Shown: positions 1 to 64,000 of the stretch, in pieces
Numbering within the stretch: the first letter of the stretch is position 1
How the letters are laid out: the number at the start of each line of letters is the position of its first letter
Virus record (IMG/VR): IMGVR_UViG_3300037804_000399
Location: 26,832-90,831 of that record
DNA from: a virus
Length of the DNA: 64,000 bases
Direction: 5' to 3' (one strand)
Made by a program: the position numbers and the translations under genes
The notes under the pieces: model-generated
Database searches by the model: none
What the model was told of the DNA's origin: nothing
Seen by the model: only the letters and a program-made list of their open reading frames with translations

Positions 1-2
1 TT

Positions 3-137
3 CCTAGATCAGAGGAAGATGTCAGTGCTTCAAAGCTCAGAGCAGCCATTAAAAGCGGTGATTTTGATACAGCAAAGACTCTCGGTGGATCATATATGGA
101 TGAAGAAACTTTTAAACAATTACAAACTAAAATTTAA
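3..137 (+). CDS. C-terminal end of an unidentified gene (start is upstream of the window)
   Basis: Reading from base 3 gives an open frame of 44 codons that ends at TAA 135-137, just before a promoter. The visible end is hydrophilic and helical-looking, with short motifs such as KLRAAIKSGDF and DEETFKQLQ. A competing frame from ATG 19 would run through the promoter at 145-172 into the next gene and looks less protein-like, so this frame is preferred. No family is recognised and the function is unknown. Confidence 0.5.
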   Translation, partial: PRSEEDVSASKLRAAIKSGDFDTAKTLGGSYMDEETFKQLQTKI

Positions 138-144
138 TTACACC

Positions 145-172
145 TTGACTTATGAAGTTAAGGGTGTATATT
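145..172 (+). promoter_or_regulatory. Early-type promoter, class I (TTGACT-16-TATATT)
   Basis: TTGACT at 145-150 and TATATT at 167-172 are separated by 16 bp. The spacer ends in TTAAGGGTG, a string that recurs in the promoters at 9118, 60271 and 62875. It lies 28 bp upstream of the first tagged gene at 201. By sequence it resembles a sigma-70 promoter recognised by host polymerase. Confidence 0.75.
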
Positions 173-200
173 ATATAAAAGGATCGAGGACTTTAAAATT

Positions 201-752
201 ATGAATAAAGAAAAACAAAGTATCATGGAAGCTTATAACGCAATGATAAAAGAAGAACAATCTCCTGTTGCAATAAACCAATTTGTAGCTCTTGACATTC
301 TAAAGAAGATGGTCAAATCAAAAGTTCTATCTGCTGCAGCTGCAAGGTTTTTGGACATAGGGACAAGTGGTCGGATACGTTTTGGAGGGGAGTCAAGTGC
401 ACAGGGAAGTATATTTGATCCTAACGAAGATTACTTGACTCATAAAACCGAATGGCCAAATCCTGCAGACTATTGGTACAAAGAGTATGATTCTGAAAAG
501 AGTGATTGGTTAGTTGAACCTAAAAAAATGATGAAACATATGAAAAAGTCAATGATAACTGCTCTTCGTATTGCCAACAAGCAAGGAAGGATTGATGACT
601 TGGAATTTATTAATGAAATTCTCGAGCAAGGCGCAGACGTTCAAAAATTTAATAAAAAGCTAGATGGAGATGATCGCCGAGGTTTTCGAATGCTCGATCG
701 ATCTATGAATGATAGAGACATTGAAGACTTAACTTACAAAACCTGGAAATAA
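201..752 (+). CDS. Capsid-targeted protein candidate (tagged family), unknown function
   Basis: A 183-residue protein whose first 18 residues carry the recurring tag (I8, A11, Y12, then M15-I16-K17-E18). This fits the T4 capsid-targeting sequence, which prohead protease cuts after a hydrophobic-x-Glu motif. The rest is charged, with no recognised domain; a G/S-rich stretch lies near residues 50-70 and an Asp/Arg-rich end follows. The start at 201 has a GAGGA ribosome site about 10 nt upstream. It heads a three-gene run of tagged proteins behind the class I promoter at 145. The packaging role is inferred from the tag; the function of the mature part is unknown. Confidence 0.75.
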   Translation: MNKEKQSIMEAYNAMIKEEQSPVAINQFVALDILKKMVKSKVLSAAAARFLDIGTSGRIRFGGESSAQGSIFDPNEDYLTHKTEWPNPADYWYKEYDSEKSDWLVEPKKMMKHMKKSMITALRIANKQGRIDDLEFINEILEQGADVQKFNKKLDGDDRRGFRMLDRSMNDRDIEDLTYKTWK

Positions 753-754
753 TT

Positions 755-1252
755 ATGAAATATGAAAAGAAAGCAATCATGGAAGCTTATAACAAAGTTA
801 TAAGTGAAGATTTAGGTTATTCAACACAGTCCGATGTTATAGACTTTTTATATACGAGAAACTATCACTCTATTTTGGATCGTTTTGACAACCAAAGATT
901 TCATTCAACTGATAGCATCATTGATTTTTTACAATCAACTGAATTACCAGAAGAAGATTTAGATAAAATTATAGACATGATATCCCCAACAGTGAATGAA
1001 GGTTGGCAAGATGAAATTCCTGATAGAAGAGTTGTGTTTGACGAATATGAATTTGATGAACGACTTTCAACGATGGAAGAAGAGGACGGCATTTACACTA
1101 TAAAAAATTATATGATCACATGTGGAGAAGGAGATGAGCGATTAATTGTTTCGTCCCTCGATTCAAATACCATGATGGTGAATTTTCTAAATGGAGAATC
1201 TGTTGCTATAGGTGAACAGGGTAACATACAAACTTGGAGACATTATGAATAA
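755..1252 (+). CDS. Capsid-targeted protein candidate (tagged family), unknown function
   Basis: A 165-residue acidic protein beginning two bases after the previous stop. The tag is clear: I8, A11, Y12, and V15-I16-S17-E18 followed by Asp, a good fit to a hydrophobic-x-Glu cleavage site. The remainder is rich in Asp and Glu and has no domain I recognise. The close spacing with its neighbours indicates one transcript. The tag is seen directly; packaging in the head is an inference from T4 internal proteins. Confidence 0.75.
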   Translation: MKYEKKAIMEAYNKVISEDLGYSTQSDVIDFLYTRNYHSILDRFDNQRFHSTDSIIDFLQSTELPEEDLDKIIDMISPTVNEGWQDEIPDRRVVFDEYEFDERLSTMEEEDGIYTIKNYMITCGEGDERLIVSSLDSNTMMVNFLNGESVAIGEQGNIQTWRHYE

Positions 1253-1670
1253 TGAAAAACAATCAATTCACGAAGCTTATATAAAAATGATGAAAGAAGC
1301 CGAAACTGTAGTTGATATAGATGATTACGTTGATGTTATTGTAAATGGTCTTCGTCAAGGTATGCAAGCTCTGACTCAAATGTTGTTAGAAGAAGCTAAT
1401 ATTGGAAAGTTCGAAAATTTCAAACCCGAATCAATAGCAAAACGTATAAACATGTTTGGATATGCAATCAACCGATTGGAAAATGCTGAAGATGATCGAA
1501 AGCAAAGAAGTATAATATGGGACATCATTAAAGGCGTTTCAGAAACTGATAGTTGGATTCTTAACAAGGAAGTTTATGGAGATAAAGTTGCTGATGTGGC
1601 AAGTACATTGTCATCAGCTAGAGGAGCTTTCGGTTTGAATTTAGATTGGAGCAAGCTAGGATACTTCTAA
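1245..1670 (+). CDS. Capsid-targeted protein candidate (tagged family), unknown function
   Basis: The ATG at 1245 is preferred over the in-frame ATG at 1212 because it puts the tag at the very N-terminus (I8, A11, Y12, M15-M16-K17-E18) and has a GGAGA ribosome site 5 nt upstream. It overlaps the previous gene by 8 nt. The protein is 141 residues, mostly predicted helix, with no recognised domain. It ends the three-gene operon just before an intrinsic terminator. The tag suggests entry into the prohead and cleavage there; function after that is unknown. Confidence 0.75.
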   Translation: MNNEKQSIHEAYIKMMKEAETVVDIDDYVDVIVNGLRQGMQALTQMLLEEANIGKFENFKPESIAKRINMFGYAINRLENAEDDRKQRSIIWDIIKGVSETDSWILNKEVYGDKVADVASTLSSARGAFGLNLDWSKLGYF

Positions 1671-1710
1671 AAAGAATATTTCTACCTATAAAAGATATTG
1701 ACATTAAAAA

Positions 1711-1737
1711 AAGCTCCTTTTAAGGAGCTTTTTCTTT
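1711..1737 (+). terminator. Intrinsic terminator after the first tagged operon
   Basis: A 9-bp stem (AAGCTCCTT at 1711-1719 with AAGGAGCTT at 1722-1730) has a two-base loop and is followed by a T-rich tract. Confidence 0.85.
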
Positions 1738-1794
1738 TTACTTACAATTCCGTGTCCAACGTGGAGTATATGGGAAACAATCAAGGAGAACTAA

Positions 1795-2319
1795 ATGCCT
1801 GCTAGACAAAAGGTCAAAGGAAATACTTGGGAAAGAAAAGTCGCTGAGATATTTTCAGAAGAAACTGGAACCCATTGGCAACGGAACATTTGCGGGAGTG
1901 GCGGATTCGTGGGAGGTAAAAATGCTCATAGAATAGCCCATTTAACTGAAAATCAGACATTGATGGCTAGAGGAGACATAGTTCCAGGAGATGGATTTGA
2001 AAAAACTATTATCGAATGTAAGTTTTATAAGGACTTTGCATTTCATAGTTTAATGGCTCTGAACGGAGTTTCTAAATTAAACGAATGGATAGAACAAGTA
2101 AACATAGATCACGAAGTGTCCAACAGTGAATTTTACTGCGTTGTATTTAAGATCAATCGCAAAGGCATGTTCATAGCATTTCCCAGTGACCTGTTAACTC
2201 CTATTAATAATTTTTGTACTTATCAGTATGCAGAAACCAACACCACCTTTGCAATAGAAGAATTTAACAATGAATGGGTTTCGAGAAATCTAGATGCTTT
2301 GAAGGAGCTAAACAAATAA
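1795..2319 (+). CDS. PD-(D/E)XK nuclease, possibly a Holliday junction resolvase
   Basis: A 174-residue protein with the order of motifs typical of archaeal Hjc-like resolvases and related PD-(D/E)XK nucleases: a conserved Glu in an N-terminal helix (KGNTWERKVAEIF), then G-D-I-V near residue 61, then I-E-C-K near residue 75. These would supply the metal-binding Asp, Glu and Lys. The start has an AAGGAG site. It heads a group that includes UvsY and UvsW, so a role in resolving recombination or replication branches is likely. The fold is well supported; resolvase rather than another structure-specific nuclease is inference. Confidence 0.65.
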   Translation: MPARQKVKGNTWERKVAEIFSEETGTHWQRNICGSGGFVGGKNAHRIAHLTENQTLMARGDIVPGDGFEKTIIECKFYKDFAFHSLMALNGVSKLNEWIEQVNIDHEVSNSEFYCVVFKINRKGMFIAFPSDLLTPINNFCTYQYAETNTTFAIEEFNNEWVSRNLDALKELNK

Positions 2320-2954
2320 TGGACGCACCTAACTCGTTTACTATCATAAATGCAATCATTAATAACGGATTAACTCTTGTACAGAAACAACTGACCCCAG
2401 CATTGAAAACTATTGAATCGATGTCAAAAATCAGAGAAAGTTACGAACTTCATTTTGACCGAAAAGGATATACTACTGAAGAATTTATAGAAGATGTTTA
2501 TGTCTCGATGTCTGGAATTATTAAAAAAGTTAGATTGAGTACTGATGGATTACGAAGAGTTGTAACAATCTCAAATACACACGGAATACAACAAACCGGG
2601 GGAAATATTTCAATTGAGGATTTCTTTATAGAGCTTGCAAAGAAACGATCCGGAGCTATTGTATATTTAACAAAGCTTCATAGGTTTTTGAGAAATGCAT
2701 TAGCTACTTCAAGGAATGAAGTATCTGAAGAATTTGTTGTAAAAATGTTTGACATTTTAGATGATATATTATTAGTTGTAGATGAATTAGTAATCCAAAA
2801 TGATTTAGAATATACCAGAGTGTGTAATATCAAACAACGATTTGAAATTATTTTAGATGATTTGTGGATGGAGGGAAACGGAAAGGGTGAAGAAGGTGGA
2901 TTTGATGATTTTGATGATTTTGATGATTTTGATGAATATGATGATTTGGAGTAA
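2319..2954 (+). CDS. Unknown protein with acidic Phe-Asp-Asp repeat tail
   Basis: The ATG at 2319 overlaps the previous stop (TAATG) and has a GAAGGAG site, so it is chosen over the upstream in-frame ATG at 2274. The 211-residue product is mostly helical. It ends in a Gly/Glu linker and a repeated F-D-D tail encoded by three perfect 9-bp units at 2901-2927. Acidic tails with aromatic residues occur in proteins that bind sliding clamps, such as T4 gp33 and gp55, but that comparison is only suggestive. Its neighbours are recombination and replication genes. I do not recognise the family. Confidence 0.7.
   Translation: MDAPNSFTIINAIINNGLTLVQKQLTPALKTIESMSKIRESYELHFDRKGYTTEEFIEDVYVSMSGIIKKVRLSTDGLRRVVTISNTHGIQQTGGNISIEDFFIELAKKRSGAIVYLTKLHRFLRNALATSRNEVSEEFVVKMFDILDDILLVVDELVIQNDLEYTRVCNIKQRFEIILDDLWMEGNGKGEEGGFDDFDDFDDFDEYDDLE
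2901..2945 (+). repeat. 9-bp tandem repeat coding for F-D-D
   Basis: Three perfect copies of TTTGATGAT (2901-2927) and two degenerate ones follow in frame at the 3' end of the gene at 2319. Confidence 0.8.
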
Positions 2955-2963
2955 AGGGATATT

Positions 2964-3257
2964 ATGACAAATAAGAAATTAACAATTTATGAATACTTGA
3001 AGGATATTTATACCACGAAAAGTGGTACTTTATGTGATAGAGATGATTTTAATAATACGTTCGTACCTTATATCATTATTAGATTTATATCAATGAGAAA
3101 AGATTCATTACATGTTGCTGCACTTGCTAATCATTATCAAACTTCAATGACAAAAAAGCAAATGTATAAATTTTTAGTTGCCACTGTGCCACATAGTAAA
3201 AATTCATTTGTAAAGTATATTGCAAAACCAAAAGTCAAAGAGGAAACAAATGATTGA
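2964..3257 (+). CDS. 62: Probable small clamp-loader subunit (gp62-like)
   Basis: A 97-residue protein. Its middle resembles the core of T4-type gp62, the small subunit of the sliding-clamp loader: an F-V-P-Y-I-I-I-R-F-I-S-M segment followed by K-K-Q-M-Y-K-F-L and a basic end (PHSKNSFVKYIAKPK). It is shorter than T4 gp62 (187 residues), as in many marine T4-like phages. A good AAAGGGATATT ribosome site precedes ATG 2964. It overlaps uvsY by 8 nt. The family assignment is by pattern only and no gp44 or gp45 gene is visible in the window. Confidence 0.5.
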   Translation: MTNKKLTIYEYLKDIYTTKSGTLCDRDDFNNTFVPYIIIRFISMRKDSLHVAALANHYQTSMTKKQMYKFLVATVPHSKNSFVKYIAKPKVKEETND

Positions 3258-3666
3258 TCCAGATAGAAATGTTTTACCCGAACTCATTCTTAAATACAAT
3301 GTAGATGTTGAAGAAGATTTAAACATCAATCAAATGAATATAAAAGAATCGAGTATGCAAACTCCTGGTTTAAAAACAAAGTGGTTGATGACTTATATTA
3401 ACGAACGAAGACTACTAACTGTTTTAAAAAATAGAAAGTATGATTTAGTACAATCATATATTGATGCTAACATGGGCCCAGGAAAGATCATTCCTACTTT
3501 GAAAATACAAGCAGAGCACTTGCCAAATGTTAGAGAATTAAATGATAAAATTACTACTCAACAAGACATTGTCGATTATTTAGAAGGAGTTAAAGATGTT
3601 TTTCAAAAACTTGACTTTACAATTAAGAATGTTGTGGACATTATCAAGCTAGAGAACTCTGTATAA
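3250..3666 (+). CDS. uvsY: UvsY-like recombination mediator
   Basis: The ATG at 3250 has the AGGAAACA site and overlaps the previous gene by 8 nt, giving 138 residues against 137 in T4 UvsY. The pattern matches UvsY: a K-T-K-W-L motif, a long basic helix, a Y-I-D-A-N-M-G-P-G turn in place of the T4 YYSGRGDG loop, and a C-terminal helix ending F-T-I-K-N-V-V-D-I-I. UvsY loads UvsX recombinase on single-stranded DNA covered by gp32. It sits directly before uvsW, as these genes are close neighbours in T4. Confidence 0.7.
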   Translation: MIDPDRNVLPELILKYNVDVEEDLNINQMNIKESSMQTPGLKTKWLMTYINERRLLTVLKNRKYDLVQSYIDANMGPGKIIPTLKIQAEHLPNVRELNDKITTQQDIVDYLEGVKDVFQKLDFTIKNVVDIIKLENSV

Positions 3667-3672
3667 TACGTT

Positions 3673-5430
3673 ATGATAATAGATATTGACGAACACAAAT
3701 TTAATTACCTGAAGATTAAAATAGACGGCGAACATGAACTATATGTGTTTGATACTCTCCAAAAAGACATGTCTGTCACAAACAAGGCTGCTAGATTCAA
3801 TAAGTGGGCAAAGGATAGAATTTGTCCGATAACACTTACTGGATCATTTCCTGCTGGACTATATGCAGATGTTGTAAAGAATATTAAAAAGATTTCATCT
3901 GAAATTGAAATTGAAATTACAACATCAGCAAAAAAACTAATGTGTCCTTGGTCAGCAAAGACTGCAAATATTTCCACTTACTTACCTGAAGGATTTCAAT
4001 TAAGAGATTATCAACAAGAGTGCACTGAAAAATCTCTTCAATATGGAAGAGGCATTATAGAGTGTCCGACAGGTGGTGGTAAATCACTTATTCAATATTT
4101 GATTATTAAACATCTTCAAGAATACAATCTCAATAAGATTTTAGTATTGGTTCCGAACCTTCAATTGGTTACTCAAATTCATGCTGATTTTATTGATTAT
4201 GGATTTGATCCTTCAGCTGTCCAAATGTTCTCATCTTTTGACGATGAATTAGGAGACGCTCCAATTGTTATCACTAATAGAAGTTGGGTTCAGAAGTATT
4301 GTAAAGAAGAATTACGGTCTTTGGAAAAAGAATTAAAAGAGTGTGCTGTATTATTTAAAAAACTTACAAAAAACATAAAAGCAGTTCCTAGTAAAATTGC
4401 TATCAAAATGTTTGACTTACAAAAAGCATATAAAATAGTTAAAGATGAAAACAAGAAAATTATAGTACCTCCTAAAAATAAAATTACAGGAGTGTCTCCT
4501 ACGTGTTTACTTGACGAGCCTGATAAGATTCTTGCAAAAATGAAGAGACGAATCAAAGATATTCCTATTCGTATGAAGCATATCGTTGAAACAATTCCTG
4601 TGTTTAAACAATTCGATGCTGTATTTGTAGATGAAGTTCATCAACTATCAACAGGAAATCAAGTTACAAAGTTTGTACAGGACCTTCCCACTCTTATTAG
4701 ATTTGGATTTACAGGTACTCTTCAAGAGCAAGACACTAACGGTGCCGAAGACAGATGGAATATTATAGGGACGATTGGACCTGTATTATATTTCCAACGA
4801 GCTCATGAATTACAAAAAGATGACTTCTTAGCGCAATTAAAGATTCATGCTATTGAGTTAGTTCATAGTAGTCCGGTTCCGTATTCTGTTAATGGTGACA
4901 ACTTTAGACAAGTTCACATGTTAGAACAAGCATATATAGAAGAACTTGAACCTTATAATAATCTAATTGCAGGTATTGCAAATAAGGTGAATGGAAATTC
5001 ATTTGTATTATTTGATCATACTAAACACGGTAAAGAGTTATTTGAAATAGTAAAGAAGGTTTGTCCTTCTAAACAAGTATTCTTTATTAATGGTTCTGTT
5101 GCAATCGAAGATAGAGATGATATTAAACAAACTATGGTTGAGCATCAGGACTGTGTACTTGTTGGTAATATCAAATGTGTAGGTACTGGTTTGTCTATAA
5201 AGAACATTCGACATATTATATTTGCAATTAATGGCAAAGCTACGGTAAAGATCATTCAAGCTATTGGTCGTGGTATTCGTTTACATGAAGACAAGGAAAG
5301 AATGTACTTATATGATGTGTATCACAATTTAAAATATAGCGAAGATCACTTTAATCACAGAAGAAGGTTATATGAGAAGCATTACAAGCTTGTAATAAAT
5401 GATGAAGATATCAAAAAGATTAACATTTAA
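3673..5430 (+). CDS. uvsW: UvsW-type SF2 DNA helicase
   Basis: The product is 585 residues, almost the length of T4 UvsW (587). Visible motifs: Q-like RDYQQE, Walker A GGGKS at residues 134-138, DEVH at 320-323, FTGTL, and the C-terminal helicase motif QAIGRGIR at 529-536. UvsW remodels branched DNA, dissolves R-loops and helps switch replication from origin-dependent to recombination-dependent initiation. The gene follows uvsY after 6 bp. A TATAAT-like sequence at 3662 is too close to the start codon to be its promoter. Confidence 0.9.
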   Translation: MIIDIDEHKFNYLKIKIDGEHELYVFDTLQKDMSVTNKAARFNKWAKDRICPITLTGSFPAGLYADVVKNIKKISSEIEIEITTSAKKLMCPWSAKTANISTYLPEGFQLRDYQQECTEKSLQYGRGIIECPTGGGKSLIQYLIIKHLQEYNLNKILVLVPNLQLVTQIHADFIDYGFDPSAVQMFSSFDDELGDAPIVITNRSWVQKYCKEELRSLEKELKECAVLFKKLTKNIKAVPSKIAIKMFDLQKAYKIVKDENKKIIVPPKNKITGVSPTCLLDEPDKILAKMKRRIKDIPIRMKHIVETIPVFKQFDAVFVDEVHQLSTGNQVTKFVQDLPTLIRFGFTGTLQEQDTNGAEDRWNIIGTIGPVLYFQRAHELQKDDFLAQLKIHAIELVHSSPVPYSVNGDNFRQVHMLEQAYIEELEPYNNLIAGIANKVNGNSFVLFDHTKHGKELFEIVKKVCPSKQVFFINGSVAIEDRDDIKQTMVEHQDCVLVGNIKCVGTGLSIKNIRHIIFAINGKATVKIIQAIGRGIRLHEDKERMYLYDVYHNLKYSEDHFNHRRRLYEKHYKLVINDEDIKKINI

Positions 5431-5432
5431 TA

Positions 5433-5440
5433 TATAAATA
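5433..5440 (+). promoter_or_regulatory. T4-type late promoter TATAAATA
   Basis: An exact match to the T4 late promoter consensus, 40 bp upstream of the neck protein gene at 5481. It would be recognised by the gp55-type sigma factor encoded at 37471. Confidence 0.8.
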
Positions 5441-5480
5441 ACGGCAAATGAATTATAAATGTTGAACACGAGGACTAATA

Positions 5481-6233
5481 ATGAGTAACTTTTTAAATTA
5501 TTCGGTACAAGAAAAGACCGATCTGTCCGGTTGGATACTAAGAAAAATGGGCCACCCTTTAATTACAGTAGAAATAACAGAGTGTCAATTGATAGATGCT
5601 ATTGATGATGCTATGGAATTTTTTACAAAATATGTACAGTTCGACAGAGATTACTTTGGTGTTGACATGAATGAATACATACAAGGACAAGGAGTGCTTC
5701 TTCCTGACAATGTTGCCGGTGTTTTCTCATTAACTAATCAAGCTGCTGGTTCTTCTGATGCTAATAGATTATTTAGTATTCCCAATCAATTAATGAATGC
5801 AGGTATGTTACCTAGTCAGTCTACTATTGGTGGAGGATGGGTAACTTATGAACTGTCTCGACAATACATGGATATGGTATCGAGAATGATATCAGGTGGA
5901 AGTGGAGGATTTCAGTTTAGTTATAATCAAAGAACTAAAATGTTAAAGCTAGTTCCTGATCCAGCTAAGCAAGGTATGTTCGGACAAATAGTTTTAGGGG
6001 TAAATGTTCTACGTCCAGAGACGCAACTTTTTGGAGAACATGAAATCAAAAACCTTTCACTATCATACGCAAAGATGCAAGTCGGAACAAATAGATCAAA
6101 GATCAAAGGTGTTCAACTTCTTGGCGGCGGTAATATAGAAAATGATATGTACAACGAAGGTAAAGCTGAGAAAGAAAAGATCGAAGAAGACATTAAAAAA
6201 AATCAGGGAATTTCGGCATTCTTTGTTGGTTAA
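5481..6233 (+). CDS. 13: Neck protein (gp13-like head completion)
   Basis: A 250-residue protein. The N-terminus (W-I-L-R-K-M-G-H-P-L-I-T-V-E-I-T) aligns with T4 gp13 (VILRRLGAPIINVELT), followed in both by a helix ending in a tyrosine-rich turn. The C-terminus also agrees: L-L-G-G-G, an EKEKIEED helix and a final F-F-V-G against ILVG in T4. gp13 with gp14 closes the filled head and makes the site for tail attachment. It is shorter than T4 gp13 (309). A TATAAATA late promoter precedes it. Confidence 0.7.
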   Translation: MSNFLNYSVQEKTDLSGWILRKMGHPLITVEITECQLIDAIDDAMEFFTKYVQFDRDYFGVDMNEYIQGQGVLLPDNVAGVFSLTNQAAGSSDANRLFSIPNQLMNAGMLPSQSTIGGGWVTYELSRQYMDMVSRMISGGSGGFQFSYNQRTKMLKLVPDPAKQGMFGQIVLGVNVLRPETQLFGEHEIKNLSLSYAKMQVGTNRSKIKGVQLLGGGNIENDMYNEGKAEKEKIEEDIKKNQGISAFFVG

Positions 6234-6244
6234 CATGTAAAACA

Positions 6245-6291
6245 CCTTGGTTATTGCTTATAGAACTATAAGTAATGACAACAAACCAAGG
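6245..6291 (+). promoter_or_regulatory. Hairpin covering the ribosome site of the endonuclease gene, with a nested late-promoter-like sequence
   Basis: Outer arms CCTTGGTT (6245-6252) and AACCAAGG (6284-6291) pair perfectly. Inner arms 6253-6263 and 6266-6276 pair over 11 bp with one G-T. The 3' outer arm contains the AAGG Shine-Dalgarno of the GTG start at 6300. TATAAGTA at 6267-6274 differs by one base from the late consensus, so late transcripts would start about 6280 and lack the 5' arm. The arrangement matches T4 genes whose early read-through mRNA is silent; function here is inferred. Confidence 0.6.
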
Positions 6292-6299
6292 AACATATT

Positions 6300-7268
6300 G
6301 TGCCAGCTAAAATTACCAATGAAATATTCACTCAAAGGTTCTATGTGAACTTTGAGCCTAAGTATATTATAATTAAAGATTCCTTTATTAAAATGAGTAG
6401 TAAGGTAGGAATCAATTGTCCTGATCACGGAGATAATTGGGTGATTGCAAGTAGTTTATTTAGAAAGGATATTTCTTTACCTTGTCCTATTTGTTCAAGA
6501 CAAAAACTTAGTAAAAATATGCAACATACGTGTGAAGAGTTTGTACAAAAAGCAAAGTCATTCTCAAACTCTTCACATATTGACTACTCAAAAGTTGAGT
6601 ATAAAAATACTAACACCCCTGTTGTATTAATTTGTAAAGAACATGGTGAGTTTAAGTGTACTCCAAGAGCCCATTTGAGACTTCTACGAGATGGTGGCAC
6701 ACCTTGTAAGAAATGTAGAGGAAAGTCTCAATTAAAATCACATGACCAAGTTATTGAATCTTTTAGAAAAATACATGGTAACATGTATGATTATTCCAAA
6801 GTTGATTATAAAGGAGCTACTAAAAAAGTAATTATCACTTGTCCCAAACACGGTGAATTTCATCAAGTGGTTAGAAATCATTATTCAGGTGCTGGATGTC
6901 CAGTGTGCTGCGAATCGAAAGGTGAAAAGATTGTAAGACAATCACTAGAAGAGTCAAACATAAGTTTTATTAAAGAATATAAATTCGATGATTGCAGAGG
7001 TTACAAGCGACCACTTCCATTTGATTTTTATCTTCCTGAATTACATATTTGTATTGAGTATGATGGAATACAACATTTTGCTGGTGGCGATCATCACTTT
7101 GGTAAGAAAGGAGGATTTGAGGCTACTCAAAAGAACGATGACATCAAGACAAATTTCTGTAATGATAACGGCATTCAATTAATTAGAGTTGATTATACAA
7201 TGACAAGAGAAACAATCATAAATACTATTACTGAATTACACAATCAAAAGGAATACAAGTATGAATAA
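6300..7268 (+). CDS. Zinc-ribbon PD-(D/E)XK endonuclease, probable free-standing mobile endonuclease
   Basis: A 322-residue protein with GTG start. It has three repeats of about 60 residues, each with a C-x-x-H-G motif and a later C-x-x-C pair (residues about 40-65, 108-140 and 176-203), likely zinc-binding DNA-contact modules; two also carry a YDYSKV/IDYSKV turn. The C-terminal domain (about 205-315) has F-D-F-Y-L-P, I-E-Y-D-G-I-Q-H-F and N-G-I-Q-L-I-R-V, typical of the VSR-like/EDxHD branch of PD-(D/E)XK nucleases. It sits between a neck gene and tagged genes, behind a ribosome-site hairpin, as T4 homing endonuclease genes do. Its target is unknown. Confidence 0.7.
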   Translation: MPAKITNEIFTQRFYVNFEPKYIIIKDSFIKMSSKVGINCPDHGDNWVIASSLFRKDISLPCPICSRQKLSKNMQHTCEEFVQKAKSFSNSSHIDYSKVEYKNTNTPVVLICKEHGEFKCTPRAHLRLLRDGGTPCKKCRGKSQLKSHDQVIESFRKIHGNMYDYSKVDYKGATKKVIITCPKHGEFHQVVRNHYSGAGCPVCCESKGEKIVRQSLEESNISFIKEYKFDDCRGYKRPLPFDFYLPELHICIEYDGIQHFAGGDHHFGKKGGFEATQKNDDIKTNFCNDNGIQLIRVDYTMTRETIINTITELHNQKEYKYE

Positions 7269-7311
7269 AACACAAGATATTTTTAAAGCATATCGCAGTA
7301 TGCTCAATGAA
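7247..7311 (+). repeat. Direct repeat, copy 1 (ribosome site plus tag coding sequence)
   Basis: This 65-bp segment runs from the AAAGGAATACA ribosome site to the end of the tag codons. It matches 8560-8624 with three mismatches, while the genes diverge completely beyond it. Confidence 0.85.
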
Positions 7312-7935
7312 GATGCTAATGAATTTGAGACAGGCACAGCAACTTTTAAAACAAACACTTATGCGTCATCATTGAAGAGATTTTTAACAAAAAGGTTAAA
7401 AGCTTCTACAGAAGGATTGCTGGTAGGTGACATTCTTTCAGGTGATAAGCCAGAAGTAGTATTTCAAAAAGATTTAAAAAGTGTTGATTATGTTATACCT
7501 AATAGGTTTTCAAATATATTATCTGATCGTGTAAAATCATTACAAGATCGAGAAAATGAAGCATTGGAGAGTGGAGAAATTTCTTTAAATGAGGGCCAAC
7601 CATTTTCAATTTTTCCAATTAATCCAACCAATGAATTGAAATCAATGCTAAATGACTGGTTTCCTGAATTACTCCAACATGCTCAAGCTTCATCAGAAAA
7701 ACTAGAACAGTTTGTTGGTAAAGATGTAAAAAAGGAAGCTTATGTTACTATACCATTTCCAGAAGATAATCCAATTTGGACCATAAGAGGTGAAGAATAC
7801 GATAGTGATGATAAAGAAATTAATGTTTCTGAAATCATCATAAGAAAGAATCAAAAGAATATTGGATCAATTCATGTTCCCACTGACTTAATGAATAAAT
7901 ATTTAGAAGACAAAAACATTACAATAGGATTTTAA
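7261..7935 (+). CDS. Capsid-targeted protein candidate (tagged family), unknown function
   Basis: A 224-residue protein whose tag reads MNKTQDIFKAYRSMLNE, with a predicted cut after E17. The N-terminal 17 codons and the ribosome site are nearly identical at DNA level to those of the gene at 8574, but the bodies are unrelated. The mature part is charged, with no recognised domain. It overlaps the end of the endonuclease gene by 8 nt. The late promoter at 5433, or one within the hairpin at 6245, could drive it. Packaging in the head is inferred from the tag. Confidence 0.75.
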   Translation: MNKTQDIFKAYRSMLNEDANEFETGTATFKTNTYASSLKRFLTKRLKASTEGLLVGDILSGDKPEVVFQKDLKSVDYVIPNRFSNILSDRVKSLQDRENEALESGEISLNEGQPFSIFPINPTNELKSMLNDWFPELLQHAQASSEKLEQFVGKDVKKEAYVTIPFPEDNPIWTIRGEEYDSDDKEINVSEIIIRKNQKNIGSIHVPTDLMNKYLEDKNITIGF

Positions 7936-7944
7936 GGATTTATA

Positions 7945-8544
7945 ATGAAACAAACAATAATGGAAGCATATAGTAACATTTCAAAGGATATTTTACAAGA
8001 TAGTATAAAAACTATTGTAACTGAAGATGCCAATGAAGAGTTTGAACAACAACTAGCTGATGATGATTATCAAAGAGGAATCGATCCACATTTTGATGAT
8101 GAAGATGGGAGTCCTGAGTTTGGTCCTGATGAAACAGACGATGAAAATAAGTATCTTGATGGTGCTTGGTACGCCACTATTTCAAAGAAGAAAGGTTTCA
8201 GAAGAGCGTTAAGATATAATGAAGTTCTTGGAACATTTGAAAATGGTCGTGGAGTTTCTGTAGATGAAAGCATAGCCTATATTGGAAAAGAAATACCTTT
8301 TTCATTCTGGCCAGTAGAATCATCAAATGAATCTATGATCATTCCTGGAGCAAAAGACACAATTGACAATCAATTGTCAAAAGATTGGGAAGCTGAAGAA
8401 GAAGTAGAAGCTGAAATCGATTCACGTGAACTTCCTAAAGGATCTGAGCCAGTAGAGCTCAAAGAAAGTAAAGTATTACCAACATCATCTATAATGGATG
8501 TATATAATAACATATCAACTGAACCTGTTGATAAAAACAGCTAA
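7945..8544 (+). CDS. Capsid-targeted protein candidate with tag-like motifs at both ends
   Basis: A 199-residue, strongly acidic protein. It starts with the tag (MKQTIMEAYSNIS), but the first good hydrophobic-x-Glu site is later, at V25-T26-E27. A second copy of the motif (SSIMDVYNNISTE) lies about 15 residues from the C-terminus. The middle has a WYATISKKKGFRRALRY stretch that is the only basic part. Ribosome site AAGGATTT precedes ATG 7945. No family is recognised. The double tag is unusual and could mean two cleavages or a scaffold interaction. Confidence 0.7.
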   Translation: MKQTIMEAYSNISKDILQDSIKTIVTEDANEEFEQQLADDDYQRGIDPHFDDEDGSPEFGPDETDDENKYLDGAWYATISKKKGFRRALRYNEVLGTFENGRGVSVDESIAYIGKEIPFSFWPVESSNESMIIPGAKDTIDNQLSKDWEAEEEVEAEIDSRELPKGSEPVELKESKVLPTSSIMDVYNNISTEPVDKNS

Positions 8545-8559
8545 ATTAATGATTAAACG

Positions 8560-8624
8560 AAAGGAATACAGGTATGAATAAAACACAAGATATTTTTAAA
8601 GCATATCACGGTATGCTCAATGAA
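8560..8624 (+). repeat. Direct repeat, copy 2 (ribosome site plus tag coding sequence)
   Basis: This is the partner of 7247-7311, with 62 of 65 bases identical. It covers the ribosome site and first 17 codons of the gene at 8574. Confidence 0.85.
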
Positions 8625-9071
8625 TCAAACGTTATGAGTGAGAATGTTTCGGACGATGACTTCTATGTCATTTCAGAGTGGGACGGAGAGTATGATAACT
8701 GGACTGTTATTGGCGGACCGTTTACTAAAGTAAATGGTGAATGGATTTGTGCTAGTGATGTTGAAGGAGAGTATGGTGATAACGAGAGACTTCGTATTAT
8801 TTCAATAGCAACTTATGATGAGATGCTCAGAGATAATAAAGCAAATTACGATAAAATGACCAGTGGTAATGAATCAATTTCAGAATTAGGAGAATCATCT
8901 GATATGGATAAACTTTATTTATCCATAGACGAAAAACTACTAATCATTAGATTTGCGTTAGAAGAGGATTACGGAAACATTGAAGGTATACTTAATGACA
9001 TAAAAACTCAGATTGGTGAAGAAGAGTGGATGGAATTAGTATCAGCTGCTCGCAGAACTGCAAAGAAATAA
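8574..9071 (+). CDS. Capsid-targeted protein candidate (tagged family), unknown function
   Basis: A 165-residue acidic protein. Its tag MNKTQDIFKAYHGMLNE is almost identical to that of the gene at 7261 and is followed by Ser18, again giving L-x-E as cleavage site. A W-D-G-E-Y-D-N-W-T-V-I-G-G-P-F segment near residues 35-50 could be a small beta domain. It closes the second cluster of tagged genes and is followed by a terminator. Function unknown; head packaging is inferred. Confidence 0.75.
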   Translation: MNKTQDIFKAYHGMLNESNVMSENVSDDDFYVISEWDGEYDNWTVIGGPFTKVNGEWICASDVEGEYGDNERLRIISIATYDEMLRDNKANYDKMTSGNESISELGESSDMDKLYLSIDEKLLIIRFALEEDYGNIEGILNDIKTQIGEEEWMELVSAARRTAKK

Positions 9072-9095
9072 CTCCAATTAAATATCAATTATTTT

Positions 9096-9127
9096 AGGCA
9101 ATTCCATTAATTTGGGGTTGCCTTTTG
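9096..9127 (+). terminator. Intrinsic terminator overlapping the next promoter
   Basis: AGGCAATTCC (9096-9105) pairs with GGGGTTGCCT (9114-9123) with two G-T pairs and an 8-nt loop, followed by a short T run. The 3' arm doubles as the -35 box of the promoter at 9118. Confidence 0.7.
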
Positions 9128-9145
9128 TGTTTAAGGGTGTATATT
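9118..9145 (+). promoter_or_regulatory. Early-type promoter, class I (TTGCCT-16-TATATT)
   Basis: TTGCCT (9118-9123), 16-bp spacer ending TTAAGGGTG, TATATT (9140-9145). The downstream AGGTAAGAAAGAAA string is shared with the promoter at 62875. Confidence 0.75.
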
Positions 9146-9188
9146 AAAGTAAGGTAAGAAAGAAAAACGAACTTAAAAGGTATACAAA

Positions 9189-9515
9189 ATGAGACTCACT
9201 GAACTAACAAAAGATCACCTTTCACAACTAGAACGTCTTGGAAATGTAACAGAAGTAAACATGACGTTTAATAAAGGCAGTGTAGAATTTGATTTCTTCT
9301 CTGGTGTATCTAAACTAGGTCAAACTAAACTTCAACCAAATAAGAATGGTTGGAAAGTAGTAGAGAGATATGATTCTGAAATGATAGATCTTGAAGAAGA
9401 TCTTACTTGGCATTATCATGGTGCAACTGACGAACCAGTTGACTACCAAGAACAATATGAAGCAGAAGTCTCAGCTGCTCTATCTGGTTCACCTTACTGG
9501 AAAGCAAATGACTAA
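9189..9515 (+). CDS. Small unknown protein behind an early promoter
   Basis: A 108-residue acidic protein starting after an AAAAGG ribosome site and 43 bp downstream of a class I promoter. It contains two predicted beta segments (VTEVNMTFNKGSVEFDFFSG) and an acidic helix at the C-terminus (YQEQYEAEVSAAL). It overlaps the nucleotidyltransferase gene by 8 nt, so the two are probably translationally coupled. No family is recognised. Confidence 0.7.
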   Translation: MRLTELTKDHLSQLERLGNVTEVNMTFNKGSVEFDFFSGVSKLGQTKLQPNKNGWKVVERYDSEMIDLEEDLTWHYHGATDEPVDYQEQYEAEVSAALSGSPYWKAND

Positions 9516-10203
9516 ACACAAACAAGATAAACAATATCCCAAAGACTTACACGCTTTGATATTTAATAGCATTGCACATAATTCTGAAAAATATAAAGAT
9601 AGTATTTTTAAAATTATTTCTGCTTTTACATCAAAGCGTGAAGTATTCTTTCTAGGAGGAATAGTGAGAGATACTTTACTTGGGAGAGTATATAAAGATA
9701 TTGATATAGTAGTGTTAAATAATCCACATGAAGCATTAGATATTATCCTACCTTCTAGTAATGTATTTAGAAAGAAGGGAGAAGCTAGTGCTATACAATC
9801 AATTCTACCAAACTACAAAGGTGGATATAAATTTTCTGCTGCGGAAGAGGACACTGCAATTGTTTTTGGAACAAAGCAGGTAGATATTGAAAGATACAGA
9901 GAGCCAAAAAATCAAATAGACATTTGGTCCACTCAGAACATTCAACAAGAAGTAGCTTCCACAGTAATGGCTTTTAACAGTATTGCAGTTAATGTAAAAA
10001 CAGGAAAGGTTTATTCTACGGAAAAGTGTGATCAATTTTATGCTGCTGATGAAAGCGATCGATATTTATCTGTTAATATTGACAGAGTTGATAAAGAGTA
10101 TGAGAGCTGTAAATTCCGAATTGAAATGTTTAGACAGAAGTTAAACTTACCGCTAGATCCTGAATATGTATTATGGAAAAAGATGAAACAACACCTTCGC
10201 TAA
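9508..10203 (+). CDS. CCA-adding/poly(A) polymerase-like nucleotidyltransferase, head domain only
   Basis: The ATG at 9508 overlaps the upstream stop and gives 231 residues; an in-frame ATG at 9391 lies within the upstream gene. The signature of class II tRNA nucleotidyltransferases and poly(A) polymerases is present: F-L-G-G-I-V-R-D-T-L-L-G-R followed by D-I-D-I (two metal-binding Asp), and a later M-A-F-N-S-I-A-V motif. Full-length relatives have about 400 residues; the neck, body and tail RNA-binding domains are missing or highly reduced. No tRNA gene is present in the window. It may add nucleotides to host or phage RNA ends, but the substrate is unknown. Confidence 0.7.
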   Translation: MTKHKQDKQYPKDLHALIFNSIAHNSEKYKDSIFKIISAFTSKREVFFLGGIVRDTLLGRVYKDIDIVVLNNPHEALDIILPSSNVFRKKGEASAIQSILPNYKGGYKFSAAEEDTAIVFGTKQVDIERYREPKNQIDIWSTQNIQQEVASTVMAFNSIAVNVKTGKVYSTEKCDQFYAADESDRYLSVNIDRVDKEYESCKFRIEMFRQKLNLPLDPEYVLWKKMKQHLR

Positions 10204-10290
10204 CAAAATCAAAAGTCAGTGGGACTATATCATACATGATTTAAAAGCATCATGATATAAACACGCAACCTAGCAATCAAAAGGTAACAC

Positions 10291-12930
10291 ATGATTAGAA
10301 ATATTGATTATTCCGTTGAAGACGGAGTAGGCGTTATTGAGTTCTTTACATGGAACGAAGATAATGAAAGAGTAAATTTTAAACTGACACAAGAGTCTAG
10401 TTTACATTTTGAAAACCCAGCAGGTAAATTCAAAAGCATTTTAGGTACCAATCTTAAAAAGCAATCGTTCTCGAATTTATATCACCGAACAAAATTCATC
10501 AAAGAAAATAAACATTTAAATTATTTTGATATACAAACTCCTCAACGAGAGTTTCTTCAAAACATGTTTAGTGAAGTAAACGATCGAGATGACTTCGCTT
10601 TAAATCCTCTAAAGACTCAAATAATAGATATAGAGGTAGCTGTAGAAAAAGAATTTCCGCATCCTGATGTAGCAAAGTATCCAGTCAACTTAATAACAGT
10701 TCATGATTCATTTGAAAAGATGTATCATGTTTTTGCTTGGGGTGATACTATTGTAAGAAGAAAAGCAGAAGATTGTGAAACTGATTGGAGTAAAGTAGTT
10801 ATACATCAGTGCGGTTCTGAAAAAGAATTGTTTATAGAATGGATTAATTGGATGAAGTCTGATTATCCAGATGTGATAGCAGGATTCAACTCGCGACCAT
10901 TTGATATACCTTACCTAATTAATAGAGGAGAGCAAATAGTTGGAGAGGATAAGATCCTTGAAATTTCTCCTTGTAGAAAATTCAGAAAGGAACAATTCAC
11001 AAGTCGAATAACTCAACAACCAATTGACACTTATGCAATTGCTGGTATCACTCATTTAGATTATTTGATTTTATATCGTGACAAGTTCTCATATAAAAAC
11101 TTAGTAAACTTTAAATTAGATACTGTTTGTGAAGAAGAACTAAATGCAAGAAAGATTCATTATGATGGCACATATGAAGAATTTTGGAAGAATGACTTTC
11201 AGCTGTATACTGAATACAATATTCGAGACGTAGAGCTTCTTGTAAAACTTGAAGAAAAACTACAGTATGTGCAATTAGTAAGACAAGTTTGTAACATGGG
11301 ACTAGTAGAATACGAAGCTATCTATAAATCACTACCGTATGTAATTGGATCAGCTGTTGTTGCTGAAAAACGAAACACTGGTAGATTGTTCCCATCACCT
11401 CAAAACATTGATTATGAAAACATTGATGCTAAGTATCCTGGAGCATATGTTATGGATCCAGTAGTTGGACGATACAACTCTGTAATGTCAATGGATTTGA
11501 ATTCACTTTATCCTTCCATTATGATTACATTAAATGTTTGTCCGTCTACAAAGTTTGCTAAAATTATTAATAGAGAAGAAGATGGATCGATCACAATCAG
11601 AACTACAAAAGGAGTTGTGAAAGAATTAAATGCAAAAGAGTATAAAGCTGTTTTAGATCAGCACTGTACAGAATCATCTTATGATACGTTGTTTATAAAG
11701 CCATCAAAACAGAAAGGATGTATTCCAATATTCTTAGAAAGCTTATATGCTACTCGTAGAGCAGCAAAAGATACAATGCTTGAATGGCAGATGAAAGTAT
11801 CAGAAATAAAAAAGAAATTGAAAAGAAAGAATATTTCAGAGTCCAGAAAAGAAGAATTGGAAAAAGAACTCGCTTTTGCTTTATTAAATGATCAACGTTT
11901 TGGTACAAAGCAGTTGGTTTTAAAAATTGTATTGAATACAATGTATGGTATTTTAGGTAATAAATATTCTCCTATTTTTGATACTGATCTAGCTGGTAGC
12001 ATTACAGTAACTGGACAAACTATAATTAAAATGTCACAGTCGTTTGTTAATGCATACTTTAAGAAATTATATAATGCAGAAACAGATGTGGTAGTGTACG
12101 GTGATACTGACTCTTTCTACTTTAATGCAAAACCGCTTTCAGATGCTATATGTGGAGAGGACGGAGACATTAACGATGAAGGCAATATTCAATTAATATG
12201 TAAAGAGGGTGATAAGTTTGCAAGAATAATAAACAAATTCTGTTTTGAAAAGATTGTGAAAGATAAATTACACTCTGATCAAGATTGGATACAATTCAAA
12301 CGAGAAATGTTTTCTTCAGGAGCAATGTTCTTCAAAAAGAAAAGATATATTGCCAGAGTTAGAAATGATGAAGGTGTACCTGTTGATAAGTTTAAATATG
12401 TTGGAGTTGAATTAACTCGACAAGAGATTCCTCCTTTAGTAAAAACTAGATTAAAAGATTTTGTTGAAGTTTCATTTAAAGAGTTTTGGGATAATGAAAA
12501 AGCTCAAGAGAAGATGAATGAGATTTATGAATGGTTTATGGCGTTGGATCAAACTGAGATAGCTTGTATCAGTGGTGTCAACTCATGGAAAGAAGGAATT
12601 GGTTTCTTGAGAGCTGCAAAAGGAGCAGGAGTGCACTTGAGAGGATCTCAATATTACAATCAGCTTGTTGGTAAATTACATATGGAAGACAAGTACGATT
12701 TAATACAAAAGGGAACTAAAGTCCGTTATGTGTTATTAAAAGATAATCATTACAAGATTAATGTTATATCATATCCTGATCAATATCCAGATGAGTTTAG
12801 AGAACACTTCTTTGCGGACTATGACAAAATGTTTGCAAAAGCGGTTACATCTCCTATGAAACACTTCTTTAATGTCAATAAATGGCAACAATTCGATAAG
12901 GATTTTGAAAGTTCTTTCCTAGATGTATAA
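10291..12930 (+). CDS. 43: Family B replicative DNA polymerase (gp43-like)
   Basis: The 879-residue product compares with 898 in T4. The 3'-5' exonuclease motifs are intact: D113-I-E115, G-F-N-S-R-P-F-D, and Y-T-E-Y-N-I-R-D. Polymerase motif A is D402-L-N-S-L-Y, motif B K545-IVLNTMYG, and motif C Y-G-D605-T-D607-S. All catalytic Asp residues are present, so a proofreading replicase is expected. The ribosome site is AAAAGG. The leader at 10204-10290 has a weak promoter-like pair (ATACAT-16-GATATA at 10232-10259) and a 6-bp inverted repeat at 10235-10254. No intein or split is seen. Confidence 0.97.
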   Translation: MIRNIDYSVEDGVGVIEFFTWNEDNERVNFKLTQESSLHFENPAGKFKSILGTNLKKQSFSNLYHRTKFIKENKHLNYFDIQTPQREFLQNMFSEVNDRDDFALNPLKTQIIDIEVAVEKEFPHPDVAKYPVNLITVHDSFEKMYHVFAWGDTIVRRKAEDCETDWSKVVIHQCGSEKELFIEWINWMKSDYPDVIAGFNSRPFDIPYLINRGEQIVGEDKILEISPCRKFRKEQFTSRITQQPIDTYAIAGITHLDYLILYRDKFSYKNLVNFKLDTVCEEELNARKIHYDGTYEEFWKNDFQLYTEYNIRDVELLVKLEEKLQYVQLVRQVCNMGLVEYEAIYKSLPYVIGSAVVAEKRNTGRLFPSPQNIDYENIDAKYPGAYVMDPVVGRYNSVMSMDLNSLYPSIMITLNVCPSTKFAKIINREEDGSITIRTTKGVVKELNAKEYKAVLDQHCTESSYDTLFIKPSKQKGCIPIFLESLYATRRAAKDTMLEWQMKVSEIKKKLKRKNISESRKEELEKELAFALLNDQRFGTKQLVLKIVLNTMYGILGNKYSPIFDTDLAGSITVTGQTIIKMSQSFVNAYFKKLYNAETDVVVYGDTDSFYFNAKPLSDAICGEDGDINDEGNIQLICKEGDKFARIINKFCFEKIVKDKLHSDQDWIQFKREMFSSGAMFFKKKRYIARVRNDEGVPVDKFKYVGVELTRQEIPPLVKTRLKDFVEVSFKEFWDNEKAQEKMNEIYEWFMALDQTEIACISGVNSWKEGIGFLRAAKGAGVHLRGSQYYNQLVGKLHMEDKYDLIQKGTKVRYVLLKDNHYKINVISYPDQYPDEFREHFFADYDKMFAKAVTSPMKHFFNVNKWQQFDKDFESSFLDV

Positions 12931-12946
12931 ATTCGTTGAAAAAAAC

Positions 12947-12954
12947 TATAAATA
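12947..12954 (+). promoter_or_regulatory. T4-type late promoter TATAAATA
   Basis: An exact consensus match in the short gap after the polymerase gene, 77 bp upstream of the acidic tagged protein at 13031. Confidence 0.8.
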
Positions 12955-13030
12955 AATGTATGCTATTTTGTCACTATGATCAATGACAATAGAAATAGTT
13001 AACCGGTTAAAAAACTAAAGGAACGATCGT

Positions 13031-13828
13031 ATGAATAAAATTAAAAAAGATTCAAAACTTGAATTAACTGAGGAAGAGCTTAAAGCAATTGCTGTACCAG
13101 CTCAACTATCAGAAGATGATACTGAAGACCTTGATATGGAGTATGAAGAGTTGGAAGATCTCGACATGGAAGAACTTGAAGACGAAGCTGCTGAAATGGA
13201 TTCTGATGAAGACATTAATGAAGACGAATTAGAAGAATTGATTCGTAAAGTTGTTAAAGAAGAATTAATGGCTCTTTTAGACGAAGACGAAGAAGAAGAC
13301 GAAGAAGAAGCTGAAGAAGAAGAATCTGAGTCCGAAGAAGAATCTGAAGAAGTTGAAGAAGAGGAAGAAGAAGTCGAAGAGTCTGTTCTGACTGAAGAAG
13401 AAGACTGTGAAGCATGTGACAAGTGCGATTGCGCTCCTTGTGAATGTGAAGAAGTTGAAGAATCTGTAATCACTGAAACGGACAAAGAATGTGAAAAGTG
13501 TTCTAAGACTCCATGTGAATGTGAAGAAGTTGTAGAAGCAGTTGTAGAAACAGCAAAAGAAGAAGTTAAAGAATCTAAAAAAGCTAGATTCAAAAGAGTT
13601 CTTTCTGAAAGACGCAGAGCTGAAACTATCAAAAAGATTAAATCTAAAATCGCAGAGTCAAGAAAGACATCTCCTAAAAAAGAAGAGTCAGTAGCTGAAA
13701 CTGTAAAGCCAACTCCTGTTGTTGAAAGCGCTCCAAAGAAATTAAAGCGTACTCGTGACAATAAGAAAGTTGACAACGAACAAATAATGATGGAAAATTA
13801 CGCTCGTATTTTAAATAGAGACAAGTAA
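13031..13828 (+). CDS. Highly acidic Cys-containing protein, prohead core or internal protein candidate
   Basis: A 265-residue protein with an extremely acidic first half. Two tandem units of about 35 residues each have E-S-V-(L/I)-(T)-E followed by clustered cysteines (C-x2-C-x2-C-x-C-x3-C-x-C, then C-x2-C-x4-C-x-C). The second half is basic, rich in Lys/Arg. The C-terminus, E-Q-I-M-M-E-N-Y-A-R-I-L-N, resembles the tag of the other proteins. V-L-T-E and V-I-T-E are possible prohead protease sites, as in T4 scaffold gp22. A late promoter lies upstream. Core or internal protein is inferred; the cysteines may bind metal. Confidence 0.65.
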   Translation: MNKIKKDSKLELTEEELKAIAVPAQLSEDDTEDLDMEYEELEDLDMEELEDEAAEMDSDEDINEDELEELIRKVVKEELMALLDEDEEEDEEEAEEEESESEEESEEVEEEEEEVEESVLTEEEDCEACDKCDCAPCECEEVEESVITETDKECEKCSKTPCECEEVVEAVVETAKEEVKESKKARFKRVLSERRRAETIKKIKSKIAESRKTSPKKEESVAETVKPTPVVESAPKKLKRTRDNKKVDNEQIMMENYARILNRDK

Positions 13829-13854
13829 TTTCCAGTAAAATTAAATTACTATCG

Positions 13855-13887
13855 AAACCTGGAGTTTTTTTCTCCGGGTTTCTTTTT
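13855..13887 (+). terminator. Intrinsic terminator
   Basis: AAACCTGGAG (13855-13864) pairs with CTCCGGGTTT (13872-13881) with one T-G pair; TCTTTTTG follows. It separates the acidic protein from gp6. Confidence 0.85.
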
Positions 13888-13894
13888 GTCTACG

Positions 13895-13902
13895 TATAAA
13901 TA
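13895..13902 (+). promoter_or_regulatory. T4-type late promoter TATAAATA
   Basis: An exact consensus match 34 bp upstream of gp6 and directly after the terminator; probably drives the baseplate block. Confidence 0.85.
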
Positions 13903-13936
13903 ACTACAACATTCATAACTCGAGGATCTATAATTA

Positions 13937-16405
13937 ATGAGTACTGACATTTCCATCTCAAACAAAAATGAATATTTGCGGTTCTCTGCAAGTTCTATAA
14001 AAGAGCTCCTTCAACAAAAACTTTCAGAAGGAACTAATTTTACTGACCAAGCATTTGCTGGATCTGTTATTGATATAATGTTAGACTCTTTATCACAGAT
14101 GTACGCAGCTCAAATGTTCTATCTTAATAACTCTGCAGCTGAAAGTATCTTTACTGATTCTTCATTGTATGAAAACATGAACCGTATCGTAAAAATGCTT
14201 GCGTATAACCCAAGAGGTTACATAACATCATCATTACCAGTAAGACTTACAACTACAGATAAGTATTCTGATGATGCTAGAAACGTTTTACATAGATACA
14301 CAACTGTTACAACAAATTTAAAAACATCAAGTTTTAAAACTGAACCAATTACCTATTCTTGTGCATTTGATCTTGATAGAGGATTTAGTTTCAGTACTGA
14401 ATCTCCAAATGAATTAGTATTGTATAACGGAAGCTGGAATCTTTATCCGCAAAAGACAGTATCTCTAGGAGTTCCTTTCGAGACTGTAATCCTTAACAAG
14501 TTAGATATAAGTGAAGATTCTCAAAAAAGAGATTTTATTTCACATGATCATATTGATGTATTTGTTCAGACATCCCCTACTAGCTTAACTTACGAAAAAT
14601 ATTCTACAGTTAACACTTTATTTGAAAGTGGATCACAAGATCTACATGTAGAAGTTAGATTAAATGAAAACAAAAATTACCAACTTAGGTTTGGTGATGG
14701 TGTTAAGGGAAGACGTATTCCTAAGAACTGTGACATTAGAGTAATTTATCTCAAATCAAACGGTGCAGAAGGAGTTGTTGGACCAGAAGCTTTCCCAACA
14801 GCAGAACCTCTAACCTTAAAATGGGGCGTGACCGGACTTACTATTTCTGAATTAAGAAATATGTTAGACGTGTCTGATAGAGACTATAATTTAATCAACA
14901 GTGCAACTCATTTAGGAGCTACAAGTATTGTTACAGATACCTCTGCGACAGAATCTTCTGAATTTGAAACAGTTGCTGACATCAGAACTAATGCTCCAAA
15001 CTGGTTCCGTATGGGAAGTCGTTTAATCACTTATACTGATTTTGAACAATTTATTAAAGGAACGTTCTCACAGGTTCGTGATGTAACAGTTCATAATAAC
15101 TGGGACTTCTTAATCGAATTTGAAGAGTGGCTTAGAACATATGATAAACTATCAATGGCAATACGTCAAAGCTTTTATAAGTTCGCAGATGCTGCTGATG
15201 CAAATAACATTTACATTTGGATTAAGAACTTAACAAATATTGATAACAAACGCGCAATTGAAGAAGCTTGTAATAGAATTAAAAGTCTTACAGCTGAGTT
15301 AATCGTTCTTGATCCTGTTCACACTTTCTATTCTCCTTTAATCACAAAACATAATTTAGATTATGTTACTTCTGATACATTCTATGATGAACTTGAAGCT
15401 GACGATCAAAACATTTTTGATCAAGACCAATCTGATAAGATTGATCAAGTGGAAGATCGTTTCGGATACATCTTTATCGATAAAGATGAACAGATAACAG
15501 AAATCGTTGATGATGTAGAAATAACTAGAAGTAGAACCCAAGCAGAGATGGCAGCACTGACAGATTTTATTCCTATAAGATCTTTAGATACGTACGCTCC
15601 TATCCAAACAGGAAACGAAGCAAGTGATAATGCTGCTAACTTAAATATTCGTAGAGATATAAAAATGTTTATATTCTCAAACTATGAACCAAAACGTGAC
15701 AAGTTAATTGCCGGAAACGATTCTTGGGAACGTGATTTGAAGACAAGAATATTAAACGGTCAGGCTGATATCGAAAGCGAAGTTATTGAAATTTCAGAAC
15801 AAGTTTACACATACGGAGTTTACTTTCCAACCTCAACGGTTTGGGAACATTCACAACAAGTAAATATTGCAAAGATTGAAGTACTAAGAAATATGTTTGT
15901 AACTTTTGATCAAGTTGACGCAGCGCTCAAGCAACAGTACGCTGATCGTGTAAATAATTACAGAAATGGATTATATATGGATGCTGTGAATAGTTCGTAC
16001 CTTGAAATTACAAGAAACAAACATTCACTTATTACTACAGAGCGAATTAGAAAACAAGTTGGAGATATTTTAATCAACTATTTTCGGGTCGTAAATTCCA
16101 ATCTAGGAATGAAAATTGATATTGATCAGATACACACTAACATTCTTGCTATAGATGGTGTAAATAAGGTTCGTACGATAACGTTGGAACAAGGCGATCA
16201 AGGAAAAATTAGAAAGAATGAATTTGACGGAATTTCCTTCGGAGCATGGACAGACGAATTAGTCGACAAGAGAGATAAACGAAACGTATCAGCAAATGAA
16301 AAGATAAAAGATTTTCAGTTTCCTGTTTTATATTTCGCAACTCAGATAGATAATATCATTAGAGTAGAACAAGACGACTACCTTGTAACAGGTGTTGAAT
16401 ACTAA
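13937..16405 (+). CDS. 6: Baseplate wedge subunit gp6-like
   Basis: The 822-residue product is longer than T4 gp6 (660). The N-terminus has the gp6/baseplate J-like pattern: S-I-K-E-L-L-Q-Q-K-L, then D-I-M-L-D-S-L-S-Q-M and a helix leading to a tyrosine-rich L-A-Y-N-P-R-G-Y. A beta domain around residues 245-290 has L-R-F-G-D-G-V-K-G-R, common to gp6 and J-like proteins. gp6 dimers form the ring of wedges that joins the baseplate periphery to the hub. It is directly followed by gp7, the T4 order. An acidic insertion near residues 480-530 is phage specific. Confidence 0.8.
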   Translation: MSTDISISNKNEYLRFSASSIKELLQQKLSEGTNFTDQAFAGSVIDIMLDSLSQMYAAQMFYLNNSAAESIFTDSSLYENMNRIVKMLAYNPRGYITSSLPVRLTTTDKYSDDARNVLHRYTTVTTNLKTSSFKTEPITYSCAFDLDRGFSFSTESPNELVLYNGSWNLYPQKTVSLGVPFETVILNKLDISEDSQKRDFISHDHIDVFVQTSPTSLTYEKYSTVNTLFESGSQDLHVEVRLNENKNYQLRFGDGVKGRRIPKNCDIRVIYLKSNGAEGVVGPEAFPTAEPLTLKWGVTGLTISELRNMLDVSDRDYNLINSATHLGATSIVTDTSATESSEFETVADIRTNAPNWFRMGSRLITYTDFEQFIKGTFSQVRDVTVHNNWDFLIEFEEWLRTYDKLSMAIRQSFYKFADAADANNIYIWIKNLTNIDNKRAIEEACNRIKSLTAELIVLDPVHTFYSPLITKHNLDYVTSDTFYDELEADDQNIFDQDQSDKIDQVEDRFGYIFIDKDEQITEIVDDVEITRSRTQAEMAALTDFIPIRSLDTYAPIQTGNEASDNAANLNIRRDIKMFIFSNYEPKRDKLIAGNDSWERDLKTRILNGQADIESEVIEISEQVYTYGVYFPTSTVWEHSQQVNIAKIEVLRNMFVTFDQVDAALKQQYADRVNNYRNGLYMDAVNSSYLEITRNKHSLITTERIRKQVGDILINYFRVVNSNLGMKIDIDQIHTNILAIDGVNKVRTITLEQGDQGKIRKNEFDGISFGAWTDELVDKRDKRNVSANEKIKDFQFPVLYFATQIDNIIRVEQDDYLVTGVEY

Positions 16406-16416
16406 AGGAAAAAAGT

Positions 16417-19400
16417 ATGGTTGACAAGAAAGGTTCGGACTTCAATCAAGGCGAATTGTTAAAGAAGTATATTAACAACCCTGAATGGATCCGAACATAT
16501 GAAACGTTGTGGAATACTCTCGAAACATCTACTCAATTAGTAGGGGCTGAAATACATGAGAAAACTAGAAATTATGTACAGAACCTACGTGACATAGACC
16601 TTTGTGAAACAAAAGCTCTAAGATCAATAGTTACAGAACTTCAAGTCGACAATATGGAAATTGTTGACGCTCTTCCTAAAGAGATTCAACGACTAGTCGA
16701 TATCTTTTCAATTAACCCTTCCCTTCTTTTAACAGATGGAATGGTTTTTGAAGATTACATGGAAACGTTTGAAGCAGAAGTTCAAGCCATATATGCAAAA
16801 TACTTTCCCACTCAGTTCTTCCTTCGTCAATTTGAATTTGATGACGCAGAAGTAAAGTGGAACAACCAACCTATAGAAGAATTCGTAGATAGATACGCTT
16901 GTAAGGTTGTTAATATAATTAACAAATACAAAGAAGAATCTGAATCTGATATTGATGAACTTGATATTACAAATGAAATGTTATTTGATTCTTCCGAACC
17001 TAGATTCTATGATTCAAGTGATGTTGATTTTGTAGGAACGCTTGAAGGCGTAATCCAAAATACAATAGCTGATAGACTTTACGATCAATTTAGCACTGAT
17101 ATCGAAACAGGAATTTACCGTCAAAGCATTTCAGAAGATGGAGACAATCCAGTATTTGGAGATGTATTCGGATTTACTTGGATTGTGGACGATGAGAACT
17201 TCATGAAAGTTCAAATCAAAGCAAATATTGAAACAATTTTCAAAGCATTTAACGATAGTGTTATTCTTGGAGAATCATACTACGTACCTTTCCAAGTGTT
17301 TACTGTAACTCAACTTTCAATTACTAGTGGGTTAATACTTCCAGAGCACGTCTCTAAGACGTATACTCGCTCGAAGGTGATACTGAACGGGGTAGCAACA
17401 TTTATCGATGATGAAGACATCTCAGAATGGATGGCATTGATTGTTAGAAGATTTGAAGACTCTTCATTCTTTATTGATGACGCAGAATCTAAAATAGAAT
17501 CTTTAGAATATGTTCAGTTCCGTCAAAAGTTTCCACCTACAGTTACAGAATATATCAATCTTGTTGATCCAGCTGCTACTGAAATAGATGAAAGTTTCGT
17601 TTGGGACATTATTGGTCTTGATCCACTTAACGAAGAACGTGATGTTTTGTATCATGAATGTTATGCTGGAAAGACAATGCTCGATTTGTTTATCATTGCT
17701 CAGTTCACTGATACTCTTTACAAGCACTGGTTAGAAGAATCTTACCAGTCATTGGTTGAAAACATTTTAGATCAAAACTTTGAATTTGGCACAGATGCTG
17801 ATTACAAATACAGAGGCGTTTACCAAATAATTGGTGATGATGCCAAAACAGAATTAGATGCACTTGCACCTTCACAATTTGAAAAAGACCATTACCTAAT
17901 TACATTAACTAATGAAGTTGAACAGTTCTTTGTATATAACGGTTTAGAGTGGCTGGAACAATGTCCGTTCAGAGATCTGGATCGAATCACAGAAGCTGCT
18001 GCTGAAAGCCTTCTTGACACCTGTAAACGTATTAGACTACAACGTAACAATTTAAAAGAGATTGCTCAACGCCATGCTATTATTGGTACCAACAGAGCTG
18101 TTGAAAGTGTTTTCACAGATTATGTATTAAGATCATTTACTCAATTAGAAGATTGGGAAATGACAACTGTCACTGATGATCGTAATTGGAGATTAGTTGG
18201 TGCAATAACTTTACAAGATTATGAACAAACTGCTGCTGGGTTATATGTAGATGATGATATAAAAATTGGAACATATAAAAGAGTTTTGGTTGCAAACCAA
18301 TATACTGATTATGTTGTATTCAGAAGTAAACAAACTTCAACATTAGTTGCAACTGAAATTGGATTATCAGACGAATTCGAATTTAATACTGATTCTGTTT
18401 ATAACTTGAATGACATTCTTCCTTCACTTGGAACATTAGATTCAAAAGTAAAAGTTATTGAATATTGGGATACAACAGAGTATTTTAATATTGAACCAAC
18501 CGAGACTAAGTATCTTACTGGACCGATCAATAAACGTATCAGTATGAAAGATGTTGTTAATATTACAGATGATGGTGATCTTGAGATTGCTGAAACTGGC
18601 GAACTAGTAGAATTCATAGAAGGTCAATCAAAATATCAAATCTTTAATCAGTATCTTGATAAAGGAAATCCTCAATACTGGAATGATAACAAGGAAACAA
18701 ATTACTCTACAAGTCGTGAAAACAGCATAAACTTTTCAGATGAAGAAGTTTCCGAAAGAAAGAGATTCATGGGATCTTACAGTCCAATCGATCTTGTATT
18801 CAGTGCTGGTCTGTCAAGAATTGAAACTCCTGGCCCGTTGAGAAGTTCAGATATCCAAGCTGGTGATTACTACGATGTAAACTTTACTGTACCTGATTTT
18901 GCAAACACTGCATATACAGCAGCTCAATTAGCAGCTGTTGATGCAAATGCAACAAACGGTCTTGATGCAATGGATTTAATCCAACAAGAAGCTTATTACA
19001 CTAATCTTTATTCATCTCTCGATGATCAAGAGATTTTTGACGATGGTGCTCAATGGATTTTATCTTACAAGAGAGGCGATGCAGAAAAAGCTGAAGGTTT
19101 AACTTTTGATGATGCTAAAGACTGGGATCCTGAAAACGTTTTACATCAAACATATATTTTAAAAAGAGCTAGAACCAAAGCAATACGTTTTTGGGGACAA
19201 GGCGCTGACATAAACTTCATGTCATTTAAATTTGATAATTGGTTCAAGATTTCATTAGAAGAATGGTTGATCAACAATCAAGACAAACACATGACTCAAT
19301 TCTGGAATGATGTTGGTATGAAGGGTGACTGGGAAGCTGACATACGTCCTATCCTTGATCAATACTGGAACATGCATGCTTCATCAGGATATTTAGATAC

Positions 19401-22400
19401 TGAACTTTATGATATCCATAAGAAATACATTGGTGTTTCAAAATCAAGATTGTTAGAAGGTGCTATTACAAAAGATCCTAGTACTGGAACATGGGACTTT
19501 GAAAATTTTGTTAGAGAAGTTGCTCACGAAGGATCACACCCTGCAGCAAACTATAAAAACTCACTTTACCCAACTATTCAACACCAACCATTCCTTTGGA
19601 ACTTGGTAGAAAAACTTGCGGTTGTTTTCCCTTCAGTATTGTTTACTGTATTAGTAGGAGAAGGTGAAGAAGTTTTAAACCGTTTAAGTCAAATAGATGA
19701 ATTTGGTAACTTGATTGACAGTTGGAAACATACTCACCAAGAGTTTATGTCATACCAAACTAGATATGAAGCTTCTACTAATACAGGAATTGCTTCAATA
19801 AGCGATCCGCAGATTGATAGAGATGGTCCATTTAATCCAGATGCGTTAAAAGAATTAATTAAATCAAATGCTGAACCTCTTTCAGATAAGAGTTCGTTCG
19901 GAAATGATTTTGTTGAAATCTTTAGAAATGATTATTACGGATACGCATCTGTGTTCTCAGATTTTTATTTCCTACAAGCTGAAAAAGCAAAGATTCAATT
20001 TCACTTGGATCGCATTGACGGTGTAAAAGAATTTGATATTGTTGGAATACCAACAGGAGATGAAGATTTATTTGGATTGAGAAATCAAAAGATCTTTCAA
20101 TTTGCTGCTGATCAAAATGAATATCACTATACCCTTTACAAAGATGTAAACATCAAAGATTGCCCTGGACAGCTTTGGGTTCGTTATAATAATTTCCCAT
20201 TCTCATTTCCAGTTGCTGTCGACCAAACAGATCTTATCACATATGATGATACATTAGTAAGTATTAATCAATTAGAAACTAGAGATGTTTCACTCGTAAA
20301 CGTTATGAATAACTGTTACGATTTTGGAATACAGCAAAACATTATTTGGGCACTTGGAGATAATCACGGCGAACTAACATGGACGGTTTTAAATGTTGGA
20401 TTTACTCTTAATGATGAAGTAAGAACATCTCTTTATACAATCATTAATAACGCAACACCTTATGTATTTTTAGAGAATGAACATTATGTTGGTACTCACT
20501 TTAATGGTGATACTATTATTCTTGTAATTTATAATGAAGAAACAAATAAATTTACAAATAAATATATTGATCTTATCGAATTAGTTTACTTACCTGACAG
20601 AACATATTCTGTAGGTGATGATATGAGATTCTTTAAAGATTCTGATGAAGCGCTTATCCAAGGACATGCTCTTTCAAATACTACAGTAAGAATTTGTCGT
20701 CCAGTTGATCTACCAACCACTCTTCCAGCTACAACTACTACTGAAGGACCAATTATTGTTGTTCCTCCTGCGACTACTCTTGGACCGACTACATTAGCAC
20801 CTCCTACCACATTAGCACCAACAACTACAGTGGGACCAACAACTACAGTGGGACCAACAACTACAACAACTATTTGTCCATCATTAAAAGAAGATCTATT
20901 TGTAAGATGGCAGTATCAATCTTCATATGTTCACGAACAACCTACTCCGAGAGATATAATTGTAAAGGTATATCGTGACCCACTAAGTACATTTACTGGA
21001 GCATTTTCAGTAGCTTATAATACATTAGATGAAGGTGATCCAGGTTCGCAGTGGCCAAGAACTCAATTTCCAGATACAGGCCCTTCAGCTGAGAAAATAA
21101 AAGATTACATACCTAAAGCAGATTTCATTTATTTTGCAGAAGGTCAAATGGAAGCGGAAGTAAAAATTACTATTCTTCCAAGTGCTCAACCAGAAAATGC
21201 AGAATATTTCTATATTAGAATGACTGATTTCTTATTCAACGATTGTTGTGAAGTTAATTCAAATGTGGTTGAACAGAATCCGCATATGATTTTAATAACA
21301 GATAGATGTTGCCCTTGTCCTGAAACTACTTCTACTACAAGTACATCTACTTCAACATCTACTTCAACAAGTACTTCAACAAGTACTTCAACATCTACAA
21401 GTACTTCAACATCTACTTCAACAAGTACAAGTACTTCAACAAGTACTTCAACAAGTACTTCAACAAGTACTTCAACAAGTACTTCAACAAGTACTTCAAC
21501 ATCTACAAGTACTTCAACAAGTACTTCTACATCTACAAGTACATCTACTTCTACATCTACAAGTACATCTACTTCTACTTCAACAAGTACATCTACTTCT
21601 ACATCTACTTCTACATCTACAAGTACATCTACATCTACTTCAACAAGTACATCTACTTCTACATCTACTTCTACATCTACAAGTACATCTACATCTACTT
21701 CAACAAGTACATCTACATCTACTTCTACTTCAACAAGTACATCTACTTCTACTTCAACAAGTACATCTACAAGTACATCTACTTCAACAAGTACTTCTAC
21801 ATCAACAAGTACATCTACTTCAACAAGTACCACAACACTAGCACCTACGACAAGTACCACAACAAGTACCTCTACTTCTACTACAAGTACATCAACATCT
21901 ACTTCAACAAGTACATCAACAAGTACAAGTACTTCAACAAGTACATCTACTTCAACATCTACTTCAACAAGTACTTCAACAAGTACATCTACTTCAACAT
22001 CTACTTCAACATCTACTTCAACAAGTACAAGTACTTCAACAAGTACCACAACACTAGCACCTACGACAAGTACAACTAGTACATCTACAACTAGTACATC
22101 TTCAACAAGTACATCTACTACGTTGCCACCAGTATTAAGTTGGAAGTATGTTCCATGTCCGACTACAACAAGTACTTCGACAAGTACTTCAACATCTACA
22201 AGTACAACTACACTTGCACCTACAACAAGTACTTCGACTTCGACTTCAACAAGTACTTCAACAAGTACTTCAACAAGTACTTCAACAAGTACTTCGACAA
22301 GTACAAGTACTTCAACATCTACAACTACACTTGCACCTACAACAAGTACTTCGACTTCAACAAGTACTTCGACAACTACATTAGCTCCTACAACTAGTAC

Positions 22401-23094
22401 GACTACGACTACAACGACTGGTGTACCTACAACAACAACTACTCCGGCTCCAATATTAAGCTATGAGTATGAAGAATGTTTTCCAGTTACAACAACTACT
22501 GCGGCTCCAACAACGACTCCGACTCCAACCACTAGTACAACATCTGCGCCGATGGGAGCAGTTGGAACTCCGAACGGTGATCCGACTATGTTGATAACTC
22601 TAAACTGGACTCCAGGTGACGCTACTAAAAACTATCTAGGAGAAAGCTGGACTCCTGGAGAGACAAAAATAGCTTATTCTTCTGATCCATATAGAAAAGG
22701 AGTTTACACTGGCGGAGCAACTATCGAATCAGAATTCTGGGGAATTAATGCAGCTGGTGTGAACAACGATAAATTTGTATTAGCAGCATTCATTTCTGCT
22801 GCAGCGGGATATAGACATTATGATAAAGTTCACTATGCTGCTGAAAATGCAAAGATTACAATAGGATCAAATTACACTTTTAATTCTGCACAAGCAAGTT
22901 CAAAAATATTATCCTTTACTCCTGAAGGAAATGCTTTTCCATTTGGAGGTCCGTGGGGTACAGCAATAAATACTGTCAGTAGTGGAATATTAGTAAATAT
23001 TGGCCAAGGATATATTCAACCTCTTCAGTTTTCTGGAATGGTTGCTCTAACAAACGGATTAACAATTTCATGGTCACAAGGAACTGGGTGGTAA
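16417..23094 (+). CDS. 7: Baseplate wedge gp7-like protein with giant Thr-Ser linker and C-terminal adhesin domain
   Basis: At 2225 residues this is more than twice T4 gp7 (1032). The N-terminal part (about 1-1430) is the wedge-like region and follows gp6 as in T4. After residue 1432 come Thr/Pro linkers, a beta domain at about 1489-1636 ending in a CCPCP cluster, a 266-residue pure Thr-Ser tract (1637-1902), two short L-S-(W/Y)-x-Y hinge segments with Cys, a second Thr-rich tract, and a C-terminal domain from about 2046. That domain has G-D-P-T-M-L-I and W-T-P-G-E-T-K motifs shared with the genes at 23096, 24584 and 26886. The tail probably projects a receptor-binding domain from the baseplate. 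Confidence 0.75.
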   Translation: MVDKKGSDFNQGELLKKYINNPEWIRTYETLWNTLETSTQLVGAEIHEKTRNYVQNLRDIDLCETKALRSIVTELQVDNMEIVDALPKEIQRLVDIFSINPSLLLTDGMVFEDYMETFEAEVQAIYAKYFPTQFFLRQFEFDDAEVKWNNQPIEEFVDRYACKVVNIINKYKEESESDIDELDITNEMLFDSSEPRFYDSSDVDFVGTLEGVIQNTIADRLYDQFSTDIETGIYRQSISEDGDNPVFGDVFGFTWIVDDENFMKVQIKANIETIFKAFNDSVILGESYYVPFQVFTVTQLSITSGLILPEHVSKTYTRSKVILNGVATFIDDEDISEWMALIVRRFEDSSFFIDDAESKIESLEYVQFRQKFPPTVTEYINLVDPAATEIDESFVWDIIGLDPLNEERDVLYHECYAGKTMLDLFIIAQFTDTLYKHWLEESYQSLVENILDQNFEFGTDADYKYRGVYQIIGDDAKTELDALAPSQFEKDHYLITLTNEVEQFFVYNGLEWLEQCPFRDLDRITEAAAESLLDTCKRIRLQRNNLKEIAQRHAIIGTNRAVESVFTDYVLRSFTQLEDWEMTTVTDDRNWRLVGAITLQDYEQTAAGLYVDDDIKIGTYKRVLVANQYTDYVVFRSKQTSTLVATEIGLSDEFEFNTDSVYNLNDILPSLGTLDSKVKVIEYWDTTEYFNIEPTETKYLTGPINKRISMKDVVNITDDGDLEIAETGELVEFIEGQSKYQIFNQYLDKGNPQYWNDNKETNYSTSRENSINFSDEEVSERKRFMGSYSPIDLVFSAGLSRIETPGPLRSSDIQAGDYYDVNFTVPDFANTAYTAAQLAAVDANATNGLDAMDLIQQEAYYTNLYSSLDDQEIFDDGAQWILSYKRGDAEKAEGLTFDDAKDWDPENVLHQTYILKRARTKAIRFWGQGADINFMSFKFDNWFKISLEEWLINNQDKHMTQFWNDVGMKGDWEADIRPILDQYWNMHASSGYLDTELYDIHKKYIGVSKSRLLEGAITKDPSTGTWDFENFVREVAHEGSHPAANYKNSLYPTIQHQPFLWNLVEKLAVVFPSVLFTVLVGEGEEVLNRLSQIDEFGNLIDSWKHTHQEFMSYQTRYEASTNTGIASISDPQIDRDGPFNPDALKELIKSNAEPLSDKSSFGNDFVEIFRNDYYGYASVFSDFYFLQAEKAKIQFHLDRIDGVKEFDIVGIPTGDEDLFGLRNQKIFQFAADQNEYHYTLYKDVNIKDCPGQLWVRYNNFPFSFPVAVDQTDLITYDDTLVSINQLETRDVSLVNVMNNCYDFGIQQNIIWALGDNHGELTWTVLNVGFTLNDEVRTSLYTIINNATPYVFLENEHYVGTHFNGDTIILVIYNEETNKFTNKYIDLIELVYLPDRTYSVGDDMRFFKDSDEALIQGHALSNTTVRICRPVDLPTTLPATTTTEGPIIVVPPATTLGPTTLAPPTTLAPTTTVGPTTTVGPTTTTTICPSLKEDLFVRWQYQSSYVHEQPTPRDIIVKVYRDPLSTFTGAFSVAYNTLDEGDPGSQWPRTQFPDTGPSAEKIKDYIPKADFIYFAEGQMEAEVKITILPSAQPENAEYFYIRMTDFLFNDCCEVNSNVVEQNPHMILITDRCCPCPETTSTTSTSTSTSTSTSTSTSTSTSTSTSTSTSTSTSTSTSTSTSTSTSTSTSTSTSTSTSTSTSTSTSTSTSTSTSTSTSTSTSTSTSTSTSTSTSTSTSTSTSTSTSTSTSTSTSTSTSTSTSTSTSTSTSTSTSTSTSTSTSTSTSTSTSTSTSTSTSTSTSTSTSTTTLAPTTSTTTSTSTSTTSTSTSTSTSTSTSTSTSTSTSTSTSTSTSTSTSTSTSTSTSTSTSTSTSTSTSTTTLAPTTSTTSTSTTSTSSTSTSTTLPPVLSWKYVPCPTTTSTSTSTSTSTSTTTLAPTTSTSTSTSTSTSTSTSTSTSTSTSTSTSTSTSTTTLAPTTSTSTSTSTSTTTLAPTTSTTTTTTTGVPTTTTTPAPILSYEYEECFPVTTTTAAPTTTPTPTTSTTSAPMGAVGTPNGDPTMLITLNWTPGDATKNYLGESWTPGETKIAYSSDPYRKGVYTGGATIESEFWGINAAGVNNDKFVLAAFISAAAGYRHYDKVHYAAENAKITIGSNYTFNSAQASSKILSFTPEGNAFPFGGPWGTAINTVSSGILVNIGQGYIQPLQFSGMVALTNGLTISWSQGTGW
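21325..22122 (+). repeat. Thr-Ser coding hexamer repeat (about 800 bp)
   Basis: This is an almost uninterrupted run of 6-bp units (ACAAGT, ACTTCA, ACATCT, ACTTCT) all encoding Thr-Ser, mixed so that perfect long repeats are limited. Gains or losses of whole units keep the frame. Two TTLAPTTS interruptions are visible near 21829-21850 and 22043-22070. Confidence 0.95.
22162..22449 (+). repeat. Second Thr-Ser/Thr-Pro coding repeat
   Basis: Further hexamer units after the first hinge, with TTTLAPTTS interruptions, ending in Thr-rich GVPTTTTTPAP. Confidence 0.9.
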
Positions 23095-23095
23095 A

Positions 23096-24019
23096 ATGGC
23101 AGATTTATATTTAGATGCAGATTACGGAAACTTTATAAGACATTTAGGAATATGCTACATGTTAGAAGATCCTGACTTTGTAACCCCTCCGGACTTTGCA
23201 GGTCCACCAGACGAGGTTGGATTTACTGATTGTGATGATTGTGAATCAACTCCTATTACAACAACCACTCTCGGACCTACAACAAGTACTACACCAGCAC
23301 CATTGTCAATTGTAGGACCAGTTAACGGCGATGGAACAATGCTAATTAAATTAGAATGGACGTCAACTGCAGTTGCAAGTGTTTCTATAGCCAGTCCTTC
23401 TCAAATTACTACATCTGCTGTTCACAATTACGAAACAGGAGATTCGATTACTATTAGTGGAACAGATACTACGCCGTCAATAAACGGAACACATATAGTA
23501 ACAAAAATAGATGCTAACAACTTTACTATTCCAGTCAATGTTACTGCAGTAGTTTCTGGTGTAGGAGCAACTGAATTTGCAACTGTTCCATTTGTAGGAG
23601 GTAGTTGGACAAACGGCGAAACTAAAAAAGTTTATTCACAGGCAGGTGGGTATGTATATGAAACTAGTTATTATCCTTCAATTACCTCATACTCTGGATC
23701 AGCTGAAAGATGGGTAAGAGTGGTAAGCGGAGACACATTTAGAGTAGGAGGATTCGAAAAGCAATTAGGAACTTTCGCGGGTAAAATCAGTGACGGAAAT
23801 TTAATAGTCAAAGGATTGCATGGAGCAAATTTGTATATGGATAACTATACTAATGGATCATATGGATTTGCTGGCACTCCTACAAGTGATAATATAGCAA
23901 GTAAAGCACTGGCTGCTGCTGGTATCGTGAGAGGATTCCCATGTGGAGCTCCTCAAAAATCATCTTCATTCGTTACTACGCATGATATAACTATAACATG
24001 GTCTCCACAAGGATGGTAA
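23096..24019 (+). CDS. Adhesin-family tail protein (N- and C-terminal shared domains)
   Basis: A 307-residue protein starting two bases after gp7. The N-terminal domain (MADLYLDADYGN, then I-C-Y, F-A-G-P-P and D-C-D-D-C-E) recurs in the genes at 24021 and 26886 and may be the attachment module. A short TTTTLGPTTSTTPAP linker follows. The C-terminal domain (G-D-G-T-M-L-I, S-W-T-N-G-E-T-K-K-V-Y, ending S-P-Q-G-W) is homologous to the end of gp7. An inserted beta segment with H-N-Y-E-T-G-D-S-I-T-I-S-G lies near residue 115. Probably a baseplate-anchored receptor-binding or decoration protein; the role is inferred. Confidence 0.7.
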   Translation: MADLYLDADYGNFIRHLGICYMLEDPDFVTPPDFAGPPDEVGFTDCDDCESTPITTTTLGPTTSTTPAPLSIVGPVNGDGTMLIKLEWTSTAVASVSIASPSQITTSAVHNYETGDSITISGTDTTPSINGTHIVTKIDANNFTIPVNVTAVVSGVGATEFATVPFVGGSWTNGETKKVYSQAGGYVYETSYYPSITSYSGSAERWVRVVSGDTFRVGGFEKQLGTFAGKISDGNLIVKGLHGANLYMDNYTNGSYGFAGTPTSDNIASKALAAAGIVRGFPCGAPQKSSSFVTTHDITITWSPQGW

Positions 24020-24020
24020 T

Positions 24021-24554
24021 ATGGCAGATTTAAAATTAGATGCGGATTACGGAAATGTTGTAAGACATAATGCAATCTGTTATATACTTGATAGAGTAGA
24101 GGCTGGCGTTGCTGACTTTGCAGGTCCACCAGAAGGAATTAATTTTGATGATTGTGACGAATGTCACAATGCACCATTTCCACCTATGTCACTTGTGACA
24201 TTAGAGCAAACAGGCGTTCTCGTTGAAGGCGACCCACTTGGTCAGCTAGTAGGTAATTTTGTTATAACTGGAGGAAAGTTTCCGTTTACCATTGCACTCA
24301 TAGTCGGAGTTGATGATGATGACAATGCACATTATCAGATTAACGGCAATGATCTCGAATTAAGTAACACTGGAGGAACCGTAACACCTTCAAGTTCTAT
24401 TAGAGTGGAAGTAACAGATGCTCTAGGTAATAAATTAGAATCAGTTATAACTGTAATTGTTGCTCCTATCTTAGGTACAAAAACTATTACATTAACACCA
24501 GGTGATAACTTATTTGATTATGATTTTAATGAACCAGTAGGAACATTAAACTAA
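24021..24554 (+). CDS. Adhesin-family protein, N-terminal part (possibly split gene)
   Basis: A 177-residue protein. It begins with the shared attachment-like domain (MADLKLDADYGN, I-C-Y, F-A-G-P-P, D-C-D-E-C-H) and continues with one cadherin-like/Ig-like domain (E-G-D-P-L-G, I-T-G-G, H-Y-Q-I-N, L-E-L-S). It lacks the C-terminal W-x-x-G-E-T-K domain of its relatives, which is found in the next gene. Its ribosome site (AAGGATGG) lies within the last codons of the previous gene. It may be one half of a gene that has been interrupted. Confidence 0.65.
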   Translation: MADLKLDADYGNVVRHNAICYILDRVEAGVADFAGPPEGINFDDCDECHNAPFPPMSLVTLEQTGVLVEGDPLGQLVGNFVITGGKFPFTIALIVGVDDDDNAHYQINGNDLELSNTGGTVTPSSSIRVEVTDALGNKLESVITVIVAPILGTKTITLTPGDNLFDYDFNEPVGTLN

Positions 24555-24583
24555 TGAATACAATTAATAAAGGAATGGTATAA

Positions 24584-25564
24584 ATGGCTGATGTATATAG
24601 TATAGCACCAGATCCTCAAGGTTTAGGTAGAGATGTTGATAATTTAAAATTTAGCATAGAGATTCCAAATACATTAAATGTATCTGTAGCGGGACCTTAT
24701 CCAGCCGGCACTTATAAGGTTACGGTAAAAGTAGTTGATGATGTTACTATGGAATTTGGGTATGGATTTTTCAATGTAGTTATATATGCTTCCATTACAG
24801 ATTTTATACTTAATCAAACAAATACTCCTAACGAAGGAGATCCAATCAGTACCTTAATAGGTGACTTACAAGTTACTGGAGGAACCGCCCCTTTTGTTTT
24901 TGCACTAATAGCTGGATTTGGAGACGGAGACAATCCCCATTATCAAATAAATCTTGCGGATTTAGAACTAAGTGGTACTGGTGGATCTACAGAACCTACA
25001 GATTCAATTTACGCAAGAGTGACTGATGCAAATGGTGACGAAGCATTTGACAACTTTATTATAAACTTAGATGCTCCTGGTGCTCCATTAGCAACAATAG
25101 GAACTCCAAATGCTGACCCTACATTGTTTATTAAAGTAGAATCTGCAAATGCTGGAGGTACTGCATTATTTCCTTATAATTTCCTAGATGAAGATTTTAC
25201 TGACGGTGAAACAAAAGAAGTATATGGAACTTATGTTAATGTAGCTCTATTAAAATCTTGGACTATTGGAGCTGGTGATGATAGCGTCACAATAGCTGAT
25301 GATAAAGTAGTATCACCAGCATCATATACTGTTATAACTGCAAACTCCGCTAGTGAGAATCTTCGCCGAGGAAAAGACAACGGTGATTTTGTTTGGGGTG
25401 GATATTTTGCTCCAGATGCTAGTGTAAATGTAGTTAGTACTACCATCGTAGCTGCCACTCCTAATGATGTATTAGATGCTAGCAATTATGGCGAAGTTGT
25501 ATTTGACATTTCGGGTGGCGGGAATCATGTTAAAATAACAATAAGCGAAGGAAATGGTTGGTAA
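24584..25564 (+). CDS. Adhesin-family protein, C-terminal part (possibly split gene)
   Basis: A 326-residue protein with AAGGAATGG ribosome site. It lacks the shared N-terminal domain. It has a partial Ig-like segment (Y-P-A-G-T-Y-K-V-T-V), a cadherin-like domain closely similar to that of the gene at 24021 (E-G-D-P-I-S, V-T-G-G, H-Y-Q-I-N, L-E-L-S), and the C-terminal domain (A-D-P-T-L-F-I, F-T-D-G-E-T-K-E-V-Y, ending G-N-G-W). Together the two proteins equal one complete family member. Tail location is inferred from context. Confidence 0.65.
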   Translation: MADVYSIAPDPQGLGRDVDNLKFSIEIPNTLNVSVAGPYPAGTYKVTVKVVDDVTMEFGYGFFNVVIYASITDFILNQTNTPNEGDPISTLIGDLQVTGGTAPFVFALIAGFGDGDNPHYQINLADLELSGTGGSTEPTDSIYARVTDANGDEAFDNFIINLDAPGAPLATIGTPNADPTLFIKVESANAGGTALFPYNFLDEDFTDGETKEVYGTYVNVALLKSWTIGAGDDSVTIADDKVVSPASYTVITANSASENLRRGKDNGDFVWGGYFAPDASVNVVSTTIVAATPNDVLDASNYGEVVFDISGGGNHVKITISEGNGW

Positions 25565-25587
25565 TCTGCCTTTGTGATGTAACAAAC

Positions 25588-25634
25588 ATTCCTCAATACT
25601 AGAATATAATTAAATTGTAAATGTATTGAGGAAT
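25588..25634 (+). promoter_or_regulatory. Inverted repeat covering the ribosome site of sulfotransferase 1, with a nested late-promoter-like sequence
   Basis: ATTCCTCAATAC (25588-25599) and GTATTGAGGAAT (25623-25634) are perfect 12-bp arms with a 23-nt loop. The 3' arm contains the GAGGAA Shine-Dalgarno of the ATG at 25640. In the loop, TATAATTA (25605-25612) differs by one base from the late consensus; transcripts starting near 25618 would lack the 5' arm and be open for translation. Confidence 0.65.
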
Positions 25635-25639
25635 AAAAA

Positions 25640-26770
25640 ATGATTATAGTAAGTGGATGCCCTAGATCTGGAACTAGTTTAACTATGGATATTCTTCGTA
25701 AGGCGACTGGCGAAGAGAACATGATTGCTTCAAAATTTCCACAGAAAAGAGAGTTAGAAATCACAAGAGGGGAGGACGAATCAGATAGTGATTTCCAAAT
25801 ACGAAATTATTTGTTTCAAAAATTCAAACGTCCAGATAGAGATGATGATTATACTGACATGAATCCAAACGGATTTTGGGAATGTAAATTTTCTGTATTA
25901 GGAGTCGGAGCTGAATACGGGTCAAGACTATTCAATTATCACTCTGCAAAGTTTACCGAAACACTATTAGACACTGGTAAAGATAAAATTTGTAAAATCG
26001 TAAGTCAAGGTTTAATGTCATCCGATGTAAGATATATTGATAAAGTAATTTATTTAATAAGACATCCTAGAAACGTTGCAAAATCTCATGAAAGATTAAA
26101 GAGAGGGTTTGATGTTAAAGTAAATGGCAAGAAGCAAAATATATTTGAAGGATTGACCATACACACTCCTGAGATGTATATAGGAGTTACCATTCAAGCT
26201 TGTAGATGGATTTTAGAAAATCCAACCGTGCCAATATTATTTGTTAACTTTGATGATTTGTTATCTAACCCAACTGAAACAATTGACACTATTGCAGAGT
26301 TTGTCGAGTTCGGAGATTTTGAAAAATCTAAAACTATTGTAGATCCAGTGTTGAATAGAAGTAAAATTCAAGACATCGAACATGTGCTTTGGGAAGATGC
26401 TGAATTTGTTTATGAACAGTTTAATAAACAAAACTATCAGGAAATATTAGATTACTTCGAAGATCCTACAAGAGCATATAGAAAATACACAGATAAATTT
26501 ATTTGCACTAGAACAAATGATGAAGTAACCAATCGTGATTGTCAGAGTTGTTTATCGAGTGACGTAGTCAAATACAATAAAAAAGTATTAGCCAATCACA
26601 AACAGATTGATTATTTAAAAGAACCTTGTATGTATGAATGCGGAAAGAATGTTGATACTGATTCATATAAAACCATTGAAGAAAGTATTAAAAACCATAC
26701 TTGGGATAATGGAAAGAAAATAATAGACGGAAAACTGGATGTTATTCCTAGTGGAAATACTTTAGGATAA
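25640..26770 (+). CDS. Sulfotransferase 1 (PAPS-dependent P-loop type)
   Basis: A 376-residue protein. The N-terminus V-S-G-C-P-R-S-G-T-S (residues 4-13) is the 5'-phosphosulfate binding loop of PAPS sulfotransferases, and I-R-H-P-R-N-V-A-K-S (R141 to S149) the 3'-phosphate site. A Cys module at the C-terminus (C-x(n)-D-C-x2-C, later N-H-K and E-P-C) is shared with the gene at 30336 and is not part of the usual sulfotransferase fold. The gene lies between adhesin genes, so a tail protein or a host surface glycan are plausible acceptors. Translation may be limited to late transcripts by the leader hairpin. Confidence 0.75.
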   Translation: MIIVSGCPRSGTSLTMDILRKATGEENMIASKFPQKRELEITRGEDESDSDFQIRNYLFQKFKRPDRDDDYTDMNPNGFWECKFSVLGVGAEYGSRLFNYHSAKFTETLLDTGKDKICKIVSQGLMSSDVRYIDKVIYLIRHPRNVAKSHERLKRGFDVKVNGKKQNIFEGLTIHTPEMYIGVTIQACRWILENPTVPILFVNFDDLLSNPTETIDTIAEFVEFGDFEKSKTIVDPVLNRSKIQDIEHVLWEDAEFVYEQFNKQNYQEILDYFEDPTRAYRKYTDKFICTRTNDEVTNRDCQSCLSSDVVKYNKKVLANHKQIDYLKEPCMYECGKNVDTDSYKTIEESIKNHTWDNGKKIIDGKLDVIPSGNTLG

Positions 26771-26783
26771 TATTTTTAGGATA

Positions 26784-26870
26784 TGGTTAATATATTCAAA
26801 GAATAATAAGTAAATAAGGATACTGTAACAATATTTTTGGAATACTTATGACTCGAGAATATATTAACCA
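26784..26870 (+). promoter_or_regulatory. Long inverted repeat in the leader of the large adhesin gene
   Basis: TGGTTAATATATTC (26784-26797) and GAATATATTAACCA (26857-26870) are perfect 14-bp arms. An inner pair (ATAAGTA 26806-26812 with TACTTAT 26843-26849) would extend the fold. The 3' arm lies 15 nt before the ATG at 26886 and within a 12-codon open frame. It has no T tract, so a translational control element is more likely than a terminator. Confidence 0.55.
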
Positions 26871-26886
26871 CATGGACAAATTATAA
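26848..26886 (+). CDS. Possible 12-residue leader peptide upstream of the large adhesin
   Basis: ATG 26848 begins M-T-R-E-Y-I-N-H-M-D-K-L and stops in TAATG, overlapping the adhesin start. A TTGGAA sequence 5 nt upstream could serve as ribosome site. Translating it would open the 3' arm of the inverted repeat and deliver ribosomes to ATG 26886. Too short to prove by composition. Confidence 0.35.
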   Translation: MTREYINHMDKL

Positions 26887-29800
26887 TGGCAAATATTTAT
26901 TTAGATACTGATACTCACGGAGAGTATATAAAACATAATGATATTTGTTACAAGCGTGTAGGTCCGAGTACCACTGAGCCAGCAACTGTATTTGGAGCTC
27001 CTGATGAGACTGGATTTGCAGATTGTGACGATTGTGAGTTTGATCCCCCTGTATTCTTCGGAGAGTTTGATTATGAAACTGAAGAAGAAGGAAGTCTCAC
27101 TGCATTTACTGCTACCGCTACCGATACTGACACATATGAAATAATAGAACAACGAGATGAAGCCTTTTTTAACATAAATCCTGTAACTGGAGAAATAGTA
27201 TGGAAAACCGCTCCCGATTTTGATGACGCTAGAGATGAAAATTACGACAACAATTATGTTCTTAGAATACGAGCAACTGGACCAGGTGGACAAACTTTTC
27301 AATTTTATTCTGTTACAGTAACCAATATTTCAGAATTACCTGAATTTTATGGACCATCTACAAGGGAAAGATTTGATGGTTATGATGAAGGAATGACAAT
27401 TACAGCACACGATACAACTTCTTTTTCTATGATAGGCGGAGAAGACATTTCCAAATTTTCGTTAGATCCCACAACGGGCGTTTTAACATTTCTAGCAATA
27501 CCTGATTTTGCTTCCCCTGGTGATTTTGATGCAGATAATGAATATCATGTAACTGTAAGAGCAACGGGACCTGGTGGGTTTGCTGACAGAAACTTTACGA
27601 TATTTATAAGTGAATTTCCAACGGCTAGATGTACTGAATACGGAGCTGATGATATATTAGGAAATTTACCAACTAACACACATCCAACGATAGACTATAA
27701 AATAGAAGGAATGAATTTAGCTGGTGATAAATGGGTTGCTCAATTTGCGAGACTGATGTGTGATAGTAATGGAGTACAGGCTGGAAGATGGTATTCAGTA
27801 AAAGCAAATAGAGGTGCAAGCGGGACCCTAGTTTTCGACACTAACTATATAGAAACAAACTTACGACACCGCTGGACTACAGTAGCTGTTTCTAGTTTAG
27901 GATTTGGAGACGAAGACGTTGGACAATTTTACTTCGATATAGACAAAGATTCTGCAACCATTTTTATGGTGGTAAATTATGGTCTAATTAGACAAGGAAT
28001 ACGTTTCTCTTCTACTTGGAGATCTAATGATTACAAGGATGTCTTTAATCTAGATGGAAATTGGCAACACAGTTTTGATTCTTTAGGAACAAGCGCAACA
28101 TTAATTTCATCAACATGGGATAACTACAATTCTGGAGTGTCTGCTTTAGGAGTACAAGCACCGACAGGAGATTGGACGAATACTGCAACACCAACTTACA
28201 TTGAAGATCAAAAGATAACAGATGCTATGTTCGGAGAAATTGTATTTGACATAGGCTCATCGGGATTTGCCAGTCCGATAAGAGTAAAACTTTCAACTAG
28301 ACGTGGTACAGGAATAAATCCTGATTGGAATGATGTTCCAGCTCCTGTTGCTCCTGAAATAATTGGACCAACAAAATACGTAGTAAATGATGGAGTAATG
28401 CCAGCATTTCAAGTGAATGTAAAGGATAGAACATTTGAACCCACTTATACAATATCCGGTGGAGCCGATGCTGCTCTATTTACTGTTGACGCTAGAGGAT
28501 TTGTAAATTTTAAAGTAGCTACTAATTATTCAGCACCTACTGATGCTGGCGCAAATAACAAATATGATCTTCAAATTACAGCTACAAATGATCAAGGAGC
28601 TGATTCAGAAACTTATGAAATCACTGTTATAGGAGTATCTGGTGTAGTTGGTCCGATACAAACTCTTAATTTTTCTGGTTCGGGAACAACTGATCCAACT
28701 AGTTTAGACAATACAGTATTTGTAAAGTATGTTGGTGGTGGTGGAGAAGGTGTTTCTGCTTTTAATAAAACGTGGAACTCGGGTCAGTTAGGACATGTAT
28801 TTGTTGATTATACAGATGCTAGTCCAAATGGAGAATCCATTGCTATTTCAATTGGTGACTCTGTATTGAACATTTCTGATTTAAGTGATACTGCAATAAT
28901 AGAATTTACAGTACGTGCTGGGTTGACTTTGGACTTAGAAAAGATTTTAGCTCCTTTAGCTGATAATGATACTTCAGTGGGAGTTGAATCTCACACTTTA
29001 GATTTTACATATAATGATTCTATTTCAGATCAGTTTGGTAGAGTTACATTTACAAACGGAGAAGTGTGGGAATTTTTAAGAGGAAGTAATTGGCCTGCTC
29101 CGACAGCGCCAGTATTCACAGGAGCCACAGCTCATAGTCTTACAACAGGATATTCCAATCCGTTCACTGCCACTGCAAATCCAAATACTTATGATCTAAA
29201 TTTTGCAATAACAGGTGGAGCAGATGCAGCTGTGTTTAATATCACATATGACGGCACAGTTACTTTTATAGTTCCTCCTGATTTTTCAGCACCAATAGAT
29301 GCGGGTGCAAATAATGTTTATGATTTGGAAATCACTGCTACTAATGAAACAGGATCCACTGTACAAGCCTTTACTGTGACTGTGAATGATTTTACATTAC
29401 CAGTTTTTAATGGTCCTTTTGCATTGAACGTAGATGAAGAACAAACAGATATTTTGACAGTTGATGTTCAATTTAATGATTATCCTCCTACTTTTTCAAT
29501 AGTTAGTGGAGTGGATGAAGCTCTATTTGCGGTTGATAATATAACTGGTGTGGTTACATTTATAGCAGCTCCTGACTTTTTAACTCCGTTAGATGTTGGT
29601 GCTAATAATGTTTATGATTTTGAAGTTACAGCAACTAATCCTGCAGGTGATCAGACTCAAGCTTATGTTATAACAGTTGATCAATTACCATTGCCTGTTT
29701 TTACAGGAACGTTTATTCTTGAAATATCGGAAGGGTCAGCAGCTTTTACAGCAGTAGCTACTAACACTCCAACGTTTGCTATAACTGGAGGATTGGATCA

Positions 29801-30323
29801 ATCCTTATTTGATATTGTACCAGCTACTGGAGTTGTAACATTCTCACCAGCAGTATTATTTGCTTCACCTACTGACAATGGTGCTAACAATGTATATGAT
29901 GTTGAAATAACAGCAACTAATTTAGGCGGTTCAGTTGCTCAAGCATACGCGATAACTATTAGAGATCCAGCTTTAGTTCAAGAGATAGGAATAGAAATCG
30001 CAGGAGATCCACATGCTGAGATTACTTGGTCTTGGTCTGACGCTGCTGCAACAAAAGATTGGTTAGGTGAGACTTGGTCCAACGGAGAAACTAAACTAGT
30101 ACATGATGAATTTGCAGGAGCAAATGCTTCAGGATTTTACAGAGGTAATTATTCAGTAGGAAGCATTTATGTTGGCGGCTCGGTAAATGCAACATCTGGA
30201 AATATATTTGCTTATGGATCATCAATTGGATTTATGTCTGGTTATGGTAATTTAAATACAGGAGTTGTGTTAGTATCTGGTACAAATACAATGACATTAT
30301 TGATGAAAGCATCATTAACTTAA
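26886..30323 (+). CDS. Large modular adhesin with six cadherin-like repeats
   Basis: A 1145-residue protein. The N-terminus is the shared domain (MANIYLDTDTHG, I-C-Y, F-G-A-P-D-E, D-C-D-D-C-E). Six cadherin-like units of about 95 residues follow, with the pattern F-x-I-x-x-x-T-G-x-V-T-F, A-P-D-F, (G)-A-N-N-x-Y-D, I-T-A-T-N; they lie near residues 54-150, 151-243, 490-583, and three from 740 to 1035. Between and after them are domains with the W-x-x-G-(E/Q)-x-K motif; the last has T-K-D-W-L-G-E-T-W-S-N-G-E-T-K as in gp7. Such arrays usually form extended stalks. A host-recognition role is inferred. Confidence 0.75.
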   Translation: MANIYLDTDTHGEYIKHNDICYKRVGPSTTEPATVFGAPDETGFADCDDCEFDPPVFFGEFDYETEEEGSLTAFTATATDTDTYEIIEQRDEAFFNINPVTGEIVWKTAPDFDDARDENYDNNYVLRIRATGPGGQTFQFYSVTVTNISELPEFYGPSTRERFDGYDEGMTITAHDTTSFSMIGGEDISKFSLDPTTGVLTFLAIPDFASPGDFDADNEYHVTVRATGPGGFADRNFTIFISEFPTARCTEYGADDILGNLPTNTHPTIDYKIEGMNLAGDKWVAQFARLMCDSNGVQAGRWYSVKANRGASGTLVFDTNYIETNLRHRWTTVAVSSLGFGDEDVGQFYFDIDKDSATIFMVVNYGLIRQGIRFSSTWRSNDYKDVFNLDGNWQHSFDSLGTSATLISSTWDNYNSGVSALGVQAPTGDWTNTATPTYIEDQKITDAMFGEIVFDIGSSGFASPIRVKLSTRRGTGINPDWNDVPAPVAPEIIGPTKYVVNDGVMPAFQVNVKDRTFEPTYTISGGADAALFTVDARGFVNFKVATNYSAPTDAGANNKYDLQITATNDQGADSETYEITVIGVSGVVGPIQTLNFSGSGTTDPTSLDNTVFVKYVGGGGEGVSAFNKTWNSGQLGHVFVDYTDASPNGESIAISIGDSVLNISDLSDTAIIEFTVRAGLTLDLEKILAPLADNDTSVGVESHTLDFTYNDSISDQFGRVTFTNGEVWEFLRGSNWPAPTAPVFTGATAHSLTTGYSNPFTATANPNTYDLNFAITGGADAAVFNITYDGTVTFIVPPDFSAPIDAGANNVYDLEITATNETGSTVQAFTVTVNDFTLPVFNGPFALNVDEEQTDILTVDVQFNDYPPTFSIVSGVDEALFAVDNITGVVTFIAAPDFLTPLDVGANNVYDFEVTATNPAGDQTQAYVITVDQLPLPVFTGTFILEISEGSAAFTAVATNTPTFAITGGLDQSLFDIVPATGVVTFSPAVLFASPTDNGANNVYDVEITATNLGGSVAQAYAITIRDPALVQEIGIEIAGDPHAEITWSWSDAAATKDWLGETWSNGETKLVHDEFAGANASGFYRGNYSVGSIYVGGSVNATSGNIFAYGSSIGFMSGYGNLNTGVVLVSGTNTMTLLMKASLT

Positions 30324-30335
30324 TAGGAAAATGAA

Positions 30336-31226
30336 ATGATTGTAGTAACAGGAACTCCTCGTAGTGGAACTTCATTAGCAATGTTATCATTGGCAAAGTT
30401 AATTGGCAAAGATAAAATAGTAGGAGATAAGTTCCCTCAGAAAAAGAAAGCTCAAAATGCTGCCGAACGATATGTATATGAATTGAAGAATAATAATAAC
30501 TTGAACCCTACAGGGTTTTGGGAAAATTTAAAGTATATATCCAATGGATTTTCATATTCATCAGAAAATGAAAAAGAGTTTTATAAACTATCGACATCCT
30601 CTGATCATGCTGTTAAAATAATTGCTACTGGGTTACCAAAAACAGAACCAAAGTATATTGACAAGTTAGTCATCTGTTTGAGAGATCCTCTTGAAACTGC
30701 AACATCACAAACCGGACTTGTTGGACAAATTGGTCCAAGTGAAGCTGACCCTAAAAAACAAATCTTTGATTTAATAACGATTGCAAAATATATGATAGTA
30801 AATCCAAAGGTTGATTACTTTCTGCTGAATTATTCAGATCATAAGATAAATGCAAAATACACTATGGAACAATTAAGTGCATTTGTAGAAGTACCTTATA
30901 AGGAAAGCATTTACAAGGCCACTGGAAAGAAAACAATGAAGCGTCCCGATACAAAAATTTGGGACGAAGCATTTTACATTTACAATTTAATGATACAGGA
31001 AAATTTTCAAGCAGTGTGTGATTATTCCAATGATGTTACAACTGAGCTATCAAGACAAACAAAATCTTGGTTTTGTCCAAAGTTTGATTTTTTAACTAAT
31101 GATGATCGATGTAATACGTGTAGAAGCAATAGCAAGGTAAGAGAAAACTTTATTAAAAAAGCAAATCACAATAAACATGATCATGAAAACGAACCATGTT
31201 ACTTGGATCTATTAGAACAGGAGTAG
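30336..31226 (+). CDS. Sulfotransferase 2 (PAPS-dependent P-loop type)
   Basis: A 296-residue protein. V-T-G-T-P-R-S-G-T-S (residues 4-13) is the 5'-phosphosulfate loop; L-R-D-P-L-E-T-A-T-S (R116 to S124) is the 3'-phosphate site with the same R-to-S spacing as sulfotransferase 1. Both share F-P-Q-K-(K/R) after the loop, a G-F-W-E segment and the C-terminal module F-C-x(n)-R-C-x2-C with A-N-H-x-K and E-P-C. It starts 12 bp after the large adhesin gene and is probably in the same operon. The acceptor is unknown; a kinase is unlikely given the PRSGT loop. Confidence 0.75.
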   Translation: MIVVTGTPRSGTSLAMLSLAKLIGKDKIVGDKFPQKKKAQNAAERYVYELKNNNNLNPTGFWENLKYISNGFSYSSENEKEFYKLSTSSDHAVKIIATGLPKTEPKYIDKLVICLRDPLETATSQTGLVGQIGPSEADPKKQIFDLITIAKYMIVNPKVDYFLLNYSDHKINAKYTMEQLSAFVEVPYKESIYKATGKKTMKRPDTKIWDEAFYIYNLMIQENFQAVCDYSNDVTTELSRQTKSWFCPKFDFLTNDDRCNTCRSNSKVRENFIKKANHNKHDHENEPCYLDLLEQE

Positions 31227-31229
31227 TAA

Positions 31230-31727
31230 ATGAATTGGATTTACACATACAAAGCGCAAATATTACAAAAACTTCCACAGTTTGATTCAAATTATGATGA
31301 GATAGAAAAGAAGATTCAGAAAGCTGACTGTCCTAGATGTGTAAAGACTCGATATGAATTAAAACTGAAAAGACAAGTTTCTCAATCTATGAAACCTGGA
31401 ATGTTTCCTCCACAACTCGAACAACTTCTAGCAGCTTACAATCCTTCATATGGACAAAAGAATAAAATCAAAACAGTAAGTCTCAAACCAGAAGAGATTT
31501 CAATACTCGATGAACGAAAAGGATGTATTGATTGCGTTAGAAAACATATGAGCCAGGCAATAATTTTACTTCGTGAATGTAATCAAGGGTATGGTACAGA
31601 CGAATTTGAGCACAAGTGGTTAGCTGTAGGTCATTTAGCCGAAGCAGCTGATGAAGCGTTGCAAATAAATCCAGCATTGAGTATGAAGATTAGAGATCTC
31701 AGATTAATGATCATGGAACAAGAATGA
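31230..31727 (+). CDS. Cys-motif protein next to sulfotransferase 2, unknown function
   Basis: A 165-residue protein starting three bases after sulfotransferase 2. It has C-P-R-C near residue 34 and a distinctive C-terminal block: G-C-I-D-C-V-R-K-H, a helix, then H-K-W-L-A-V-G-H-L-A-E-A-A-D-E-A. The two CxxC pairs with His residues suggest a metal site. The C-x-x-C-(R) element recalls the Cys module of the sulfotransferases, so an accessory role with them is possible but unproven. Confidence 0.65.
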   Translation: MNWIYTYKAQILQKLPQFDSNYDEIEKKIQKADCPRCVKTRYELKLKRQVSQSMKPGMFPPQLEQLLAAYNPSYGQKNKIKTVSLKPEEISILDERKGCIDCVRKHMSQAIILLRECNQGYGTDEFEHKWLAVGHLAEAADEALQINPALSMKIRDLRLMIMEQE

Positions 31728-31924
31728 ATACATCTCCTGAAGTAATAAGAATTGCAATACAAATATTAAGATCTACATGTCAATTTAAACAAATAGGTCC
31801 TTATAACCAACCTATAATTGAAATTCAAAACACGTTAAAAACAATTCACGGCAACGATCTAACAGTATCAGAAGAAACTTTAACTCAACTAAAAGACATT
31901 AGTGACGCTATTGGTAATAAATAA
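31724..31924 (+). CDS. Small unknown protein
   Basis: A 66-residue, mainly helical protein. Its ATG overlaps the previous stop (ATGA), so it is translationally coupled to the Cys-motif gene. No recognised motif. An AATAAATA sequence at 31916-31923, one base from the late promoter consensus, overlaps its end and may serve the next gene. Confidence 0.6.
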   Translation: MNTSPEVIRIAIQILRSTCQFKQIGPYNQPIIEIQNTLKTIHGNDLTVSEETLTQLKDISDAIGNK

Positions 31925-31956
31925 AGATAAACTGATAACATACTTGGAACCCATAC

Positions 31957-33762
31957 ATGGCAAAGTTCAGCGACTTTAATACAGATATAGTTTGTCCTCC
32001 CGATGTGGAAGACTCTCAATTTGACGATCAACCAGAATTATATGATGCCGGTGTTTGGAAACGATTCAAATTTGACATGACTGCGGTCGATGAAAAATTT
32101 GTAATTGCTTTTGAGGCTGAAAATATCGCAAAGTCTGGACTAGACGAATCAGAAAACGGATTGGAGTTTCAAAACAATTACGATTTCCCATCTATTGAAC
32201 CTGATACAGGAGCTGTTGCAGAAGGAAGAGTATTGGATGATTCTGAACGATATGAAAATGCGGTAGGTATTATTCAAATTGATCAATCTACTTTAACATT
32301 TAACAAACATAATCATAAAGTAAAAGTTAGATTAGATGATACTGAAACTGATGATCAGGAAACAACATCTGTAATTTTACAAGAACATGTTGGTAAATAT
32401 CTTCCAGCTTATGAAATAGATGAATCAAACATTGACATTTATTATCTTGATCGTATTAGAAGTACGGTAGACTTTGAAAGTTTAAATGTAGATCCTACAA
32501 ATGCTCGTTTTAGAATTAATAAAGTAGTTTCAGGTGATAATAATTCACATGAAGTATTTTTAGATATCATAGAAAATGATGATGTTAAATACACATCAAT
32601 GTTTTTAGTAAACGTTCCAGAGCATTATGTAAATCGTTCTTTAATTGACTTGAAATTAATTGACAAGTCTTATGTTGAAGAAACTGACAGAGAAGCTATA
32701 TTATGTAATGGACCTGAAGTTAAAAATTATATCGGCGCTGTTCAATATGAAACGTTTAGTTTTGTATTAGGTGGACGAGAAGCGAAATATAAAAAACAAT
32801 CTTTACAAGCACGAGACACAAGACAAATAGTTGAAAACCAATTTAACCCAAGTGTGTTTCATCCTGAATACTTACTAGATGCAGATAAAGAAGGTTGGAA
32901 TGTTGATAATGATGGAGTAGTTTATTATCACCCATCAGCTAGAGATGAATCATTTATCATTGATGAGTATTCTCCTCTTGTTCCGTTCACTGATGTATAT
33001 GATGAGACAGGAGTTATCAACGGAAGGAACTATCTTCCTGGAGTTGTTCCTACGAATGCACTTTATGAATGTCAGAAGGTTGCTGAAGGAATCATTCCTG
33101 ATAATATTATAGATGATGTTGTAACAGGAGAATATCCTCAACGTTGTGACATACCTTGGAATTATCTTACCGAACAGAATTTAACTTTGGATAGTTTCAA
33201 AAGCGAATACCAATTTTTTGATACCGATACATTAATCGGTGAACAGCATCCAATATATGTTAACAAGAGTAATCAACTTAACGTACTTTATCCTGAAGTC
33301 ATGTCAGCTCAATCATTCAGACTTAAAAATATGTATGATCCAAATTGGCAAACTTATATCACACAAAATGACGAATGTATGGAAAGAACGCTAGATGGAT
33401 TGAGAAAATACTGGAGTATAGGTAAAGATTCAAATGACATTTGGTTATCCTACTCGTATAGAGATGTAGATAATGTAAATAACTTCGATCAGTTTGAGTT
33501 AATTGAAAGAATTGAAGGTTTTTATAAGCTGTCTGGATGTCCGTTACATAAGAGTAATGTATATTCACTCTTGATTGAAAATAGTGGATTAAATGAACGA
33601 TTAGAAAAAGGTGAGCATAATGCTGACTCAAATAGTCCAACATTCAATAAAGCTATAAAAATCAAAGTACAAGAACTTGTTGAACAAAATATAAGAAAAC
33701 TTATAGATAAAGTAGCACCAGTTCACACTCAGCTTTGGCGAATAATTTGGAAAGGCGAATAA
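31957..33762 (+). CDS. Large virion structural protein, probably baseplate or tail associated
   Basis: A 601-residue acidic protein preceded by TTGGAACCC. Sequence is rich in beta-prone segments and Asp/Asn, as in phage structural proteins; the C-terminus forms a helix (V-Q-E-L-V-E-Q-N-I-R-K-L-I) ending V-A-P-V-H-T-Q-L-W-R-I-I-W, a pattern seen at the ends of tail proteins. It occupies the place of gp8 in the T4 order, but I see no real similarity to T4 gp8. The exact role is unassigned. Confidence 0.6.
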   Translation: MAKFSDFNTDIVCPPDVEDSQFDDQPELYDAGVWKRFKFDMTAVDEKFVIAFEAENIAKSGLDESENGLEFQNNYDFPSIEPDTGAVAEGRVLDDSERYENAVGIIQIDQSTLTFNKHNHKVKVRLDDTETDDQETTSVILQEHVGKYLPAYEIDESNIDIYYLDRIRSTVDFESLNVDPTNARFRINKVVSGDNNSHEVFLDIIENDDVKYTSMFLVNVPEHYVNRSLIDLKLIDKSYVEETDREAILCNGPEVKNYIGAVQYETFSFVLGGREAKYKKQSLQARDTRQIVENQFNPSVFHPEYLLDADKEGWNVDNDGVVYYHPSARDESFIIDEYSPLVPFTDVYDETGVINGRNYLPGVVPTNALYECQKVAEGIIPDNIIDDVVTGEYPQRCDIPWNYLTEQNLTLDSFKSEYQFFDTDTLIGEQHPIYVNKSNQLNVLYPEVMSAQSFRLKNMYDPNWQTYITQNDECMERTLDGLRKYWSIGKDSNDIWLSYSYRDVDNVNNFDQFELIERIEGFYKLSGCPLHKSNVYSLLIENSGLNERLEKGEHNADSNSPTFNKAIKIKVQELVEQNIRKLIDKVAPVHTQLWRIIWKGE

Positions 33763-33780
33763 TTTTTAAAGGAATAATAA

Positions 33781-36537
33781 ATGAATAGACAACTTCCAGT
33801 TGATATAAAAGATATTAAAGCGTTTTCAAACGAGTATATAAATCATTCGGTTGTAAACAGAGGACGAATCAGACTATATCAGAACGACGAATACTTACTA
33901 CAACAAATCGAAGGTATTTGGGGAAGTAGAGTTGATGAGCGTTTTCGTCTCATACGTACTTCAGAAACTGATTTTCAATATAAGCTTATCAATAATGCGG
34001 ATGTACCAGCTGTAAAGCTAGGTGACGTTATTGCGTACAGTGAAGAAGTAACTCTAGATGGTATTAAACCAAAATGGGGAATTCACACACCAACTACTTA
34101 TCTCAATGATTTGGTTGATGTTGATACTGATCTCGGCGAAGATGATGCTGAATTTAGTTATGCACTTGTATATGATAGAGAAACTGAATCTTGGAAAGCT
34201 ACAAAAGCTTTAATTAATATCGACCAATTAACAATTAATGTTATTGATGTTGTTCATGAAGTTATTGGAAGAACTATTGATGTAAACTCTGATCCACTTA
34301 TTCAGGATTTAGTTTATGTAAATGATGAAGTCATTTATCTTCCAAAGCCAAATAATCATGGTGATAAAATCACTATTGTTAAACCAGCTATCAACACTGG
34401 AACAAGTCCAGTAGATGAAGAGCTCCAAGTTGGTAGTCCTTTTAGAGTTATGATCAGAGTTGTTGATCCTGTTACCCCTTTCACAAGAGACGATAGTGAA
34501 ACATTAACAGTAAGTAAACTGACTCATCCAACTATTTTAGGTAAGCTTTATAATGAAGCTCAAGTATACTGCGAAGATGAAGATAGACCTTTCTCGAGTA
34601 TTACTTTTATTGCATCCATGGAGACATTGACATTAAACACTGGTGAAGAAGTAGAAGTTTCAAATTGGGTTCCTGTAAACGGTACAGGTAACTGGCAATA
34701 TGATTATGCTGATCCAACAATGAGTGAAACTCTTGATGATCATGGATTTGATTTAGATACTGGAAATACTTTAACTGCTGCTGCACAAATAAATTTCAAC
34801 CCAAGTCAGTTATCATCAAAAGGTCTAATAACTTTATTAGGTGATACTCCTGCTAACTATGGACTTGATAATCAAGTGCTTGTTACTAATCCAGGAGAAT
34901 CCAAGTATGAATTAAAAAACCTTCATCATGATTTACATGATAGTGATTATCATACAAATGTTGATGCTGCTGAAATTACTACTGGTCAAACTTTAGTATT
35001 CAAAAAGAATCTTGGCGATAACGGAATGTTCGTAAATGAAACTCTGAAATCAAACAATTCTGCAAACTTAAATGTTAGCGTCGGAACTATTATAGAAGTG
35101 TATAGTAGTACTGCTTTAACACAAATCAATCTACCAAATACTACAGAGTCAGATGATTCTTGGTTACTGGCTGATGGATCTGAGATAGTTGCGGCTGATT
35201 ATCCTGCTCTCATTCCTATTTTAAATAGTGATACAGTTGATATGTTGACTCTTCCGAGTATCACAACAGCAACAGATGTTTACGCCTTCATAAAGGCTAC
35301 AAATGCTACTGTACGTGAAATAAGAGACATGTCATATAAGCACTTAGCAAACCCTTTAGAATTAACACCGCAACCAATCACTAGCAAGGACGATGCCTTA
35401 ATAGAACAAACTGTTCTTTTATCAAGCCCGAACTTTGCTGGAATATCATTTTGGAACGTAAGAAAACTTTATGTTGAGATTTGTGTAACCGACAAGTATA
35501 CTCCTTATTGGGAAGATTCATATATCGGAACTGATTCATACTTCTCACCAAACCTCGATGATTCATGTCAAGATTCATTTCAAGATTCATTTCAAGATTC
35601 ATTTCAAGATTCATTTCAAGACTCTTGTCAGGATTCAGCATTTGATTTCCAAGACTCAATGTTCACAGGATTTGAAGTTGGTATAGGTGATACGTTCATA
35701 ACATTACAAGCAAAACTACCTGGCGCAACAAACTATACAAAATTATTTCAGAAGCAAACATTTGACACTGAAAGCTTTTCAACCCTTCTTGAGATTCCAG
35801 TTAATGAGAATCAGGAATGTGTTAACATTAAGTTTGGTTCAATGGTTAATTCATACTTTGGATTATCAGTAAAAGTAATTGGAGTAGATTGCGTTCGTGA
35901 ATTAACTTCTTCATTAGATGTAGAAACAGTTCAGATTAAAGGTACTGTTTCAAATGTAGATGTTTATAATCAACAGTATATTGATAACATTAGTAAATCA
36001 TTAACTGATAGCACTACAGGATTGAGCATTTATCCAATTCATGTGTTAGCCAATCAAGAAGTTTCAGAACCGTTTACTGAGTGGAGCGAAGTATTCGCAT
36101 TCCTAAATAACGATCTCGATCTTTCGACAGTTACAAAGACTACAATCAAAGGACAATTTTACAACTCTGGTTTATCAACAACACTGATCAATACAAACAC
36201 ACATCTTCAAGAAAACATGGCAACATTAAATGTCACTTTTGATTGGGAAGGTGGAACGATGATTGGTTCGTATGATATAAATCAAGGTGCTAGTCCATTG
36301 TTATTGTTTAGTGGAATTATAAAAGGTACTCGTTCAGTTGTTGGTGGTCTATATGTTTGGGACATTACAACACAAACTACTTTTGGTGTTGAGCCTTCAC
36401 TTGCTCCGACTATCAAATTTGAGTTTGAGCCAAGCGTGTCTCCATCATTCCCAGTTATCAATGCACTTCCGAAACCAGGTATCAACGATGTAGTATCATA
36501 CGATATTACACATTATCGTCACACTAACACGATTTAA
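33781..36537 (+). CDS. Tail fibre/baseplate protein with collar-type domain and FQDS repeats
   Basis: A 918-residue protein. Near residues 460-510 it has S-W-L-L-A-D-G-S-E-I-V-A-A-D-Y-P-A-L, later L-P-S-I and A-F-I-K-A, matching the phage tail collar domain found in short tail fibres such as T4 gp12. At about residues 597-620 a tandem F-Q-D-S repeat occurs, encoded by 12-bp units. The T4 relatives gp9, gp10 and gp12 all sit in this position after gp8. It is most likely a baseplate-attached fibre; which one cannot be decided by eye. Confidence 0.65.
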   Translation: MNRQLPVDIKDIKAFSNEYINHSVVNRGRIRLYQNDEYLLQQIEGIWGSRVDERFRLIRTSETDFQYKLINNADVPAVKLGDVIAYSEEVTLDGIKPKWGIHTPTTYLNDLVDVDTDLGEDDAEFSYALVYDRETESWKATKALINIDQLTINVIDVVHEVIGRTIDVNSDPLIQDLVYVNDEVIYLPKPNNHGDKITIVKPAINTGTSPVDEELQVGSPFRVMIRVVDPVTPFTRDDSETLTVSKLTHPTILGKLYNEAQVYCEDEDRPFSSITFIASMETLTLNTGEEVEVSNWVPVNGTGNWQYDYADPTMSETLDDHGFDLDTGNTLTAAAQINFNPSQLSSKGLITLLGDTPANYGLDNQVLVTNPGESKYELKNLHHDLHDSDYHTNVDAAEITTGQTLVFKKNLGDNGMFVNETLKSNNSANLNVSVGTIIEVYSSTALTQINLPNTTESDDSWLLADGSEIVAADYPALIPILNSDTVDMLTLPSITTATDVYAFIKATNATVREIRDMSYKHLANPLELTPQPITSKDDALIEQTVLLSSPNFAGISFWNVRKLYVEICVTDKYTPYWEDSYIGTDSYFSPNLDDSCQDSFQDSFQDSFQDSFQDSCQDSAFDFQDSMFTGFEVGIGDTFITLQAKLPGATNYTKLFQKQTFDTESFSTLLEIPVNENQECVNIKFGSMVNSYFGLSVKVIGVDCVRELTSSLDVETVQIKGTVSNVDVYNQQYIDNISKSLTDSTTGLSIYPIHVLANQEVSEPFTEWSEVFAFLNNDLDLSTVTKTTIKGQFYNSGLSTTLINTNTHLQENMATLNVTFDWEGGTMIGSYDINQGASPLLLFSGIIKGTRSVVGGLYVWDITTQTTFGVEPSLAPTIKFEFEPSVSPSFPVINALPKPGINDVVSYDITHYRHTNTI
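35569..35640 (+). repeat. 12-bp tandem repeat coding for Q-D-S-F
   Basis: Four perfect copies of CAAGATTCATTT (35569-35616) are followed by two degenerate copies. Copy-number change would keep the reading frame. Confidence 0.9.
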
Positions 36538-36548
36538 GGATAATAATT

Positions 36549-37385
36549 ATGAAAGAAATTCAATCTATACAAATTGAAGATGGTGACGATGGAAGAGTTC
36601 CAGCAACAGATTCAACTTCTTCAAAGGGATATGTAGTTAGAAAATTAGATAACCCTGACTTTGTAGAACCGTTTAAAACAGAAGCAGCATTTGATCAATT
36701 TGAAGATTCTTCTTTTGATCCTCTCGTAAGTAAAGTTGATTATGTATATGATTATGTAACTCAGTTTGATGATAGTTTTATGTTGGAAGATTCATTTCCA
36801 GGATTTACAGATCCTAATGATAGAGCAAATCATTTTGGAACTCAAACAGCTGATACAATTGAAGACTTTGACGAAGCAGTGTTGTTACTTCTTCCAATGG
36901 AAGCCTTTAAACATTATATTGCTGTTGTCGTACACACTGATAATGTCACTAATCAATTCAGTGAAATCATCAATCCAGCTGCACCTGCTTATTCAAGCAA
37001 AGATCCATTAGGAACTATTGTTGCAGATATTCTTCCAATGAACATTGGAGATATTACATACGCTTCAATGAATTATAAATGTTCAGGACAAGATGGTACC
37101 AAAGATTGGGATTATCATTTGATTCTTGATTTAGAAAATGAAACATACAGTGGGTATGTTGCAATGTCTGATACTGACGGAGATGATGTAGTTAAAATTA
37201 ATGGTGTGTTAGATGGAACACCTTGTACGTTGACAGTTCTAAGCGGAACTCAAGGTTCTGATTTAGAGATTGCTATAGAAGCAAATGAGTTTTCAGGCGA
37301 ATGGTTGATTACAGCTCTACCTAAGATTAAAACAATCACAGGTACAACTGGTAAAAAACATCAATATACCATACAAACTCAATAA
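36549..37385 (+). CDS. Probable virion structural protein, unknown role
   Basis: A 278-residue acidic protein with AAGGATAAT ribosome site, 11 bp after the fibre gene. It has several D-S-F motifs (F-E-D-S-S-F-D, F-D-D-S-F-M-L-E-D-S-F) like the repeat of the previous protein, then a beta-rich second half (K-D-W-D-Y-H-L-I-L-D-L). It ends the late structural block. No family is recognised; structural assignment rests on context and composition. Confidence 0.6.
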   Translation: MKEIQSIQIEDGDDGRVPATDSTSSKGYVVRKLDNPDFVEPFKTEAAFDQFEDSSFDPLVSKVDYVYDYVTQFDDSFMLEDSFPGFTDPNDRANHFGTQTADTIEDFDEAVLLLLPMEAFKHYIAVVVHTDNVTNQFSEIINPAAPAYSSKDPLGTIVADILPMNIGDITYASMNYKCSGQDGTKDWDYHLILDLENETYSGYVAMSDTDGDDVVKINGVLDGTPCTLTVLSGTQGSDLEIAIEANEFSGEWLITALPKIKTITGTTGKKHQYTIQTQ

Positions 37386-37391
37386 AACAAC

Positions 37392-37419
37392 TTACAAATG
37401 CATGATAGATCGCTATTAT
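37392..37419 (+). promoter_or_regulatory. Promoter, class II (TTACAA-16-TATTAT)
   Basis: TTACAA (37392-37397), 16-bp spacer, TATTAT (37414-37419), 51 bp upstream of the gp55 start. It allows the late sigma factor gene to be read before late transcription. Confidence 0.55.
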
Positions 37420-37470
37420 ATACTATAGAGAGAATCACAAGTGCGTTTCCAATCACATTGGAGATTAAGA

Positions 37471-38043
37471 ATGGCTAGAAAAAGACACATATACTACGTT
37501 GGCAAAGAAGAATTGATGAGTGAGTTACGACTTTTCAATGAATCAATGGCAAAAGATCCACAAAATATAGGTACTGCTACTGAAGAACTTGGAGAAATGT
37601 TATTAAAGATTGCTACTAGGTATGCTACTCGTCCAAACTTTTGGCGATATTCGTTCCGAGAAGATTTTGTAAACGAAGCAATCTTTAGAATGGTTAAAAA
37701 CCTTCACAAAATAGATTTAAATCACCCGAAGTGTAATCCATTTAGTTACTTGACTATGATTTGTCATAATGTATTCATATTTTGGATCATGAAATCGAAG
37801 AAACATGAGAAAGCAAAACTAGAAATAGCAAGAGAACACCTTATCGATCTGGAATACATGAATGATATTGATAGGTCTCAACAATTACAAATTTTAGATG
37901 AAATTGAAACTGCTCAATTTGGTGAGAATGAAAAACGAGAAATGAAAACACCGAGAGCAAAGAAATTAGCAGATGCTAAGAAAGCTAAAGCAGAAGCAAA
38001 GGCAAAAGAAGAAGCAGAATCAACACCATCAAAAGAAAAATAA
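37471..38043 (+). CDS. 55: Late transcription sigma factor (gp55-like)
   Basis: The ATG at 37471 has a GGAG site 8 nt upstream and is preferred to the in-frame GTG at 37441. The 190-residue product follows T4 gp55 (185): K-E-E-L-M-S-E-L near the start, a central Y-S-F-R-E-D-F-V-N-E-A-I-F-R-M-V-K-N-L-H sigma region 2-like helix pair, and N-P-F-S-Y-L-T-M-I-C-H-N. The exact TATAAATA promoters in the window are its expected targets. The C-terminus is Lys/Ala/Glu-rich and lacks the hydrophobic-acidic clamp-binding end of T4 gp55. Confidence 0.8.
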   Translation: MARKRHIYYVGKEELMSELRLFNESMAKDPQNIGTATEELGEMLLKIATRYATRPNFWRYSFREDFVNEAIFRMVKNLHKIDLNHPKCNPFSYLTMICHNVFIFWIMKSKKHEKAKLEIAREHLIDLEYMNDIDRSQQLQILDEIETAQFGENEKREMKTPRAKKLADAKKAKAEAKAKEEAESTPSKEK

Positions 38044-38066
38044 TACTTTACTTGAAATATAAGTTT

Positions 38067-38097
38067 AAAAAGGATCAACCATGTTGATCTTTTTTTA
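38067..38097 (+). terminator. Intrinsic terminator after gp55
   Basis: GATCAAC (38073-38079) and GTTGATC (38083-38089) form a 7-bp stem with 3-nt loop; flanking A and T tracts extend it. Confidence 0.8.
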
Positions 38098-38110
38098 TGT
38101 AAACTCATAC

Positions 38111-38138
38111 TTAAAATTTCAATAGTTAATACGATAAT
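38111..38138 (+). promoter_or_regulatory. Promoter, class II (TTAAAA-16-GATAAT)
   Basis: TTAAAA (38111-38116), 16-bp spacer, GATAAT (38133-38138), 42 bp upstream of gp47. Confidence 0.6.
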
Positions 38139-38180
38139 AACACAATAAAAAATGATATTGTACACCCTTGGAGATTAAAT

Positions 38181-39239
38181 ATGAAAATTGCAATGTTCAG
38201 TGACATACACTGGGGTAAAAATAAAGACGCTCTTTATAGATTAAATCAAACTACCGATTACATTGACTACTTTATTCGTAGATGTATGGAAATGGAAATA
38301 GATCAAGTATTTTTTCTTGGAGATTGGTTTGAAAATAGATTTTCTCTTTCAGTTTCAACATTTGTAGAATCGTATCAATGTTTAAAAAAGATTGCTGATA
38401 TTTATCCTGTTACTATGGTAGTAGGAAACCATGACATGGTAATGAAAAACAGCATGGAGGTTACAAGCGTTAAAGTATTTGAAGAAATTCCTGGAGTAAA
38501 GGTTGTTGACGATCCAGAGATTATGAAATTTGGTGATCGCAACTTCTTAATGTATCCGTACGGATTTGATTTAAAACCTTATATCAGTACTGGTGAAATA
38601 GATGCTGCGTTCGGTCACTTTGAATTTAACGGTGCAGCACTTGTAGGTCACGTTCATGCTGGTTCGCCTTTTTCAATTGATCATGTTTCAAAAATAGCTC
38701 CTTTAACTTTCTCTGGTCACTTTCATGTAAGAAAAGAATATCCTACTGAACACGGAACTGTAATTACAGTTGGATGTCCATTTATGTTAGATTGGGGCGA
38801 TTGTGGAAACTCAAAAGGTATTTGGACAATTGATACTACTGATATGTCTTATGAGTTTCATGAAAACGAACACAGTGCAATTTATCATAAAATTTATTGG
38901 TCGATGGTTCAGAAGGGTGCTCAGAAAATAAATCCCGAAGAAATAAAAGGCAATTTTGCAAAACTAATTATAGATGATGATTATGTTTACCATGAAGTTT
39001 CTTCTATGGTAGATGAAATTAATACTCACAATCCTCTTCGTCCATGTGTAACTGATTTCTTATTTAGCCAATATGATTTATCAACATCTGATACTGACAC
39101 TATTACTAAATTAAATATTAACTCTAAATTTGATTACATTGAGAAGTATATTGAAAAATCTACTGATGACCGTATCACAAAGTTAGATCGCAAGCAATTG
39201 ATAGATACTGCTAGAAATTTTTATGAAAAGGTAAATTAA
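38181..39239 (+). CDS. 47: Recombination nuclease subunit gp47 (SbcD/Mre11-like)
   Basis: A 352-residue protein, close to T4 gp47 (339). The metallophosphoesterase motifs are all visible: D8-I-H10, G-D-W, G82-N-H-D85, G156-H-V-H159 and S-G-H-F-H. It forms a complex with gp46 that resects double-strand ends to load the UvsX pathway and supports recombination-dependent replication. The stop overlaps the gp46 start (TAATG), so the two subunits are coupled. Own class II promoter and an upstream terminator isolate it from gp55. Confidence 0.93.
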   Translation: MKIAMFSDIHWGKNKDALYRLNQTTDYIDYFIRRCMEMEIDQVFFLGDWFENRFSLSVSTFVESYQCLKKIADIYPVTMVVGNHDMVMKNSMEVTSVKVFEEIPGVKVVDDPEIMKFGDRNFLMYPYGFDLKPYISTGEIDAAFGHFEFNGAALVGHVHAGSPFSIDHVSKIAPLTFSGHFHVRKEYPTEHGTVITVGCPFMLDWGDCGNSKGIWTIDTTDMSYEFHENEHSAIYHKIYWSMVQKGAQKINPEEIKGNFAKLIIDDDYVYHEVSSMVDEINTHNPLRPCVTDFLFSQYDLSTSDTDTITKLNINSKFDYIEKYIEKSTDDRITKLDRKQLIDTARNFYEKVN

Positions 39240-41035
39240 TGACCCATCACAACATCCAATTTAGACGATTAACAGTTTCAAATTTTCTATCTGTAGGTGC
39301 TCCTATTGTAGTTGACTTTCCAGATTATGTTGGATTGAATTACGTTTACGGATTCAATCATGACCTTGATACTAAAAACGGATCGGGAAAATCTACCATA
39401 TTTGTAGATGCTATTTTATTTGCACTGTTCGGAAAAACTCTCAGACCAATAACAAGAAAGCATATTCCTAATAGAAATTATGCATGTGAAGGTGATACAG
39501 AAGTACGATTAGAATTAGAAGTTGGTAAGGACAAATATGTCATCACTAGAGGAATGACAAAGCACAGACAGCTTCCAACAATGATGGTTACTCATAACGG
39601 TATAAATGTTACTAAAGGTAGTGCGGATGCTACTAATAGTTTTATCGAAACAAATATTTTAAAAAGTAATTGGAACGTCTTCAAAAACTGTATAGTACTT
39701 TCATCTAATGAACAAAACTCTTTTCTTAAAATGAAGAGTGGTGAAAAAAGAAAGTTTGTAGAAGAAGTTTTTGATTTAGCTGTATTTGGTAACATGGAAA
39801 CTAAAGTAAAAGAAGATGTCAAGAAAGTTGAATCTGAATTACTTTCTACACAGAAGATGATCAAAAAAATTCAACTTGATGTTGCTCAGTTTGAAGATGA
39901 AAGAACCAAACACGAGGACAATAAGAAGGAACGTCTCCGTGATCTCGTTACAGAAATGAAAGATAAAAAGGTTCAGTATCAACTTGCTAATAAAGAAGTA
40001 GAGTCTTACGAAGAAGAAAAAGTTGAACTTTCTGCAAAATTATCAAAATTTGACGTTGAAACATTCAAGAAACTAAAGGATAGTGAAATACAGGTTACTT
40101 CTAAAGTAAAACAACTTAAAAGTGAAAACACTTCAAGTAAAAAGTATCTTGCAAAGTATGAAGACATCTTATCAGAAATTGGTGAGTTGTGTTGTCTGCC
40201 TAGAGTAAAGGACAAGTTTAAGATTGATGAAACATTGGAACAGATTTCTACTAGAGATGAAACTATTGAAAAATTTTATCAAATAGGAAAGAAATTATCG
40301 TCTCAAAATAAAATTTTACAAACTCGAAAGGATCAATACGAAAAAGATAAACATAGTGTAACTGCAATTGATATTGAAATTAGACATTTAAAATCAAAAG
40401 AGAAGGATTGTATCCGTGAGTTAAAAAGATTACAAAAGGAAGTTACATCTGTTGAAGACCATCAACCTTTTAAAGAATTGATTAAACAAAATACTGAACA
40501 GTTAAACTCTCATGTAGACGTTTTTAAAGGCTATGTAACTCGACAACAGTACCTTCAAGCAGTCCAACTCATTGTAAGTGCTGACGGAGTTAAGAAGTTC
40601 GTTATAAAGGATTTGATTGACATTCTTAATAACAGAATACAATTCTATCTCAAGAAAATGAATTCTTCATATACTTGTATATTTGATAGTAACTTTGATT
40701 GTACTTTTGTTACTGAAACAGGAGAATGTAGTTATGATAACTTTTCAACAGGTGAACGAGCTAGGATTAATATTTCAGTATTGTTTGCATTTCGTGAGAT
40801 GTTATTTAATCAAGGTAATCTGATTTCATCTATTTTAGTTCTTGATGAATTTCTTGATAGTGGATTAGATGAACAAGCTGTAGTATCTCTCATGGAAATA
40901 TTAACAGAATTAAAAGATTCAGGACAAGTAGAAAGTATTATTCTAATCTCTCACAGAGAGTGTGTAGATGATGCTGACTTTGATAATATCATAACTGTCA
41001 TCAAAGAAGGTGGGTTTTCAAGAATTTCAAATTAA
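39239..41035 (+). CDS. 46: Recombination nuclease ATPase gp46 (SbcC/Rad50-like)
   Basis: A 598-residue protein, near T4 gp46 (560). Walker A is N47-G-S-G-K-S-T53. Two long coiled-coil arms flank a central Cys pair (G-E-L-C-C-L-P) near residue 320, a possible zinc-hook-like apex although it is CC rather than the usual CxxC. The signature motif is F-S-T-G-E-R-A-R, and Walker B plus D-loop V-L-D-E-F-L-D-S-G-L-D. All ATPase elements are intact. Translated with gp47. Confidence 0.93.
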   Translation: MTHHNIQFRRLTVSNFLSVGAPIVVDFPDYVGLNYVYGFNHDLDTKNGSGKSTIFVDAILFALFGKTLRPITRKHIPNRNYACEGDTEVRLELEVGKDKYVITRGMTKHRQLPTMMVTHNGINVTKGSADATNSFIETNILKSNWNVFKNCIVLSSNEQNSFLKMKSGEKRKFVEEVFDLAVFGNMETKVKEDVKKVESELLSTQKMIKKIQLDVAQFEDERTKHEDNKKERLRDLVTEMKDKKVQYQLANKEVESYEEEKVELSAKLSKFDVETFKKLKDSEIQVTSKVKQLKSENTSSKKYLAKYEDILSEIGELCCLPRVKDKFKIDETLEQISTRDETIEKFYQIGKKLSSQNKILQTRKDQYEKDKHSVTAIDIEIRHLKSKEKDCIRELKRLQKEVTSVEDHQPFKELIKQNTEQLNSHVDVFKGYVTRQQYLQAVQLIVSADGVKKFVIKDLIDILNNRIQFYLKKMNSSYTCIFDSNFDCTFVTETGECSYDNFSTGERARINISVLFAFREMLFNQGNLISSILVLDEFLDSGLDEQAVVSLMEILTELKDSGQVESIILISHRECVDDADFDNIITVIKEGGFSRISN

Positions 41036-41091
41036 ATTGATTTTAATATTAATACTTAGATTTAACGAATAAACAGTACAAGGACAAAGGC

Positions 41092-41736
41092 ATGAGCGAA
41101 TTAAAAGAAAAATACATGAGACTGATTGATGCAGAAGACCCTTCTGTGATAATGTATGCGAGTTTAGCAGTATCAGATCAAAAAGGTCTTGAAAATGAAT
41201 TTGGAGTAATGGGGTATAAAGTTGGTCCACTTGCACCTTCAGACACGTTGAAGAAAATTCAAGCAAGTCTAATGAATGCGGACTTTGAAGAACTGTATGA
41301 AGAGACTCCTAAACAACTTCAAGGATTCGATGGAGATCTTGGCGAGTTCTTAACTATGAATGAAGAACAAGAAGAACAAATGAGAGCTCAGCTTCCAGTT
41401 CAACCAAAAACTCATACATCTCAAGCTGGTAGAAATAATCAACCTCAACAATACGCTCAGCAACCTGTAAAAACTCCTCCAGTTTACTTTACTGATCCGA
41501 CAAGTGGATTTGAATTTAAAGTTGAAGATGGAATAGCTTATAAGAAAGATTGGGTTGATTTGTCGGATGGAAGGGAAATAAAAGTATTTGCTATCAATAT
41601 TAACGAAGGTGGAAATCCGGATATTACAAGCAGTAGTGTAGTAAAAGTTTTGGATTGGGTAAGAGTTGAGCAAGAAGAGGAAGATGTTACTGAAGGTGAA
41701 GATTCGGACGTGACAAATGAAGCCACTACTAATTAA
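41092..41736 (+). CDS. Unknown acidic protein after gp46
   Basis: A 214-residue protein with AAGGACAAAGG ribosome site. N-terminal half helical; a Gln/Pro-rich linker near residues 100-130 (Q-P-Q-Q-Y-A-Q-Q-P); then a compact beta part (F-T-D-P-T-S-G-F-E-F-K-V-E-D-G) and a very acidic tail. A weak promoter-like pair TTGATT-16-GATTTA lies at 41037-41064. It takes the position of gp45.2/gp45 in T4 but does not resemble either. Unknown. Confidence 0.7.
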   Translation: MSELKEKYMRLIDAEDPSVIMYASLAVSDQKGLENEFGVMGYKVGPLAPSDTLKKIQASLMNADFEELYEETPKQLQGFDGDLGEFLTMNEEQEEQMRAQLPVQPKTHTSQAGRNNQPQQYAQQPVKTPPVYFTDPTSGFEFKVEDGIAYKKDWVDLSDGREIKVFAININEGGNPDITSSSVVKVLDWVRVEQEEEDVTEGEDSDVTNEATTN

Positions 41737-42271
41737 CAACTTCTGTGATTTAGTAAATGATGTCCTTGTTGAAGTAATTAATAACAATCACGAAATAATT
41801 ATTTCACAGGACGGATCTACTTTATTACTCAACGAACGTTTCATTCGACAATCAGTTATCGAAATGAATAGTCTTCTTAAAAAGATGGAAGGTAGTCATC
41901 GCATAGTTGTACATTCATGTCACCCAAACGATAATTGGAGAAACGTTGAACAAATTGAACTATGTCATTATCTTCCCACTTATCTTGAAACGAACAATGA
42001 GAAGTTTGATTGGTTTTATCATGAGCTTTGGTCTAAACTAATTAAGAAGAAACATCTCATTTGCATTTCCAATCCACGTTTAGATTACTATGATATATTA
42101 AAGGTAATTGATGAACACATAATTAGTGTTTACATTAACGAAGAACCTTCTCGCAGTGAGAAGTACATCACTAATGGTAATGAGTATTTTGATCACTCAG
42201 GACCAATTGAACAGAAATTTAAAACACAGTTAGAGATTGAACTTGCAACTCATAGTTTAATACACTTGTAA
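41717..42271 (+). CDS. Unknown protein upstream of primase
   Basis: A 184-residue protein overlapping the previous gene by 20 nt. It has a mixed alpha/beta look, with H-R-I-V-V-H-S-C-H-P near residue 58 and K-H-L-I-C-I-S-N-P-R-L-D-Y-Y-D near 118. No catalytic pattern is recognised. It is followed 9 bp later by primase. Confidence 0.65.
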   Translation: MKPLLINNFCDLVNDVLVEVINNNHEIIISQDGSTLLLNERFIRQSVIEMNSLLKKMEGSHRIVVHSCHPNDNWRNVEQIELCHYLPTYLETNNEKFDWFYHELWSKLIKKKHLICISNPRLDYYDILKVIDEHIISVYINEEPSRSEKYITNGNEYFDHSGPIEQKFKTQLEIELATHSLIHL

Positions 42272-42280
42272 AGGAATGTC

Positions 42281-43270
42281 ATGTTTAGCGAATTCGACAA
42301 ATCATTATTTGTAAGAGAAAAACTTAATATTCTTGTTAGCAATATGAATATCATGAGAGATGTTTGGAGATTCAGATGTCCCATCTGTGGTGACTCAAGT
42401 AGAAACTCTCATAAGAAGCGTGGCAATTATTACTTAGGTACAAATAGCTATTATTGTTTTAACTGTGCTTATTCTGGATCTGGGTTTCACTTAGTCGCAA
42501 AAATATCAGGTAGAACATATTCAGATGTTCAATCAGAATTCTTATGTAGCTTGCGAGATATGTCAACAACAACAGCAGCTCCTATTATAAATGAGCAGCC
42601 CGATTATAGTTCACTTACTCCTGTCACAGCTACAATATCGGAAAAACATCACATTCCTTCTAATTGGCTTACTCCTGAAGATGAAGTAAAACAATTAATC
42701 GAAGATCGACAATTGTATTCTGCTCCATTCTTACAGAGAAATTTCAAATTATATTATGATGAGAATCAAAACAAACTTGTTATTCCATGGATGAGAGAAG
42801 GTCAATTTAAATGCGCTCAATATAGAAAGCTTGATAATTCAAATGGACCAAAATACATTTTTGAAAAGAATGCTCCTAAAGATGTAATGAATTTGGACAT
42901 TGTTGACGAGTCATTGGACTTTATTTTCTTAGTGGAAGGAGTATTTGATGCAATTTTTGTTCGCAATGGGGTAGCTGTTGGAGGTCTTAATGTTTCTCGT
43001 AAACAATTAGACCTGATAGAAGAAAAATCTACAGCAAAAGTAGTTTACATGCCTGATAATCAGCACACTGACAGGGCTTCTAAAGAATTCTCTGAAAAAT
43101 TAATAGATAAAGGTAAGCTAGTTTTCATTTGGCCAAAAAGTATTACTCAAAAGGACGTCAATAGCTACGTTACTGAGACAGGGAATACTGATTTCGAGGA
43201 TTTTGACTGGCTAGTCAAACATATTTCGAGAGGGCCAGTAGCAAAATTGAAATTAAAAGGCATTAGATGA
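42281..43270 (+). CDS. 61: DNA primase (gp61-like)
   Basis: A 329-residue protein against 342 in T4. A zinc ribbon sits at C33-P-I-C36 and C59-F-N-C62, followed by a TOPRIM fold with F-L-V-E-G-V-F-D-A near residue 220 and M-P-D-N-Q-H-T-D for the metal-binding Asp. It makes RNA primers for lagging-strand synthesis with the gp41 helicase, which is not seen in this window. Ribosome site AAGGAATG. Confidence 0.88.
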   Translation: MFSEFDKSLFVREKLNILVSNMNIMRDVWRFRCPICGDSSRNSHKKRGNYYLGTNSYYCFNCAYSGSGFHLVAKISGRTYSDVQSEFLCSLRDMSTTTAAPIINEQPDYSSLTPVTATISEKHHIPSNWLTPEDEVKQLIEDRQLYSAPFLQRNFKLYYDENQNKLVIPWMREGQFKCAQYRKLDNSNGPKYIFEKNAPKDVMNLDIVDESLDFIFLVEGVFDAIFVRNGVAVGGLNVSRKQLDLIEEKSTAKVVYMPDNQHTDRASKEFSEKLIDKGKLVFIWPKSITQKDVNSYVTETGNTDFEDFDWLVKHISRGPVAKLKLKGIR

Positions 43271-43291
43271 TATCTTATCGCCTAATAAATA

Positions 43292-43299
43292 TATAAATA
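43292..43299 (+). promoter_or_regulatory. T4-type late promoter TATAAATA
   Basis: An exact consensus match 38 bp upstream of the tagged AAA+ gene, although the neighbours on both sides are replication or chaperone genes. Confidence 0.8.
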
Positions 43300-43337
43300 A
43301 GAATAATGTCTAATCAAATACTGTATAAGGAATCAAA

Positions 43338-45236
43338 ATGAAAAAATTTAAATCGTTTCACGAATCAATACTTCGTGAATGTATGTTGACAGAGGGATTT
43401 AAAGATTCTGAAGTTGGTAGAGTTTCTGAAATTATTGGAAATAAACTATCTAAAGAATTGGGTGTCCCTGTTGTACCATTTCACGAAACTCATTTCTACG
43501 AAAATGGCGATGGAGTAGGTAAAGGATTACTTTATTTTATCAATAATGATGCATCACGCTCAGTTCGTTTTAATATGAGTGATAGAAATAATATTTCATC
43601 CGTTGATATTTGGAAAAATGCGACAAAAGAAACCCCTACTCCTGATTCACGTATCGATGTGAGTGGAAAATATTCTGTTGAAACTATTAATATCGTTCTT
43701 CCAATTATCAAAGACCTTTTAGAAGGATCAACAGACGAAGAAGATATTGATTTTGCAAAGCTTGTTGATGAAGTCGACATGGAAATGAAATCATCTGATG
43801 TAGAAGTTGATGCAGAAGAACCTGAACAACTCGCTGCTAGTGTTGAAACATCAGATGCTCCTATCAATGAAGAAATCGAAGTTGATGGCGATGTATATCC
43901 TGATAACAAATCAGCTATTAAAGCGTTGTTAAGTGCGGGAATGTCCAAAGCAGAAATAGCAAAACAAATGAATCTCTCATACTCAGCAGTACGTCATCAC
44001 GCAAAAAAAATCGAAGGTGTTGAAGTAGTTGACGGTGTAGACGAACAACGTGTTGAAGCTGTTGCTGACGAAGAGCCTCAATGGATCAATGATATTTCAG
44101 AAGACGAATATAATAAAATGATTGAAGATGCTGGATCAGATCCATGGAATCTATCAATTGGCCAGAAGAAAGAACGTTACCGTGAGATGGTTGACCGTTT
44201 TGTAGATCCTGAAGGATCAGCTAAAGCAAAACTATTCGTAGTTTGTGGTTCTCCTGCTACAGGTAAAACTTATGACATCACATCTATCATGGAAAATGAT
44301 TATAAGATGGTTGAAGGAAAAGATTATTCATACAATAAAGGTGAATCCTCAAATACATCTGCAAAGCTGTTTGCTGAACTTTATAATAATCGCGAAGAGA
44401 TGGTTATTGTTTTTGATGATGCTGATGATGCTGTGACGAATTCAGATACTCGTCAGATATTAATGGCTGCTACTGATACATCAACTTCAGTTGTACAAGT
44501 AGATAACCGTCAATTAACATTTAGCAAATCTAAAGTTCAACGTAGAATGGATAACTTAAAAAACGCTCTTAGAACTGTAGTTGATATACAAGGCAGAGGC
44601 GACTTTGAAGATGATAATTTAGAACTTGGTGCAGATGAAATAACTGAACTTATTCGTCAATTTAGTGTAGCAGAAAGATTTGCTAAGATGGACGAGTACG
44701 ATTTCAATGAACTGTGGCTTGAGAAGGCTGGAGAGATTTTAAATTCTCTTTCACCTATCATGAAAGACAGTCCAGTTCTTAAACAGCAATTGAAAAACTT
44801 TACTAATCTTGAAAATGAATATATTCGTATCAAGAATAAGGAACGTCTTCCAAATAAGTTTGAATTCAAAAGTAAGATCATTGTTATTACTAACATGGTT
44901 AAAGAAAAGATTGACGGTGCACTTCTTTCTCGTGCAATGGTTCAAGAGATTATTGTTGATCAAGATGAAATGCTTGACCTTATTCGTACTATCCTTCCTT
45001 ATATGAGACCGGATGATGCTGATTTGAAAATAAAAGAAATTATTCTTAAAACTATTATGATGAAAGAAAGTAGAAACCCTTCCCTGAGATCAAATGGAAG
45101 ATATATCAAGTATGATATACCCGATAAGAAAGGTAGACTACCAACTCTTCCAATCAATCCTCGTAGAATTTATTTTGCGATTGATGAGTATCTTGCTGGT
45201 GGAGACTACAGAAAGAAGATCTTCCTTCACGGATAA
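43338..45236 (+). CDS. AAA+ ATPase with capsid-targeting-like tag and helix-turn-helix
   Basis: A 632-residue protein. Residues 1-19 (ending C-M-L-T-E before Gly20) resemble the T4 capsid-targeting sequence with its cleavage site. Then an alpha/beta domain, an acidic linker, a helix-turn-helix (about 203-225: S-K-A-E-I-A-K-Q-M-N-L-S-Y-S-A-V-R-H-H), and an AAA+ module: Walker A G304-S-P-A-T-G-K-T311, Walker B V-I-V-F-D360-D361, a sensor-like I-V-I-T-N and a C-terminal lid. It has its own exact late promoter, which supports a virion or head-assembly role. Whether it is packaged and injected or acts in assembly is open. Confidence 0.75.
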   Translation: MKKFKSFHESILRECMLTEGFKDSEVGRVSEIIGNKLSKELGVPVVPFHETHFYENGDGVGKGLLYFINNDASRSVRFNMSDRNNISSVDIWKNATKETPTPDSRIDVSGKYSVETINIVLPIIKDLLEGSTDEEDIDFAKLVDEVDMEMKSSDVEVDAEEPEQLAASVETSDAPINEEIEVDGDVYPDNKSAIKALLSAGMSKAEIAKQMNLSYSAVRHHAKKIEGVEVVDGVDEQRVEAVADEEPQWINDISEDEYNKMIEDAGSDPWNLSIGQKKERYREMVDRFVDPEGSAKAKLFVVCGSPATGKTYDITSIMENDYKMVEGKDYSYNKGESSNTSAKLFAELYNNREEMVIVFDDADDAVTNSDTRQILMAATDTSTSVVQVDNRQLTFSKSKVQRRMDNLKNALRTVVDIQGRGDFEDDNLELGADEITELIRQFSVAERFAKMDEYDFNELWLEKAGEILNSLSPIMKDSPVLKQQLKNFTNLENEYIRIKNKERLPNKFEFKSKIIVITNMVKEKIDGALLSRAMVQEIIVDQDEMLDLIRTILPYMRPDDADLKIKEIILKTIMMKESRNPSLRSNGRYIKYDIPDKKGRLPTLPINPRRIYFAIDEYLAGGDYRKKIFLHG

Positions 45237-45256
45237 TCCAAACCAAAACTATTAAT

Positions 45257-45290
45257 AAAAAGCCTCTCATATGAGAGGCTTTTTAGTTTA
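45257..45290 (+). terminator. Strong intrinsic terminator, probably bidirectional
   Basis: A perfect 28-bp palindrome (45257-45284) of AAAAAGCCTCTCAT and its complement, ending in a T tract. Confidence 0.9.
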
Positions 45291-45315
45291 CACTAAATCA
45301 ATTTCACGATACAGC

Positions 45316-45343
45316 TTTAAAAACAAACTTTGATCGTGATAAT
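45316..45343 (+). promoter_or_regulatory. Promoter, class II (TTTAAA-16-GATAAT)
   Basis: TTTAAA (45316-45321), 16-bp spacer, GATAAT (45338-45343), 37 bp upstream of the gene at 45381 and downstream of a terminator. Confidence 0.6.
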
Positions 45344-45380
45344 TAACTATACACCACTTAATAAGTAACAAGGAGCTTTT

Positions 45381-45815
45381 ATGTCATGCGAAGATGAAAT
45401 AGGAAAGGTTATTCCAATCTCTCCGGCAGATTTCAATAAACTATCTGGTAAAAAAGTAAACGATGTCATACGTGCCATCAATGAATACCTGATGAGAGAA
45501 ATACGAAAAGGTGATGTGTCAAAAATCAATATTTCAACAGCTGTTGTGGATTATAATGATCTGAGTGTTGATATTGCTCTTTCTCATTTTCTAGATCAGG
45601 GTTGGATTTGCGAACGTGATACAGACGGAAATTTATTTTTACTTTCAGAAGAAGAAACAGAAAATCCAATACAGAATGCAATTGCTATTGCGCACGGTGA
45701 AGATAGTGCCGTAGTTGAAGATTCTCAACAAGATTCAAATCAAGATTCAGTACTTGCAGATTCAAATGCTGAGCCTGGTGACTCTCAATTCCTAACAACA
45801 ACAGTAGGACCTTAA
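45381..45815 (+). CDS. Unknown protein upstream of the double GroES
   Basis: A 144-residue protein with AAGGAG ribosome site. The first 85 residues look like a small winged-helix or helical domain (V-N-D-V-I-R-A-I-N-E-Y-L, D-Q-G-W-I-C-E-R-D). The tail is Asp/Ser/Gln-rich (Q-Q-D-S-N-Q-D-S) and ends L-T-T-T-V-G-P, curiously like the linkers of gp7. Function unknown. Confidence 0.65.
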   Translation: MSCEDEIGKVIPISPADFNKLSGKKVNDVIRAINEYLMREIRKGDVSKINISTAVVDYNDLSVDIALSHFLDQGWICERDTDGNLFLLSEEETENPIQNAIAIAHGEDSAVVEDSQQDSNQDSVLADSNAEPGDSQFLTTTVGP

Positions 45816-45828
45816 TAGGATATAATTA

Positions 45829-46521
45829 ATGGCTGAAGACAACGAACAAACTAGACGGTTTTTAAATACTCAACGCCAAGCTGAATATTTATCTAACGAA
45901 CTAAAATATCAAAACGAGACTGTTAGTAAGACAGGTCAGAATATTGTTTCTCAAAACATTAATGGCGAGAAGTTTGATATTGAATTTCAAGCTCTTAACA
46001 GTACTGTGGTACTTAAAAAAGAATTACTACATAGAGTACGAGAATCAAATGGCATTATTGTTCCTGATACTATTGAAAAGAATACTCGTACAGATGCTGC
46101 GACTGTTGTTAGTAAAGGAGAAGATGTAATTTGGGACGATTTAAAAATCGGTGATAGGGTTATGTTTGATACTCATGCTGTTTTCAGACCTACGTTTCCG
46201 ATTTGCTGGTTGCAATTTGAAAATATTATAGCAAAACTTGATAAGGATGATAATATGGATCCAATAGGTGACTTTCTTCTTGTTGAAGAAATCCAAAATA
46301 CAGTAAAGAATGAATACGATGGACTTCTTGAAGTTCCAGATTCAGTAAAAGATGAAACTCCTTTGTATAAAGTACATAAGGTTGGTCCATTAGTAACAAA
46401 AGCATTTGTAGGTGATGTTGTAATGTTTAGAGGTGACACTTCAAACATTCATATTAATCTAAAAGGAAAAGATGTTTCGTTAGTTAAGGAAGGTGTCCTG
46501 TTAGGTATCATTCCGGATTAA
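45829..46521 (+). CDS. Tandem-duplicated GroES-like co-chaperonin
   Basis: A 230-residue protein containing two GroES-like barrels. The first (about 55-135) has V-V-L-K-K-E-L-L, G-I-I-V-P-D, V-V-S-K-G-E-D-V and I-G-D-R-V-M-F. The second (about 140-230) has P-I-G-D-F-L-L-V-E, D-G-L-L-E-V-P-D, V-H-K-V-G-P and V-G-D-V-V-M-F, ending L-L-G-I-I-P-D. Each has a mobile-loop position (S-N-G-I-I-V / Y-D-G-L-L-E). Single GroES or T4 gp31 are about 97-111 residues. It probably works with the phage GroEL at 53992 or replaces host GroES, as gp31 does for capsid protein folding. Confidence 0.75.
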   Translation: MAEDNEQTRRFLNTQRQAEYLSNELKYQNETVSKTGQNIVSQNINGEKFDIEFQALNSTVVLKKELLHRVRESNGIIVPDTIEKNTRTDAATVVSKGEDVIWDDLKIGDRVMFDTHAVFRPTFPICWLQFENIIAKLDKDDNMDPIGDFLLVEEIQNTVKNEYDGLLEVPDSVKDETPLYKVHKVGPLVTKAFVGDVVMFRGDTSNIHINLKGKDVSLVKEGVLLGIIPD

Positions 46522-46543
46522 AATAAATTATAACAACTTCAAG

Positions 46544-46571
46544 AGGGTGATTCGATTGGATCACCCTTTTT
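46544..46571 (+). terminator. Intrinsic terminator after the GroES gene
   Basis: AGGGTGAT (46544-46551) pairs with ATCACCCT (46560-46567), followed by TTTT. Confidence 0.85.
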
Positions 46572-46588
46572 AACTTTTAGGGAATACA

Positions 46589-46942
46589 ATGGGAATTATA
46601 ACAATAATAATATCGTTTATCATTTATGCAGTTTATACCGGACATGATAGTTGGGTGTTGACTTTACTAGTAGGTGTAATGTTTCTTGATTGTGTAGTAG
46701 CAACTCTAGCTGCATATTCAGTCAAGTTCTTTAGTAAAAATTTAGACAATGCCGAGCTAGTTGAAGAGTTAGATGCTCTTTACATACAACGCAAATGGTA
46801 CGTTGTTTGGCCAAAGATTATAGCAGTTGGAGTAGCTTGTGGAGTATGTGCTGTATTCAATTCAATGATGATCGCTCTGTTATTTTACGTTTTATTTGTA
46901 TCTGAATGTTATATAGAGTATAAATTTCAAACTTATAAATGA
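46589..46942 (+). CDS. Small integral membrane protein
   Basis: A 117-residue protein with three or four hydrophobic segments: near residues 2-16 (I-I-T-I-I-I-S-F-I-I), 22-45, 75-92 and 93-105. The loop between the second and third is charged (D-N-A-E-L-V-E-E-L-D-A-L). Ribosome site TTAGGGAA. It could act in the host inner membrane (for example superinfection exclusion), but nothing in the sequence decides this. Confidence 0.7.
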   Translation: MGIITIIISFIIYAVYTGHDSWVLTLLVGVMFLDCVVATLAAYSVKFFSKNLDNAELVEELDALYIQRKWYVVWPKIIAVGVACGVCAVFNSMMIALLFYVLFVSECYIEYKFQTYK

Positions 46943-46946
46943 TAAT
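46919..46946 (+). promoter_or_regulatory. Weak class II promoter candidate (TATAAA-16-GATAAT) for gp39
   Basis: TATAAA (46919-46924), 16-bp spacer, GATAAT (46941-46946), 34 bp upstream of gp39. A near-late sequence GATAAATA also occurs at 46952-46959. Confidence 0.4.
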
Positions 46947-46980
46947 ACCCTGATAAATAAAAATTAAGGTAAAAATTAAT

Positions 46981-49062
46981 ATGGTAAATAACTCAAATGA
47001 AATTTCAGTACTGTCTGATAGAGAACACGTTCTTAAACGCCAGTCAATGTATATCGGAAGTATCAAACCAACTACACATGAAGGTTGGTTCTTTGACGGC
47101 ACACGTCTAAACCTTCGTGAATATGATAGCGTTGATGGTCTTCTGAAAATTATAAATGAGATACTTGACAATAGTATTGATGAAGGTATTCGCACAGACT
47201 TTGCTCATGCTAATAAAATAACTGTTGATATTACTGACAACAACGTAATCATTAGTGATAACGGTAGAGGAATACCTACTGCACTAGAATCAAAAACAAA
47301 ACTCCCACAATCAGTTGTAGCATTTACAAAGAAGCAAGCTGGTTCAAATTTCAATGATGATACTGGTCGTACCACAATGGGTATGAATGGAGTAGGATCA
47401 TTCCTAACAAATTGCTTCTCAACTAAATTTAATGTTACTACTATTAATGCTAAAGAAAAGATGGTGTTAAAATGTAGTAAGAATTCAGAAGTGTCTTCTT
47501 ATAAGATCACTAAAAAACGGGCGACTAAGACAGGTACAGAAGTTTCATTTGTGCCTGACATTAAAAGATTTGGAATGACAAAGATTGATGATCTTCATAA
47601 GGATTTAATCTATCAGCGGTTACATCACTTAGCAACAGTTTTTCCAAAAATACAATTTATGTTTAATAAGAAAAGAGTATTAAGTGGTTCTACTAAAAAT
47701 TATCTTAAAACATTTAGTGATGATTTCGAGTTCATTGAAAACGATCATTTTATAATTGCAGTTACTCCAAATGAGTTTGACGACTTCAAACAATTTAGCT
47801 GTGTAAACGGATTGTTGATTAGTAAGGGTGGAAATCACATTAACCATATCGTCAAAGAAGTGACTACTCGTATCAGAGAAAAGGTTATTCGTAGATACAA
47901 AACTATCAGAGTTGGAGATATTAAAAACAAAATTCAAGTTATCTGTATGTTTAGGAACTTTCCAAACATTGAAGTAGATTCTCAGACAAAGGAAAGCATT
48001 ACAAACAGCATAACTGATGTTAAAGAGTTTCTAGGAAAGATTGATTGGGATAGTTTATGTGCTAAAATCTACAAGAACAAAACAATCATTGATCCAATAA
48101 TTGAAAACTTCAAGATCAAAGAAGAACTAAAGAGAAGAAAAGATTTAAAATCATTAACATCTAAAAAATCCAAAACTAAAATTAGAAATGAGAAGTTTTT
48201 AGCTCCTACTAAAGATTGGAAATACCTTTCTTTGTGTGAGGGAGCTTCAGCTCAAAGTGGATTGTCAGCTGCTATTGGTAGAGATCAAATTGGGTACTAT
48301 GAATTGAAAGGTGTTCCGATGCAAACTTGGGACGGCAATGTCTCAAAGCTGTTAAAGAACGAAGAGTTTTCTCAAATTATTGAGATTCAAGGTCTTGATC
48401 TTTCAAAGAACGAATTACCACAAGCCAATATTTGGTATACTATTGATTCTCCTGTTGGAAAACTTACTGCAAACAAGAATGATGTTTTGTATCTTGAAGG
48501 TAAGTGGATTGATGCAGAGGATGCTTTTAAAAAGTATGGTGGTGAAGATTCTAAAACAATGGCAAAGACAAAATACAAACCTCATAAACTTAGAGTTAGA
48601 AAATTTGCAAAGCAAGAAAACTTAAATTTTGAAAACATTCTTCTTTCTACGGATGCGGACTTGGACGGAACTCGTATAAAAGGATTGTTACTAACATTCT
48701 TTTGCAAATATGTTCAGGGATATGTAATGGAAGGACGTTTGAAACAATTAAGAACTCCAATGATTGTACTTGAAAAAGGAAATGAGATTAAAGAATTCTT
48801 TTTTGACTTTGAAAGTTACAATGAGTACATGAATAAAAATCCAAATACAAAATTGCACACGAGTTATAAAAAGGGATTAGGAAGTTGGAATAAACACGAC
48901 CTCAGATCTTTGATAACTAAATTTGGAATATATTATTTTATAGAAACATTCGAGTTTACACCTGACACAATAGAAAGTATTGATGCATGGATGAATAAGA
49001 AAAGATCTGATGACCGGAAAGAAAAACTTCGATCGTCAAGTTTCTCGATCTTTAATGTATAA
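46981..49062 (+). CDS. 39: Type II DNA topoisomerase large subunit (gp39-like, GyrB/ParE type)
   Basis: A 693-residue protein. It has the GHKL ATPase (E-I-L-D-N-S-I-D-E near residue 60, D-N-G-R-G-I-P near 95), the G-M-N-G-V-G-S-F loop, and a TOPRIM domain with L-C-E-G-A-S-A-Q and S-T-D-A-D-L-D-G. In T4 the equivalent is split into gp39 and gp60; here it is a single chain. With gp52 it forms the phage topoisomerase for replication. The frame is intact, with no intron or bypass sequence. Confidence 0.93.
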   Translation: MVNNSNEISVLSDREHVLKRQSMYIGSIKPTTHEGWFFDGTRLNLREYDSVDGLLKIINEILDNSIDEGIRTDFAHANKITVDITDNNVIISDNGRGIPTALESKTKLPQSVVAFTKKQAGSNFNDDTGRTTMGMNGVGSFLTNCFSTKFNVTTINAKEKMVLKCSKNSEVSSYKITKKRATKTGTEVSFVPDIKRFGMTKIDDLHKDLIYQRLHHLATVFPKIQFMFNKKRVLSGSTKNYLKTFSDDFEFIENDHFIIAVTPNEFDDFKQFSCVNGLLISKGGNHINHIVKEVTTRIREKVIRRYKTIRVGDIKNKIQVICMFRNFPNIEVDSQTKESITNSITDVKEFLGKIDWDSLCAKIYKNKTIIDPIIENFKIKEELKRRKDLKSLTSKKSKTKIRNEKFLAPTKDWKYLSLCEGASAQSGLSAAIGRDQIGYYELKGVPMQTWDGNVSKLLKNEEFSQIIEIQGLDLSKNELPQANIWYTIDSPVGKLTANKNDVLYLEGKWIDAEDAFKKYGGEDSKTMAKTKYKPHKLRVRKFAKQENLNFENILLSTDADLDGTRIKGLLLTFFCKYVQGYVMEGRLKQLRTPMIVLEKGNEIKEFFFDFESYNEYMNKNPNTKLHTSYKKGLGSWNKHDLRSLITKFGIYYFIETFEFTPDTIESIDAWMNKKRSDDRKEKLRSSSFSIFNV

Positions 49063-49065
49063 ATA
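49058..49065 (+). promoter_or_regulatory. T4-type late promoter TATAAATA
   Basis: An exact match overlapping the stop codon of gp39, 33 bp upstream of the tagged gene at 49099. Confidence 0.8.
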
Positions 49066-49098
49066 ACAGAAAACGAGTTTGAACCTAGGAGAAACATT

Positions 49099-49866
49099 TT
49101 GAAAAATGATATTATGCAAGCATATAAAGAGATGATCGCTGAAAGCGCATCACCTATATGTGAAAGTGCTGAAGCAATTGAGTATGACAAGGTTGTAAAA
49201 TCTACCCTTGAAGATGCTGGATTGTCGATGGCAAGTCTTGATGCTAAACAGAAAGAGATTATTGAAAAGACAAAGAAGTATGCTAAGCGTACAAACTGTC
49301 TACCAAATGGCTCTTGGAAAGAATTTCTCGAGATGTATGTACTTGATGAAAATCTATTTGATCCTGATAAATCAATCGAGAATTATAAGAAAGATTTGAA
49401 GACTCTCAAAACAGATATTGATGAAGACATGATTGCAGCTGAAGAAGCAAGTGAAGATGAAATCGATACTGACGAAATGGAGGATGAGCTTGACGCTGAT
49501 CTAGAAACTTTAGATGACGAAGTCGAAGAAGAAGTGGAGGATGAAGAAGTCGAAGAAGTCGAAGAAGTCGAAGAAGTCGAAGAGTCTGTTGAACAGTCAA
49601 TTAGTCCTTCTCTTAAACTTGGCCGTCCAGTTGTTCGTCCAGTAGTTGAAGATGCTTATGATAACGATCTAAAACAAGCTATGACATCTATGAAACCAGA
49701 AGACTTTGAACTTCTTAAAGACGCTTACTACTACGCAGCATATTCTGACAAAGTAGTAGAGCAATTAATGAAGTATAAATCCGATCCAGCTATTCAAAAA
49801 GAAATTGAATTGTGGCAAAAGATTGATAGTTTAATAGGTAACTCCATTTTAGGTTCCTACCTGTAA
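49099..49866 (+). CDS. Acidic tagged protein, prohead core or packaged protein candidate
   Basis: A 255-residue protein with TTG start and an AGGAGA ribosome site. The tag is MKNDIMQAYKEMIAE with cleavage predicted after E15. A helical region follows, then a highly acidic tract of Glu/Val/Asp near 140-165 encoded in part by four 9-bp repeats (49543-49578), then a globular C-terminus with D-A-Y-Y-Y-A-A-Y. It sits among topoisomerase and small early genes but has its own exact late promoter, supporting a head protein. The role is inferred from tag and promoter. Confidence 0.75.
   Translation: MKNDIMQAYKEMIAESASPICESAEAIEYDKVVKSTLEDAGLSMASLDAKQKEIIEKTKKYAKRTNCLPNGSWKEFLEMYVLDENLFDPDKSIENYKKDLKTLKTDIDEDMIAAEEASEDEIDTDEMEDELDADLETLDDEVEEEVEDEEVEEVEEVEEVEESVEQSISPSLKLGRPVVRPVVEDAYDNDLKQAMTSMKPEDFELLKDAYYYAAYSDKVVEQLMKYKSDPAIQKEIELWQKIDSLIGNSILGSYL
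49543..49578 (+). repeat. 9-bp tandem repeat coding for E-E-V
   Basis: Four perfect copies of GAAGAAGTC within the acidic tract of the gene at 49099. Confidence 0.85.
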
Positions 49867-49887
49867 CACAATCACATTATTAACTTT

Positions 49888-49921
49888 AAAAAAGATCCGA
49901 GAAATTGGATCTTTTTTTTTG
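49888..49921 (+). terminator. Intrinsic terminator
   Basis: AAAAAAGATCC (49888-49898) pairs with GGATCTTTTTT (49907-49917); 8-nt loop and long T tract. Confidence 0.9.
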
Positions 49922-49928
49922 TTTGGAG

Positions 49929-49956
49929 TTGACTTATGTAATATAAGGAGTATATT
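49929..49956 (+). promoter_or_regulatory. Early-type promoter, class I (TTGACT-16-TATATT)
   Basis: TTGACT (49929-49934), 16-bp spacer ending ATAAGGAG, TATATT (49951-49956). It drives the small zinc-ribbon gene at 49986. Confidence 0.75.
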
Positions 49957-49985
49957 AAAGTAGGTAATAAAAAACGAGGACAATA

Positions 49986-50174
49986 ATGAAAGAATCTAAA
50001 AAACAAATGCTACTCGATGCTGGTTTCACTACTGAAATTAAAAATGTTGAAGCTGGACTTTGTCCGTTTTGTAGTAAGGAAATTAATAATGATGATTTTA
50101 CAGACGCTCTTTCAAAAAAAGAATTTGAGCTATCAGGAATGTGTCAACCTTGTCAGGATGATTTCTTCAAGTAA
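49986..50174 (+). CDS. Small zinc-ribbon protein
   Basis: A 62-residue protein with C-P-F-C and C-Q-P-C pairs 26 residues apart, a probable zinc site. First gene behind a strong early-type promoter, so possibly an early host take-over factor; that is inference only. Confidence 0.7.
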   Translation: MKESKKQMLLDAGFTTEIKNVEAGLCPFCSKEINNDDFTDALSKKEFELSGMCQPCQDDFFK

Positions 50175-50176
50175 TC

Positions 50177-50204
50177 TTTAAAATACTCACCAATGCACGA
50201 TAAT
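50177..50204 (+). promoter_or_regulatory. Promoter, class II (TTTAAA-16-GATAAT)
   Basis: TTTAAA (50177-50182), 16-bp spacer, GATAAT (50199-50204), 30 bp upstream of the small gene at 50235. Confidence 0.55.
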
Positions 50205-50234
50205 AATGTATAACAATCAAACACGGATATCCCA

Positions 50235-50387
50235 ATGGAAAGCGAAAAAGAAAAAGCTGGAAGAATCATGTACAACCTTGGAATCGAAGCTGCACTATCT
50301 CAAGTTGAAAGAGCTAGAGAAGAAGGCGAGCAAGATATGCGACAAGTAAGACATTGGATTCAAAAATTGATGAAGGACGCAAAGTAA
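50235..50387 (+). CDS. Small helical protein (50 residues)
   Basis: An intact 50-codon frame from ATG 50235 to TAA 50385-50387. The product is charged and fully helical in appearance (I-E-A-A-L-S-Q-V-E-R-A-R-E-E-G). Its stop overlaps the next start (TAATG), which supports it as a real coupled gene. The ribosome site is weak. Unknown function. Confidence 0.6.
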   Translation: MESEKEKAGRIMYNLGIEAALSQVERAREEGEQDMRQVRHWIQKLMKDAK

Positions 50388-50761
50388 TGGACATGGAAAG
50401 TATCAATCCTATTCACTTGCAATGGTTAGCTGAGAATTGTCCACAGACTTTAAAAGCTATTACTCCAAGTGCTGGAGATAGTGAAGATTTAAAATCTTGT
50501 TGTCAACGTCTCGAGCAAGAGAATTATGATCTGAAGCAAAAGGCTGATATGTTAGATACTATACTTTCATGTGAAAGAATCAGAGTTCTTGGTTATGCAC
50601 AGACTGATGAAAACGGAACTAAGGGAGCTATTCAGCACATCGGTCTTGAATTGTGGAGAAAGTTTCCAGAGAATGATGACACTGTGTCAAGAGAGACAGT
50701 AATGAAGTTTCTCAAGCAAGATCTAAATGTTTCTCAAAGAAGCGATTCAGGAAAATCATAA
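50387..50761 (+). CDS. Unknown coiled-coil protein
   Basis: The start at 50387 overlaps the stop of the small gene and has AAGGA 9 nt upstream; an in-frame ATG at 50354 lies inside that gene. 124 residues, with a coiled-coil-like segment (C-C-Q-R-L-E-Q-E-N-Y-D-L-K-Q-K) near 45-65. No recognised domain. Its stop overlaps the following start. Confidence 0.65.
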   Translation: MDMESINPIHLQWLAENCPQTLKAITPSAGDSEDLKSCCQRLEQENYDLKQKADMLDTILSCERIRVLGYAQTDENGTKGAIQHIGLELWRKFPENDDTVSRETVMKFLKQDLNVSQRSDSGKS

Positions 50762-51078
50762 TGAAAAAATCCAAAACAGACGAACAACATATTATTAACC
50801 AAAATATTTACATTGAACGATTAGAAAAACACATTGGTCGTTTAGGTGGATGGGCACAAGGTGGTTATCTTGTTGGATGTTCAACGTGCGATAAACCATT
50901 CCTTGGAGACAAACGAGCTGTTGTATGTTTAAACTGTGCATTGGATACAGAAGCTAAAAATCCAACAAGTGATACAGCGCCTGTTAATATAAGACGAATA
51001 TTTGAAAACAACAAAAAGATGTGCCTACATTCTGTGCATTTAGATGGATGTAGATACTGCGGGAATTGGGAATTATAA
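50761..51078 (+). CDS. Small zinc-ribbon protein
   Basis: A 105-residue protein with two possible metal sites: C-S-T-C with C-L-N-C near residues 40-60, and C-L-H plus C-R-Y-C near the C-terminus. TAATG coupling on both sides. Unknown role. Confidence 0.65.
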   Translation: MKKSKTDEQHIINQNIYIERLEKHIGRLGGWAQGGYLVGCSTCDKPFLGDKRAVVCLNCALDTEAKNPTSDTAPVNIRRIFENNKKMCLHSVHLDGCRYCGNWEL

Positions 51079-51605
51079 TGAGCGATTTTTTACAAAAATT
51101 TACAGACCATTTGAAGTCCCCCGAAGGACAAGCTGAGATACAGAAGGTAATGGACGATGAAAAAGCTATTGTTCAATCAAAAATAGATTTCTTTGAAACT
51201 GAAAAATTCAAACAAACTATAAATGAAATTAAAGCTGATCTTTCAAAGCCGACTCCCACTCGCACAAGGAGAATGGTTGCTGACACTGATTATATTTATG
51301 GTGATTATAAAACTTCAGAAGAGGATTTTTTCAACATGTTTAATTCTGTAGTTGAAACTCAGCTGGAATTTGACGATGATGGCGAAAGCGGATTTGATTG
51401 CGAAGTATATTATTATGATGGTTTAAAGTTTACTGTACATTTTGGACAAGGTGGAAGGTTTAGCATTGAACCTTTTGAAGGCCGTACTCCTACTTTCACA
51501 CAATGTCTAAAAATTGGACAAATGAATATCCGAATGACTACTGTTGATACTGACAGACTAACAATTGATATCAATGGAAAGCAGTTTAAATATTCCGTTT
51601 TATAA
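51078..51605 (+). CDS. Unknown protein
   Basis: The ATG at 51078 overlaps the previous stop and is preferred to the in-frame start at 51066. 175 residues: a helical N-terminal half and a beta-rich second half (Y-Y-Y-D-G-L-K-F-T-V-H-F-G-Q-G-G-R-F). No family recognised. Confidence 0.6.
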   Translation: MSDFLQKFTDHLKSPEGQAEIQKVMDDEKAIVQSKIDFFETEKFKQTINEIKADLSKPTPTRTRRMVADTDYIYGDYKTSEEDFFNMFNSVVETQLEFDDDGESGFDCEVYYYDGLKFTVHFGQGGRFSIEPFEGRTPTFTQCLKIGQMNIRMTTVDTDRLTIDINGKQFKYSVL

Positions 51606-51647
51606 AAACCAATAGAAGAATTAGGAATAAAGCTGAAAGAATATAAT

Positions 51648-51890
51648 ATGGTAAATAGAATGAAAATTAATTTAGATGAATATAAAAAGTACAGGCAATA
51701 TGTACATGAAATTGAAAAAGCTGATCTGTCTGACATAGAGATTGACGGAATTGAAATAACTGACATTGTAAGAAAAGAATGGACATATGTTGGAATGAAT
51801 AATCGACACTTCATAGAGATGTTAATTGATGCAAACGATGAAGGTCAAAATCCTTTACAAACTATTTGGGATACGAAAGAGGAAGATTAA
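51648..51890 (+). CDS. Small unknown protein
   Basis: An 80-residue acidic protein (I-E-I-D-G-I-E-I-T-D-I-V near residue 30). Start ATG 51648, with a second in-frame ATG at 51660; the ribosome site is weak for either. Unknown. Confidence 0.5.
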   Translation: MVNRMKINLDEYKKYRQYVHEIEKADLSDIEIDGIEITDIVRKEWTYVGMNNRHFIEMLIDANDEGQNPLQTIWDTKEED

Positions 51891-51893
51891 ACA

Positions 51894-52079
51894 ATGGATA
51901 CTAAACAAATAGACGAAATGTTCGAGGTATTAAAAACATTCTCATTTACATGTGACGATTGTGAAAAGGCGGTAAGTGATTGTAATTGTAATTGTGAAGA
52001 TTGTGGATCGCCTAAAGAAAATTGTAAATGTAATGAATGTTGCAATAGTGGATGTAGTGATTGTGTTTTAAATAGATAA
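51894..52079 (+). CDS. Cys-rich metal-binding miniprotein
   Basis: A 61-residue protein with 13 cysteines in the last 40 residues, arranged mostly as C-x-C and C-x2-C pairs (C-D-D-C, C-N-C-N-C, C-K-C, C-S-D-C). This resembles metallothionein-like or multi-zinc proteins and recalls the Cys units of the protein at 13031. Start ATG 51894 follows the previous stop by 3 nt. The metal and role are unknown. Confidence 0.6.
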   Translation: MDTKQIDEMFEVLKTFSFTCDDCEKAVSDCNCNCEDCGSPKENCKCNECCNSGCSDCVLNR

Positions 52080-52095
52080 TAATTTGAACTAGCAA

Positions 52096-52123
52096 TTAAA
52101 AAAGTAAACAACTTAATGATAAT
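52096..52123 (+). promoter_or_regulatory. Promoter, class II (TTAAAA-16-GATAAT)
   Basis: TTAAAA (52096-52101), 16-bp spacer, GATAAT (52118-52123), 37 bp upstream of the gene at 52161. Confidence 0.6.
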
Positions 52124-52160
52124 AACATATCACCAATCATAATAATAAAAAGGAAAGTTT

Positions 52161-52475
52161 ATGTCTGAAGATATTGAAAAGATGCGTCAAGAAGCTCTGA
52201 ATGAATCACGCGCACGTTGTGTTCCATATATTGGTCCAGAAGATGCAATTCTCGGAGCGTCTATCATGAAAGAAGATAGAACAAGAAAGGTTCTTATCGC
52301 TGAAGGAACTGAAACTGGTATAAAGACTTCACTAGGTGAGGAAATATCATATCAGGAACTTTATGATAACTGGTTGGTCGAACTTCCAGGTGGCAATGGA
52401 TTCTTAATTGCTGGACTTCCAGTTCAGTCTGAACCAGAACCAGAACTTATAAAGCCAACTCAAGGTCTTATTTAA
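52161..52475 (+). CDS. Small unknown protein
   Basis: A 104-residue protein with AAGGAAAG ribosome site and its own class II promoter and terminator. Contains E-E-I-S-Y-Q-E-L-Y-D-N-W and a Pro/Glu tail. No recognised domain. Confidence 0.65.
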   Translation: MSEDIEKMRQEALNESRARCVPYIGPEDAILGASIMKEDRTRKVLIAEGTETGIKTSLGEEISYQELYDNWLVELPGGNGFLIAGLPVQSEPEPELIKPTQGLI

Positions 52476-52486
52476 TAATTAATAAT

Positions 52487-52517
52487 AAACCCTGAAATCA
52501 AAATTTCAGGGTTTTTC
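52487..52517 (+). terminator. Intrinsic terminator
   Basis: AAACCCTGAAAT (52487-52498) pairs perfectly with ATTTCAGGGTTT (52503-52514), 4-nt loop and T tract. Confidence 0.92.
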
Positions 52518-52578
52518 GTGTCTGTTTAACAAATCATATTCCATCCGGAAGATAAGAAAACTAAAAAATGGGAACCTG

Positions 52579-53955
52579 ATGAGTACTAATAAGAAAACAA
52601 TTCCTATAGATACCTTCTTTGATTGTGATTATAGAGACTTCTCTCAGTATGACAACTATCGTAAAATACCTTCTGTTGTTGATGGATTAAAACCATCAGC
52701 TCGAAAAGTAATGTACACTGTCATAAAGACAAACGTGAGTAGTAACTTAAAGGTTTCTCAATTAGGTTCTCGTACAGCAGAACTTACCAATTATCTACAT
52801 GGGGAAGAATCTCTAAATGGAGTTATAGTTGGGCTTTGTAGAGACTTCACTGGTGCAAATAACATAACTCTTTTACAGCGTGATGGTAATTTTGGTACAC
52901 GTTTATCTCCTGATGCATCAGCTGCTCGTTATATTAAAACATGCAAAGAACCATATCTTGATTCTATTTTACATCCGATGGACACACCTATTTTAAAACA
53001 GCAAATTTTTGAAGGTGATGAAATTGAACCAGCTTTCTTTGTTCCAATTTTACCACTTTCAATCCTTAACAACAATGAAGGATTATCAATAGGGTTTGCT
53101 TCAAAAATATTACCTCGAAATGTAGATGATGTTATCCAATATATTATTTCCAAGCTAGATGGAAAGAATCCAAGAAGAAAACTCAATCCATATTTTAAAG
53201 GTTTTAATGGAACTGTTGTTGAAGTAGAAAAGAATAAATTTGAAATAATCGGAAGATGGCAAAAGACTAAGCGAGGATCAAAGATTTTAATTGATGAAGT
53301 TCCTGTACGATATACTAGAAAACAGTATGAAAAGGAATTGATCAAACTCGAAGATGATAATATCATTAAAGATTTCAAAGACATGTCAGATGATGAGAGC
53401 TTTTTATTTGAAGTGACAGTGTCCAGAGAGTTCTTGGCACAGTCAGATGAAAAGATCACAGACGTTTTAGGACTTAGAGATAAGTTTACTGAGAATTTAA
53501 CTTTTGAAGATGAGAATACAAAGATTGTTAAGTATGATGATGTTCGACAAGTCATTGATAAGTTCATGGATATACGTTTACATTATTATGACAAGCGAAA
53601 ACTCTACATGATTGAACAATTATCTAATAAGATCAAAACTAATTTATCCAAATACACCTTTTGTAAAGGAGTAGTAGAGGAAAAAATCATCATCAATAAG
53701 AAAGCTAAGCTAGAAATTGAGAAACAACTTGATGCTTTTAAAGATATCGAACGAGATAAAGAGGGTTCATTTGATTACATTTTAAGAATGCCAATTTATT
53801 CACTGTCTAAGGAAAAGTTTATGGAATTATTAGCCACTATTAAAGAGATGGCAAAGGAATTACAGTTCTTAAAGAATAGACCAGTGCAGGACATGTGGGT
53901 TGAAGACATTAAAAATCTTAAATCTGCCTTACAAAAATACAAAAAAGATGTATAA
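52579..53955 (+). CDS. 52: Type II DNA topoisomerase medium subunit (gp52-like, GyrA/ParC type)
   Basis: A 458-residue protein against 442 in T4. The DNA cleavage domain is clear: Y-R-D-F-S-Q-Y-D, S-V-V-D-G-L-K-P-S-A-R-K, R-D-G-N-F-G-T-R, and the catalytic Tyr in S-A-A-R-Y near residue 118. A coiled-coil region follows; there is no GyrA C-terminal wrapping domain, as in T4. It partners gp39 at 46981. The groEL promoter overlaps its 3' end. Confidence 0.93.
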   Translation: MSTNKKTIPIDTFFDCDYRDFSQYDNYRKIPSVVDGLKPSARKVMYTVIKTNVSSNLKVSQLGSRTAELTNYLHGEESLNGVIVGLCRDFTGANNITLLQRDGNFGTRLSPDASAARYIKTCKEPYLDSILHPMDTPILKQQIFEGDEIEPAFFVPILPLSILNNNEGLSIGFASKILPRNVDDVIQYIISKLDGKNPRRKLNPYFKGFNGTVVEVEKNKFEIIGRWQKTKRGSKILIDEVPVRYTRKQYEKELIKLEDDNIIKDFKDMSDDESFLFEVTVSREFLAQSDEKITDVLGLRDKFTENLTFEDENTKIVKYDDVRQVIDKFMDIRLHYYDKRKLYMIEQLSNKIKTNLSKYTFCKGVVEEKIIINKKAKLEIEKQLDAFKDIERDKEGSFDYILRMPIYSLSKEKFMELLATIKEMAKELQFLKNRPVQDMWVEDIKNLKSALQKYKKDV

Positions 53956-53956
53956 T
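53929..53956 (+). promoter_or_regulatory. Promoter, class II (TTACAA-16-TATAAT) for groEL
   Basis: TTACAA (53929-53934), 16-bp spacer, TATAAT (53951-53956), overlapping the last codons and stop of gp52 and 35 bp upstream of groEL. Confidence 0.65.
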
Positions 53957-53991
53957 ACTATATCAAGCCAATTTAAATAACAAGGAAACGT

Positions 53992-55620
53992 ATGAAAAAA
54001 ATTACTTTTGACGGTGAAGCTCGTTCTAAAATTCTTAATGGAGTAGCACAACTTGCAAAAACGGTAAAGAGCACTTTAGGTCCACAAGGTTGTAATGTGG
54101 TAATCGATAAAGGGAATCTAGCTATTCCTGTTATCACAAAAGATGGAGTGTCGGTTGCACGTGAAATTCATATTCCTGATAGAGTAGAAAACATTGGTGC
54201 GCAATTAGTAAAGAATGTTGCTAATCAAACTAATGATGTTGCTGGTGACGGTACAACTACTGCTACTGTTCTTGCTGAAGCAATCTATACTGAAGGTCTA
54301 AAAACAGCTGCTGCAGGAATGAGCACTGCTAGATTGAAAGAAGGTATAGAAATCGCAACTAAACTTGTTATAGCTCATTTAAATGATGTTAAAGTTGATG
54401 TTACAGATGATATGTTAGAGAAGATTGCTACTATATCTGCAAACAACGATAGTGAAATTGGAAAGTTGATTGCTGCATCTATTTTAAAGGTCGGTACTGA
54501 TGGAACTGTTCGTGTTGAAAATTCTCATACTTCAGAAACACATCTTACCTCAATTGATGGATTCCAATATGATAGAGGAATGATTTCTCATTACTTCTGT
54601 ACTGATGATGACATGATTGGTGCTGAGTATGAAGACGCATTTGTACTTTGTTATGATGGTGAAATTGATAATGCAAATGACATTCTCCCACTACTAGGAA
54701 ACTTTTTAAAGACACATAACAATGCTCCTCTTGTAATTGTGTGTGATGATATTAAAGCTGATGCTCTTACAACTATTGTTCAAAATCATTTAGCGGGAAG
54801 ACTTCGTGTACTGCCTGTTAAAACTCCTGGTTTTCATGAAAGTAAACAATCGATGCTTGAAGACGTAGCTTGTATTACTGGTGCAGTAGCAATTACAGCC
54901 AACTGTGGTATTAAGTTAGACGAAGCCTCTCTTGATGTCCTCGGAAAGGTTAAAAAGATTGTTGCTACATCAACTAGTACAACCATTTATGGATCTGTCC
55001 CAAAAGATGTTATTGATTCAAGAGCAAAATTGGTTCGTGAACAATTAGCAAGTGCCAAGAGTGAATATGCTCAGTTTAATAACAAACTAAGACTTGCTCG
55101 TTTAACTACAGGTATTTCAATCATCAATGTTGGTGGTGCTAATGAAGTAGAGCTTAAAGAAAAGAAGGATCGTATTGAAGATTCATTAAATGCTACAAAA
55201 GCAGCACTAAAGAAAGGTGTTGTTCCTGGTGGTGGTATTGCTTTACTTAGAGCAGGCGAAGCTATCAAATCTAAAATTGCAAAAATGAAATTACATCTTG
55301 AGGTGAAGGCTGGAGTTGATATTATTATCAACGCAACTAAATCTCCGATCAGAACCATTTGTGAAAACGGTGGAAATAACGGCGAAGTTATTTCAAATAA
55401 AGTTCTTGAACAGTCAGATGTTAATTATGGATATGATGCTCGTAATGAAGTTTACGGTGATATGTTTAAAGCAGGAGTTATTGATCCAGTTCTAGTTACA
55501 ATGACTGCTTTGACAAATGCAAGTTCAATCAGTGCACTTCTTTTGACTACAAATGCAGTTATAACTTTAGATCCAGAAGCTTATCATAAAATGAAAGCTG
55601 TTGCTGAATCTAATAACTAA
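53992..55620 (+). CDS. groEL: Phage chaperonin GroEL
   Basis: The full-length 542-residue chaperonin compares with 548 in E. coli. The ATP site is conserved: D-G-V-S-V-A, A-G-D-G-T-T-T-A-T-V-L-A, and the late P-G-G-G-I-A-L; the catalytic Asp position in R-I-E-D-S-L-N-A-T is present. The C-terminus lacks the GGM repeats of bacterial GroEL. It has its own promoter and an AAGGAAAC ribosome site. T4 itself relies on host GroEL. Together with the double GroES at 45829 it may form a phage chamber for folding large capsid or tail proteins. Confidence 0.95.
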   Translation: MKKITFDGEARSKILNGVAQLAKTVKSTLGPQGCNVVIDKGNLAIPVITKDGVSVAREIHIPDRVENIGAQLVKNVANQTNDVAGDGTTTATVLAEAIYTEGLKTAAAGMSTARLKEGIEIATKLVIAHLNDVKVDVTDDMLEKIATISANNDSEIGKLIAASILKVGTDGTVRVENSHTSETHLTSIDGFQYDRGMISHYFCTDDDMIGAEYEDAFVLCYDGEIDNANDILPLLGNFLKTHNNAPLVIVCDDIKADALTTIVQNHLAGRLRVLPVKTPGFHESKQSMLEDVACITGAVAITANCGIKLDEASLDVLGKVKKIVATSTSTTIYGSVPKDVIDSRAKLVREQLASAKSEYAQFNNKLRLARLTTGISIINVGGANEVELKEKKDRIEDSLNATKAALKKGVVPGGGIALLRAGEAIKSKIAKMKLHLEVKAGVDIIINATKSPIRTICENGGNNGEVISNKVLEQSDVNYGYDARNEVYGDMFKAGVIDPVLVTMTALTNASSISALLLTTNAVITLDPEAYHKMKAVAESNN

Positions 55621-55630
55621 GGAATATCGA

Positions 55631-55861
55631 ATGAAAGAATACATGTACAGACCACAAGTGTGTAAGAATCTTCAGAACTTGGTTGACTATAATGATGGAT
55701 TAATATATTCATCAGAAAGTGGTCCAGGTATTGACCCTGAATTTGGAGCACAGCCATTAGACGAAGCTGGTATTAATTTGGCTTACTGTCCATTTTGCGG
55801 AAGTAAGATTAAATCAGATTGGGACGGAGCTACAAAGATGTTTAAATGGTGGGAAGAATAA
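55631..55861 (+). CDS. Small zinc-ribbon protein downstream of groEL
   Basis: The ATG at 55631 has the AAGGAATA site; an in-frame start at 55601 lies inside groEL. 76 residues with C-P-F-C-G near residue 58 and one further Cys at about 11. Unknown role; co-transcribed with groEL and followed by a terminator. Confidence 0.65.
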   Translation: MKEYMYRPQVCKNLQNLVDYNDGLIYSSESGPGIDPEFGAQPLDEAGINLAYCPFCGSKIKSDWDGATKMFKWWEE

Positions 55862-55870
55862 ACTAATTAA

Positions 55871-55902
55871 AAAGCGAAGGATTTTCACTCCTTCGCTTTT
55901 TT
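55871..55902 (+). terminator. Intrinsic terminator of the groEL operon
   Basis: AAAGCGAAGGA (55871-55881) pairs perfectly with TCCTTCGCTTT (55889-55899), 7-nt loop and T tract. Confidence 0.92.
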
Positions 55903-55919
55903 AATACAAGGATTTAAAA

Positions 55920-56189
55920 ATGTCAGATGATGAAACAAAAGAATCTGTAACTGAAACAGATAAAAGTGTTGCAAGAGTAACACCGATGTTTTTACTGTTC
56001 TCTATATTTCTAGTATTAAAATTAACAGAAGTTATAGATTGGTCATGGTGGTTCGTCACAGCACCTTTATGGATTCCAAGCGCAATCATAATTTCGGTAC
56101 TCTCACTTATAGTTGCAGTGGTGTTAACAGTTATCGTGGTAGTATTATTAATCATAGCATGTAGAAAGGTGTTGAAAGCATGTCAGTAA
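55920..56189 (+). CDS. Small membrane protein upstream of APS kinase
   Basis: An 89-residue protein with a charged N-terminus and two hydrophobic segments, at about 23-38 and 50-82 (long Val/Ile/Leu run), ending A-C-R-K-V-L-K-A-C-Q. Ribosome site AAGGATTT. It overlaps the APS kinase gene by 10 nt. Function unknown. Confidence 0.7.
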   Translation: MSDDETKESVTETDKSVARVTPMFLLFSIFLVLKLTEVIDWSWWFVTAPLWIPSAIIISVLSLIVAVVLTVIVVVLLIIACRKVLKACQ

Positions 56190-56677
56190 CGTTTTGGTTT
56201 ACTGGACTACCGTGTTCAGGCAAGACATCAATTGCTGATGCTATCCATGAAGTATTTCCAGAATTTGTAAGGTTAGACGGAGATGTTATACGGAAAGGAA
56301 TTTGTTCCGATCTAACATTCTCTGATAAAGATAGAGTTGAAAACATTCGTCGGATTGCTCACATATGTCAATTATTCAATGATAACAAGTCAATAGTACT
56401 ATCTTCGTTCGTCAGTCCTACTAAAAGCATTCGTGATCAAATTAAAAATATTGTAGACAATGTGATTATCGTTCATGTTGACTGTAGTGTTGAAGAATGC
56501 GAACGGAGAGATGTAAAGGGAATGTGGAAACAGGCTCGTGAAGGGAAGATTAAAAACTGGACCGGTATAGATAGTCCGTATGAAACGCCCGTGGACTGCG
56601 ATTTCTACATCAACACAGAGCAAGAAACATTAAAAGAAAGTGTGTCAAAGTTCTTACAAAAGTATTTAATGATGTGA
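56180..56677 (+). CDS. cysC: Adenylylsulfate (APS) kinase
   Basis: A 165-residue protein, slightly shorter than bacterial CysC (about 200). Walker A is G9-L-P-C-S-G-K-T16; L-D-G-D (33-36) and R39 bind substrate; S-D-K-D-R-V-E-N-I-R-R, F-V-S-P-T-K-S-I-R-D and W-T-G-I-D-S-P-Y-E-T-P are all characteristic of APS kinases. It converts APS to PAPS, the sulfate donor for sulfotransferases. No ATP sulfurylase gene is seen, so APS must come from the host. Two phage sulfotransferases (25640, 30336) are the obvious consumers. Confidence 0.88.
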   Translation: MSVTFWFTGLPCSGKTSIADAIHEVFPEFVRLDGDVIRKGICSDLTFSDKDRVENIRRIAHICQLFNDNKSIVLSSFVSPTKSIRDQIKNIVDNVIIVHVDCSVEECERRDVKGMWKQAREGKIKNWTGIDSPYETPVDCDFYINTEQETLKESVSKFLQKYLMM

Positions 56678-56681
56678 TAAT
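56654..56681 (+). promoter_or_regulatory. Promoter, class II (TTACAA-16-GATAAT)
   Basis: TTACAA (56654-56659), 16-bp spacer, GATAAT (56676-56681), overlapping the end of the APS kinase gene and 51 bp upstream of the gene at 56733. Confidence 0.55.
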
Positions 56682-56732
56682 ATCACAATGTCATTAGACA
56701 ATACTACAAAACCAAAAATTAGGAAAAAATAA

Positions 56733-57284
56733 ATGCCAATCGTATATGAAATTGCTGACAAGAATACAACTGATCTATTCAATCTAGTTATGAACAAAGC
56801 TCATAAGGTTCTAGTTGATCATAAAGTTCGTTTGTCTATTATGGAAGTTAGGAGTCTTAACAAAGAGGGCGATTCACTTGGTCCGTCTTTGAAGAAGAAT
56901 CGTACTCATGTTCCTGGCAAAGTAAGAATTGTTCCTCTTCGTGAACGGGTCAACAGAGATGTTGAAGGAGAAGTTTACATTGATGGAGAATGGTGGGACG
57001 GTATGGTTGAGAAAGAAAAGATTGCTGTTGCAGATTCTTTGATTAGTTATCTTACTATCAAATACGATGCTGATGGAATTGCCTGTCTCGATGACCTAGA
57101 TAGAGTTAGGTTAAAACTAAAAGGTGATGACTTTACATTATTTGGACACTTGCAAGATATTACAAATAAAAATCATCCAACATATCAAAAGTTCCAAGCT
57201 CTTGTCGAAACTGTAAACGGTATTGTCAGAAGCGATGAAGAAATTGATGCTGATAAAAAGGCTGAACAAGATAATGTGGCATAA
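56733..57284 (+). CDS. Unknown protein
   Basis: A 183-residue protein with TAGGAAAA ribosome site and its own class II promoter. Contains a beta-like P-G-K-V-R-I-V-P-L-R-E-R segment and a W-W-D-G-M motif near residue 88. No catalytic pattern recognised. Confidence 0.65.
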   Translation: MPIVYEIADKNTTDLFNLVMNKAHKVLVDHKVRLSIMEVRSLNKEGDSLGPSLKKNRTHVPGKVRIVPLRERVNRDVEGEVYIDGEWWDGMVEKEKIAVADSLISYLTIKYDADGIACLDDLDRVRLKLKGDDFTLFGHLQDITNKNHPTYQKFQALVETVNGIVRSDEEIDADKKAEQDNVA

Positions 57285-57555
57285 TAGAGGACCAATTTGG
57301 CCTTTTAAGAAGGAGCGTTCAAGTGACGTTCCTTCTTGCACGTCCAGTCAGCATGATGAATTAAATGCAATGAAGGATGTTTTAGTACAAAAAGGAATAC
57401 CATTTGATAATGAGATTATACAAGATCAGTCAGATTGTATTATTGTATATCCTCCTGAGTTAGCTCCTCTCAAAGTAATAATGAATTTACAACAAGCCCA
57501 ACTTTATATAGACCGGTACCATTCTAAACGTGATTGGGATCATATTAAAAACTAA
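57274..57555 (+). CDS. Small unknown protein
   Basis: The ATG at 57274 overlaps the end of the previous gene by 11 nt; an upstream in-frame ATG at 57223 lies deep inside it. 93 residues beginning M-W-H-N-R-G-P-I-W-P-F, with a later I-I-V-Y-P-P-E-L-A-P-L segment. A strong RNA hairpin (57307-57337) falls in codons 12-22. Unknown function. Confidence 0.55.
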   Translation: MWHNRGPIWPFKKERSSDVPSCTSSQHDELNAMKDVLVQKGIPFDNEIIQDQSDCIIVYPPELAPLKVIMNLQQAQLYIDRYHSKRDWDHIKN

Positions 57556-57571
57556 CAAATGTAGGAACAAT

Positions 57572-58138
57572 ATGTCAGAAAAACTTTCACTTAAAATACT
57601 TAATGATAAAATCAATGCTCTAAATTGTAATCCGAGTTCTTCTGAACCGAGAGTGGTAAAGATTAAAATGACAGAAGGGTATGAAGAATTGTTACCCGTT
57701 CATTCTAAAAAAGGTGATGCAGGTAGGGATTTAAAAGCTCGGGGAGTTTCTATTTGGGACGGAACTGGTTTACAAGATAGATTAGTTGGTATGGGTTGGA
57801 GAATGACTCTTACTCCTGGTAAACAGGTTCTTATTAAAACAGGAGTTCATATCGAATTGCCTAATGATCTCGAAGCTCAAATTCGTCCACGTTCAGGTAA
57901 TGCTCTTAAAGAACAATTGATGGTAACAAATTCTCCTGGAACAATCGATTGTAACTATCGCGGAGAGATTGGTGTCATACTTTTCAATGCTGGAAAGAAT
58001 GATATCGAAATCAAATACGGTGATAGAATTGCTCAAATGGTAATAGCAAATATACCTAATACCGTCCTACTTGAGCAACATCAATTATCAGACACTAATC
58101 GTGGATCTACTGGGTTTGGGGATTCGGGAAAACGTTAA
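57572..58138 (+). CDS. dut: dUTPase (deoxyuridine triphosphatase)
   Basis: The ATG at 57572 has a TAGGAAC site; an in-frame ATG at 57530 lies in the previous gene. 188 residues, longer than bacterial Dut (about 150) by an N-terminal extension of some 30 residues and an insertion near residue 70. The five trimeric dUTPase motifs are present: A-G-R-D-L, R-P-R-S-G, G-T-I-D-C-N-Y-R-G-E-I, G-D-R-I-A-Q, and R-G-S-T-G-F-G. It hydrolyses dUTP to dUMP to keep uracil out of DNA and supply dTMP synthesis. Confidence 0.93.
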   Translation: MSEKLSLKILNDKINALNCNPSSSEPRVVKIKMTEGYEELLPVHSKKGDAGRDLKARGVSIWDGTGLQDRLVGMGWRMTLTPGKQVLIKTGVHIELPNDLEAQIRPRSGNALKEQLMVTNSPGTIDCNYRGEIGVILFNAGKNDIEIKYGDRIAQMVIANIPNTVLLEQHQLSDTNRGSTGFGDSGKR

Positions 58139-58163
58139 CTCATAGTGTAAAAATACCAATTGA

Positions 58164-58193
58164 AAGACCGACATCCACGTCGGTCTTTTTTTT
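58164..58193 (+). terminator. Intrinsic terminator after dut
   Basis: AAGACCGAC (58164-58172) pairs perfectly with GTCGGTCTT (58179-58187), then a T tract. Confidence 0.9.
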
Positions 58194-58195
58194 AT

Positions 58196-58203
58196 TATAA
58201 ATA
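58196..58203 (+). promoter_or_regulatory. T4-type late promoter TATAAATA
   Basis: An exact consensus match directly after the dut terminator, 32 bp upstream of the gene at 58236. Confidence 0.8.
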
Positions 58204-58235
58204 GATATAGAAATAAAACCATATTGGAATTTAAT

Positions 58236-58811
58236 GTGTCTACACTCAAAGAACAGCTAGAAGAGACAAATAATAAAGTCGAAAAAAACACAAATGATAT
58301 TTTAACAGGTAGAGAAACTATTCATGATGTGCGCAACCTTCTACAACAAATTGATACTGATCAGATAGATGAAAACAAAATCGATCTAGTATTAATTAAA
58401 GAACGTGTTGCTCTTCTCATTGAAGCAAAATCAGATCACGATAGATTCATCACAGAAGCAAATGAATCAGTCAAGGTACTTCAGACTCAAGAAAACTTTA
58501 TGTTGGATAAGTTATGTTCATTAGCTGACACTATTAAAGAGATTGAAAAGTCATCTAACACTAACGAACCAAACGAACCAAACGAAACCACAAAAGCTCT
58601 AATAGCATTCACTAATAAAATGGATGAACAACTGACTTCATCAGCTATTAGTGAAAAGAAGAATTGGTGGTTGAAAGTTTCACAGACTGTTGTGTCTGCT
58701 ATAATTATTGCAATTCTTTTTTACTTTTTTACACTGGCTGTAAATGGCTGGTATGATGATATACGCGATGGCCAATCTCCACCTGCTATCACTAAACCGG
58801 AGAAGAAGTAA
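58236..58811 (+). CDS. Late coiled-coil protein with C-terminal membrane segment
   Basis: The GTG at 58236 has TTGGAA upstream; an in-frame TTG at 58224 is possible. About 191 residues: long coiled coil, an N-E-P repeat (9-bp units at 58563-58589), a second helix, then one hydrophobic segment (V-S-A-I-I-I-A-I-L-F-Y-F-F-T-L-A-V) about 30 residues from the end with a charged tail. An exact late promoter suggests a late function. Membrane-anchored coiled coils act as holins, spanins or assembly initiators in phages; none can be chosen here. Confidence 0.65.
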   Translation: MSTLKEQLEETNNKVEKNTNDILTGRETIHDVRNLLQQIDTDQIDENKIDLVLIKERVALLIEAKSDHDRFITEANESVKVLQTQENFMLDKLCSLADTIKEIEKSSNTNEPNEPNETTKALIAFTNKMDEQLTSSAISEKKNWWLKVSQTVVSAIIIAILFYFFTLAVNGWYDDIRDGQSPPAITKPEKK

Positions 58812-59255
58812 ATGCCATCTATCGTTATTATCGAAAATGAAGATATTCCTATCTCACAGGAAACAAAGGATAAAATTTATAATCGATATCCAAATTGTAA
58901 ATACGAAACTATTTCTAATGACACAAGAGCTTATAAAAGAACATTAACTAATAGATTTGACATTGCATTCATTGATGTAAATTTTGAAGGGAAGAGATTT
59001 GATGCCTTTGATATTGTTAGAGGATGTGTGCTGTCAGGAAAACCAGTTGTAATAATTAGGCATTCGAAAAATGGCAAGTGTAATACTTTAAAATGTGAAG
59101 ATTGTGACAAGTCCAAAGAGTGTGCATGTTCAATCGTAGAAGCGTGTCACGTTACAACTTGGAACGATTTTGAAGCAATTGAAGATGTAACTTCTGACTG
59201 CCCATTAAATTGTAAAGTAAATCTCAATACTATTTTTGAACAATTAAAGAAGTAA
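58812..59255 (+). CDS. Unknown protein with receiver-like fold pattern and Cys cluster
   Basis: A 147-residue protein starting immediately after the previous stop. The order of S-I-V-I-I-E-N-E-D near the start, F-D-I-A-F-I-D-V-N-F at about 49 and G-K-P-V-V-I-I-R-H at about 76 looks like beta strands 1, 3 and 4 of a response-regulator receiver domain, with D in the phospho-acceptor position. The second half has clustered cysteines (K-C-E-D-C-D-K, C-A-C). The similarity may be only structural. Confidence 0.55.
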   Translation: MPSIVIIENEDIPISQETKDKIYNRYPNCKYETISNDTRAYKRTLTNRFDIAFIDVNFEGKRFDAFDIVRGCVLSGKPVVIIRHSKNGKCNTLKCEDCDKSKECACSIVEACHVTTWNDFEAIEDVTSDCPLNCKVNLNTIFEQLKK

Positions 59256-59271
59256 AACTTCCAATCGCTCA

Positions 59272-59299
59272 TTAAAATTCTTCGCGTTCCAGTGATAAT
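59272..59299 (+). promoter_or_regulatory. Promoter, class II (TTAAAA-16-GATAAT)
   Basis: TTAAAA (59272-59277), 16-bp spacer, GATAAT (59294-59299), 17 bp upstream of the gene at 59317. Confidence 0.55.
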
Positions 59300-59316
59300 A
59301 AAATAAATGAGAATTT

Positions 59317-59667
59317 ATGATTATTGCTGATGAAATAGGCGACCTCGATGTATCAAATGAATTAATGGAAGCATTAGCTTCTAATTTTATACGTGAGGAA
59401 AACAATAACTTTATGAATCACATTCTAGTTAGCACTCCTTCTTCCCCAAGCAATAATTTTGCATCATTTAATTCTACAGATATTCAAGTTGATGAATTAT
59501 GTAAACATCTAAAGTGTCAAATTATAGATGCTTTAGGAGTTGTAAGTTCTTATAAACTTAATTATTTTCAGTTACCAGCTCTGGACGTAGATGAAAGTTA
59601 TTCAAAATACACTAGTAGATTAGCAAAACAAATATTGATACAACTATTACAAAAGGAACAATCGTAA
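59317..59667 (+). CDS. Small unknown protein
   Basis: A 116-residue helical protein with a short Ser/Pro segment near residue 42. Its stop overlaps the next start (TAATG). No recognised motif. Confidence 0.6.
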   Translation: MIIADEIGDLDVSNELMEALASNFIREENNNFMNHILVSTPSSPSNNFASFNSTDIQVDELCKHLKCQIIDALGVVSSYKLNYFQLPALDVDESYSKYTSRLAKQILIQLLQKEQS

Positions 59668-59987
59668 TGCAACTCAGTGACGTAGTAAAAGAAATCGAAA
59701 AAACATTTGACACTTGTAGAAAGGTTCATCAAAGCAAAGGTATTGAATATGCAAATGACGACACAGATCAACTTGCAAACTTCAAACGTATTGCTACCAA
59801 CTTAGGAGTCGATCCTTATGTGCCATTGCTTACGTATATGACTAAACATTGGGATTCTATAAACAACTTTGTTAAATGCGCTACATCAGATGCAGTGTAT
59901 ACATCTTCAGAACCGATTGAAGGGAGAGTAGATGACCTTATCCTTTATGCAATTTTATTAAAATGTATGATAGCTGAAAAGAATTAA
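59667..59987 (+). CDS. DUF1599-type (nucleotide-modification-associated) protein
   Basis: A 106-residue protein. The pattern K-G-I-E-Y-A-N-D-D-T-D-Q-L-A-N-F, a helix, T-K-H-W-D-S-I-N-N-F, and E-P-I-E-G-R-V-D-D-L matches the small DUF1599/nucleotide-modification-associated family, which often sits near nucleotide metabolism genes in phages. It is near dut. The fold may be related to MazG-type pyrophosphohydrolases, but activity is unproven. Confidence 0.6.
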   Translation: MQLSDVVKEIEKTFDTCRKVHQSKGIEYANDDTDQLANFKRIATNLGVDPYVPLLTYMTKHWDSINNFVKCATSDAVYTSSEPIEGRVDDLILYAILLKCMIAEKN

Positions 59988-59991
59988 TAAC

Positions 59992-60246
59992 ATGACATTA
60001 AGGTCTAGATTTATACGTGCCCTTGATAAGGGCAACGTGTCCAGGATTAAACAACTCTTAGATGAGAGCTCATTGAATTATATTCCTGAGAGTTTAATTT
60101 GGGACAAGATGGATAATGAAGACCTAGTTATCCAATTAATAGATATGGAACTGGTAAAGTTTTCTTCATTTGAGCAAGTTAAAGTGCTCGCTCCTGCTTC
60201 TATTGTGACAATTGTTAAGATGAAACAGTATTTAAATCAAAAATAA
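59992..60246 (+). CDS. Small unknown protein
   Basis: An 84-residue helical protein that may be a fragment-like ankyrin or helical repeat (F-I-R-A-L-D-K-G-N-V-S-R-I-K-Q-L-L). It starts 4 nt after the previous stop. Unknown. Confidence 0.55.
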   Translation: MTLRSRFIRALDKGNVSRIKQLLDESSLNYIPESLIWDKMDNEDLVIQLIDMELVKFSSFEQVKVLAPASIVTIVKMKQYLNQK

Positions 60247-60270
60247 CTTAAAAACATCAAAACTTTGAGC

Positions 60271-60298
60271 TTGACTTCTTACTTTAAGGGTGTATATT
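60271..60298 (+). promoter_or_regulatory. Early-type promoter, class I (TTGACT-16-TATATT)
   Basis: TTGACT (60271-60276), 16-bp spacer ending TTTAAGGGTG, TATATT (60293-60298), 36 bp upstream of the DUF2201/VWA gene. Confidence 0.8.
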
Positions 60299-60334
60299 AT
60301 AATATATGGTAAATAAAAGCTGGAGAAAGTAAAA

Positions 60335-61543
60335 ATGGAAGACATGTTCAACATAGACGATGTAATTAAGTCACTTTATTTAGACAGTCCGTTTTTCGGA
60401 GTGGTTCTGAACGGAATCTCTCGTAAGTTTGAAGACAGAATCCCAACTGCTTGTGTTACAATGCACAAAGAACTATTGGTCAACAAAGAATTTTGGTCAG
60501 GGTTATCAAAACCTGAACAGAAAGCTGTTCTCAAACATGAAATTCTTCACTTAGCTTTCCTTCACTTCTCAAGATTCTATCTTCAAATGAAAGATGGTGG
60601 AGTTGAAGCAAAATTAGCAAACATTGCAACAGATTGTGCTATCAATCAACACTTAACAGACCTTCCTGGTGATTGTGTCACTCTTGAATGGGTTCGTGAA
60701 TGCACAGAAAGACCCGATCTCGAAGAACTTCAATCAGCTGAATATTATTTCAAAGCTCTTATTCAAAAAAAGAATGAGATCGAAGAAAAAATGGAGACTG
60801 ATCCTGAGTTTAAGAAGATGATGGAAGATCTCCAGGATGGTCATGGCGAATCTATTCAGCAATCTGAGAACGAACAGGGAAAACAGGACGCTGTTGCAGA
60901 AGCTCAAATGAGAAAATTGCTTGATAAAGCAAAACAAGAACAGGAAAAGTTTGAAAAGAAGAATGGTACTAAAAGTGGCAACTCTCTTTCAAGTGTTCTC
61001 CCATCATATGTTCAGATTGATAAAAATGTTTGGAAGAGAGCGATCAGTAAAAGTATCGGAAGTTCTCCTCAAGCAAGAACAATTGAAGTTTACAACCGTC
61101 CAAATCGTAGAAATGCAAAGTCACTTTATGGTAAAAAGCACGTAGTCGAATCAAGCAGATTATATGTTGGATTGGATACGTCTGCATCAATCACTGACGA
61201 AGAAATTGCAAAGTTTGTAAGTCATATCAATCGTGCAATGAAATCAGAAGAAGTTGTTTGTGATATCATTCACTGTGATTCAGTTATTCAGAAAGTTGAT
61301 CTTGGTGTAAAACAGATCAACCCGAAGAAGGGTATTGAAGTTGCTGGTCGTGGTGGAACAGATCTACGTCACATTCAAAAATATATCACTGAACGTGAGA
61401 ATGGAAAGAAGACTCGTCTTGTTTTACTCACTGATGGATATACAGCTTGGGACGATTGTCCAAGAATTGACACAACAGTGATTTACACAAAAGATCATAC
61501 CAAACTTGACTATGTAAAATACGCTGCAGTATTAAATGTATAA
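60335..61543 (+). CDS. DUF2201-type metallopeptidase-like and VWA-like protein
   Basis: A 402-residue protein. The N-terminal part has a zinc-peptidase motif H68-E-I-L-H72 in a helix, as in the DUF2201 putative metallopeptidase domain. A charged coiled linker (about 140-215) leads to a von Willebrand A-like domain with a MIDAS D281-T-S283-A-S285 and a later G-R-G-G-T-D-L. Such proteins pair with MoxR-family AAA+ ATPases, and one is encoded at 62946. Together they may act as a phage-borne chaperone or protease-like module. It has a GGAGAAAG ribosome site and a strong early-type promoter. Confidence 0.8.
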   Translation: MEDMFNIDDVIKSLYLDSPFFGVVLNGISRKFEDRIPTACVTMHKELLVNKEFWSGLSKPEQKAVLKHEILHLAFLHFSRFYLQMKDGGVEAKLANIATDCAINQHLTDLPGDCVTLEWVRECTERPDLEELQSAEYYFKALIQKKNEIEEKMETDPEFKKMMEDLQDGHGESIQQSENEQGKQDAVAEAQMRKLLDKAKQEQEKFEKKNGTKSGNSLSSVLPSYVQIDKNVWKRAISKSIGSSPQARTIEVYNRPNRRNAKSLYGKKHVVESSRLYVGLDTSASITDEEIAKFVSHINRAMKSEEVVCDIIHCDSVIQKVDLGVKQINPKKGIEVAGRGGTDLRHIQKYITERENGKKTRLVLLTDGYTAWDDCPRIDTTVIYTKDHTKLDYVKYAAVLNV

Positions 61544-62135
61544 TGGATCGTCAACTCCTACTCCTAAAATGATACAAGCAGTGACCTCTTTTTATAAAAA
61601 GAGGTCACTGCTACCAGAGAATGTAGATGTTTGTATCACTCCAGAATATAAATGGCACACTAGTGGCAACATTCGTATACACAGTGCCCTTCCATTTCCT
61701 GTGGACGTTGATTGTCATTGGGGAGACATTACAATATCTGAAGAAAATCTCAAAAGTCTTAAAATGCGCGGAATGCCTAAAATAATAAAAGGTGATCTAA
61801 ATATTGAGACAGATGTTCTTGATAGTTTTCACGGATCACCTGAAGAAGTAAGATCGTTAAACTTTACATCTATTTTAGGTGAGAATGATACTCGGAGAGG
61901 TACTCATCTTCGCCAGCCTTGGAACTATCCAAACATTCACGATCTGTCAGGACTACCAAAGATCATTAATGAAAATTTATTAATTCAGAGTCACGGAACT
62001 GCATTACATAATATTGACATATTATTTGAAACTCGAATAGGTGGACATGTAGACATCAGAGTTCCTAATCTAATATCAAATGCACAAAAGACCGAACTTG
62101 AATTATTTTTAAAGATGAGAAGTCACCTGGATTGA
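61536..62135 (+). CDS. Leucine-rich-repeat-like protein 1
   Basis: A 199-residue protein overlapping the VWA gene by 8 nt. The pattern L-x-I-x-(D/E)-x-L, with K-I-I-K-G-D-L-N-I-E and L-P-K-I-I-N-E-N-L-L-I-Q, resembles irregular LRR proteins common in T4-like phages. Codons 15-26 are formed by a perfect 36-bp palindrome, and no start with a ribosome site lies beyond it. Function unknown; possibly a binding partner of the MoxR/VWA pair. Confidence 0.6.
   Translation: MYNGSSTPTPKMIQAVTSFYKKRSLLPENVDVCITPEYKWHTSGNIRIHSALPFPVDVDCHWGDITISEENLKSLKMRGMPKIIKGDLNIETDVLDSFHGSPEEVRSLNFTSILGENDTRRGTHLRQPWNYPNIHDLSGLPKIINENLLIQSHGTALHNIDILFETRIGGHVDIRVPNLISNAQKTELELFLKMRSHLD
61577..61612. repeat. Perfect 36-bp palindrome inside a coding region
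   Basis: Two 18-bp arms meet at 61594/61595 with no mismatch. The half-site is AGCAGTGACCTCTTTTTA. It lacks a T tract on the 3' side, so it is not a standard terminator for + strand transcripts. Confidence 0.95.
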
Positions 62136-62136
62136 T

Positions 62137-62853
62137 ATGGATAAAGAGATTGTAAATAAACAATATCATTTTTTAAAGGATGTTGTCCGTGTCAACAGTA
62201 AAATATCATTCGATGAGGACACTAACAAGTTTTCAGTAGACGGACGAGTAGATCTGAGAGGTGGACAGTACACTGTCCTTCCTGTCCCTCTCGATATAGT
62301 AACTGGGCCATTTTTTGTTGAAAGTAATAAACTAACATCATTGAAAAACTTCCCGACTATAGTAGCATCACTTCATCTTTCTGATCTCCCAAATCTCTCA
62401 GACTTTAGTAACATGCCAATCATTAAAAACTGTTTAAACTTTAAACATCTTCCGCTATTCAGAGACTTTAGTTCACTACGTCAGCTTTCAATTTTAGATA
62501 TAGTTGTTAATAATTGTGGGATTGAATCACTAAAGGGTTGTCCAAATTTCATTTCTGAAAGTCTAATTTTAACTTCTAACTCAAAATTACGAACTCTTAA
62601 AAGCGGAAGTCCGATCGAAATAGGAAATACATTAAACTGTTCATTTAGTGCTCTCGAGAATCTTAACCATGATGGTCTTCGTATTGTAGGTAGTAATATT
62701 ATTATGAGGGGCATGCCCAATCTAATTGACTGTGTAGGTTTATATTCAATCGATCTTGTTAAAAAAAGGACCAGTGTACACATTGAGGGTAGTACACATG
62801 TTAAAAAAGAACTAGCAGTCTGGGAAAAGATGAAACTTTATACTGATTTTTAA
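62137..62853 (+). CDS. Leucine-rich-repeat-like protein 2
   Basis: A 238-residue protein starting one base after the previous stop. Repeated units such as L-T-S-L-K-N-F-P, L-S-D-F-S-N-M-P, I-E-S-L-K-G-C-P and L-E-N-L-N-H-D-G spaced about 20-24 residues indicate a solenoid LRR. The family is similar to protein 1 and probably arose by duplication. Role unknown. Confidence 0.65.
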   Translation: MDKEIVNKQYHFLKDVVRVNSKISFDEDTNKFSVDGRVDLRGGQYTVLPVPLDIVTGPFFVESNKLTSLKNFPTIVASLHLSDLPNLSDFSNMPIIKNCLNFKHLPLFRDFSSLRQLSILDIVVNNCGIESLKGCPNFISESLILTSNSKLRTLKSGSPIEIGNTLNCSFSALENLNHDGLRIVGSNIIMRGMPNLIDCVGLYSIDLVKKRTSVHIEGSTHVKKELAVWEKMKLYTDF

Positions 62854-62874
62854 TAAAAAAACTCGAAAAAGAGC

Positions 62875-62902
62875 TTGACTTATCTATTTAAGGGTGTATA
62901 GT
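62875..62902 (+). promoter_or_regulatory. Early-type promoter, class I (TTGACT-16-TATAGT)
   Basis: TTGACT (62875-62880), 16-bp spacer ending TTTAAGGGTG, TATAGT (62897-62902), followed by the AGGTAAGAAAGAAA string also seen after 9145. Confidence 0.75.
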
Positions 62903-62945
62903 ATAATAGGTAAGAAAGAAATGTTAAAAAAATGGAGAAGTAAAT

Positions 62946-64000
62946 ATGTCAGCAGTCATCAATATCTCAATGTTCAAGAAGATCGGAAATTGGATCGCTA
63001 AGAATCAGAAAGATGCTCGTATCGTTCCACTAATTTGGGGAAAGCACGGTATCGGTAAGACTCAAGTCACAGAAGAAATCGCAAAGACTGCTGGTTATAA
63101 CTGTGTTATTCTCAACCTTGCAAACCAAACCACAGAAGATCTACTAGGATTTCCTGATGGTAACGGTGGATATCTTCTACCTGATTGGGTTGTTAGTGCT
63201 GATCGTGAAGATAAGCGTTCTTATATCGACACAAAACTTCCAACACTTTATTTCCTAGACGAAGTAAACCGTGCTCCGAAGTATATCCTTCAGGCAATGT
63301 TCAACTTTATCAATGAAGGTCGTATCCACACTCATAGAATCAGCAAAGATGATGTTATCTTTGCAGCAGCCAACCCTGCTGATATTGATTATGAAGTTAC
63401 TGACTTTGAAGACAAAGCGTTTTTGTCAAGATTTGCTCACTTTTATCTTGAACCAAACAGTTCTGAATTCTTGAGCTATCTTCAGAGCAAGAAAGCTCAT
63501 CCAGGTATCATTACTGCTCTTAAACTTTCTCCTGAAGTTGTTGATTATTCAATCGACAGTGAGTATAAGATTACTGTTCAACCTGACAATCGTTCAATTG
63601 ATCGTATTGTTGACATGATGAACATCATGGATGGGACTCCTGAATACAATGAGTTTGGTGAAGAAATTATCACTGCAATGGTTGGTTCTGATTTTGCAGC
63701 AACAATTATCGCTTCAATGAAGGAGCATGAAAATATGTCTCCTGAAAAGATTCTAACCGTCTCTGACAAGTCGGAATTTGATTTCGAGCCTCAACAGCTT
63801 GATGTTATTACAGCACTTTCAGGTGGAGTAACTGGTATCTTAAAAGAACGTTACACTAAAGACAGTGAAGAGAGTCCTTTCTCAGAAGATGAGATCAAAT
63901 CTCTAATGGTCTACTTGGATTTCATTCCTCGTGATGCGGAATTTGCTTTCATCAAAGACATGATGAATGCCACAAACAACCTTGTGTTAATGCGCACAAT
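62946..64000 (+). CDS. MoxR-type AAA+ ATPase (runs off the window end)
   Basis: An open frame from ATG 62946 to the window edge (351 codons visible, no stop). Ribosome site TGGAGAAG. Walker A G32-K-H-G-I-G-K-T39, Walker B Y-F-L-D105-E106-V-N-R-A-P, a sensor-1 A-A-N-P-A, and the L-S-R-F-A arginine finger region are those of MoxR/RavA-like ATPases. It has its own class I promoter separate from the VWA gene at 60335. These ATPases remodel client proteins with a VWA partner; the client here is unknown. Confidence 0.88.
   Translation, partial: MSAVINISMFKKIGNWIAKNQKDARIVPLIWGKHGIGKTQVTEEIAKTAGYNCVILNLANQTTEDLLGFPDGNGGYLLPDWVVSADREDKRSYIDTKLPTLYFLDEVNRAPKYILQAMFNFINEGRIHTHRISKDDVIFAAANPADIDYEVTDFEDKAFLSRFAHFYLEPNSSEFLSYLQSKKAHPGIITALKLSPEVVDYSIDSEYKITVQPDNRSIDRIVDMMNIMDGTPEYNEFGEEIITAMVGSDFAATIIASMKEHENMSPEKILTVSDKSEFDFEPQQLDVITALSGGVTGILKERYTKDSEESPFSEDEIKSLMVYLDFIPRDAEFAFIKDMMNATNNLVLMRT

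Follow-up and report, generated by a model that had tools for sequence, protein, structure and literature searches.

Low-complexity stalks are known from phage tail fibres. The E. coli prophage tail-fibre proteins EPclA and EPclB possess collagen-like (Gly-X-Y)n stalks, and the lengths of such stalks differ between relatives by multiples of the repeat unit (PMC3368898). In a survey of 102 phage proteomes, the longest low-complexity region comprised 115 residues, and Ala, Gly and Pro were the residues most enriched in such regions (PMC6821194). In-frame growth of a threonine-rich motif has been described in the Haloferax S-layer protein, in which HFTV1 escape mutants bear tandem duplications of 15 and 48 bp (PMC9973310). 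At the phage baseplate, the 119-kDa T4 gp7 belongs to a wedge family that includes P2 gpI and TssG of the T6SS (PMC6300606, PMC3004832).

Here, we describe a very long Thr/Ser tract in a T4-like virus known from sequence alone, encoded in a window of 64,000 nucleotides (IMG/VR record IMGVR_UViG_3300037804_000399, positions 26,832 to 90,831). We propose that the tract tethers a tail-tip adhesin as a long, flexible and intrinsically disordered chain, the length of which evolves and which has grown by in-frame duplication; we assign this reading a probability of about 0.65. The features that bear on it are collected in the table.

Table. Features of the tract locus (window coordinates).
Feature	Position	Strand	Description
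gp6-like baseplate wedge protein	13937..16405	+	822 aa; directly upstream of tract ORF
Tract-bearing ORF, gp7 position	16417..23094	+	2225 aa; placed by gene order after gp6
First linker, Thr-Pro-rich	20713..20871	+	LPTTLPATTTTEGP...TTTVGPTTTVGPTTTTT; 18-bp perfect repeat
Calx-beta-like folded domain, between both linkers	20872..21315	+	aa 1486-1633
Main Thr/Ser tract	21325..21837	+	171 consecutive Thr/Ser residues
Second tract	21847..22053	+	69 Thr/Ser residues
Third tract, closing the 266-residue span	22063..22122	+	20 Thr/Ser residues
Further Thr/Ser tracts	22162..22419	+	17, 36, 14 and 10 residues, LAP triplets between
TLAPTT modules	starts 21835, 22051, 22210, 22327, 22378	+	
Thr/Pro-rich linker end	22420..22551	+	short insert ILSYEYEECFP
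C-terminal domain, putatively adhesin-like	22552..23091	+	180 aa
Neighbouring ORF	23096..24019	+	shared N-terminal module (MADLYLDADYGN...), short Thr linker TTTTLGPTTSTTPAP, adhesin-like domain of same kind
Neighbouring ORF	24584..25564	+	C-terminal domain related to that of tract ORF
Sulfotransferase-like gene 1	25640..26770	+	PRSGTSL P-loop; MIIVSGCPRSGTSL start
Cadherin-repeat ORF	26886..30323	+	1145 aa; Pfam Cadherin E=7.6e-15; C-terminal domain related to that of tract ORF
Sulfotransferase-like gene 2	30336..31226	+	paralogue of gene 1, 28% identity, E=2e-37

The entire Thr/Ser-rich stretch comprises residues 1634-2045 (nt 21316-22551), and 358 of these 412 residues are Thr or Ser. An earlier note on this DNA had reported 266 consecutive Thr or Ser residues. 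A span of that length is present (aa 1637-1902, nt 21325-22122), but 260 of its residues are Thr or Ser, and two Leu-Ala-Pro triplets (aa 1808-1810 and 1880-1882) resolve it into runs of 171, 69 and 20, so that the longest pure run is 171. Within this run Thr and Ser alternate strictly over 82 pairs (nt 21337-21828). Against a regional Thr+Ser background of 15.4%, the probability of a 171-residue run is about 1e-139 per position, which excludes a chance origin. The start proposed in the earlier note, 20713, also takes in the separate Thr-Pro linker, in which TRF detects an 18 bp unit repeated 2.7 times at 100% (20817-20865), and the folded Calx-beta-like domain. Codons within the tract are mixed (ACA/ACT; TCT/TCA/AGT), and the units are multiples of 6 nt, in agreement with the proposal that 6-bp units keep the frame. 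Two other open frames, an antisense ORF of 279 aa (21210-22049) and one of 85 aa (22140-22397), were rejected as by-products of the repeat, which leaves few stops in the other frames.

The gp6-like ORF matches phrog_219 (baseplate wedge subunit, E=5.9e-28) and has a homologue (E=4e-45) in record G009, the nearest relative by gp6. The tract ORF follows it directly, occupying the position adjacent to gp6/gpJ that is typical of the gp7/gpI wedge family, and residues 533-583 match Tail_P2_I at E=0.027 (14.8 bits, below the curated cut-off of 20.6). Gene order and this sub-threshold match suggest a gp7-like protein, and together they lend weak support to its description as a baseplate wedge protein. 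No gp7 PHROG or any other PHROGs match was found for it, nor were relatives detected in phages (tblastn), in IMG/VR by back-translated patterns, in PDB, or in G007 and G009, apart from a weak match, at E about 1e-3 against a small set, between residues 1-99 and the following ORF of G009. Its exact repeat has no second copy found in IMG/VR, and tblastn with the tract as query, a search in which the low-complexity filter masks such sequence, gave no match. When gp6 was used as an IMG/VR query there was no match; PolB retrieved 80 distant T4-like loci, the search itself yielding no gp7 neighbourhood for them. AlphaFold models of the flanking parts, the C-terminal domain and the gp7 core, have mean pLDDT values of 33 and 32 (31.6 for the core, modelled without an alignment), so low that they confirm neither a baseplate fold, such as the trifurcation domain of gp7 with gp6, nor an adhesin fold.

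The folded domain that separates the two linkers matches Pfam Calx-beta (PF03160) below threshold (E=0.0053, 17.2 bits, cut-off 27). It has a homologue in L076/G009 (30% identity, E=2e-14) that is likewise preceded by a Thr linker and, in G009, scores just over the cut-off (3.6e-6, 27.4 bits); the G009 genes downstream of gp6 bear Thr and Thr/Ser linkers. At the other end, the C-terminal domain is related by BLASTP to those of ORF 26886 (E=1.7e-7) and ORF 24584 (E=1.8e-4), relationships also visible in alignments, and probably to the C-terminus of ORF 23096; ORF 23096 itself matches ORF 24021 (BLASTP, 55% over 51 aa). No Pfam or PHROG family matches the C-terminal domain of the tract ORF, and an adhesin role is suggested by the presence of related domains in other ORFs of the tail region, cadherin-like ones included. 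The expectation of a linker before an adhesin domain is borne out in that the tract precedes a domain duplicated in neighbouring ORFs, the adhesin role itself being putative. The next gene, ORF 23096, carries a domain of the same type behind a Thr linker of 15 residues, which points to the linker as the element of variable length. The tract thus sits between two modules with homologues elsewhere, an arrangement that we count in favour of the tether.

The DNA of the tract is the nested product of in-frame tandem duplication. In comparison with 500 synonymous permutations of its codons, its longest exact repeat is 83 nt (permutations, mean 30, maximum 51), its codon-pair entropy lies below every permutation, and self-similarity is in excess at 24, 30, 54, 60 and 84 nt. 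Exact block copies of 42 nt (at 21816 and 22032) and of 39 nt (at 22203 and 22320) are present. The mixed codons had been taken as a sign of selection against perfect repeats. Adjacent identical 6-mers are indeed strongly depleted (5%, against 18% for the permutations), but perfect repeats of larger size far exceed the permutations, and the tract has the look of nested duplication, not of a sequence from which repeats are excluded. The depletion of adjacent hexamers does not hold generally: of 30 tracts, 21 lie under the permutation mean, a minority of them clearly so. Phase variation by frameshift is ruled out by units that are multiples of 6 nt, and diversification of the adhesin by a DGR was set aside, no reverse transcriptase (PF00078) being found in the 90.8-kb record, which is possibly incomplete.

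Among 2.9 million IMG/VR contigs, about 76 ORFs, mostly encoding unrelated proteins, contain comparable tracts, several of which precede binding domains. Such tracts link folded domains, among them Fib_succ_major in three phage ORFs, and occur also in SPRY and Sipho_Gp37 proteins; examples measure 235 residues in L072, and 140 (L070) and 118 (L012) before Fib_succ_major domains. A scan of bacterial genomes returned 38 stretches; in 35 of them a Thr/Ser run is 30 residues or longer, and many are poly-Thr or poly-Ser within a short frame. Variation in length is seen between the tracts of two close pairs of other phages and not in further pairs. Loci L018 and L031 are 95.3% identical, with 19 synonymous differences and 1 non-synonymous, and their tracts of 71 and 69 residues differ by 6 nt in frame. 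L071 and L072 share 5,538 identical bases downstream and differ by gaps of 54 and 6 nt within the tract, again in frame; misassembly may account for this difference, as the L071 tract lies at the end of its stretch. Most pairs from the same population agree in tract length: in eleven contig pairs covering eight other tracts, the tracts are identical.

These data bear on several alternatives to a functional tether. Slippage may simply have lengthened a tolerated disordered chain for which a minimal linker would suffice. The nested duplication signature fits such neutral expansion, as do the neighbouring paralogue that works with 15 linker residues and the mostly synonymous divergence of L018 and L031, which could reflect slippage copying Thr/Ser codons without selection. 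Against it, many phage proteins without mutual relationship share the composition and the alternation (the ORFs with alternating tracts have 31 distinct N-terminal sequences), which argues for a useful property, and 82 pairs alternate here without a single 3-nt slip; we regard neutral expansion as possible but doubtful. That length is actively varied within a population to tune infection, as at a contingency locus, appears very unlikely: the two pairs with in-frame length variants would fit, but the eleven identical pairs do not, adjacent identical hexamers, the arrangement most prone to slippage, are depleted in this tract, and 6-nt units are unable to toggle a frame on and off. Least probable of all is that metagenome assembly produced the tract or its length. 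The source is a single virus record, repeats are often misassembled, and two related tracts (L063, L071) lie at stretch ends; however, the frame is open across the whole tract, codons are mixed, and many independent assemblies contain tracts of this class, some of which recur unchanged across records. The longest exact repeat, 83 nt, is shorter than a typical short read, making assembly across the tract plausible. The exact length of the tract is provisional.

A further alternative, itself compatible with the tether and adding modification to it, is that the Thr and Ser residues are O-glycosylated or sulfated by virus or host enzymes, forming a stiff, extended, charged or sugar-coated mucin-like stalk. 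The tract offers hundreds of acceptor residues, and two paralogous genes for sulfotransferase-like proteins are located 3-8 kb downstream among the adhesin genes. Gene 1 exceeds the cut-offs of PF00685 (E=6.8e-8, 32.7 bits vs 22) and PF13469 (E=1.9e-6, 28.7 vs 27) and has the PRSGTS P-loop; gene 2 has no Pfam match of its own. G009 encodes a glycosyltransferase that exceeds the cut-offs of both PF02709 and PF10111 and whose gene lies between the gp7-position gene and the Thr/Ser-linker genes, and in four other records such a gene is no more than 2 kb away from a Thr-rich tract. Yet among 46 other records with tracts a Sulfotransfer_3 match occurs in just 2, not adjoining the tract, and glycosyltransferases are not significantly enriched, either in tract loci (7-8 vs about 5 expected) or within 2 kb (5 vs about 2.5); the record of the window, itself incomplete, yielded no Glycos_transf_2 gene. 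Known sulfotransferases of this fold act mostly on sugars, lipids, small molecules or tyrosine. The suggested candidacy for O-glycosylation or sulfation thus gains little from the survey, and we consider a mucin-like stalk unlikely. Less likely still is the combination in which virus enzymes (the sulfotransferase-like paralogues, or the glycosyltransferases of relatives) modify the tether while in-frame duplication varies its length in natural populations; if true, adhesin reach and surface chemistry would evolve together.

In the tether that we favour, the large N-terminal part of the ORF would be built into the baseplate at the gp7 position, and the Thr-Pro linker, the Calx-beta-like bead and then about 410 Thr/Ser-rich residues would hold the C-terminal domain away from it. 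Such a chain would measure about 140 nm along its contour when completely extended, and be much shorter as a coil; at its end the 180-aa domain could reach for the cell surface. Growth may have proceeded by slippage or unequal recombination in units of roughly 12-60 nt, larger duplicated blocks carrying the TTTLAPTT module; reading frame and Thr-Ser alternation would both survive because every unit spans a multiple of 6 nt. Alternating Thr-Ser linkers of great length before binding domains, which arise in unrelated proteins and lengthen by in-frame duplication, appear to be a recurring design of tailed phages, unnamed in the papers searched; that search, which covered few subscription papers, found none on such tracts in phages. 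They would offer a clean natural system for relating tether length to adsorption and, if modified, a rare case of phage-encoded mucin-like chemistry.

Compared with known systems, the tract resembles collagen-like stalks in role only. Both would join an N-terminal virion domain to a C-terminal domain through low-complexity sequence, and differences of whole repeat units are seen in other phages' tracts; however, the collagen-like stalks form trimeric helices on a fibre protein, whereas the Thr-Ser chain lacks Gly and the (Gly-X-Y)n pattern, is most likely disordered and is carried by a probable wedge protein. Like the surveyed low-complexity regions it is a compositionally biased tract within a phage protein, but with 171 pure Thr/Ser residues within about 410. 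With the T4 gp7, P2 gpI and TssG family the tract ORF has the gene order in common, its Tail_P2_I match being sub-threshold; it differs in its size of 2225 aa, T4 gp7 being a protein of 119 kDa, and in a C-terminal extension of linker plus putative adhesin, with no significant PDB or PHROGs match. In the Haloferax S-layer protein, too, threonine-rich sequence at a surface was enlarged by in-frame tandem duplication, although there the motif is short, the protein belongs to a host and the changes were experimentally selected. The IMG/VR ORFs likewise have alternating mixed-codon tracts that join the folded domains of what are probably surface proteins; their flanks lack homology to the tract ORF except for the Calx-beta-like domain of L076/G009, and none was seen in a gp7-position gene, gp6 having been checked in a minority of neighbourhoods.

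The 2225-residue open reading frame that occupies the gp7 position (the tract ORF) carries a threonine/serine tract of unusual length. Residues 1637-1902 comprise 260 Thr/Ser residues and two Leu-Ala-Pro breaks, and the longest pure Thr/Ser run, 171 residues, includes strict Thr-Ser alternation for 82 pairs; a run of this length is impossible by chance. Shorter tracts extend on to nt 22419, and Thr and Ser account for 87% of aa 1634-2045. The observation of a giant Thr-Ser repeat in the earlier note stands once its numbers are corrected: the 266 residues taken as consecutive Thr or Ser are interrupted twice, and a start at 20713 also takes in a Thr-Pro linker and a folded domain. A homologue of the latter, likewise preceded by a Thr linker, occurs in a virus record of 222 kb (L076/G009), with 30% identity (E=2e-14); this homologue scores 27.4 bits for Calx-beta, just above cut-off. 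Two similar short inserts in the Thr/Ser region, each bearing one cysteine, are possibly small folded or disulfide elements.

Coordinates of the tract, its parts and other features in the window
Feature	Position (nt)	Detail
GAA-rich tandem repeat	13279-13373	in ORF 13031-13828
gp6-like baseplate wedge protein	13937-16405	phrog_219, E=5.9e-28
Tract ORF	16417-23094 (+)	2225 aa
First Thr-Pro linker	20713-20871	
Folded Calx-beta-like domain	20872-21315	17 bits, below cut-off
Thr/Ser tract	21325-22122	266 residues
Longest pure Thr/Ser run	21325-21837	171 residues
First insert	22126-22161	PPVLSWKYVPCP
Second insert	22450-22488	PAPILSYEYEECFP
Sulfotransferase-like gene 1	25640-26770	PF00685, E=6.8e-8
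Sulfotransferase-like gene 2	30336-31226	28% identical to gene 1, E=2e-37
12-bp in-frame tandem repeat	35560-35637	(GATTCATTTCAA)x6.5 = (DSFQ)n, within 918-aa ORF 33781-36537
GroES-like protein and GroEL	45829-46521 and 53992-55620	
GAA-rich tandem repeat	49543-49583	in ORF 49099-49866

Growth of the linker by duplication is well supported. When synonymous codons inside the 171-residue run were shuffled 500 times, the longest exact repeat averaged 30 nt and never exceeded 51 nt, versus 83 nt in the real run, whose codon-pair entropy lies below that of every permutation and whose self-similarity is in excess at 24, 30, 54, 60 and 84 nt. Blocks that carry a recurring module, TTTLAPTT, are also present as exact copies of 42 nt (21816/22032) and 39 nt (22203/22320). 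Together, these features identify the tract as a product of nested in-frame duplication. The suggestion that selection acts against perfect repeats is only partly borne out, since large perfect repeats are in excess whereas adjacent identical 6-mers are scarce (5% versus 18% in permutations; 0 of 300 as low). Such selection is a possible cause of the 6-mer depletion alone; a duplication unit of 12 nt or more is another. Among 30 tracts, counting the window's own and some near-copies, this depletion is not general (21 fall under the mean of their permutations, a minority of them by a clear margin), and the longest repeat beats every permutation in half.

Relatives differ in tract length in some cases. 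Two IMG/VR stretches 95.3% identical over 7.5 kb, L018 and L031, carry 71- and 69-residue tracts, respectively; their 69 aligned tract codons show 19 synonymous differences and one non-synonymous, and 21 of 222 flanking codons in the same ORF differ. Slippage copying Thr/Ser codons alone would also yield synonymous-only differences, so these counts are no proof of protein-level selection. In another pair, L071 and L072, 5,538 downstream bases match without mismatch and the tract is rearranged with 54- and 6-nt gaps; the pair may represent natural variation in tract length or else misassembly, which is possible because the L071 tract lies at the end of its stretch. Identical tracts occur in 11 contig pairs spanning eight other tracts, and length change is therefore not constant. 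No second copy of the window's own tract was found, and population-level length switching is unproven.

The window belongs to a virus record of 90,831 bases and has a T4-like gene set. Its PolB is ~28% identical to the nearest isolate matches, from marine T4-like phages, and helicase, SbcCD-like proteins, primase and topoisomerase II are also encoded. The virus encodes chaperonin-type proteins as well, and shorter tandem repeats lie elsewhere in the window (table). Searches of Pfam, PHROGs, PDB and phage records gave no significant match to the tract ORF, which lies immediately downstream of gp6; the sole hint of its identity is a sub-threshold match to Tail_P2_I, the P2 gpI family, at aa 533-583 (E=0.027). 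A resemblance among P2 gpI, T4 gp7 and T6SS TssG has been proposed (PMC6300606). Gene order and the sub-threshold match make the earlier designation as gp7, a baseplate wedge protein, plausible rather than proven. AlphaFold models were uninformative, with a mean pLDDT of 32 for aa 462-1428 alone and of 33 for the C-terminal domain modelled together with three paralogues.

The final 180 residues of the tract ORF have relatives in the C-terminal parts of ORF 26886 (E=1.7e-7), which contains cadherin repeats, and ORF 24584 (E=1.8e-4), and probably also of ORF 23096. In the last, a 15-residue linker of the same style, TTTTLGPTTSTTPAP, joins a domain like the C-terminal one of the tract ORF. ORFs 23096, 24021 and 26886 have a common N-terminal module (MADLYLDADYGN...DCDDCE). 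The natural reading is that the ORFs around the tract form an adhesin cluster. Among these adhesin genes, 3-8 kb downstream of the tract, lie both sulfotransferase-like paralogues, the first without a match in the phage collection. Sulfotransfer_3 matches occur in only two of the 46 other tract records, both distant from the tract. Of 47 records, 22 have Glycos_transf_2 genes above cut-off; 40 such places were fetched, and the 7-8 of them that lie in tract loci, against ~5 expected, are no significant concentration. In the related record G009, a galactosyl/GT2-type glycosyltransferase (PF02709/PF10111; L175 9802-10578) has the gene in the gp7 position on one side and genes encoding Thr and Thr/Ser linkers on the other. 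With sulfotransferases rare in other tract records and glycosyltransferases not concentrated, modification is not a general association; for the window's virus, that the tract may be modified is a fair, unproven hypothesis.

When 2.9 million IMG/VR contigs were scanned for the pattern Thr-[Thr/Ser] over ~50 residues, 82 stretches were recovered, with 76 ORFs that contain a Thr/Ser run of at least 50 residues. The longest tract found was 235 residues (L072), placing the window's among the longest but not first. The flanking proteins are mostly unrelated to one another, and tracts precede Fib_succ_major domains in three ORFs and sit in SPRY and Sipho_Gp37 proteins, a pattern that argues for recurrent design rather than common descent. 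In L070, L050 and L012, distantly related phage ORFs place alternating Thr-Ser directly before Fib_succ_major.

Our literature search found no paper on Thr-Ser tethers in phages, and the longest low-complexity region across 102 surveyed phage proteomes is 115 aa (PMC6821194). In virus-escape mutants of Haloferax, parts of a threonine-rich motif in an S-layer protein are duplicated in frame (PMC9973310), showing that such changes do occur and can accompany a phenotype. The tract belongs to a known kind, the repeat-built linker of a phage adhesin; functionally, the nearest comparison is with the collagen-like stalks found in phage tail-fibre proteins, which differ in length between relatives, typically by multiples of three residues (PMC3368898).

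Follow-up and report, generated by a model that had tools for sequence, protein, structure and literature searches.

The start site of ST1, a sulfotransferase gene of a T4-like phage, lies just downstream of a 12-bp hairpin that is predicted to sequester its Shine-Dalgarno (SD) sequence, and the hairpin loop contains a candidate late promoter. We propose that this leader is a translational lock of the type known from phage T4, with a late promoter in its loop, inside a likely phage sulfation system. We give this reading a probability of about 0.5.

The DNA analyzed (the window; 64,000 nucleotides) corresponds to positions 26832-90831 in a virus record 90,831 bases long. All of its genes are on the + strand. 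By gene content the phage is T4-like: it has a family-B DNA polymerase (phrog_262), a baseplate wedge protein (phrog_219), SbcC/SbcD (gp46/47) and a gp55-family sigma factor, along with primase, topoisomerase II, terminase and tail tube genes. A baseplate query found no close relatives, and no record in the phage collection matched ST1 or the surrounding DNA. The window also contains GroES-like and GroEL chaperonin genes (45829-46521 and 53992-55620).

A hairpin covers the Shine-Dalgarno sequence of ST1

The ST1 leader and gene consist of the following features.

25588-25599, + strand: 5' arm of the hairpin, ATTCCTCAATAC, a perfect 12-bp complement of 25623-25634 that pairs with it in the RNA fold
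25600-25622, + strand: loop of 23 nt that contains a weak inner stem (25605-25610 / 25614-25619)
25605-25612, + strand: TATAATTA, a candidate late promoter that differs from TATAAATA by one base; this one-mismatch class is not enriched
25623-25634, + strand: 3' arm of the hairpin, GTATTGAGGAAT, with the SD sequence GAGGAA (25628-25633)
25640-26770, + strand: ST1, PAPS-type sulfotransferase, 376 amino acids (Pfam Sulfotransfer_1, E 6.8e-8)

We found that the hairpin is far from what chance would produce. The initial annotation had described perfect 12-bp arms that bury GAGGAA, and complementarity, folding and shuffling all bear this out. GAGGAA lies 7-12 nt 5' of the ATG at 25640. None of 200 shuffled leaders equaled the folding of the native sequence (z = -3.97). 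Among the 98 gene starts in the whole record with sufficient upstream sequence, ST1 alone has a 12-bp stem covering the SD sequence, where shuffled leaders give 0.04; the next longest such stems are three of 8 bp each (approximately 1.3 in shuffles). Across the window there are six distinct perfect stems of at least 12 bp with a loop of up to 40 nt, three of which resemble intergenic terminators. Shuffles give 0.5 per window, a figure that counts nested stems separately.

As in T4 gene e, the SD sequence is predicted to be paired in a stable stem. Its predicted openness is 0.001 in the full RNA and 0.81 in RNA that begins at 25617-25622. The stem starts 23 nt past the stop codon of the upstream gene (24584-25564), so a ribosome terminating there should not unfold it.

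An Rfam search of the window found no RNA family at the gathering score. We also considered whether the arms belong to a shared mobile element and rejected this. A DNA pattern search found 18 contigs with the same 9-bp arms, 13 of them copies of one stretch; their loops and flanks differ, and none of the 18 resembles the ST1 leader.

Related leaders in this phage and in other T4-like phages

A second leader in the window has the same layout.

6245-6291, + strand: hairpin in the leader of the HNH endonuclease gene (start at 6300); its outer stem of 8 bp covers the SD sequence, and its loop contains TATAAGTA

The predicted unpaired fraction of its SD sequence is 0.15-0.21 in long RNA and 0.64 in short RNA. 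The gene at 6300 encodes an HNH homing endonuclease (phrog_559, E 5.7e-70) and adjoins the head-tail adaptor gene. The earlier statement that the same arrangement recurs in this phage holds for this leader (6234-6299) and fails for a large nested hairpin (26784-26870; outer stem of 13-14 bp), which lies 3' of ST1 and before the cadherin-type gene at 26886. That hairpin was rejected as a third case because it leaves the SD sequence open (0.82-0.89).

Similar leaders are known from other phages. T4 e, soc, 49 and I-TevI are described as having the SD sequence in a hairpin and a late RNA without the 5' arm (PMC3014915). Another paper describes an SD-pairing hairpin and late promoter likewise for I-TevII, I-TevIII, segB and mobE of Aeh1, homing endonucleases of T4-like phages being known for this arrangement (PMC2988022). 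When we recomputed the T4 e, 49 and I-TevII leaders with the same script, their layout and predicted switch were the same as those of ST1. The ST1 leader differs from these T4-type leaders in its late motif, which is TATAATTA and not the consensus, and in its cargo, a sulfotransferase. It also differs from seg43(25) of Aeromonas phage 25, where a strong hairpin just 5' of the ribosome-binding site is said not to hide it, as at 26784-26870 (PMC2988022); the ST1 hairpin does hide this site.

A candidate late promoter in the loop

This phage very likely does have T4-type late promoters. The intergenic gaps (31 gaps, 2,475 nt) contain six exact copies of TATAAATA, against 1.0 expected, and none of 300 shuffles reached six. 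All six sites on the + strand of the window lie inside a gap or overlap a gap edge, and they include sites 5' of baseplate and head-tail adaptor genes. The whole record has 10 forward and 4 reverse copies. The phage also encodes the corresponding sigma factor.

37441-38043, + strand: late sigma factor, T4 gp55 family (phrog_234, E 4.9e-28; second search, E 1.3e-29)

T4 gp55 itself, used as a control for this search, gave E 2.9e-69. Both marks of T4-type late transcription are present, a gp55-family sigma factor and enrichment of TATAAATA before genes.

The motif in the ST1 loop is the weaker half of the case for this leader. It had been reported as one base off the late consensus; it is (TATAATTA versus TATAAATA), though such a motif is within chance. 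One-mismatch sites number 15 in the gaps against 13.2 expected, and 108 of 300 shuffles reached 15. For a loop of this size, the probability that it has such a motif inside it or nearby, exact or one base off, is approximately 13%. RNA from TATAATTA would presumably start at about 25617-25620, given the T4 spacing. A host sigma-70 promoter at TATAAT (25605-25610) was considered and rejected; this is a perfect -10 hexamer, but it has no -35 partner among the 60 of 75 sites listed.

The position of the motif is like that in other leaders. It lies at -35 relative to the start of ST1, at -33 in the 6300 leader, at -37 in T4 gene 49 (AATAAATA), at -34 and -21 in T4 e, and at -26 in I-TevII. Both of the stems of at least 8 bp with a loop of up to 40 nt have a motif placed so that it would fire into the loop, where 0.49 would be expected from other starts. 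Two cases are too few to convince, and we regard this as suggestive only.

A somewhat unlikely alternative is that the hairpin limits ST1 translation and the loop holds no working promoter, a low level of ST1 coming either from polycistronic late RNA or from RNA cut by an endonuclease in the AU-rich loop. The strong evidence for the hairpin together with a promoter motif at chance level would fit this, and PMC2988022 mentions messages of T4 homing endonucleases that are processed by RNase E. However, the spacing of the motif agrees with that in T4 49 and in the 6300 leader, and after cleavage in the loop the two arms could still pair.

We think it improbable that the inverted repeat has another role (protecting the upstream mRNA at its 3' end, or a DNA operator for a dimeric protein) or none at all. 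The repeat does begin close behind the upstream stop codon, and arms with a 23-nt spacer could serve as a protein site, but the overlap with the SD sequence would then be a coincidence, at the 0.04 expected from shuffles. Nor is it an intrinsic terminator: the last paired bases are followed by AATAAAAAATG, with no U-run, and the hairpin is absent from the terminator listing.

ST1 lies in a late-type block behind a terminator

The transcriptional surroundings of ST1 seem to differ from those of the known leaders. Genes with such hairpins are reported to be transcribed together with early and middle genes on long RNAs (PMC2988022), whereas ST1 has a terminator upstream and is part of a late-type block.

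13854-13902, + strand: intrinsic terminator (13854-13882) followed by an exact late promoter, TATAAATA (13895-13902), heading the late block

From the promoter at 13895 onward, the block on this strand comprises a baseplate wedge gene, genes for tail-type proteins, ST1 and its paralogue ST2. The promoter is separated from ST1 by 11.7 kb of late-type genes, the first of which is the baseplate gene.

Promoters of a second kind, TTGACTT...AAGGGTGTATA, have a strongly conserved layout and occur at 160, 9133, 49945, 60286 and 62890 in the window and at 19213 in the upstream part of the record. These sites come from a relaxed text pattern and not from a model, and calling them early-type is our own reading. 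The pattern found no early-type promoter between 9.2 and 49.9 kb, and among those found the nearest to ST1 is at about 9.13 kb. Sigma-70-like sites between 16 and 35 kb are at chance level (75, with 80.3 expected).

With a terminator and a late block upstream and no early-type promoter in between, early read-through is an unlikely source of hairpin-bearing RNA. Such RNA is probably mainly late read-through. The initial annotation had supposed that, without such control, the enzyme would be made from early read-through RNA, which fits poorly with the terminator, the late promoter at 13895 and the intervening late-type genes. Its broader claim of T4 lysozyme-type control survives in the layout, the predicted switch, the gp55-family sigma factor and the exact late promoters, and loses the early-read-through premise. 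The full T4 lysozyme logic, in which early or middle read-through RNA over ST1 is kept silent until late, is thus quite improbable here despite a layout the same as that of T4 e and genes all on one strand that would permit long read-through, given the terminator at 13854-13882, the absence of early-type promoters by pattern between 9.2 and 49.9 kb and the chance-level sigma-70-like sites.

A proposed lock within a late-type operon

We suggest that the lock would work as follows. On RNA entering from upstream, the hairpin is predicted to pair the SD sequence, and ST1 would be barely translated. Because ST1 is inside a late-type operon, the RNA silenced in this way would probably come less from early transcription than from late read-through, for example from the promoter at 13895. 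Late RNA polymerase with the gp55-family sigma factor would start at TATAATTA in the loop, and the short late RNA, which would not contain the 5' arm, is predicted to leave the ribosome site free. The lock would uncouple the dose and timing of ST1 from those of the tail genes, while ST2 would remain coupled to the gene preceding it. ST1 would act, with the phage APS kinase, as a PAPS-dependent sulfotransferase.

In T4-like phages, lysis, capsid, nuclease and homing genes are already known to have hairpin locks that contain a late promoter. The ST1 lock would guard a modification enzyme in a late-type operon, and would amount to a control of dose or order and not to an early-late switch.

ST1 belongs to a sulfotransferase family that looks essentially viral

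ST1 is probably an active PAPS-dependent sulfotransferase, judging from its sequence and model. In 18 aligned sequences (alignment A2), RSGTS, R141 and S149 are invariant; we take these to be the PAPS cofactor motifs, at the 5'-phosphosulfate loop and the 3'-phosphate site. C-terminal cysteines are also conserved in this alignment. The structure model (mean pLDDT 82.7) has a sulfotransferase fold. Its best structural match is 4gbm (Z 13.8, rmsd 4.2, 198 aligned), and the 50 matches listed are sulfotransferases, among them Teg12, Teg14 and StaL. The fold did not single out a substrate class: matches to tyrosine, carbohydrate and small-molecule sulfotransferases are all found within approximately 2.5 Z of the best. 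ST1 shares its Pfam match, fold and cofactor motifs with TPST1/2 and with the sulfotransferase domains of the curacin and olefin synthase pathways (Sulfotransfer_1/3). It differs from the solved PAPS sulfotransferases in that its family is nearly restricted to phages and has the conserved C-terminal cysteines.

The window encodes a paralogue of ST1.

30336-31226, + strand: ST2, 30% identical to ST1

ST2 has an open SD sequence and no hairpin, and starts 12 nt past the preceding gene. ST1 has no PHROG match, and a scan with the single ST1 sequence found no relatives. A scan with both paralogues found 21 viral loci, and one with the 18-sequence alignment found 31, repeats of the first set included. 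The same alignment gave three weak matches in 84,980 species genomes. With 31 viral loci against three weak genome matches, the family looks essentially viral.

We analyzed the leaders of 26 of the 31 loci, leaving out the duplicates L030 and L054 and the weak matches L055, L056 and L023. The gene upstream of the sulfotransferase could be read in 25 of these relatives, and in 19 of them the two genes overlap or lie no more than 24 nt apart; the 75-nt hairpin leader of ST1 is therefore unusual. The ST1 hairpin was found in none of the 26. Only L027 (0.11) and L045 (0.43) have unusual SD accessibility, with none of 60 shuffles as low in either case, and neither a gp55-family nor a T4-type polymerase match was found in the L027 record. 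Among 28 records, the phage of the window alone has a gp55-family match. One relative, the T4-like L038, comes from a record with a T4-type baseplate wedge (phrog_219); its sulfotransferase has GATAAATA at -38 and an open SD sequence, and the record contains no exact TATAAATA.

Neighboring genes point to possible sulfation of a tail protein

The gene just upstream of ST1 encodes a tail-type protein with a domain that recurs beside the sulfotransferase.

24584-25564, + strand: tail-type protein, with the shared C-terminal domain at 25070-25561

The domain has approximately 160 residues and is usually C-terminal; its other copies in the window are at 22513-23091, 23468-24016 and about 29961-30311. 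With a self-trained profile, seeded from two window domains and iterated over the same loci that it scored, 20 of 26 loci had the domain, as did four window proteins (16417, 23096, 24584 and 26886). Holding out each locus left the window group and 12 of the 25 groups of relatives with scores below 1e-3, and no reversed-sequence decoy scored. The domains of 16417 and 24584 were not recovered with window sequences held out. By BLAST, the C-terminus of 16417 matches a protein of L027 (37% over 198 residues, E 6e-27). In eight of the 12 held-out positives the domain is within 140 nt of the enzyme, in three within 0.56 kb, and in L029 it is 5 kb away.

A search with the domain alone found nine loci, six of them known enzyme loci. 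The other three (L064, L067 and L068, the last two matching identically) have no ST1-family sulfotransferase in the available DNA. These three and the held-out result (12/25) weaken the tail-domain link as a strict rule. In L064 (4914-6118), the domain is followed by a 232-amino acid protein that by eye resembles a glycosyltransferase and has no Pfam match; the slot may be taken there by another modifying enzyme.

The phage also encodes an enzyme that makes the sulfate donor PAPS.

56180-56677, + strand: APS kinase (PF01583, E 4.0e-50, above cut-off; G000:83014-83442, which is window 56183-56611)

The PHROGs label for this gene is kinase only. APS kinase (PF01583) is above cut-off in seven of 28 records, the window phage included, and below it in two more. 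By coordinates, four of these seven records (G005, G008, G011 and G020) have it adjoining a sulfotransferase gene; the sulfotransferase loci with an APS kinase directly next to them are L032 (2256-2816), L036, L040 and L033. In the window phage it is approximately 25 kb from ST2. Its presence along with ST1 and ST2 suggests that the phage makes its own sulfate donor.

The initial annotation had argued from late control to a virion substrate. This does not follow: the HNH homing endonuclease has the same leader, so the hairpin is uninformative about the substrate. Independent support for a virion substrate comes from the gene neighborhoods, and gene order makes a tail protein the likeliest target of ST1. 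Tentatively, the phage may have its own protein-sulfation system, in which APS kinase would supply PAPS and the two sulfotransferases would decorate the shared C-terminal domain of tail proteins. One would be coupled to a tail gene and the other released from the lock, so that modification would follow tail synthesis and yield a sulfated virion.

One paper describes what phage sulfotransferases do as unclear (PMC10580990). A literature search for the phrase "phage sulfotransferase" found no paper. A search for phage with APS kinase and sulfotransferase gave a match that concerned human enzymes, and APS kinase comes up in the literature together with auxiliary metabolic genes. The linkage of the family to the tail-type domain and to APS kinase offers a concrete target for mass spectrometry.

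Three further observations concern this DNA. A family with a weak DUF7944 match (in its L032 member) lies 3' of the sulfotransferase in the window (31230-31727), in L032 (2771-3448; the contig is also that of L007) and in L019 (5963-6649). The HNH endonuclease gene contains a 13-bp perfect inverted repeat at 6531-6577. A 16-bp perfect inverted repeat with a 4-nt loop lies at 61577-61612, inside the reading frame 61536-62135.

Follow-up and report, generated by a model that had tools for sequence, protein, structure and literature searches.

The DNA analysed here (hereafter the window) is a stretch of 64,000 nucleotides from a virus (IMGVR_UViG_3300037804_000399:26832-90831) and is part of a 90.8-kb virus record, which is probably a fragment of a genome. 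The source phage is large and T4-like, with genes coding for a gp6-type baseplate wedge, a gp43 DNA polymerase (sharing about 28% identity with the closest phage polymerases), an SbcC-like nuclease subunit, a topoisomerase II and GroEL. Two genes coding for predicted sulfotransferases, ST1 and ST2, alternate with adhesin genes (Table 1), as had been noticed in an earlier reading made from the sequence alone (the sequence-only reading), except that the adhesin region given there as 23096-25564 consists of three ORFs (beginning at 23096, 24021 and 24584). New relative to that reading are the Cys-rich C-terminal regions of ST1 and ST2, a domain that the adhesins share, and a Cys-motif gene right behind ST2. 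The adjoining ORFs 24021-24554 and 24584-25564 lie in different frames and have similar repeats; they may be separate genes, or a single gene that a frame change, in the assembly or in the phage, has split. The very long Ser/Thr repeat of the 2225-aa tail protein (21000-22400) gives rise to long but spurious ORFs, both on the opposite strand and in alternative frames. Further downstream, a phage-encoded GroEL-type chaperonin (53992-55620, PHROG E 1.6e-137) is found just upstream of an APS kinase gene.

Table 1. Features of the sulfotransferase-adhesin region and the APS kinase gene, in window coordinates
Feature	Coordinates	Strand	Evidence
2225-aa tail protein; very long Ser/Thr repeats, then the C-terminal adhesin domain (22567-23091)	16417..23094	+	Domain HMM E 4e-34 (seed of that HMM); A3 profile E 1.4e-32
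307-aa adhesin whose C-terminal domain (~23540-24001) is a divergent copy	23096..24019	+	A3 profile E 6.5e-5 (G000:50371-50832)
177-aa adhesin-like ORF; N-terminus common to 23096 and 26886; without the C-terminal domain	24021..24554	+	Translation
326-aa adhesin; C-terminal domain at 25103-25561; immediately upstream of ST1	24584..25564	+	HMM E 3e-18; A3 profile E 2.6e-23
Perfect 12-bp inverted repeat; 3' arm includes the likely ST1 Shine-Dalgarno GAGGAAT	25588..25634	+	RNA fold z -3.8
ST1, predicted PAPS-dependent sulfotransferase; Cys-rich C-terminal region (C289, C301-x2-C304, P329-C330)	25640..26770	+	Pfam; fold match to PAPS sulfotransferases; family alignment
1145-aa adhesin with cadherin-type repeats; start of the C-terminal domain at ~30003-30254; immediately upstream of ST2	26886..30323	+	Pfam Cadherin 7.6e-15; A3 profile E 2.6e-8
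ST2, divergent ST1 paralog, invariant residues kept	30336..31226	+	28% identity to ST1; alignment; family profile
165-aa Cys-motif protein (C-x2-C-V-x-K-H-x-S-x-A-x-x-L-x-x-E), directly after ST2	31230..31727	+	Homologs in two other phages
APS kinase, donor-making enzyme	56180..56677	+	PF01583 E 7.3e-49; PDB matches; motifs intact

Both sulfotransferase genes lie exactly where they had been placed and encode the two PAPS-binding motifs reported for them. ST1 (376 aa) has a GCPRSGTS loop at residues 6-13 and the motif R141-x7-S149, and matches PF00685 (E 6.8e-8, 32.7 bits, cut-off 22) and PF13469 (E 1.9e-6, 28.7 bits, cut-off 27). ST2 (296 aa) has a GTPRSGTS loop and an R-x7-S motif, its Pfam match being below threshold (E 0.2); it is homologous to ST1 (28% identity, E 2e-37 over 332 residues) and matches the 18-member family profile, which includes ST2 itself, with E 4.5e-92. 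ST2 is thus counted as a sulfotransferase because of its homology to ST1 and to the wider family, not through Pfam; it is also the one exception among the 18 aligned family members, 17 of which match both PF00685 and PF13469. A family profile search showed that ST1 and ST2 are the sole members in the 90.8-kb contig. The 18-member alignment has 23 invariant columns, including PAPS-loop residues, NPxGFWE, R-x7-S and Cys/PC residues. In particular, (i) R9-S10-G11-T12-S13 of the 5'-phosphosulfate-binding PAPS loop (PxRSGT[ST]) is invariant in 18/18 members, (ii) so are R141 and S149 of the 3'-phosphate-binding R-x7-S motif, (iii) Glu81, invariant within NPxGFWE, is a candidate catalytic base, and (iv) an invariant set of C-terminal cysteines (C, C-x2-C, P-C) could bind zinc.

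Loss of the PAPS-binding fold in structure prediction had been named beforehand as evidence against a sulfation pathway; the ST1 model (pLDDT 81) keeps the sulfotransferase fold class. Indeed, all of the 50 PDB matches listed are sulfotransferase-fold proteins (TPST1/2, SULTs, polyketide-pathway domains), but the query-normalised Foldseek TM-scores are low (up to 0.34), so the claim is restricted to the fold class. The best PDB fold matches are the sulfotransferase domains of the olefin synthase and curacin pathways (4gox, 4gbm), which act on polyketide chains in megasynthases, whereas ST1 and ST2 stand alone beside adhesins and have a Cys-rich C-terminal region. With TPST1 and TPST2 (5wrj, 3ap1), ST1 shares the PAPS-sulfotransferase fold (fold-match probability 1.00) and a PxRSGT-type loop, and TPSTs act on proteins, as ST1 and ST2 would. 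However, identity in the fold match is 14% with a low TM-score, and no TPST was found among the phmmer PDB matches at E<=1; both enzymes are therefore classified as PAPS-dependent sulfotransferase-fold proteins and not as TPSTs. Animal TPSTs are Golgi membrane proteins, whereas ST1 and ST2 start at the PAPS loop (residue 6 in ST1), with no signal peptide or membrane anchor evident by inspection, as would be expected if the enzyme acts where virions assemble.

A common, unnamed C-terminal domain is present on four adhesins of the window (16417, 23096 as a weak copy, 24584 and 26886), so that the long tail protein carries the same domain as the adhesins beside ST1 and ST2. These adhesins presumably act in host binding. 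The domain has no model in PHROGs or Pfam and no match in the phage database, and its structure model (pLDDT 68) has no significant PDB fold match. A Tyr is conserved in 20 of its 24 copies.

Pattern scans based on one protein at a time (ST1, ST2 or the DNA polymerase) detected no viral relative, and tblastn gave no match to ST1 or ST2 among 50,697 phage records. Relatives were found only with the paired alignment of ST1 and ST2, which yielded 21 loci in IMG/VR, and a second scan with the 18-member alignment added 10 more contigs. Together the scans give full-length homologs (31-42% identity) from about 25 further viral contigs, the largest measuring 476 kb, and three distant homologs. As to a bacterial source of the enzymes, a genome-collection scan returned weak matches only, in two myxobacteria and one archaeal MAG, none of them clear.

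The sequence-only reading had called for a search for the same gene pairing in related genomes, and the adhesin link does recur in otherwise dissimilar phages. At most sulfotransferase loci the adjoining gene ends in the same motif-rich domain, which was recognized by eye and then also found there with a profile from the first loci. By our own count, the domain adjoins the enzyme in 19 of 27 distinct contigs and is undetected beside it in about eight; a 341-kb and a 232-kb contig each have a single copy, at 42 and 63 bp, respectively, from the enzyme. Since the profile seeds had been picked from sulfotransferase neighbours, the profile was tested on 10 contigs fetched afterwards, of which six match (E<=0.01, whole record), each having a copy at 5-557 bp from the enzyme gene, and a seventh (L068) gives a weak match. 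Compared with random placement, proximity in these six contigs is significant (Fisher P 1.3e-4; leaving out G029, which nearly duplicates G028, raises it to 3.9e-4). Extending the test to 15 contigs gives P 4e-11, but nine of these are the discovery contigs and hence non-independent. The sulfotransferase-adhesin association is confirmed and lies beyond chance.

The full domain alignment is too variable for a pattern scan, and two subgroups were used for reverse scans from the adhesin domain alone, which returned 11 loci, eight of them in sulfotransferase contigs. In the three others (L095, L098, L099) the domain has no nearby sulfotransferase; L098 and L099 are short contigs, and L095 has none within its 17.5 kb. 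In L095 (9911-11115) the domain adhesin is followed by a gene that is glycosyltransferase-like by eye, without a Pfam match. Extra domain copies are found far from the enzyme in G003, and in L015 (6249-9941) the adhesin upstream of the sulfotransferase homolog has collagen-like GxQG repeats in place of the shared domain. Few other neighbour genes recur across the sulfotransferase loci (BLASTP clustering), which suggests that enzyme and domain move as a module. Enzyme and domain distances are uncorrelated over 16 pairs (Mantel rho 0.03, P 0.41), the domain alignment being near saturation, so that no pairwise co-evolution is visible.

The APS kinase gene had been described as complete, and it is intact: the protein matches a solved APS kinase with E 2.9e-35 and, like CysC (PF01583), has all the motifs examined (P-loop, LDGD, FSxxDRxEN and RDVKG). 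It is located 25 kb from ST2, outside its cluster. An APS kinase is encoded in 8 of 32 contigs including that of the window (7 of 31 relatives above the cut-off), and in five it lies less than 500 bp from the enzyme: it touches the sulfotransferase gene in G005, G008, G011 and G023 and is 491 bp away in G020, the order in G008 and G023 being adhesin-APS kinase-sulfotransferase. In the window contig (G000), G001 and G003, the distance is tens to hundreds of kb. Pooled over all eight contigs, the proximity has P 0.005. The suggestion that the APS kinase feeds the sulfotransferases thus draws support from adjacency in other phages, but not from position in the window phage.

ATP sulfurylase (PF01747) was detected in 0/22 contigs, including G000, and the PAPS reductase family (PF01507) in 1/22, a relative and not G000, bearing in mind that contigs may be incomplete; this argues against plain sulfate assimilation, and a sulfate-assimilation gene cluster was set aside for G000, where neither gene is found alongside the APS kinase. 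Viral APS kinases are widespread (at least 531 viral loci). PF13469 is matched in 21/50 viral APS-kinase records (42%, an uncontrolled figure), and a reverse scan of 80 APS kinase loci found few with a detectable ST homolog within 6 kb, so viral APS kinases are not specific to the ST family. In L112 (945-3694), an APS kinase is directly followed by three sulfotransferase-like genes in a row, distantly related to ST1.

Phage genes of the 'sulfotransferase family' have been described before in OM43 phages and cyanophages; they are of the PF13469 type, as here, and are listed as auxiliary metabolic genes whose biological function in phage genomes 'remains unclear' (PMC10580990). A protein of Synechococcus phage S-SCSM1 (BFVD) is also a fold match. 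Unlike for ST1 and ST2, no link of phage sulfotransferases with adhesins, tail fibres, APS kinase or sulfation was found in the open-access literature searched (subscription journals being outside the search), nor any report of sulfation of a phage virion protein.

The proposal of a phage sulfation pathway acting on tail adhesins or on a host glycan is supported at the gene level by the two PAPS-binding sulfotransferases, the intact APS kinase and the recurring adhesin link. The acceptor may be Tyr, a Ser/Thr linker, an attached glycan or a host glycan. Ser/Thr-rich linkers, which had been suggested as acceptors, are unlikely in that general role and were dropped, since linkers are missing from several paired adhesins, which are short (e.g. 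L011, 209 aa; L017, 197 aa) and share the C-terminal domain instead. Starting from the enzyme family, its intact motifs, the recurring pairing and the APS kinase linkage in relatives, all of them features of the sequences, we infer catalytic activity of ST1 and ST2, an acceptor and a benefit. ST1 and ST2 would be cytoplasmic PAPS-dependent sulfotransferases modifying the phage's own tail adhesins during virion assembly. Their likely target would be the shared C-terminal domain, either at a side chain (e.g. the strongly conserved Tyr) or at a sugar added by another enzyme. The APS kinase would convert host-made APS into PAPS, so that the donor does not run short, and the receptor-binding end would become more negatively charged on sulfation, changing receptor binding, stability or recognition. 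Such a cytoplasmic adhesin-sulfation module, with a glycan on the adhesin included as acceptor, is the best reading and in our view has an even chance of being correct. The same evenly balanced confidence applies to the adhesin, or a glycan on it, as the best-supported acceptor, host glycans being less likely. The stronger form, in which the ST family is a dedicated virion-protein sulfation system, specific to one new adhesin domain, sometimes with its own APS kinase and shared between otherwise dissimilar large phages, is plausible but somewhat short of an even chance.

Part of this evidence could be read differently. A sulfated glycan might be built on the adhesin by the sulfotransferase and glycosyltransferases, the acceptor being the sugar and not the protein. 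Indeed, the enzyme gene is followed, at once or nearly so, by a glycosyltransferase gene in L004 (GT2), L062 (GT2) and L009 (GT9), and a sugar-transferase-like gene is the second downstream in L016, but this gene order occurs in only a few of the 27 contigs and no GT2 was found in the window's 90.8-kb contig (the host or a missing part of the genome could supply one), which leaves the explanation rather unlikely. Sulfation of a host surface glycan precursor or another small host molecule, leading to receptor change or a superinfection block, appears still less probable: the sulfotransferase gene is repeatedly within a structural adhesin cluster, beside one particular domain, and an unsystematic look noticed no membrane-bound glycan-transfer genes beside it, even though small acceptors and glycolipid precursors can be substrates of cytosolic sulfotransferases and a GT9-type gene adjoins one homolog.

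The APS kinase could also be a separate metabolic gene (e.g. for sulfate assimilation), with the sulfotransferases using host PAPS, as its distance in the window, the abundance of viral APS kinases and the limited co-occurrence with PF13469 would allow; the absence of ATP sulfurylase and the near absence of PAPS reductase genes from the 22 contigs checked, and the contact or closeness to the sulfotransferase gene in five contigs, make this unlikely. Genes behind tail fibres often encode chaperones, and a sulfotransferase fold turned into a non-catalytic chaperone for adhesins would fit the location of the enzymes directly behind adhesin genes and their extra Cys-rich C-terminal region. This reading is very improbable, given that the PAPS-binding motifs, along with other residues, do not vary even among very divergent phages and that the APS kinase linkage implies PAPS use.

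Returning to the adhesin-sulfation module, the gene-level evidence suggests that some phages may chemically modify their own adhesins, and with the recurring adhesin domain as a testable partner one can ask directly whether phages sulfate the receptor-binding proteins they encode. Were this the case, phage-host recognition would gain a new post-translational layer, and some phage 'sulfur metabolism' genes would have a structural purpose through the donor that a phage APS kinase supplies.

The Cys-motif protein encoded after ST2 belongs to a family without a Pfam or PHROG match that is found beside sulfation genes in three phages, its homologs immediately following the APS kinase gene in G005 and the sulfotransferase gene in G017; it is possibly an accessory part. 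The inverted repeat before ST1 is possibly a translational switch that could keep ST1 from being translated in long transcripts; strong hairpins ahead of the sulfotransferase gene are not an evident trait of the family. ST1 has hairpins on both sides, as a 31-nt inverted repeat (26767-26887, 77% complementary) spans the gap between ST1 and the following adhesin gene, with its 3' arm at the adhesin start codon.

Follow-up and report, generated by a model that had tools for sequence, protein, structure and literature searches.

The internal proteins (IPs) of bacteriophage T4 carry N-terminal propeptides of 10-19 aa (PMC9026906). For IPIII, ten residues were reported to suffice for packaging, with residues 4 and 7 mattering most for targeting and residues 8 and 10 for processing (PMC9026906), and injected T4 proteins inhibit type IV restriction enzymes (PMC12373910). 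Propeptides of 124-127 residues occur in gp50, gp53 and gp54 of SPN3US (PMC5694885). In the literature searched, no description of an AAA+ ATPase among proteins with such a capsid-targeting tag (CTS) was found. In the current study, a 64,000-nucleotide stretch of viral DNA (hereafter the window; it covers bases 26832-90831 of a viral metagenome record that is 90,831 bp long) was analysed, in which one gene encodes what is probably a late, capsid-targeted AAA+ ATPase that is packaged and injected. As judged from the sequence, its AAA module is not new and belongs to the NrdC.10 family (PHROG 1250), whose members are often annotated as thioredoxin or clamp loader; the new part is the architecture formed by the tag and an N-terminal domain (NTD).

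Domains and genomic context of the AAA+ gene

The window is, by its predicted genes, a fragment of a T4-related myovirus (Table 1); a terminase gene was found in the flank outside the window. Named relatives are remote, with the DNA polymerase showing about 28% identity to cyanophage and methylophage polymerases. The same phage encodes both a GroES-like protein and a full GroEL. By eye, two genes amid large tail-fibre-like genes (25640-26770 and 30336-31226) have sulfotransferase-like P-loop starts (VSGCPRSGTSL and VTGTPRSGTSL). A sequence-only reading of this DNA had placed the AAA+ gene between primase and a chaperonin gene, and this order was found: the primase gene lies directly upstream, and a 144-aa ORF and then the GroES-like gene follow downstream.

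Table 1. Positions of the features discussed, in window coordinates unless a contig label is given.
Feature	Position	Strand	Basis or remark
Capsid-tagged AAA+ ATPase gene (candidate), 632 aa, ATG start	43338-45236	+	ORF, AAA domain, 13 relatives of same architecture
CTS-like tag, residues 1-19, MKKFKSFHESILRECMLTE, F4 and F7, predicted cleavage E19/G20	43338-43394	+	T4 CTS rules; family boundary
N-terminal alpha/beta domain (NTD), residues 22-129	43401-43724	+	Profile from 7 relatives
Helix-turn-helix, residues 190-226	43905-44015	+	PHROG 3855, E 1.8e-4; predicted helices
AAA+ module, NrdC.10 / PHROG 1250 family, residues 273-632	44154-45233	+	Profiles, alignments, fold
Walker A, GSPATGKT, residues 304-311	44247-44270	+	Invariant or near-invariant in alignments
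Walker B, VIVFDD, residues 356-361	44403-44420	+	D360, D361 invariant
Sensor 1 N519 to arginine-finger-like R532 (N...ALLSR)	44892-44933	+	N519, R532 invariant
Helical insertion, about 100 aa, roughly residues 397-500	44526-44837	+	Alignment gaps; missing or shorter in relatives
T4-type late promoter box, TATAAATA, exact match	43292-43299	+	Ends 38 bp before ATG
gp55-like late sigma factor	37441-38043	+	PHROG 234, E 4.9e-28; would read TATAAATA
Terminator-like hairpin with T run, right after stop codon	45256-45285	+	MFE -18.9 kcal/mol, z -7.1, 0/200 shuffles
Primase, directly upstream of AAA+ gene	42281-43270		PHROG 47, E 2e-44
GroES-like gene	45829-46521
GroEL, full chaperonin	53992-55620
Topoisomerase subunits	46981, 52579
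DNA polymerase	10291
Head-tail adaptor	5481
Baseplate wedge	13937
gp47 / gp46	38181 / 39239
IMEAY-type tagged genes	201-752, 755-1252, 1245-1670, 7261-7935, 7945-8544, 8574-9071, 49099-49866; L009:5755-6009

The same reading had described the product as an AAA+ ATPase with a helix-turn-helix (HTH) and had proposed structure prediction and a search against AAA+ families, and both assignments were borne out. The module matched Pfam PF00004 (E 1.1e-4, passing its cut-off) and PHROG 1250 (E 3.5e-13), and AlphaFold and Foldseek gave an AAA+ fold. For the HTH, the PHROG match was accompanied by three predicted helices at residues 190-199, 204-211 and 215-224 (block-mean pLDDT about 85-92); many Pfam HTH families also matched, all below their cut-offs. 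Judged from the HTH, the protein probably binds DNA. The AlphaFold model of the whole protein had a mean pLDDT of 68.5, in which the NTD and HTH were well predicted and the AAA+ core was good, and four helices were predicted in the helical insertion at lower confidence than in the core. The model of the L022 relative had a pLDDT of 85.9.

Fold matches were to AAA+ proteins in general and, among viral models, to NrdC.10, including that of Aeromonas phage 25. RFC, dynein, CbbQ/NorQ and Rubisco activase scored close together in the fold searches, and therefore no narrower AAA+ class is claimed. A sequence search of the PDB gave no match, and PADLOC matches were weak and inconsistent. With complete Walker A, Walker B and sensor 1 motifs and an arginine-finger-like Arg, the AAA+ engine is, by its motifs, intact.

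The N-terminal tag and the proteins that share it

T4 CTS propeptides comprise 10-19 residues with targeting at positions 4 and 7; the window protein likewise has F4 and F7, and its tag of 19 residues closes with LTE/G, where by sequence a prohead protease would cut after Glu. The earlier observation that the first 19 residues end in M-L-T-E before Gly was confirmed, with MLTE-G at residues 16-20. FHE9/S10 was also considered as the cleavage site, but LTE19/G20 was favoured because in the family this position marks the boundary that precedes the NTD helix. The 90.8-kb record, which is a fragment, yielded neither a prohead protease nor a major capsid gene, and control searches gave no signal either; the cleavage rule was therefore borrowed from T4 and from the relative L109. 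In the AlphaFold model, the tag had a pLDDT below 50, with residues 2-17 helical at low confidence. A possible second protease-like site, LLE129/G, lies at the end of the NTD (E129 codon 43722-43724), and a protease-like site near the NTD end was also present in L052, L059, L109 and L135. A second cut after E129 is regarded as suggestive only.

Thirteen relatives with the tag-NTD-AAA architecture were found beyond the window protein. With a degenerate DNA pattern designed on the sensor-1 region, 120 viral contigs were matched, 112 of them with an in-frame Walker A; most encode plain NrdC.10-type proteins, and seven (L022, L024, L052, L059, L107, L109 and L113) have the tag and NTD. An NTD-based DNA pattern added five more (L134, L135, L136, L138 and L140). 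Apart from two spurious 36-codon matches, every match to this pattern was genuine and was either fused to an AAA module or cut by a contig end. The remaining relative, reached via a weak match, has tag, NTD and AAA and is encoded by LR756502, a 642-kb uncultured phage (L004:3137-4456). An NTD profile built from seven relatives matched the window protein at E 6e-10, and the next best match among 2,197 ORFs had an E of 0.7. L138 is without its N-terminus; in all of the other 12 relatives the tag ends in a Glu cleavage-like site ahead of the NTD, and ordinary NrdC.10 proteins have neither tag nor NTD.

The boundary sites of the tagged proteins (ITE/AF, FLE/AF, FYE/AF, LNE/AS, ITE/SF and LNE/AQ, with LTE/GF in the window protein) mostly have a small residue after the Glu; imperfect sites were seen in L052 (LNE/V), L107 (LNE/K) and L135 (short). 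A strict [LIF]xE/[ASG] site in the first 20 aa was present in 10 of 13 members (window protein included, L138 excluded) compared with 2 of 55 untagged NrdC.10-type proteins (Fisher 6e-8) and, when one member per clade was counted, in 5 of 8 (p 1.5e-4). Moreover, F/Y-x-x-F/Y occurred within residues 1-12 of 11 of the 51 ORFs of tagged contigs, as against 55 of 1,286 in other contigs. On the AAA tree, a single change accounts for the tagged proteins (7.7 when shuffled); support for this grouping is weak (47/82), and the branch of the window protein is very long. In the tagged AAA protein of L140 (4099-6471, minus strand), an apparent intein lies exactly within Walker A (GVGK-C...HN-T).

When four tagged relatives and the LR756502 protein were used as queries, the AAA core was found in about 1,200 of 50,697 named phage records. 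At a query coverage of at least 80%, a relative matched only LR756502, itself metagenomic, among these records, and therefore the tag and NTD architecture seems to be absent from the cultured phages searched. Tblastn of the protein and megablast of the region against the 50,697 records gave nothing at 1e-5, and no relatives were recovered when viral contigs were scanned with peptide seeds taken from the window protein, the LR756502 protein, the alignment of this pair or the DNA polymerase.

Similar tags were found on about ten other proteins of the window phage. Two proteins of the record besides the AAA+ protein start with MKTFKQF (L008, about 11070-12254; L009:11868-13469); the latter has a cytidylyltransferase-like domain (PF01467). 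A second tag type, IMEAY and its variants (M-N-K-x-x-x-I-M-E-A-Y), begins about eight otherwise different proteins, which are candidate internal head proteins. Residues 1-20 of the 98 predicted proteins contain 12 [LI]xE[ASG] sites in all, whereas the remainder of these proteins would predict 4.1 (p 0.001). Genes neighbouring the AAA gene were also tagged in L004, L022, L024, L113, L136 and L140. In L113 (3300035698_019170), a run of genes starting MRLKQFI, MRLQHYI or MRLNNYL shares one contig-specific tag and includes, by eye, genes for HAD-like and DHH-like enzymes. Since many enzyme-like proteins of contigs such as L113 are tagged, the tag could instead send proteins to another destination, such as a membrane or an infection compartment, or could be a general amphipathic N-terminus; aromatic and basic N-termini can form amphipathic helices, and a low-confidence helix was indeed predicted in the tag. 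We nevertheless consider such a role quite improbable, since a conserved protease-like Glu site ends the tag at the NTD boundary, the motif is common to the protease and capsid proteins of L109, the gene is linked to a late promoter, and the tag closely parallels the experimentally tested T4 CTS.

The AAA gene of L109 is located upstream of genes for head closure, portal, prohead protease and major capsid protein. The protease protein (638 aa) contains ten [LIF]xE[ASG] sites and the capsid protein six, three of them in its first 26 residues; for at least one relative, this links the tag motif with the head protease. The long C-terminal part of this prohead protease (L109:7472-9388) is rich in the cleavage-type motif, and the protein is perhaps a protease-scaffold fusion. 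Taken together, residues 4 and 7, the protease-like site, the 13 relatives, the tag families and the motifs in gp21 and gp23 of L109 support the earlier suggestion of a packaging tag. The position of the L109 gene ahead of neck and head genes would also fit a head-assembly motor, in which the tag leads to the scaffold core and the protein acts as a chaperone or remodeller in prohead assembly or maturation, with no role after injection. The gene comes after gp46 in L059, the structural neighbours of the module include protein-remodelling AAA+ proteins (CbbQ, NorQ and Rubisco activase), and a part in jumbo phage virion assembly has been discussed for MoxR-vWA and BCS1-like AAA+ proteins (PMC7824862); no vWA family was found among the neighbour genes of the window AAA+ gene scanned with PHROGs. 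However, the HTH points to DNA, the mature part has LLE129/G as its one protease-like site whereas T4 scaffold proteins are cut to fragments, and T4 internal proteins that bear a packaging leader enter the host by injection and act on its defences (PMC12373910). A head-assembly motor is thus judged unlikely.

Signals for late transcription

An exact TATAAATA promoter had been noted 38 bp upstream of the gene, and the box was found there. As an 8-mer, TATAAATA occurs 8 times in the window versus 7.8 expected, which is chance level, and therefore only its placement was counted as evidence. Each of the six plus-strand copies of the window is intergenic and lies 20-76 bp ahead of a start codon, compared with 0.79 copies expected in intergenic DNA; none of 500 Markov simulations gave six or more intergenic plus-strand copies, and no minus-strand copy was present in intergenic DNA of the window. 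The genes behind these boxes include those for the head-tail adaptor (5481), the baseplate wedge (13937) and a second tagged protein, of the IMEAY type (49099). The whole record has ten plus-strand copies, of which one falls within a coding sequence, 58 bp ahead of the following start, and another is 1.1 kb from the next start; outside the window, the IMEAY-type gene L009:5755 has its own box 39 bp upstream. In the relative L052, TATAAATA begins 38 nt before the ATG of the AAA gene. Sigma-70-like sites near the AAA+ gene stayed at the level of shuffled sequence, and Rfam gave no match at the locus. From the placement of TATAAATA and the terminator-like hairpin, the AAA+ gene would very likely form its own late transcription unit. 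The predicted late expression, which the sequence-only reading had anticipated, fits the box placement together with the gp55-like sigma factor.

Another motif, TTAATATATA, was found 0-21 bp ahead of the AAA gene in L022, L024, L134 and L140. In L024 it also precedes other tagged genes and one further gene, whose product may start like a tail tube protein; it lies just upstream of tagged genes in L004 too. TTAATATATA is a possible late promoter of these large phages.

A further explanation would be that the protein is an ordinary NrdC.10-like phage ATPase whose N-terminus and TATAAATA box are products of chance. T4-like phages commonly have the AAA core, as the record counts above indicate, and TATAAATA is not over-represented across the window. 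Yet the NTD, tag and boundary site recur jointly in 13 relatives and the placement of TATAAATA is far from chance, which makes this explanation highly improbable.

Proposed role and comparison with known systems

We consider it reasonably probable that the protein is an internal head protein made late, an AAA+ ATPase with a capsid-targeting tag that is packaged, cut and injected and that acts on DNA. In the proposed mechanism, the gp55-like sigma factor would transcribe the gene late as a single-gene unit. The tag, through F4 and F7, would bind the scaffold core, and the protein would be enclosed in the prohead, where the prohead protease would cut after E19, and possibly also after E129, to free the HTH-AAA+ part. 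The mature protein would be kept in the head and injected together with the DNA. In the new cell, it would bind DNA via the HTH and work as an ATP-driven, ring-forming AAA+ remodeller; the HTH and AAA+ module suggest action on DNA or DNA-bound complexes. Its target would most likely be a host DNA-directed process such as restriction or defence, or else the incoming DNA might be prepared. In this chain of events, late synthesis and tag-driven prohead entry are based on sequence signals and comparison. Cleavage, retention in the head and injection we infer from T4 precedent, as we also infer packaging, ATPase activity and the target.

Because a small family of uncultured phages shares the layout, it may represent a molecular motor carried in heads and injected into bacteria. 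A bolder form of this proposal holds that a large T4-related phage lineage injects an encapsidated AAA+ DNA-binding ATPase as a ready-made machine, which is delivered by a tag that the protease removes, is perhaps also released from a targeting propeptide of 129 residues, and assembles in the cell to dismantle a host defence or a DNA-bound complex of the host before phage gene expression; this we regard as conceivable but short of probable. An injected AAA+ ATPase, if true, would widen the phage arsenal from small inhibitors to energy-driven machines. By means of the shared tags, candidates for injection could also be listed straight from the sequence of uncultured large phages, with about ten such candidate proteins in the window phage fragment and runs of them in relatives.

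The AAA+ module is homologous to T4 NrdC.10 / PHROG 1250 and shares with it the residues of Walker A, Walker B and sensor 1 and the arginine-finger-like Arg. NrdC.10 proteins are mostly about 250-350 aa, with a short N-terminal region directly before the AAA core; the window protein departs from this full-length layout in adding the tag, NTD, HTH and helical insertion. MoxR, CbbQ and NorQ were among the best structural matches to the module (Z about 13), but dynein, RFC and Rubisco activase scored equally or nearly as well, and the resemblance is therefore one to AAA+ proteins in general. The LR756502 protein has tag, NTD and AAA+ as in the window and is flanked by tagged genes, but it is shorter, has no recognisable HTH and is preceded by other upstream sequence; the record is unannotated. 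If the window protein were cut after residue 129, its propeptide would be close in length to those of SPN3US gp50, gp53 and gp54; the SPN3US head proteins have a different protease motif, AxE. T4 IPI, IPII, IPIII and Alt share with the window protein the aromatics at positions 4 and 7 and an (L/I)xE-type site within 19 residues; they are expressed late, as is predicted for the window protein, and are differently built proteins of one phage sharing tags, as also appears to be the case here. The T4 IPs are small and basic and Alt is an ADP-ribosyltransferase, whereas the window protein is an AAA+ ATPase. By this comparison, the predicted delivery is of the known CTS type and the cargo class is new.
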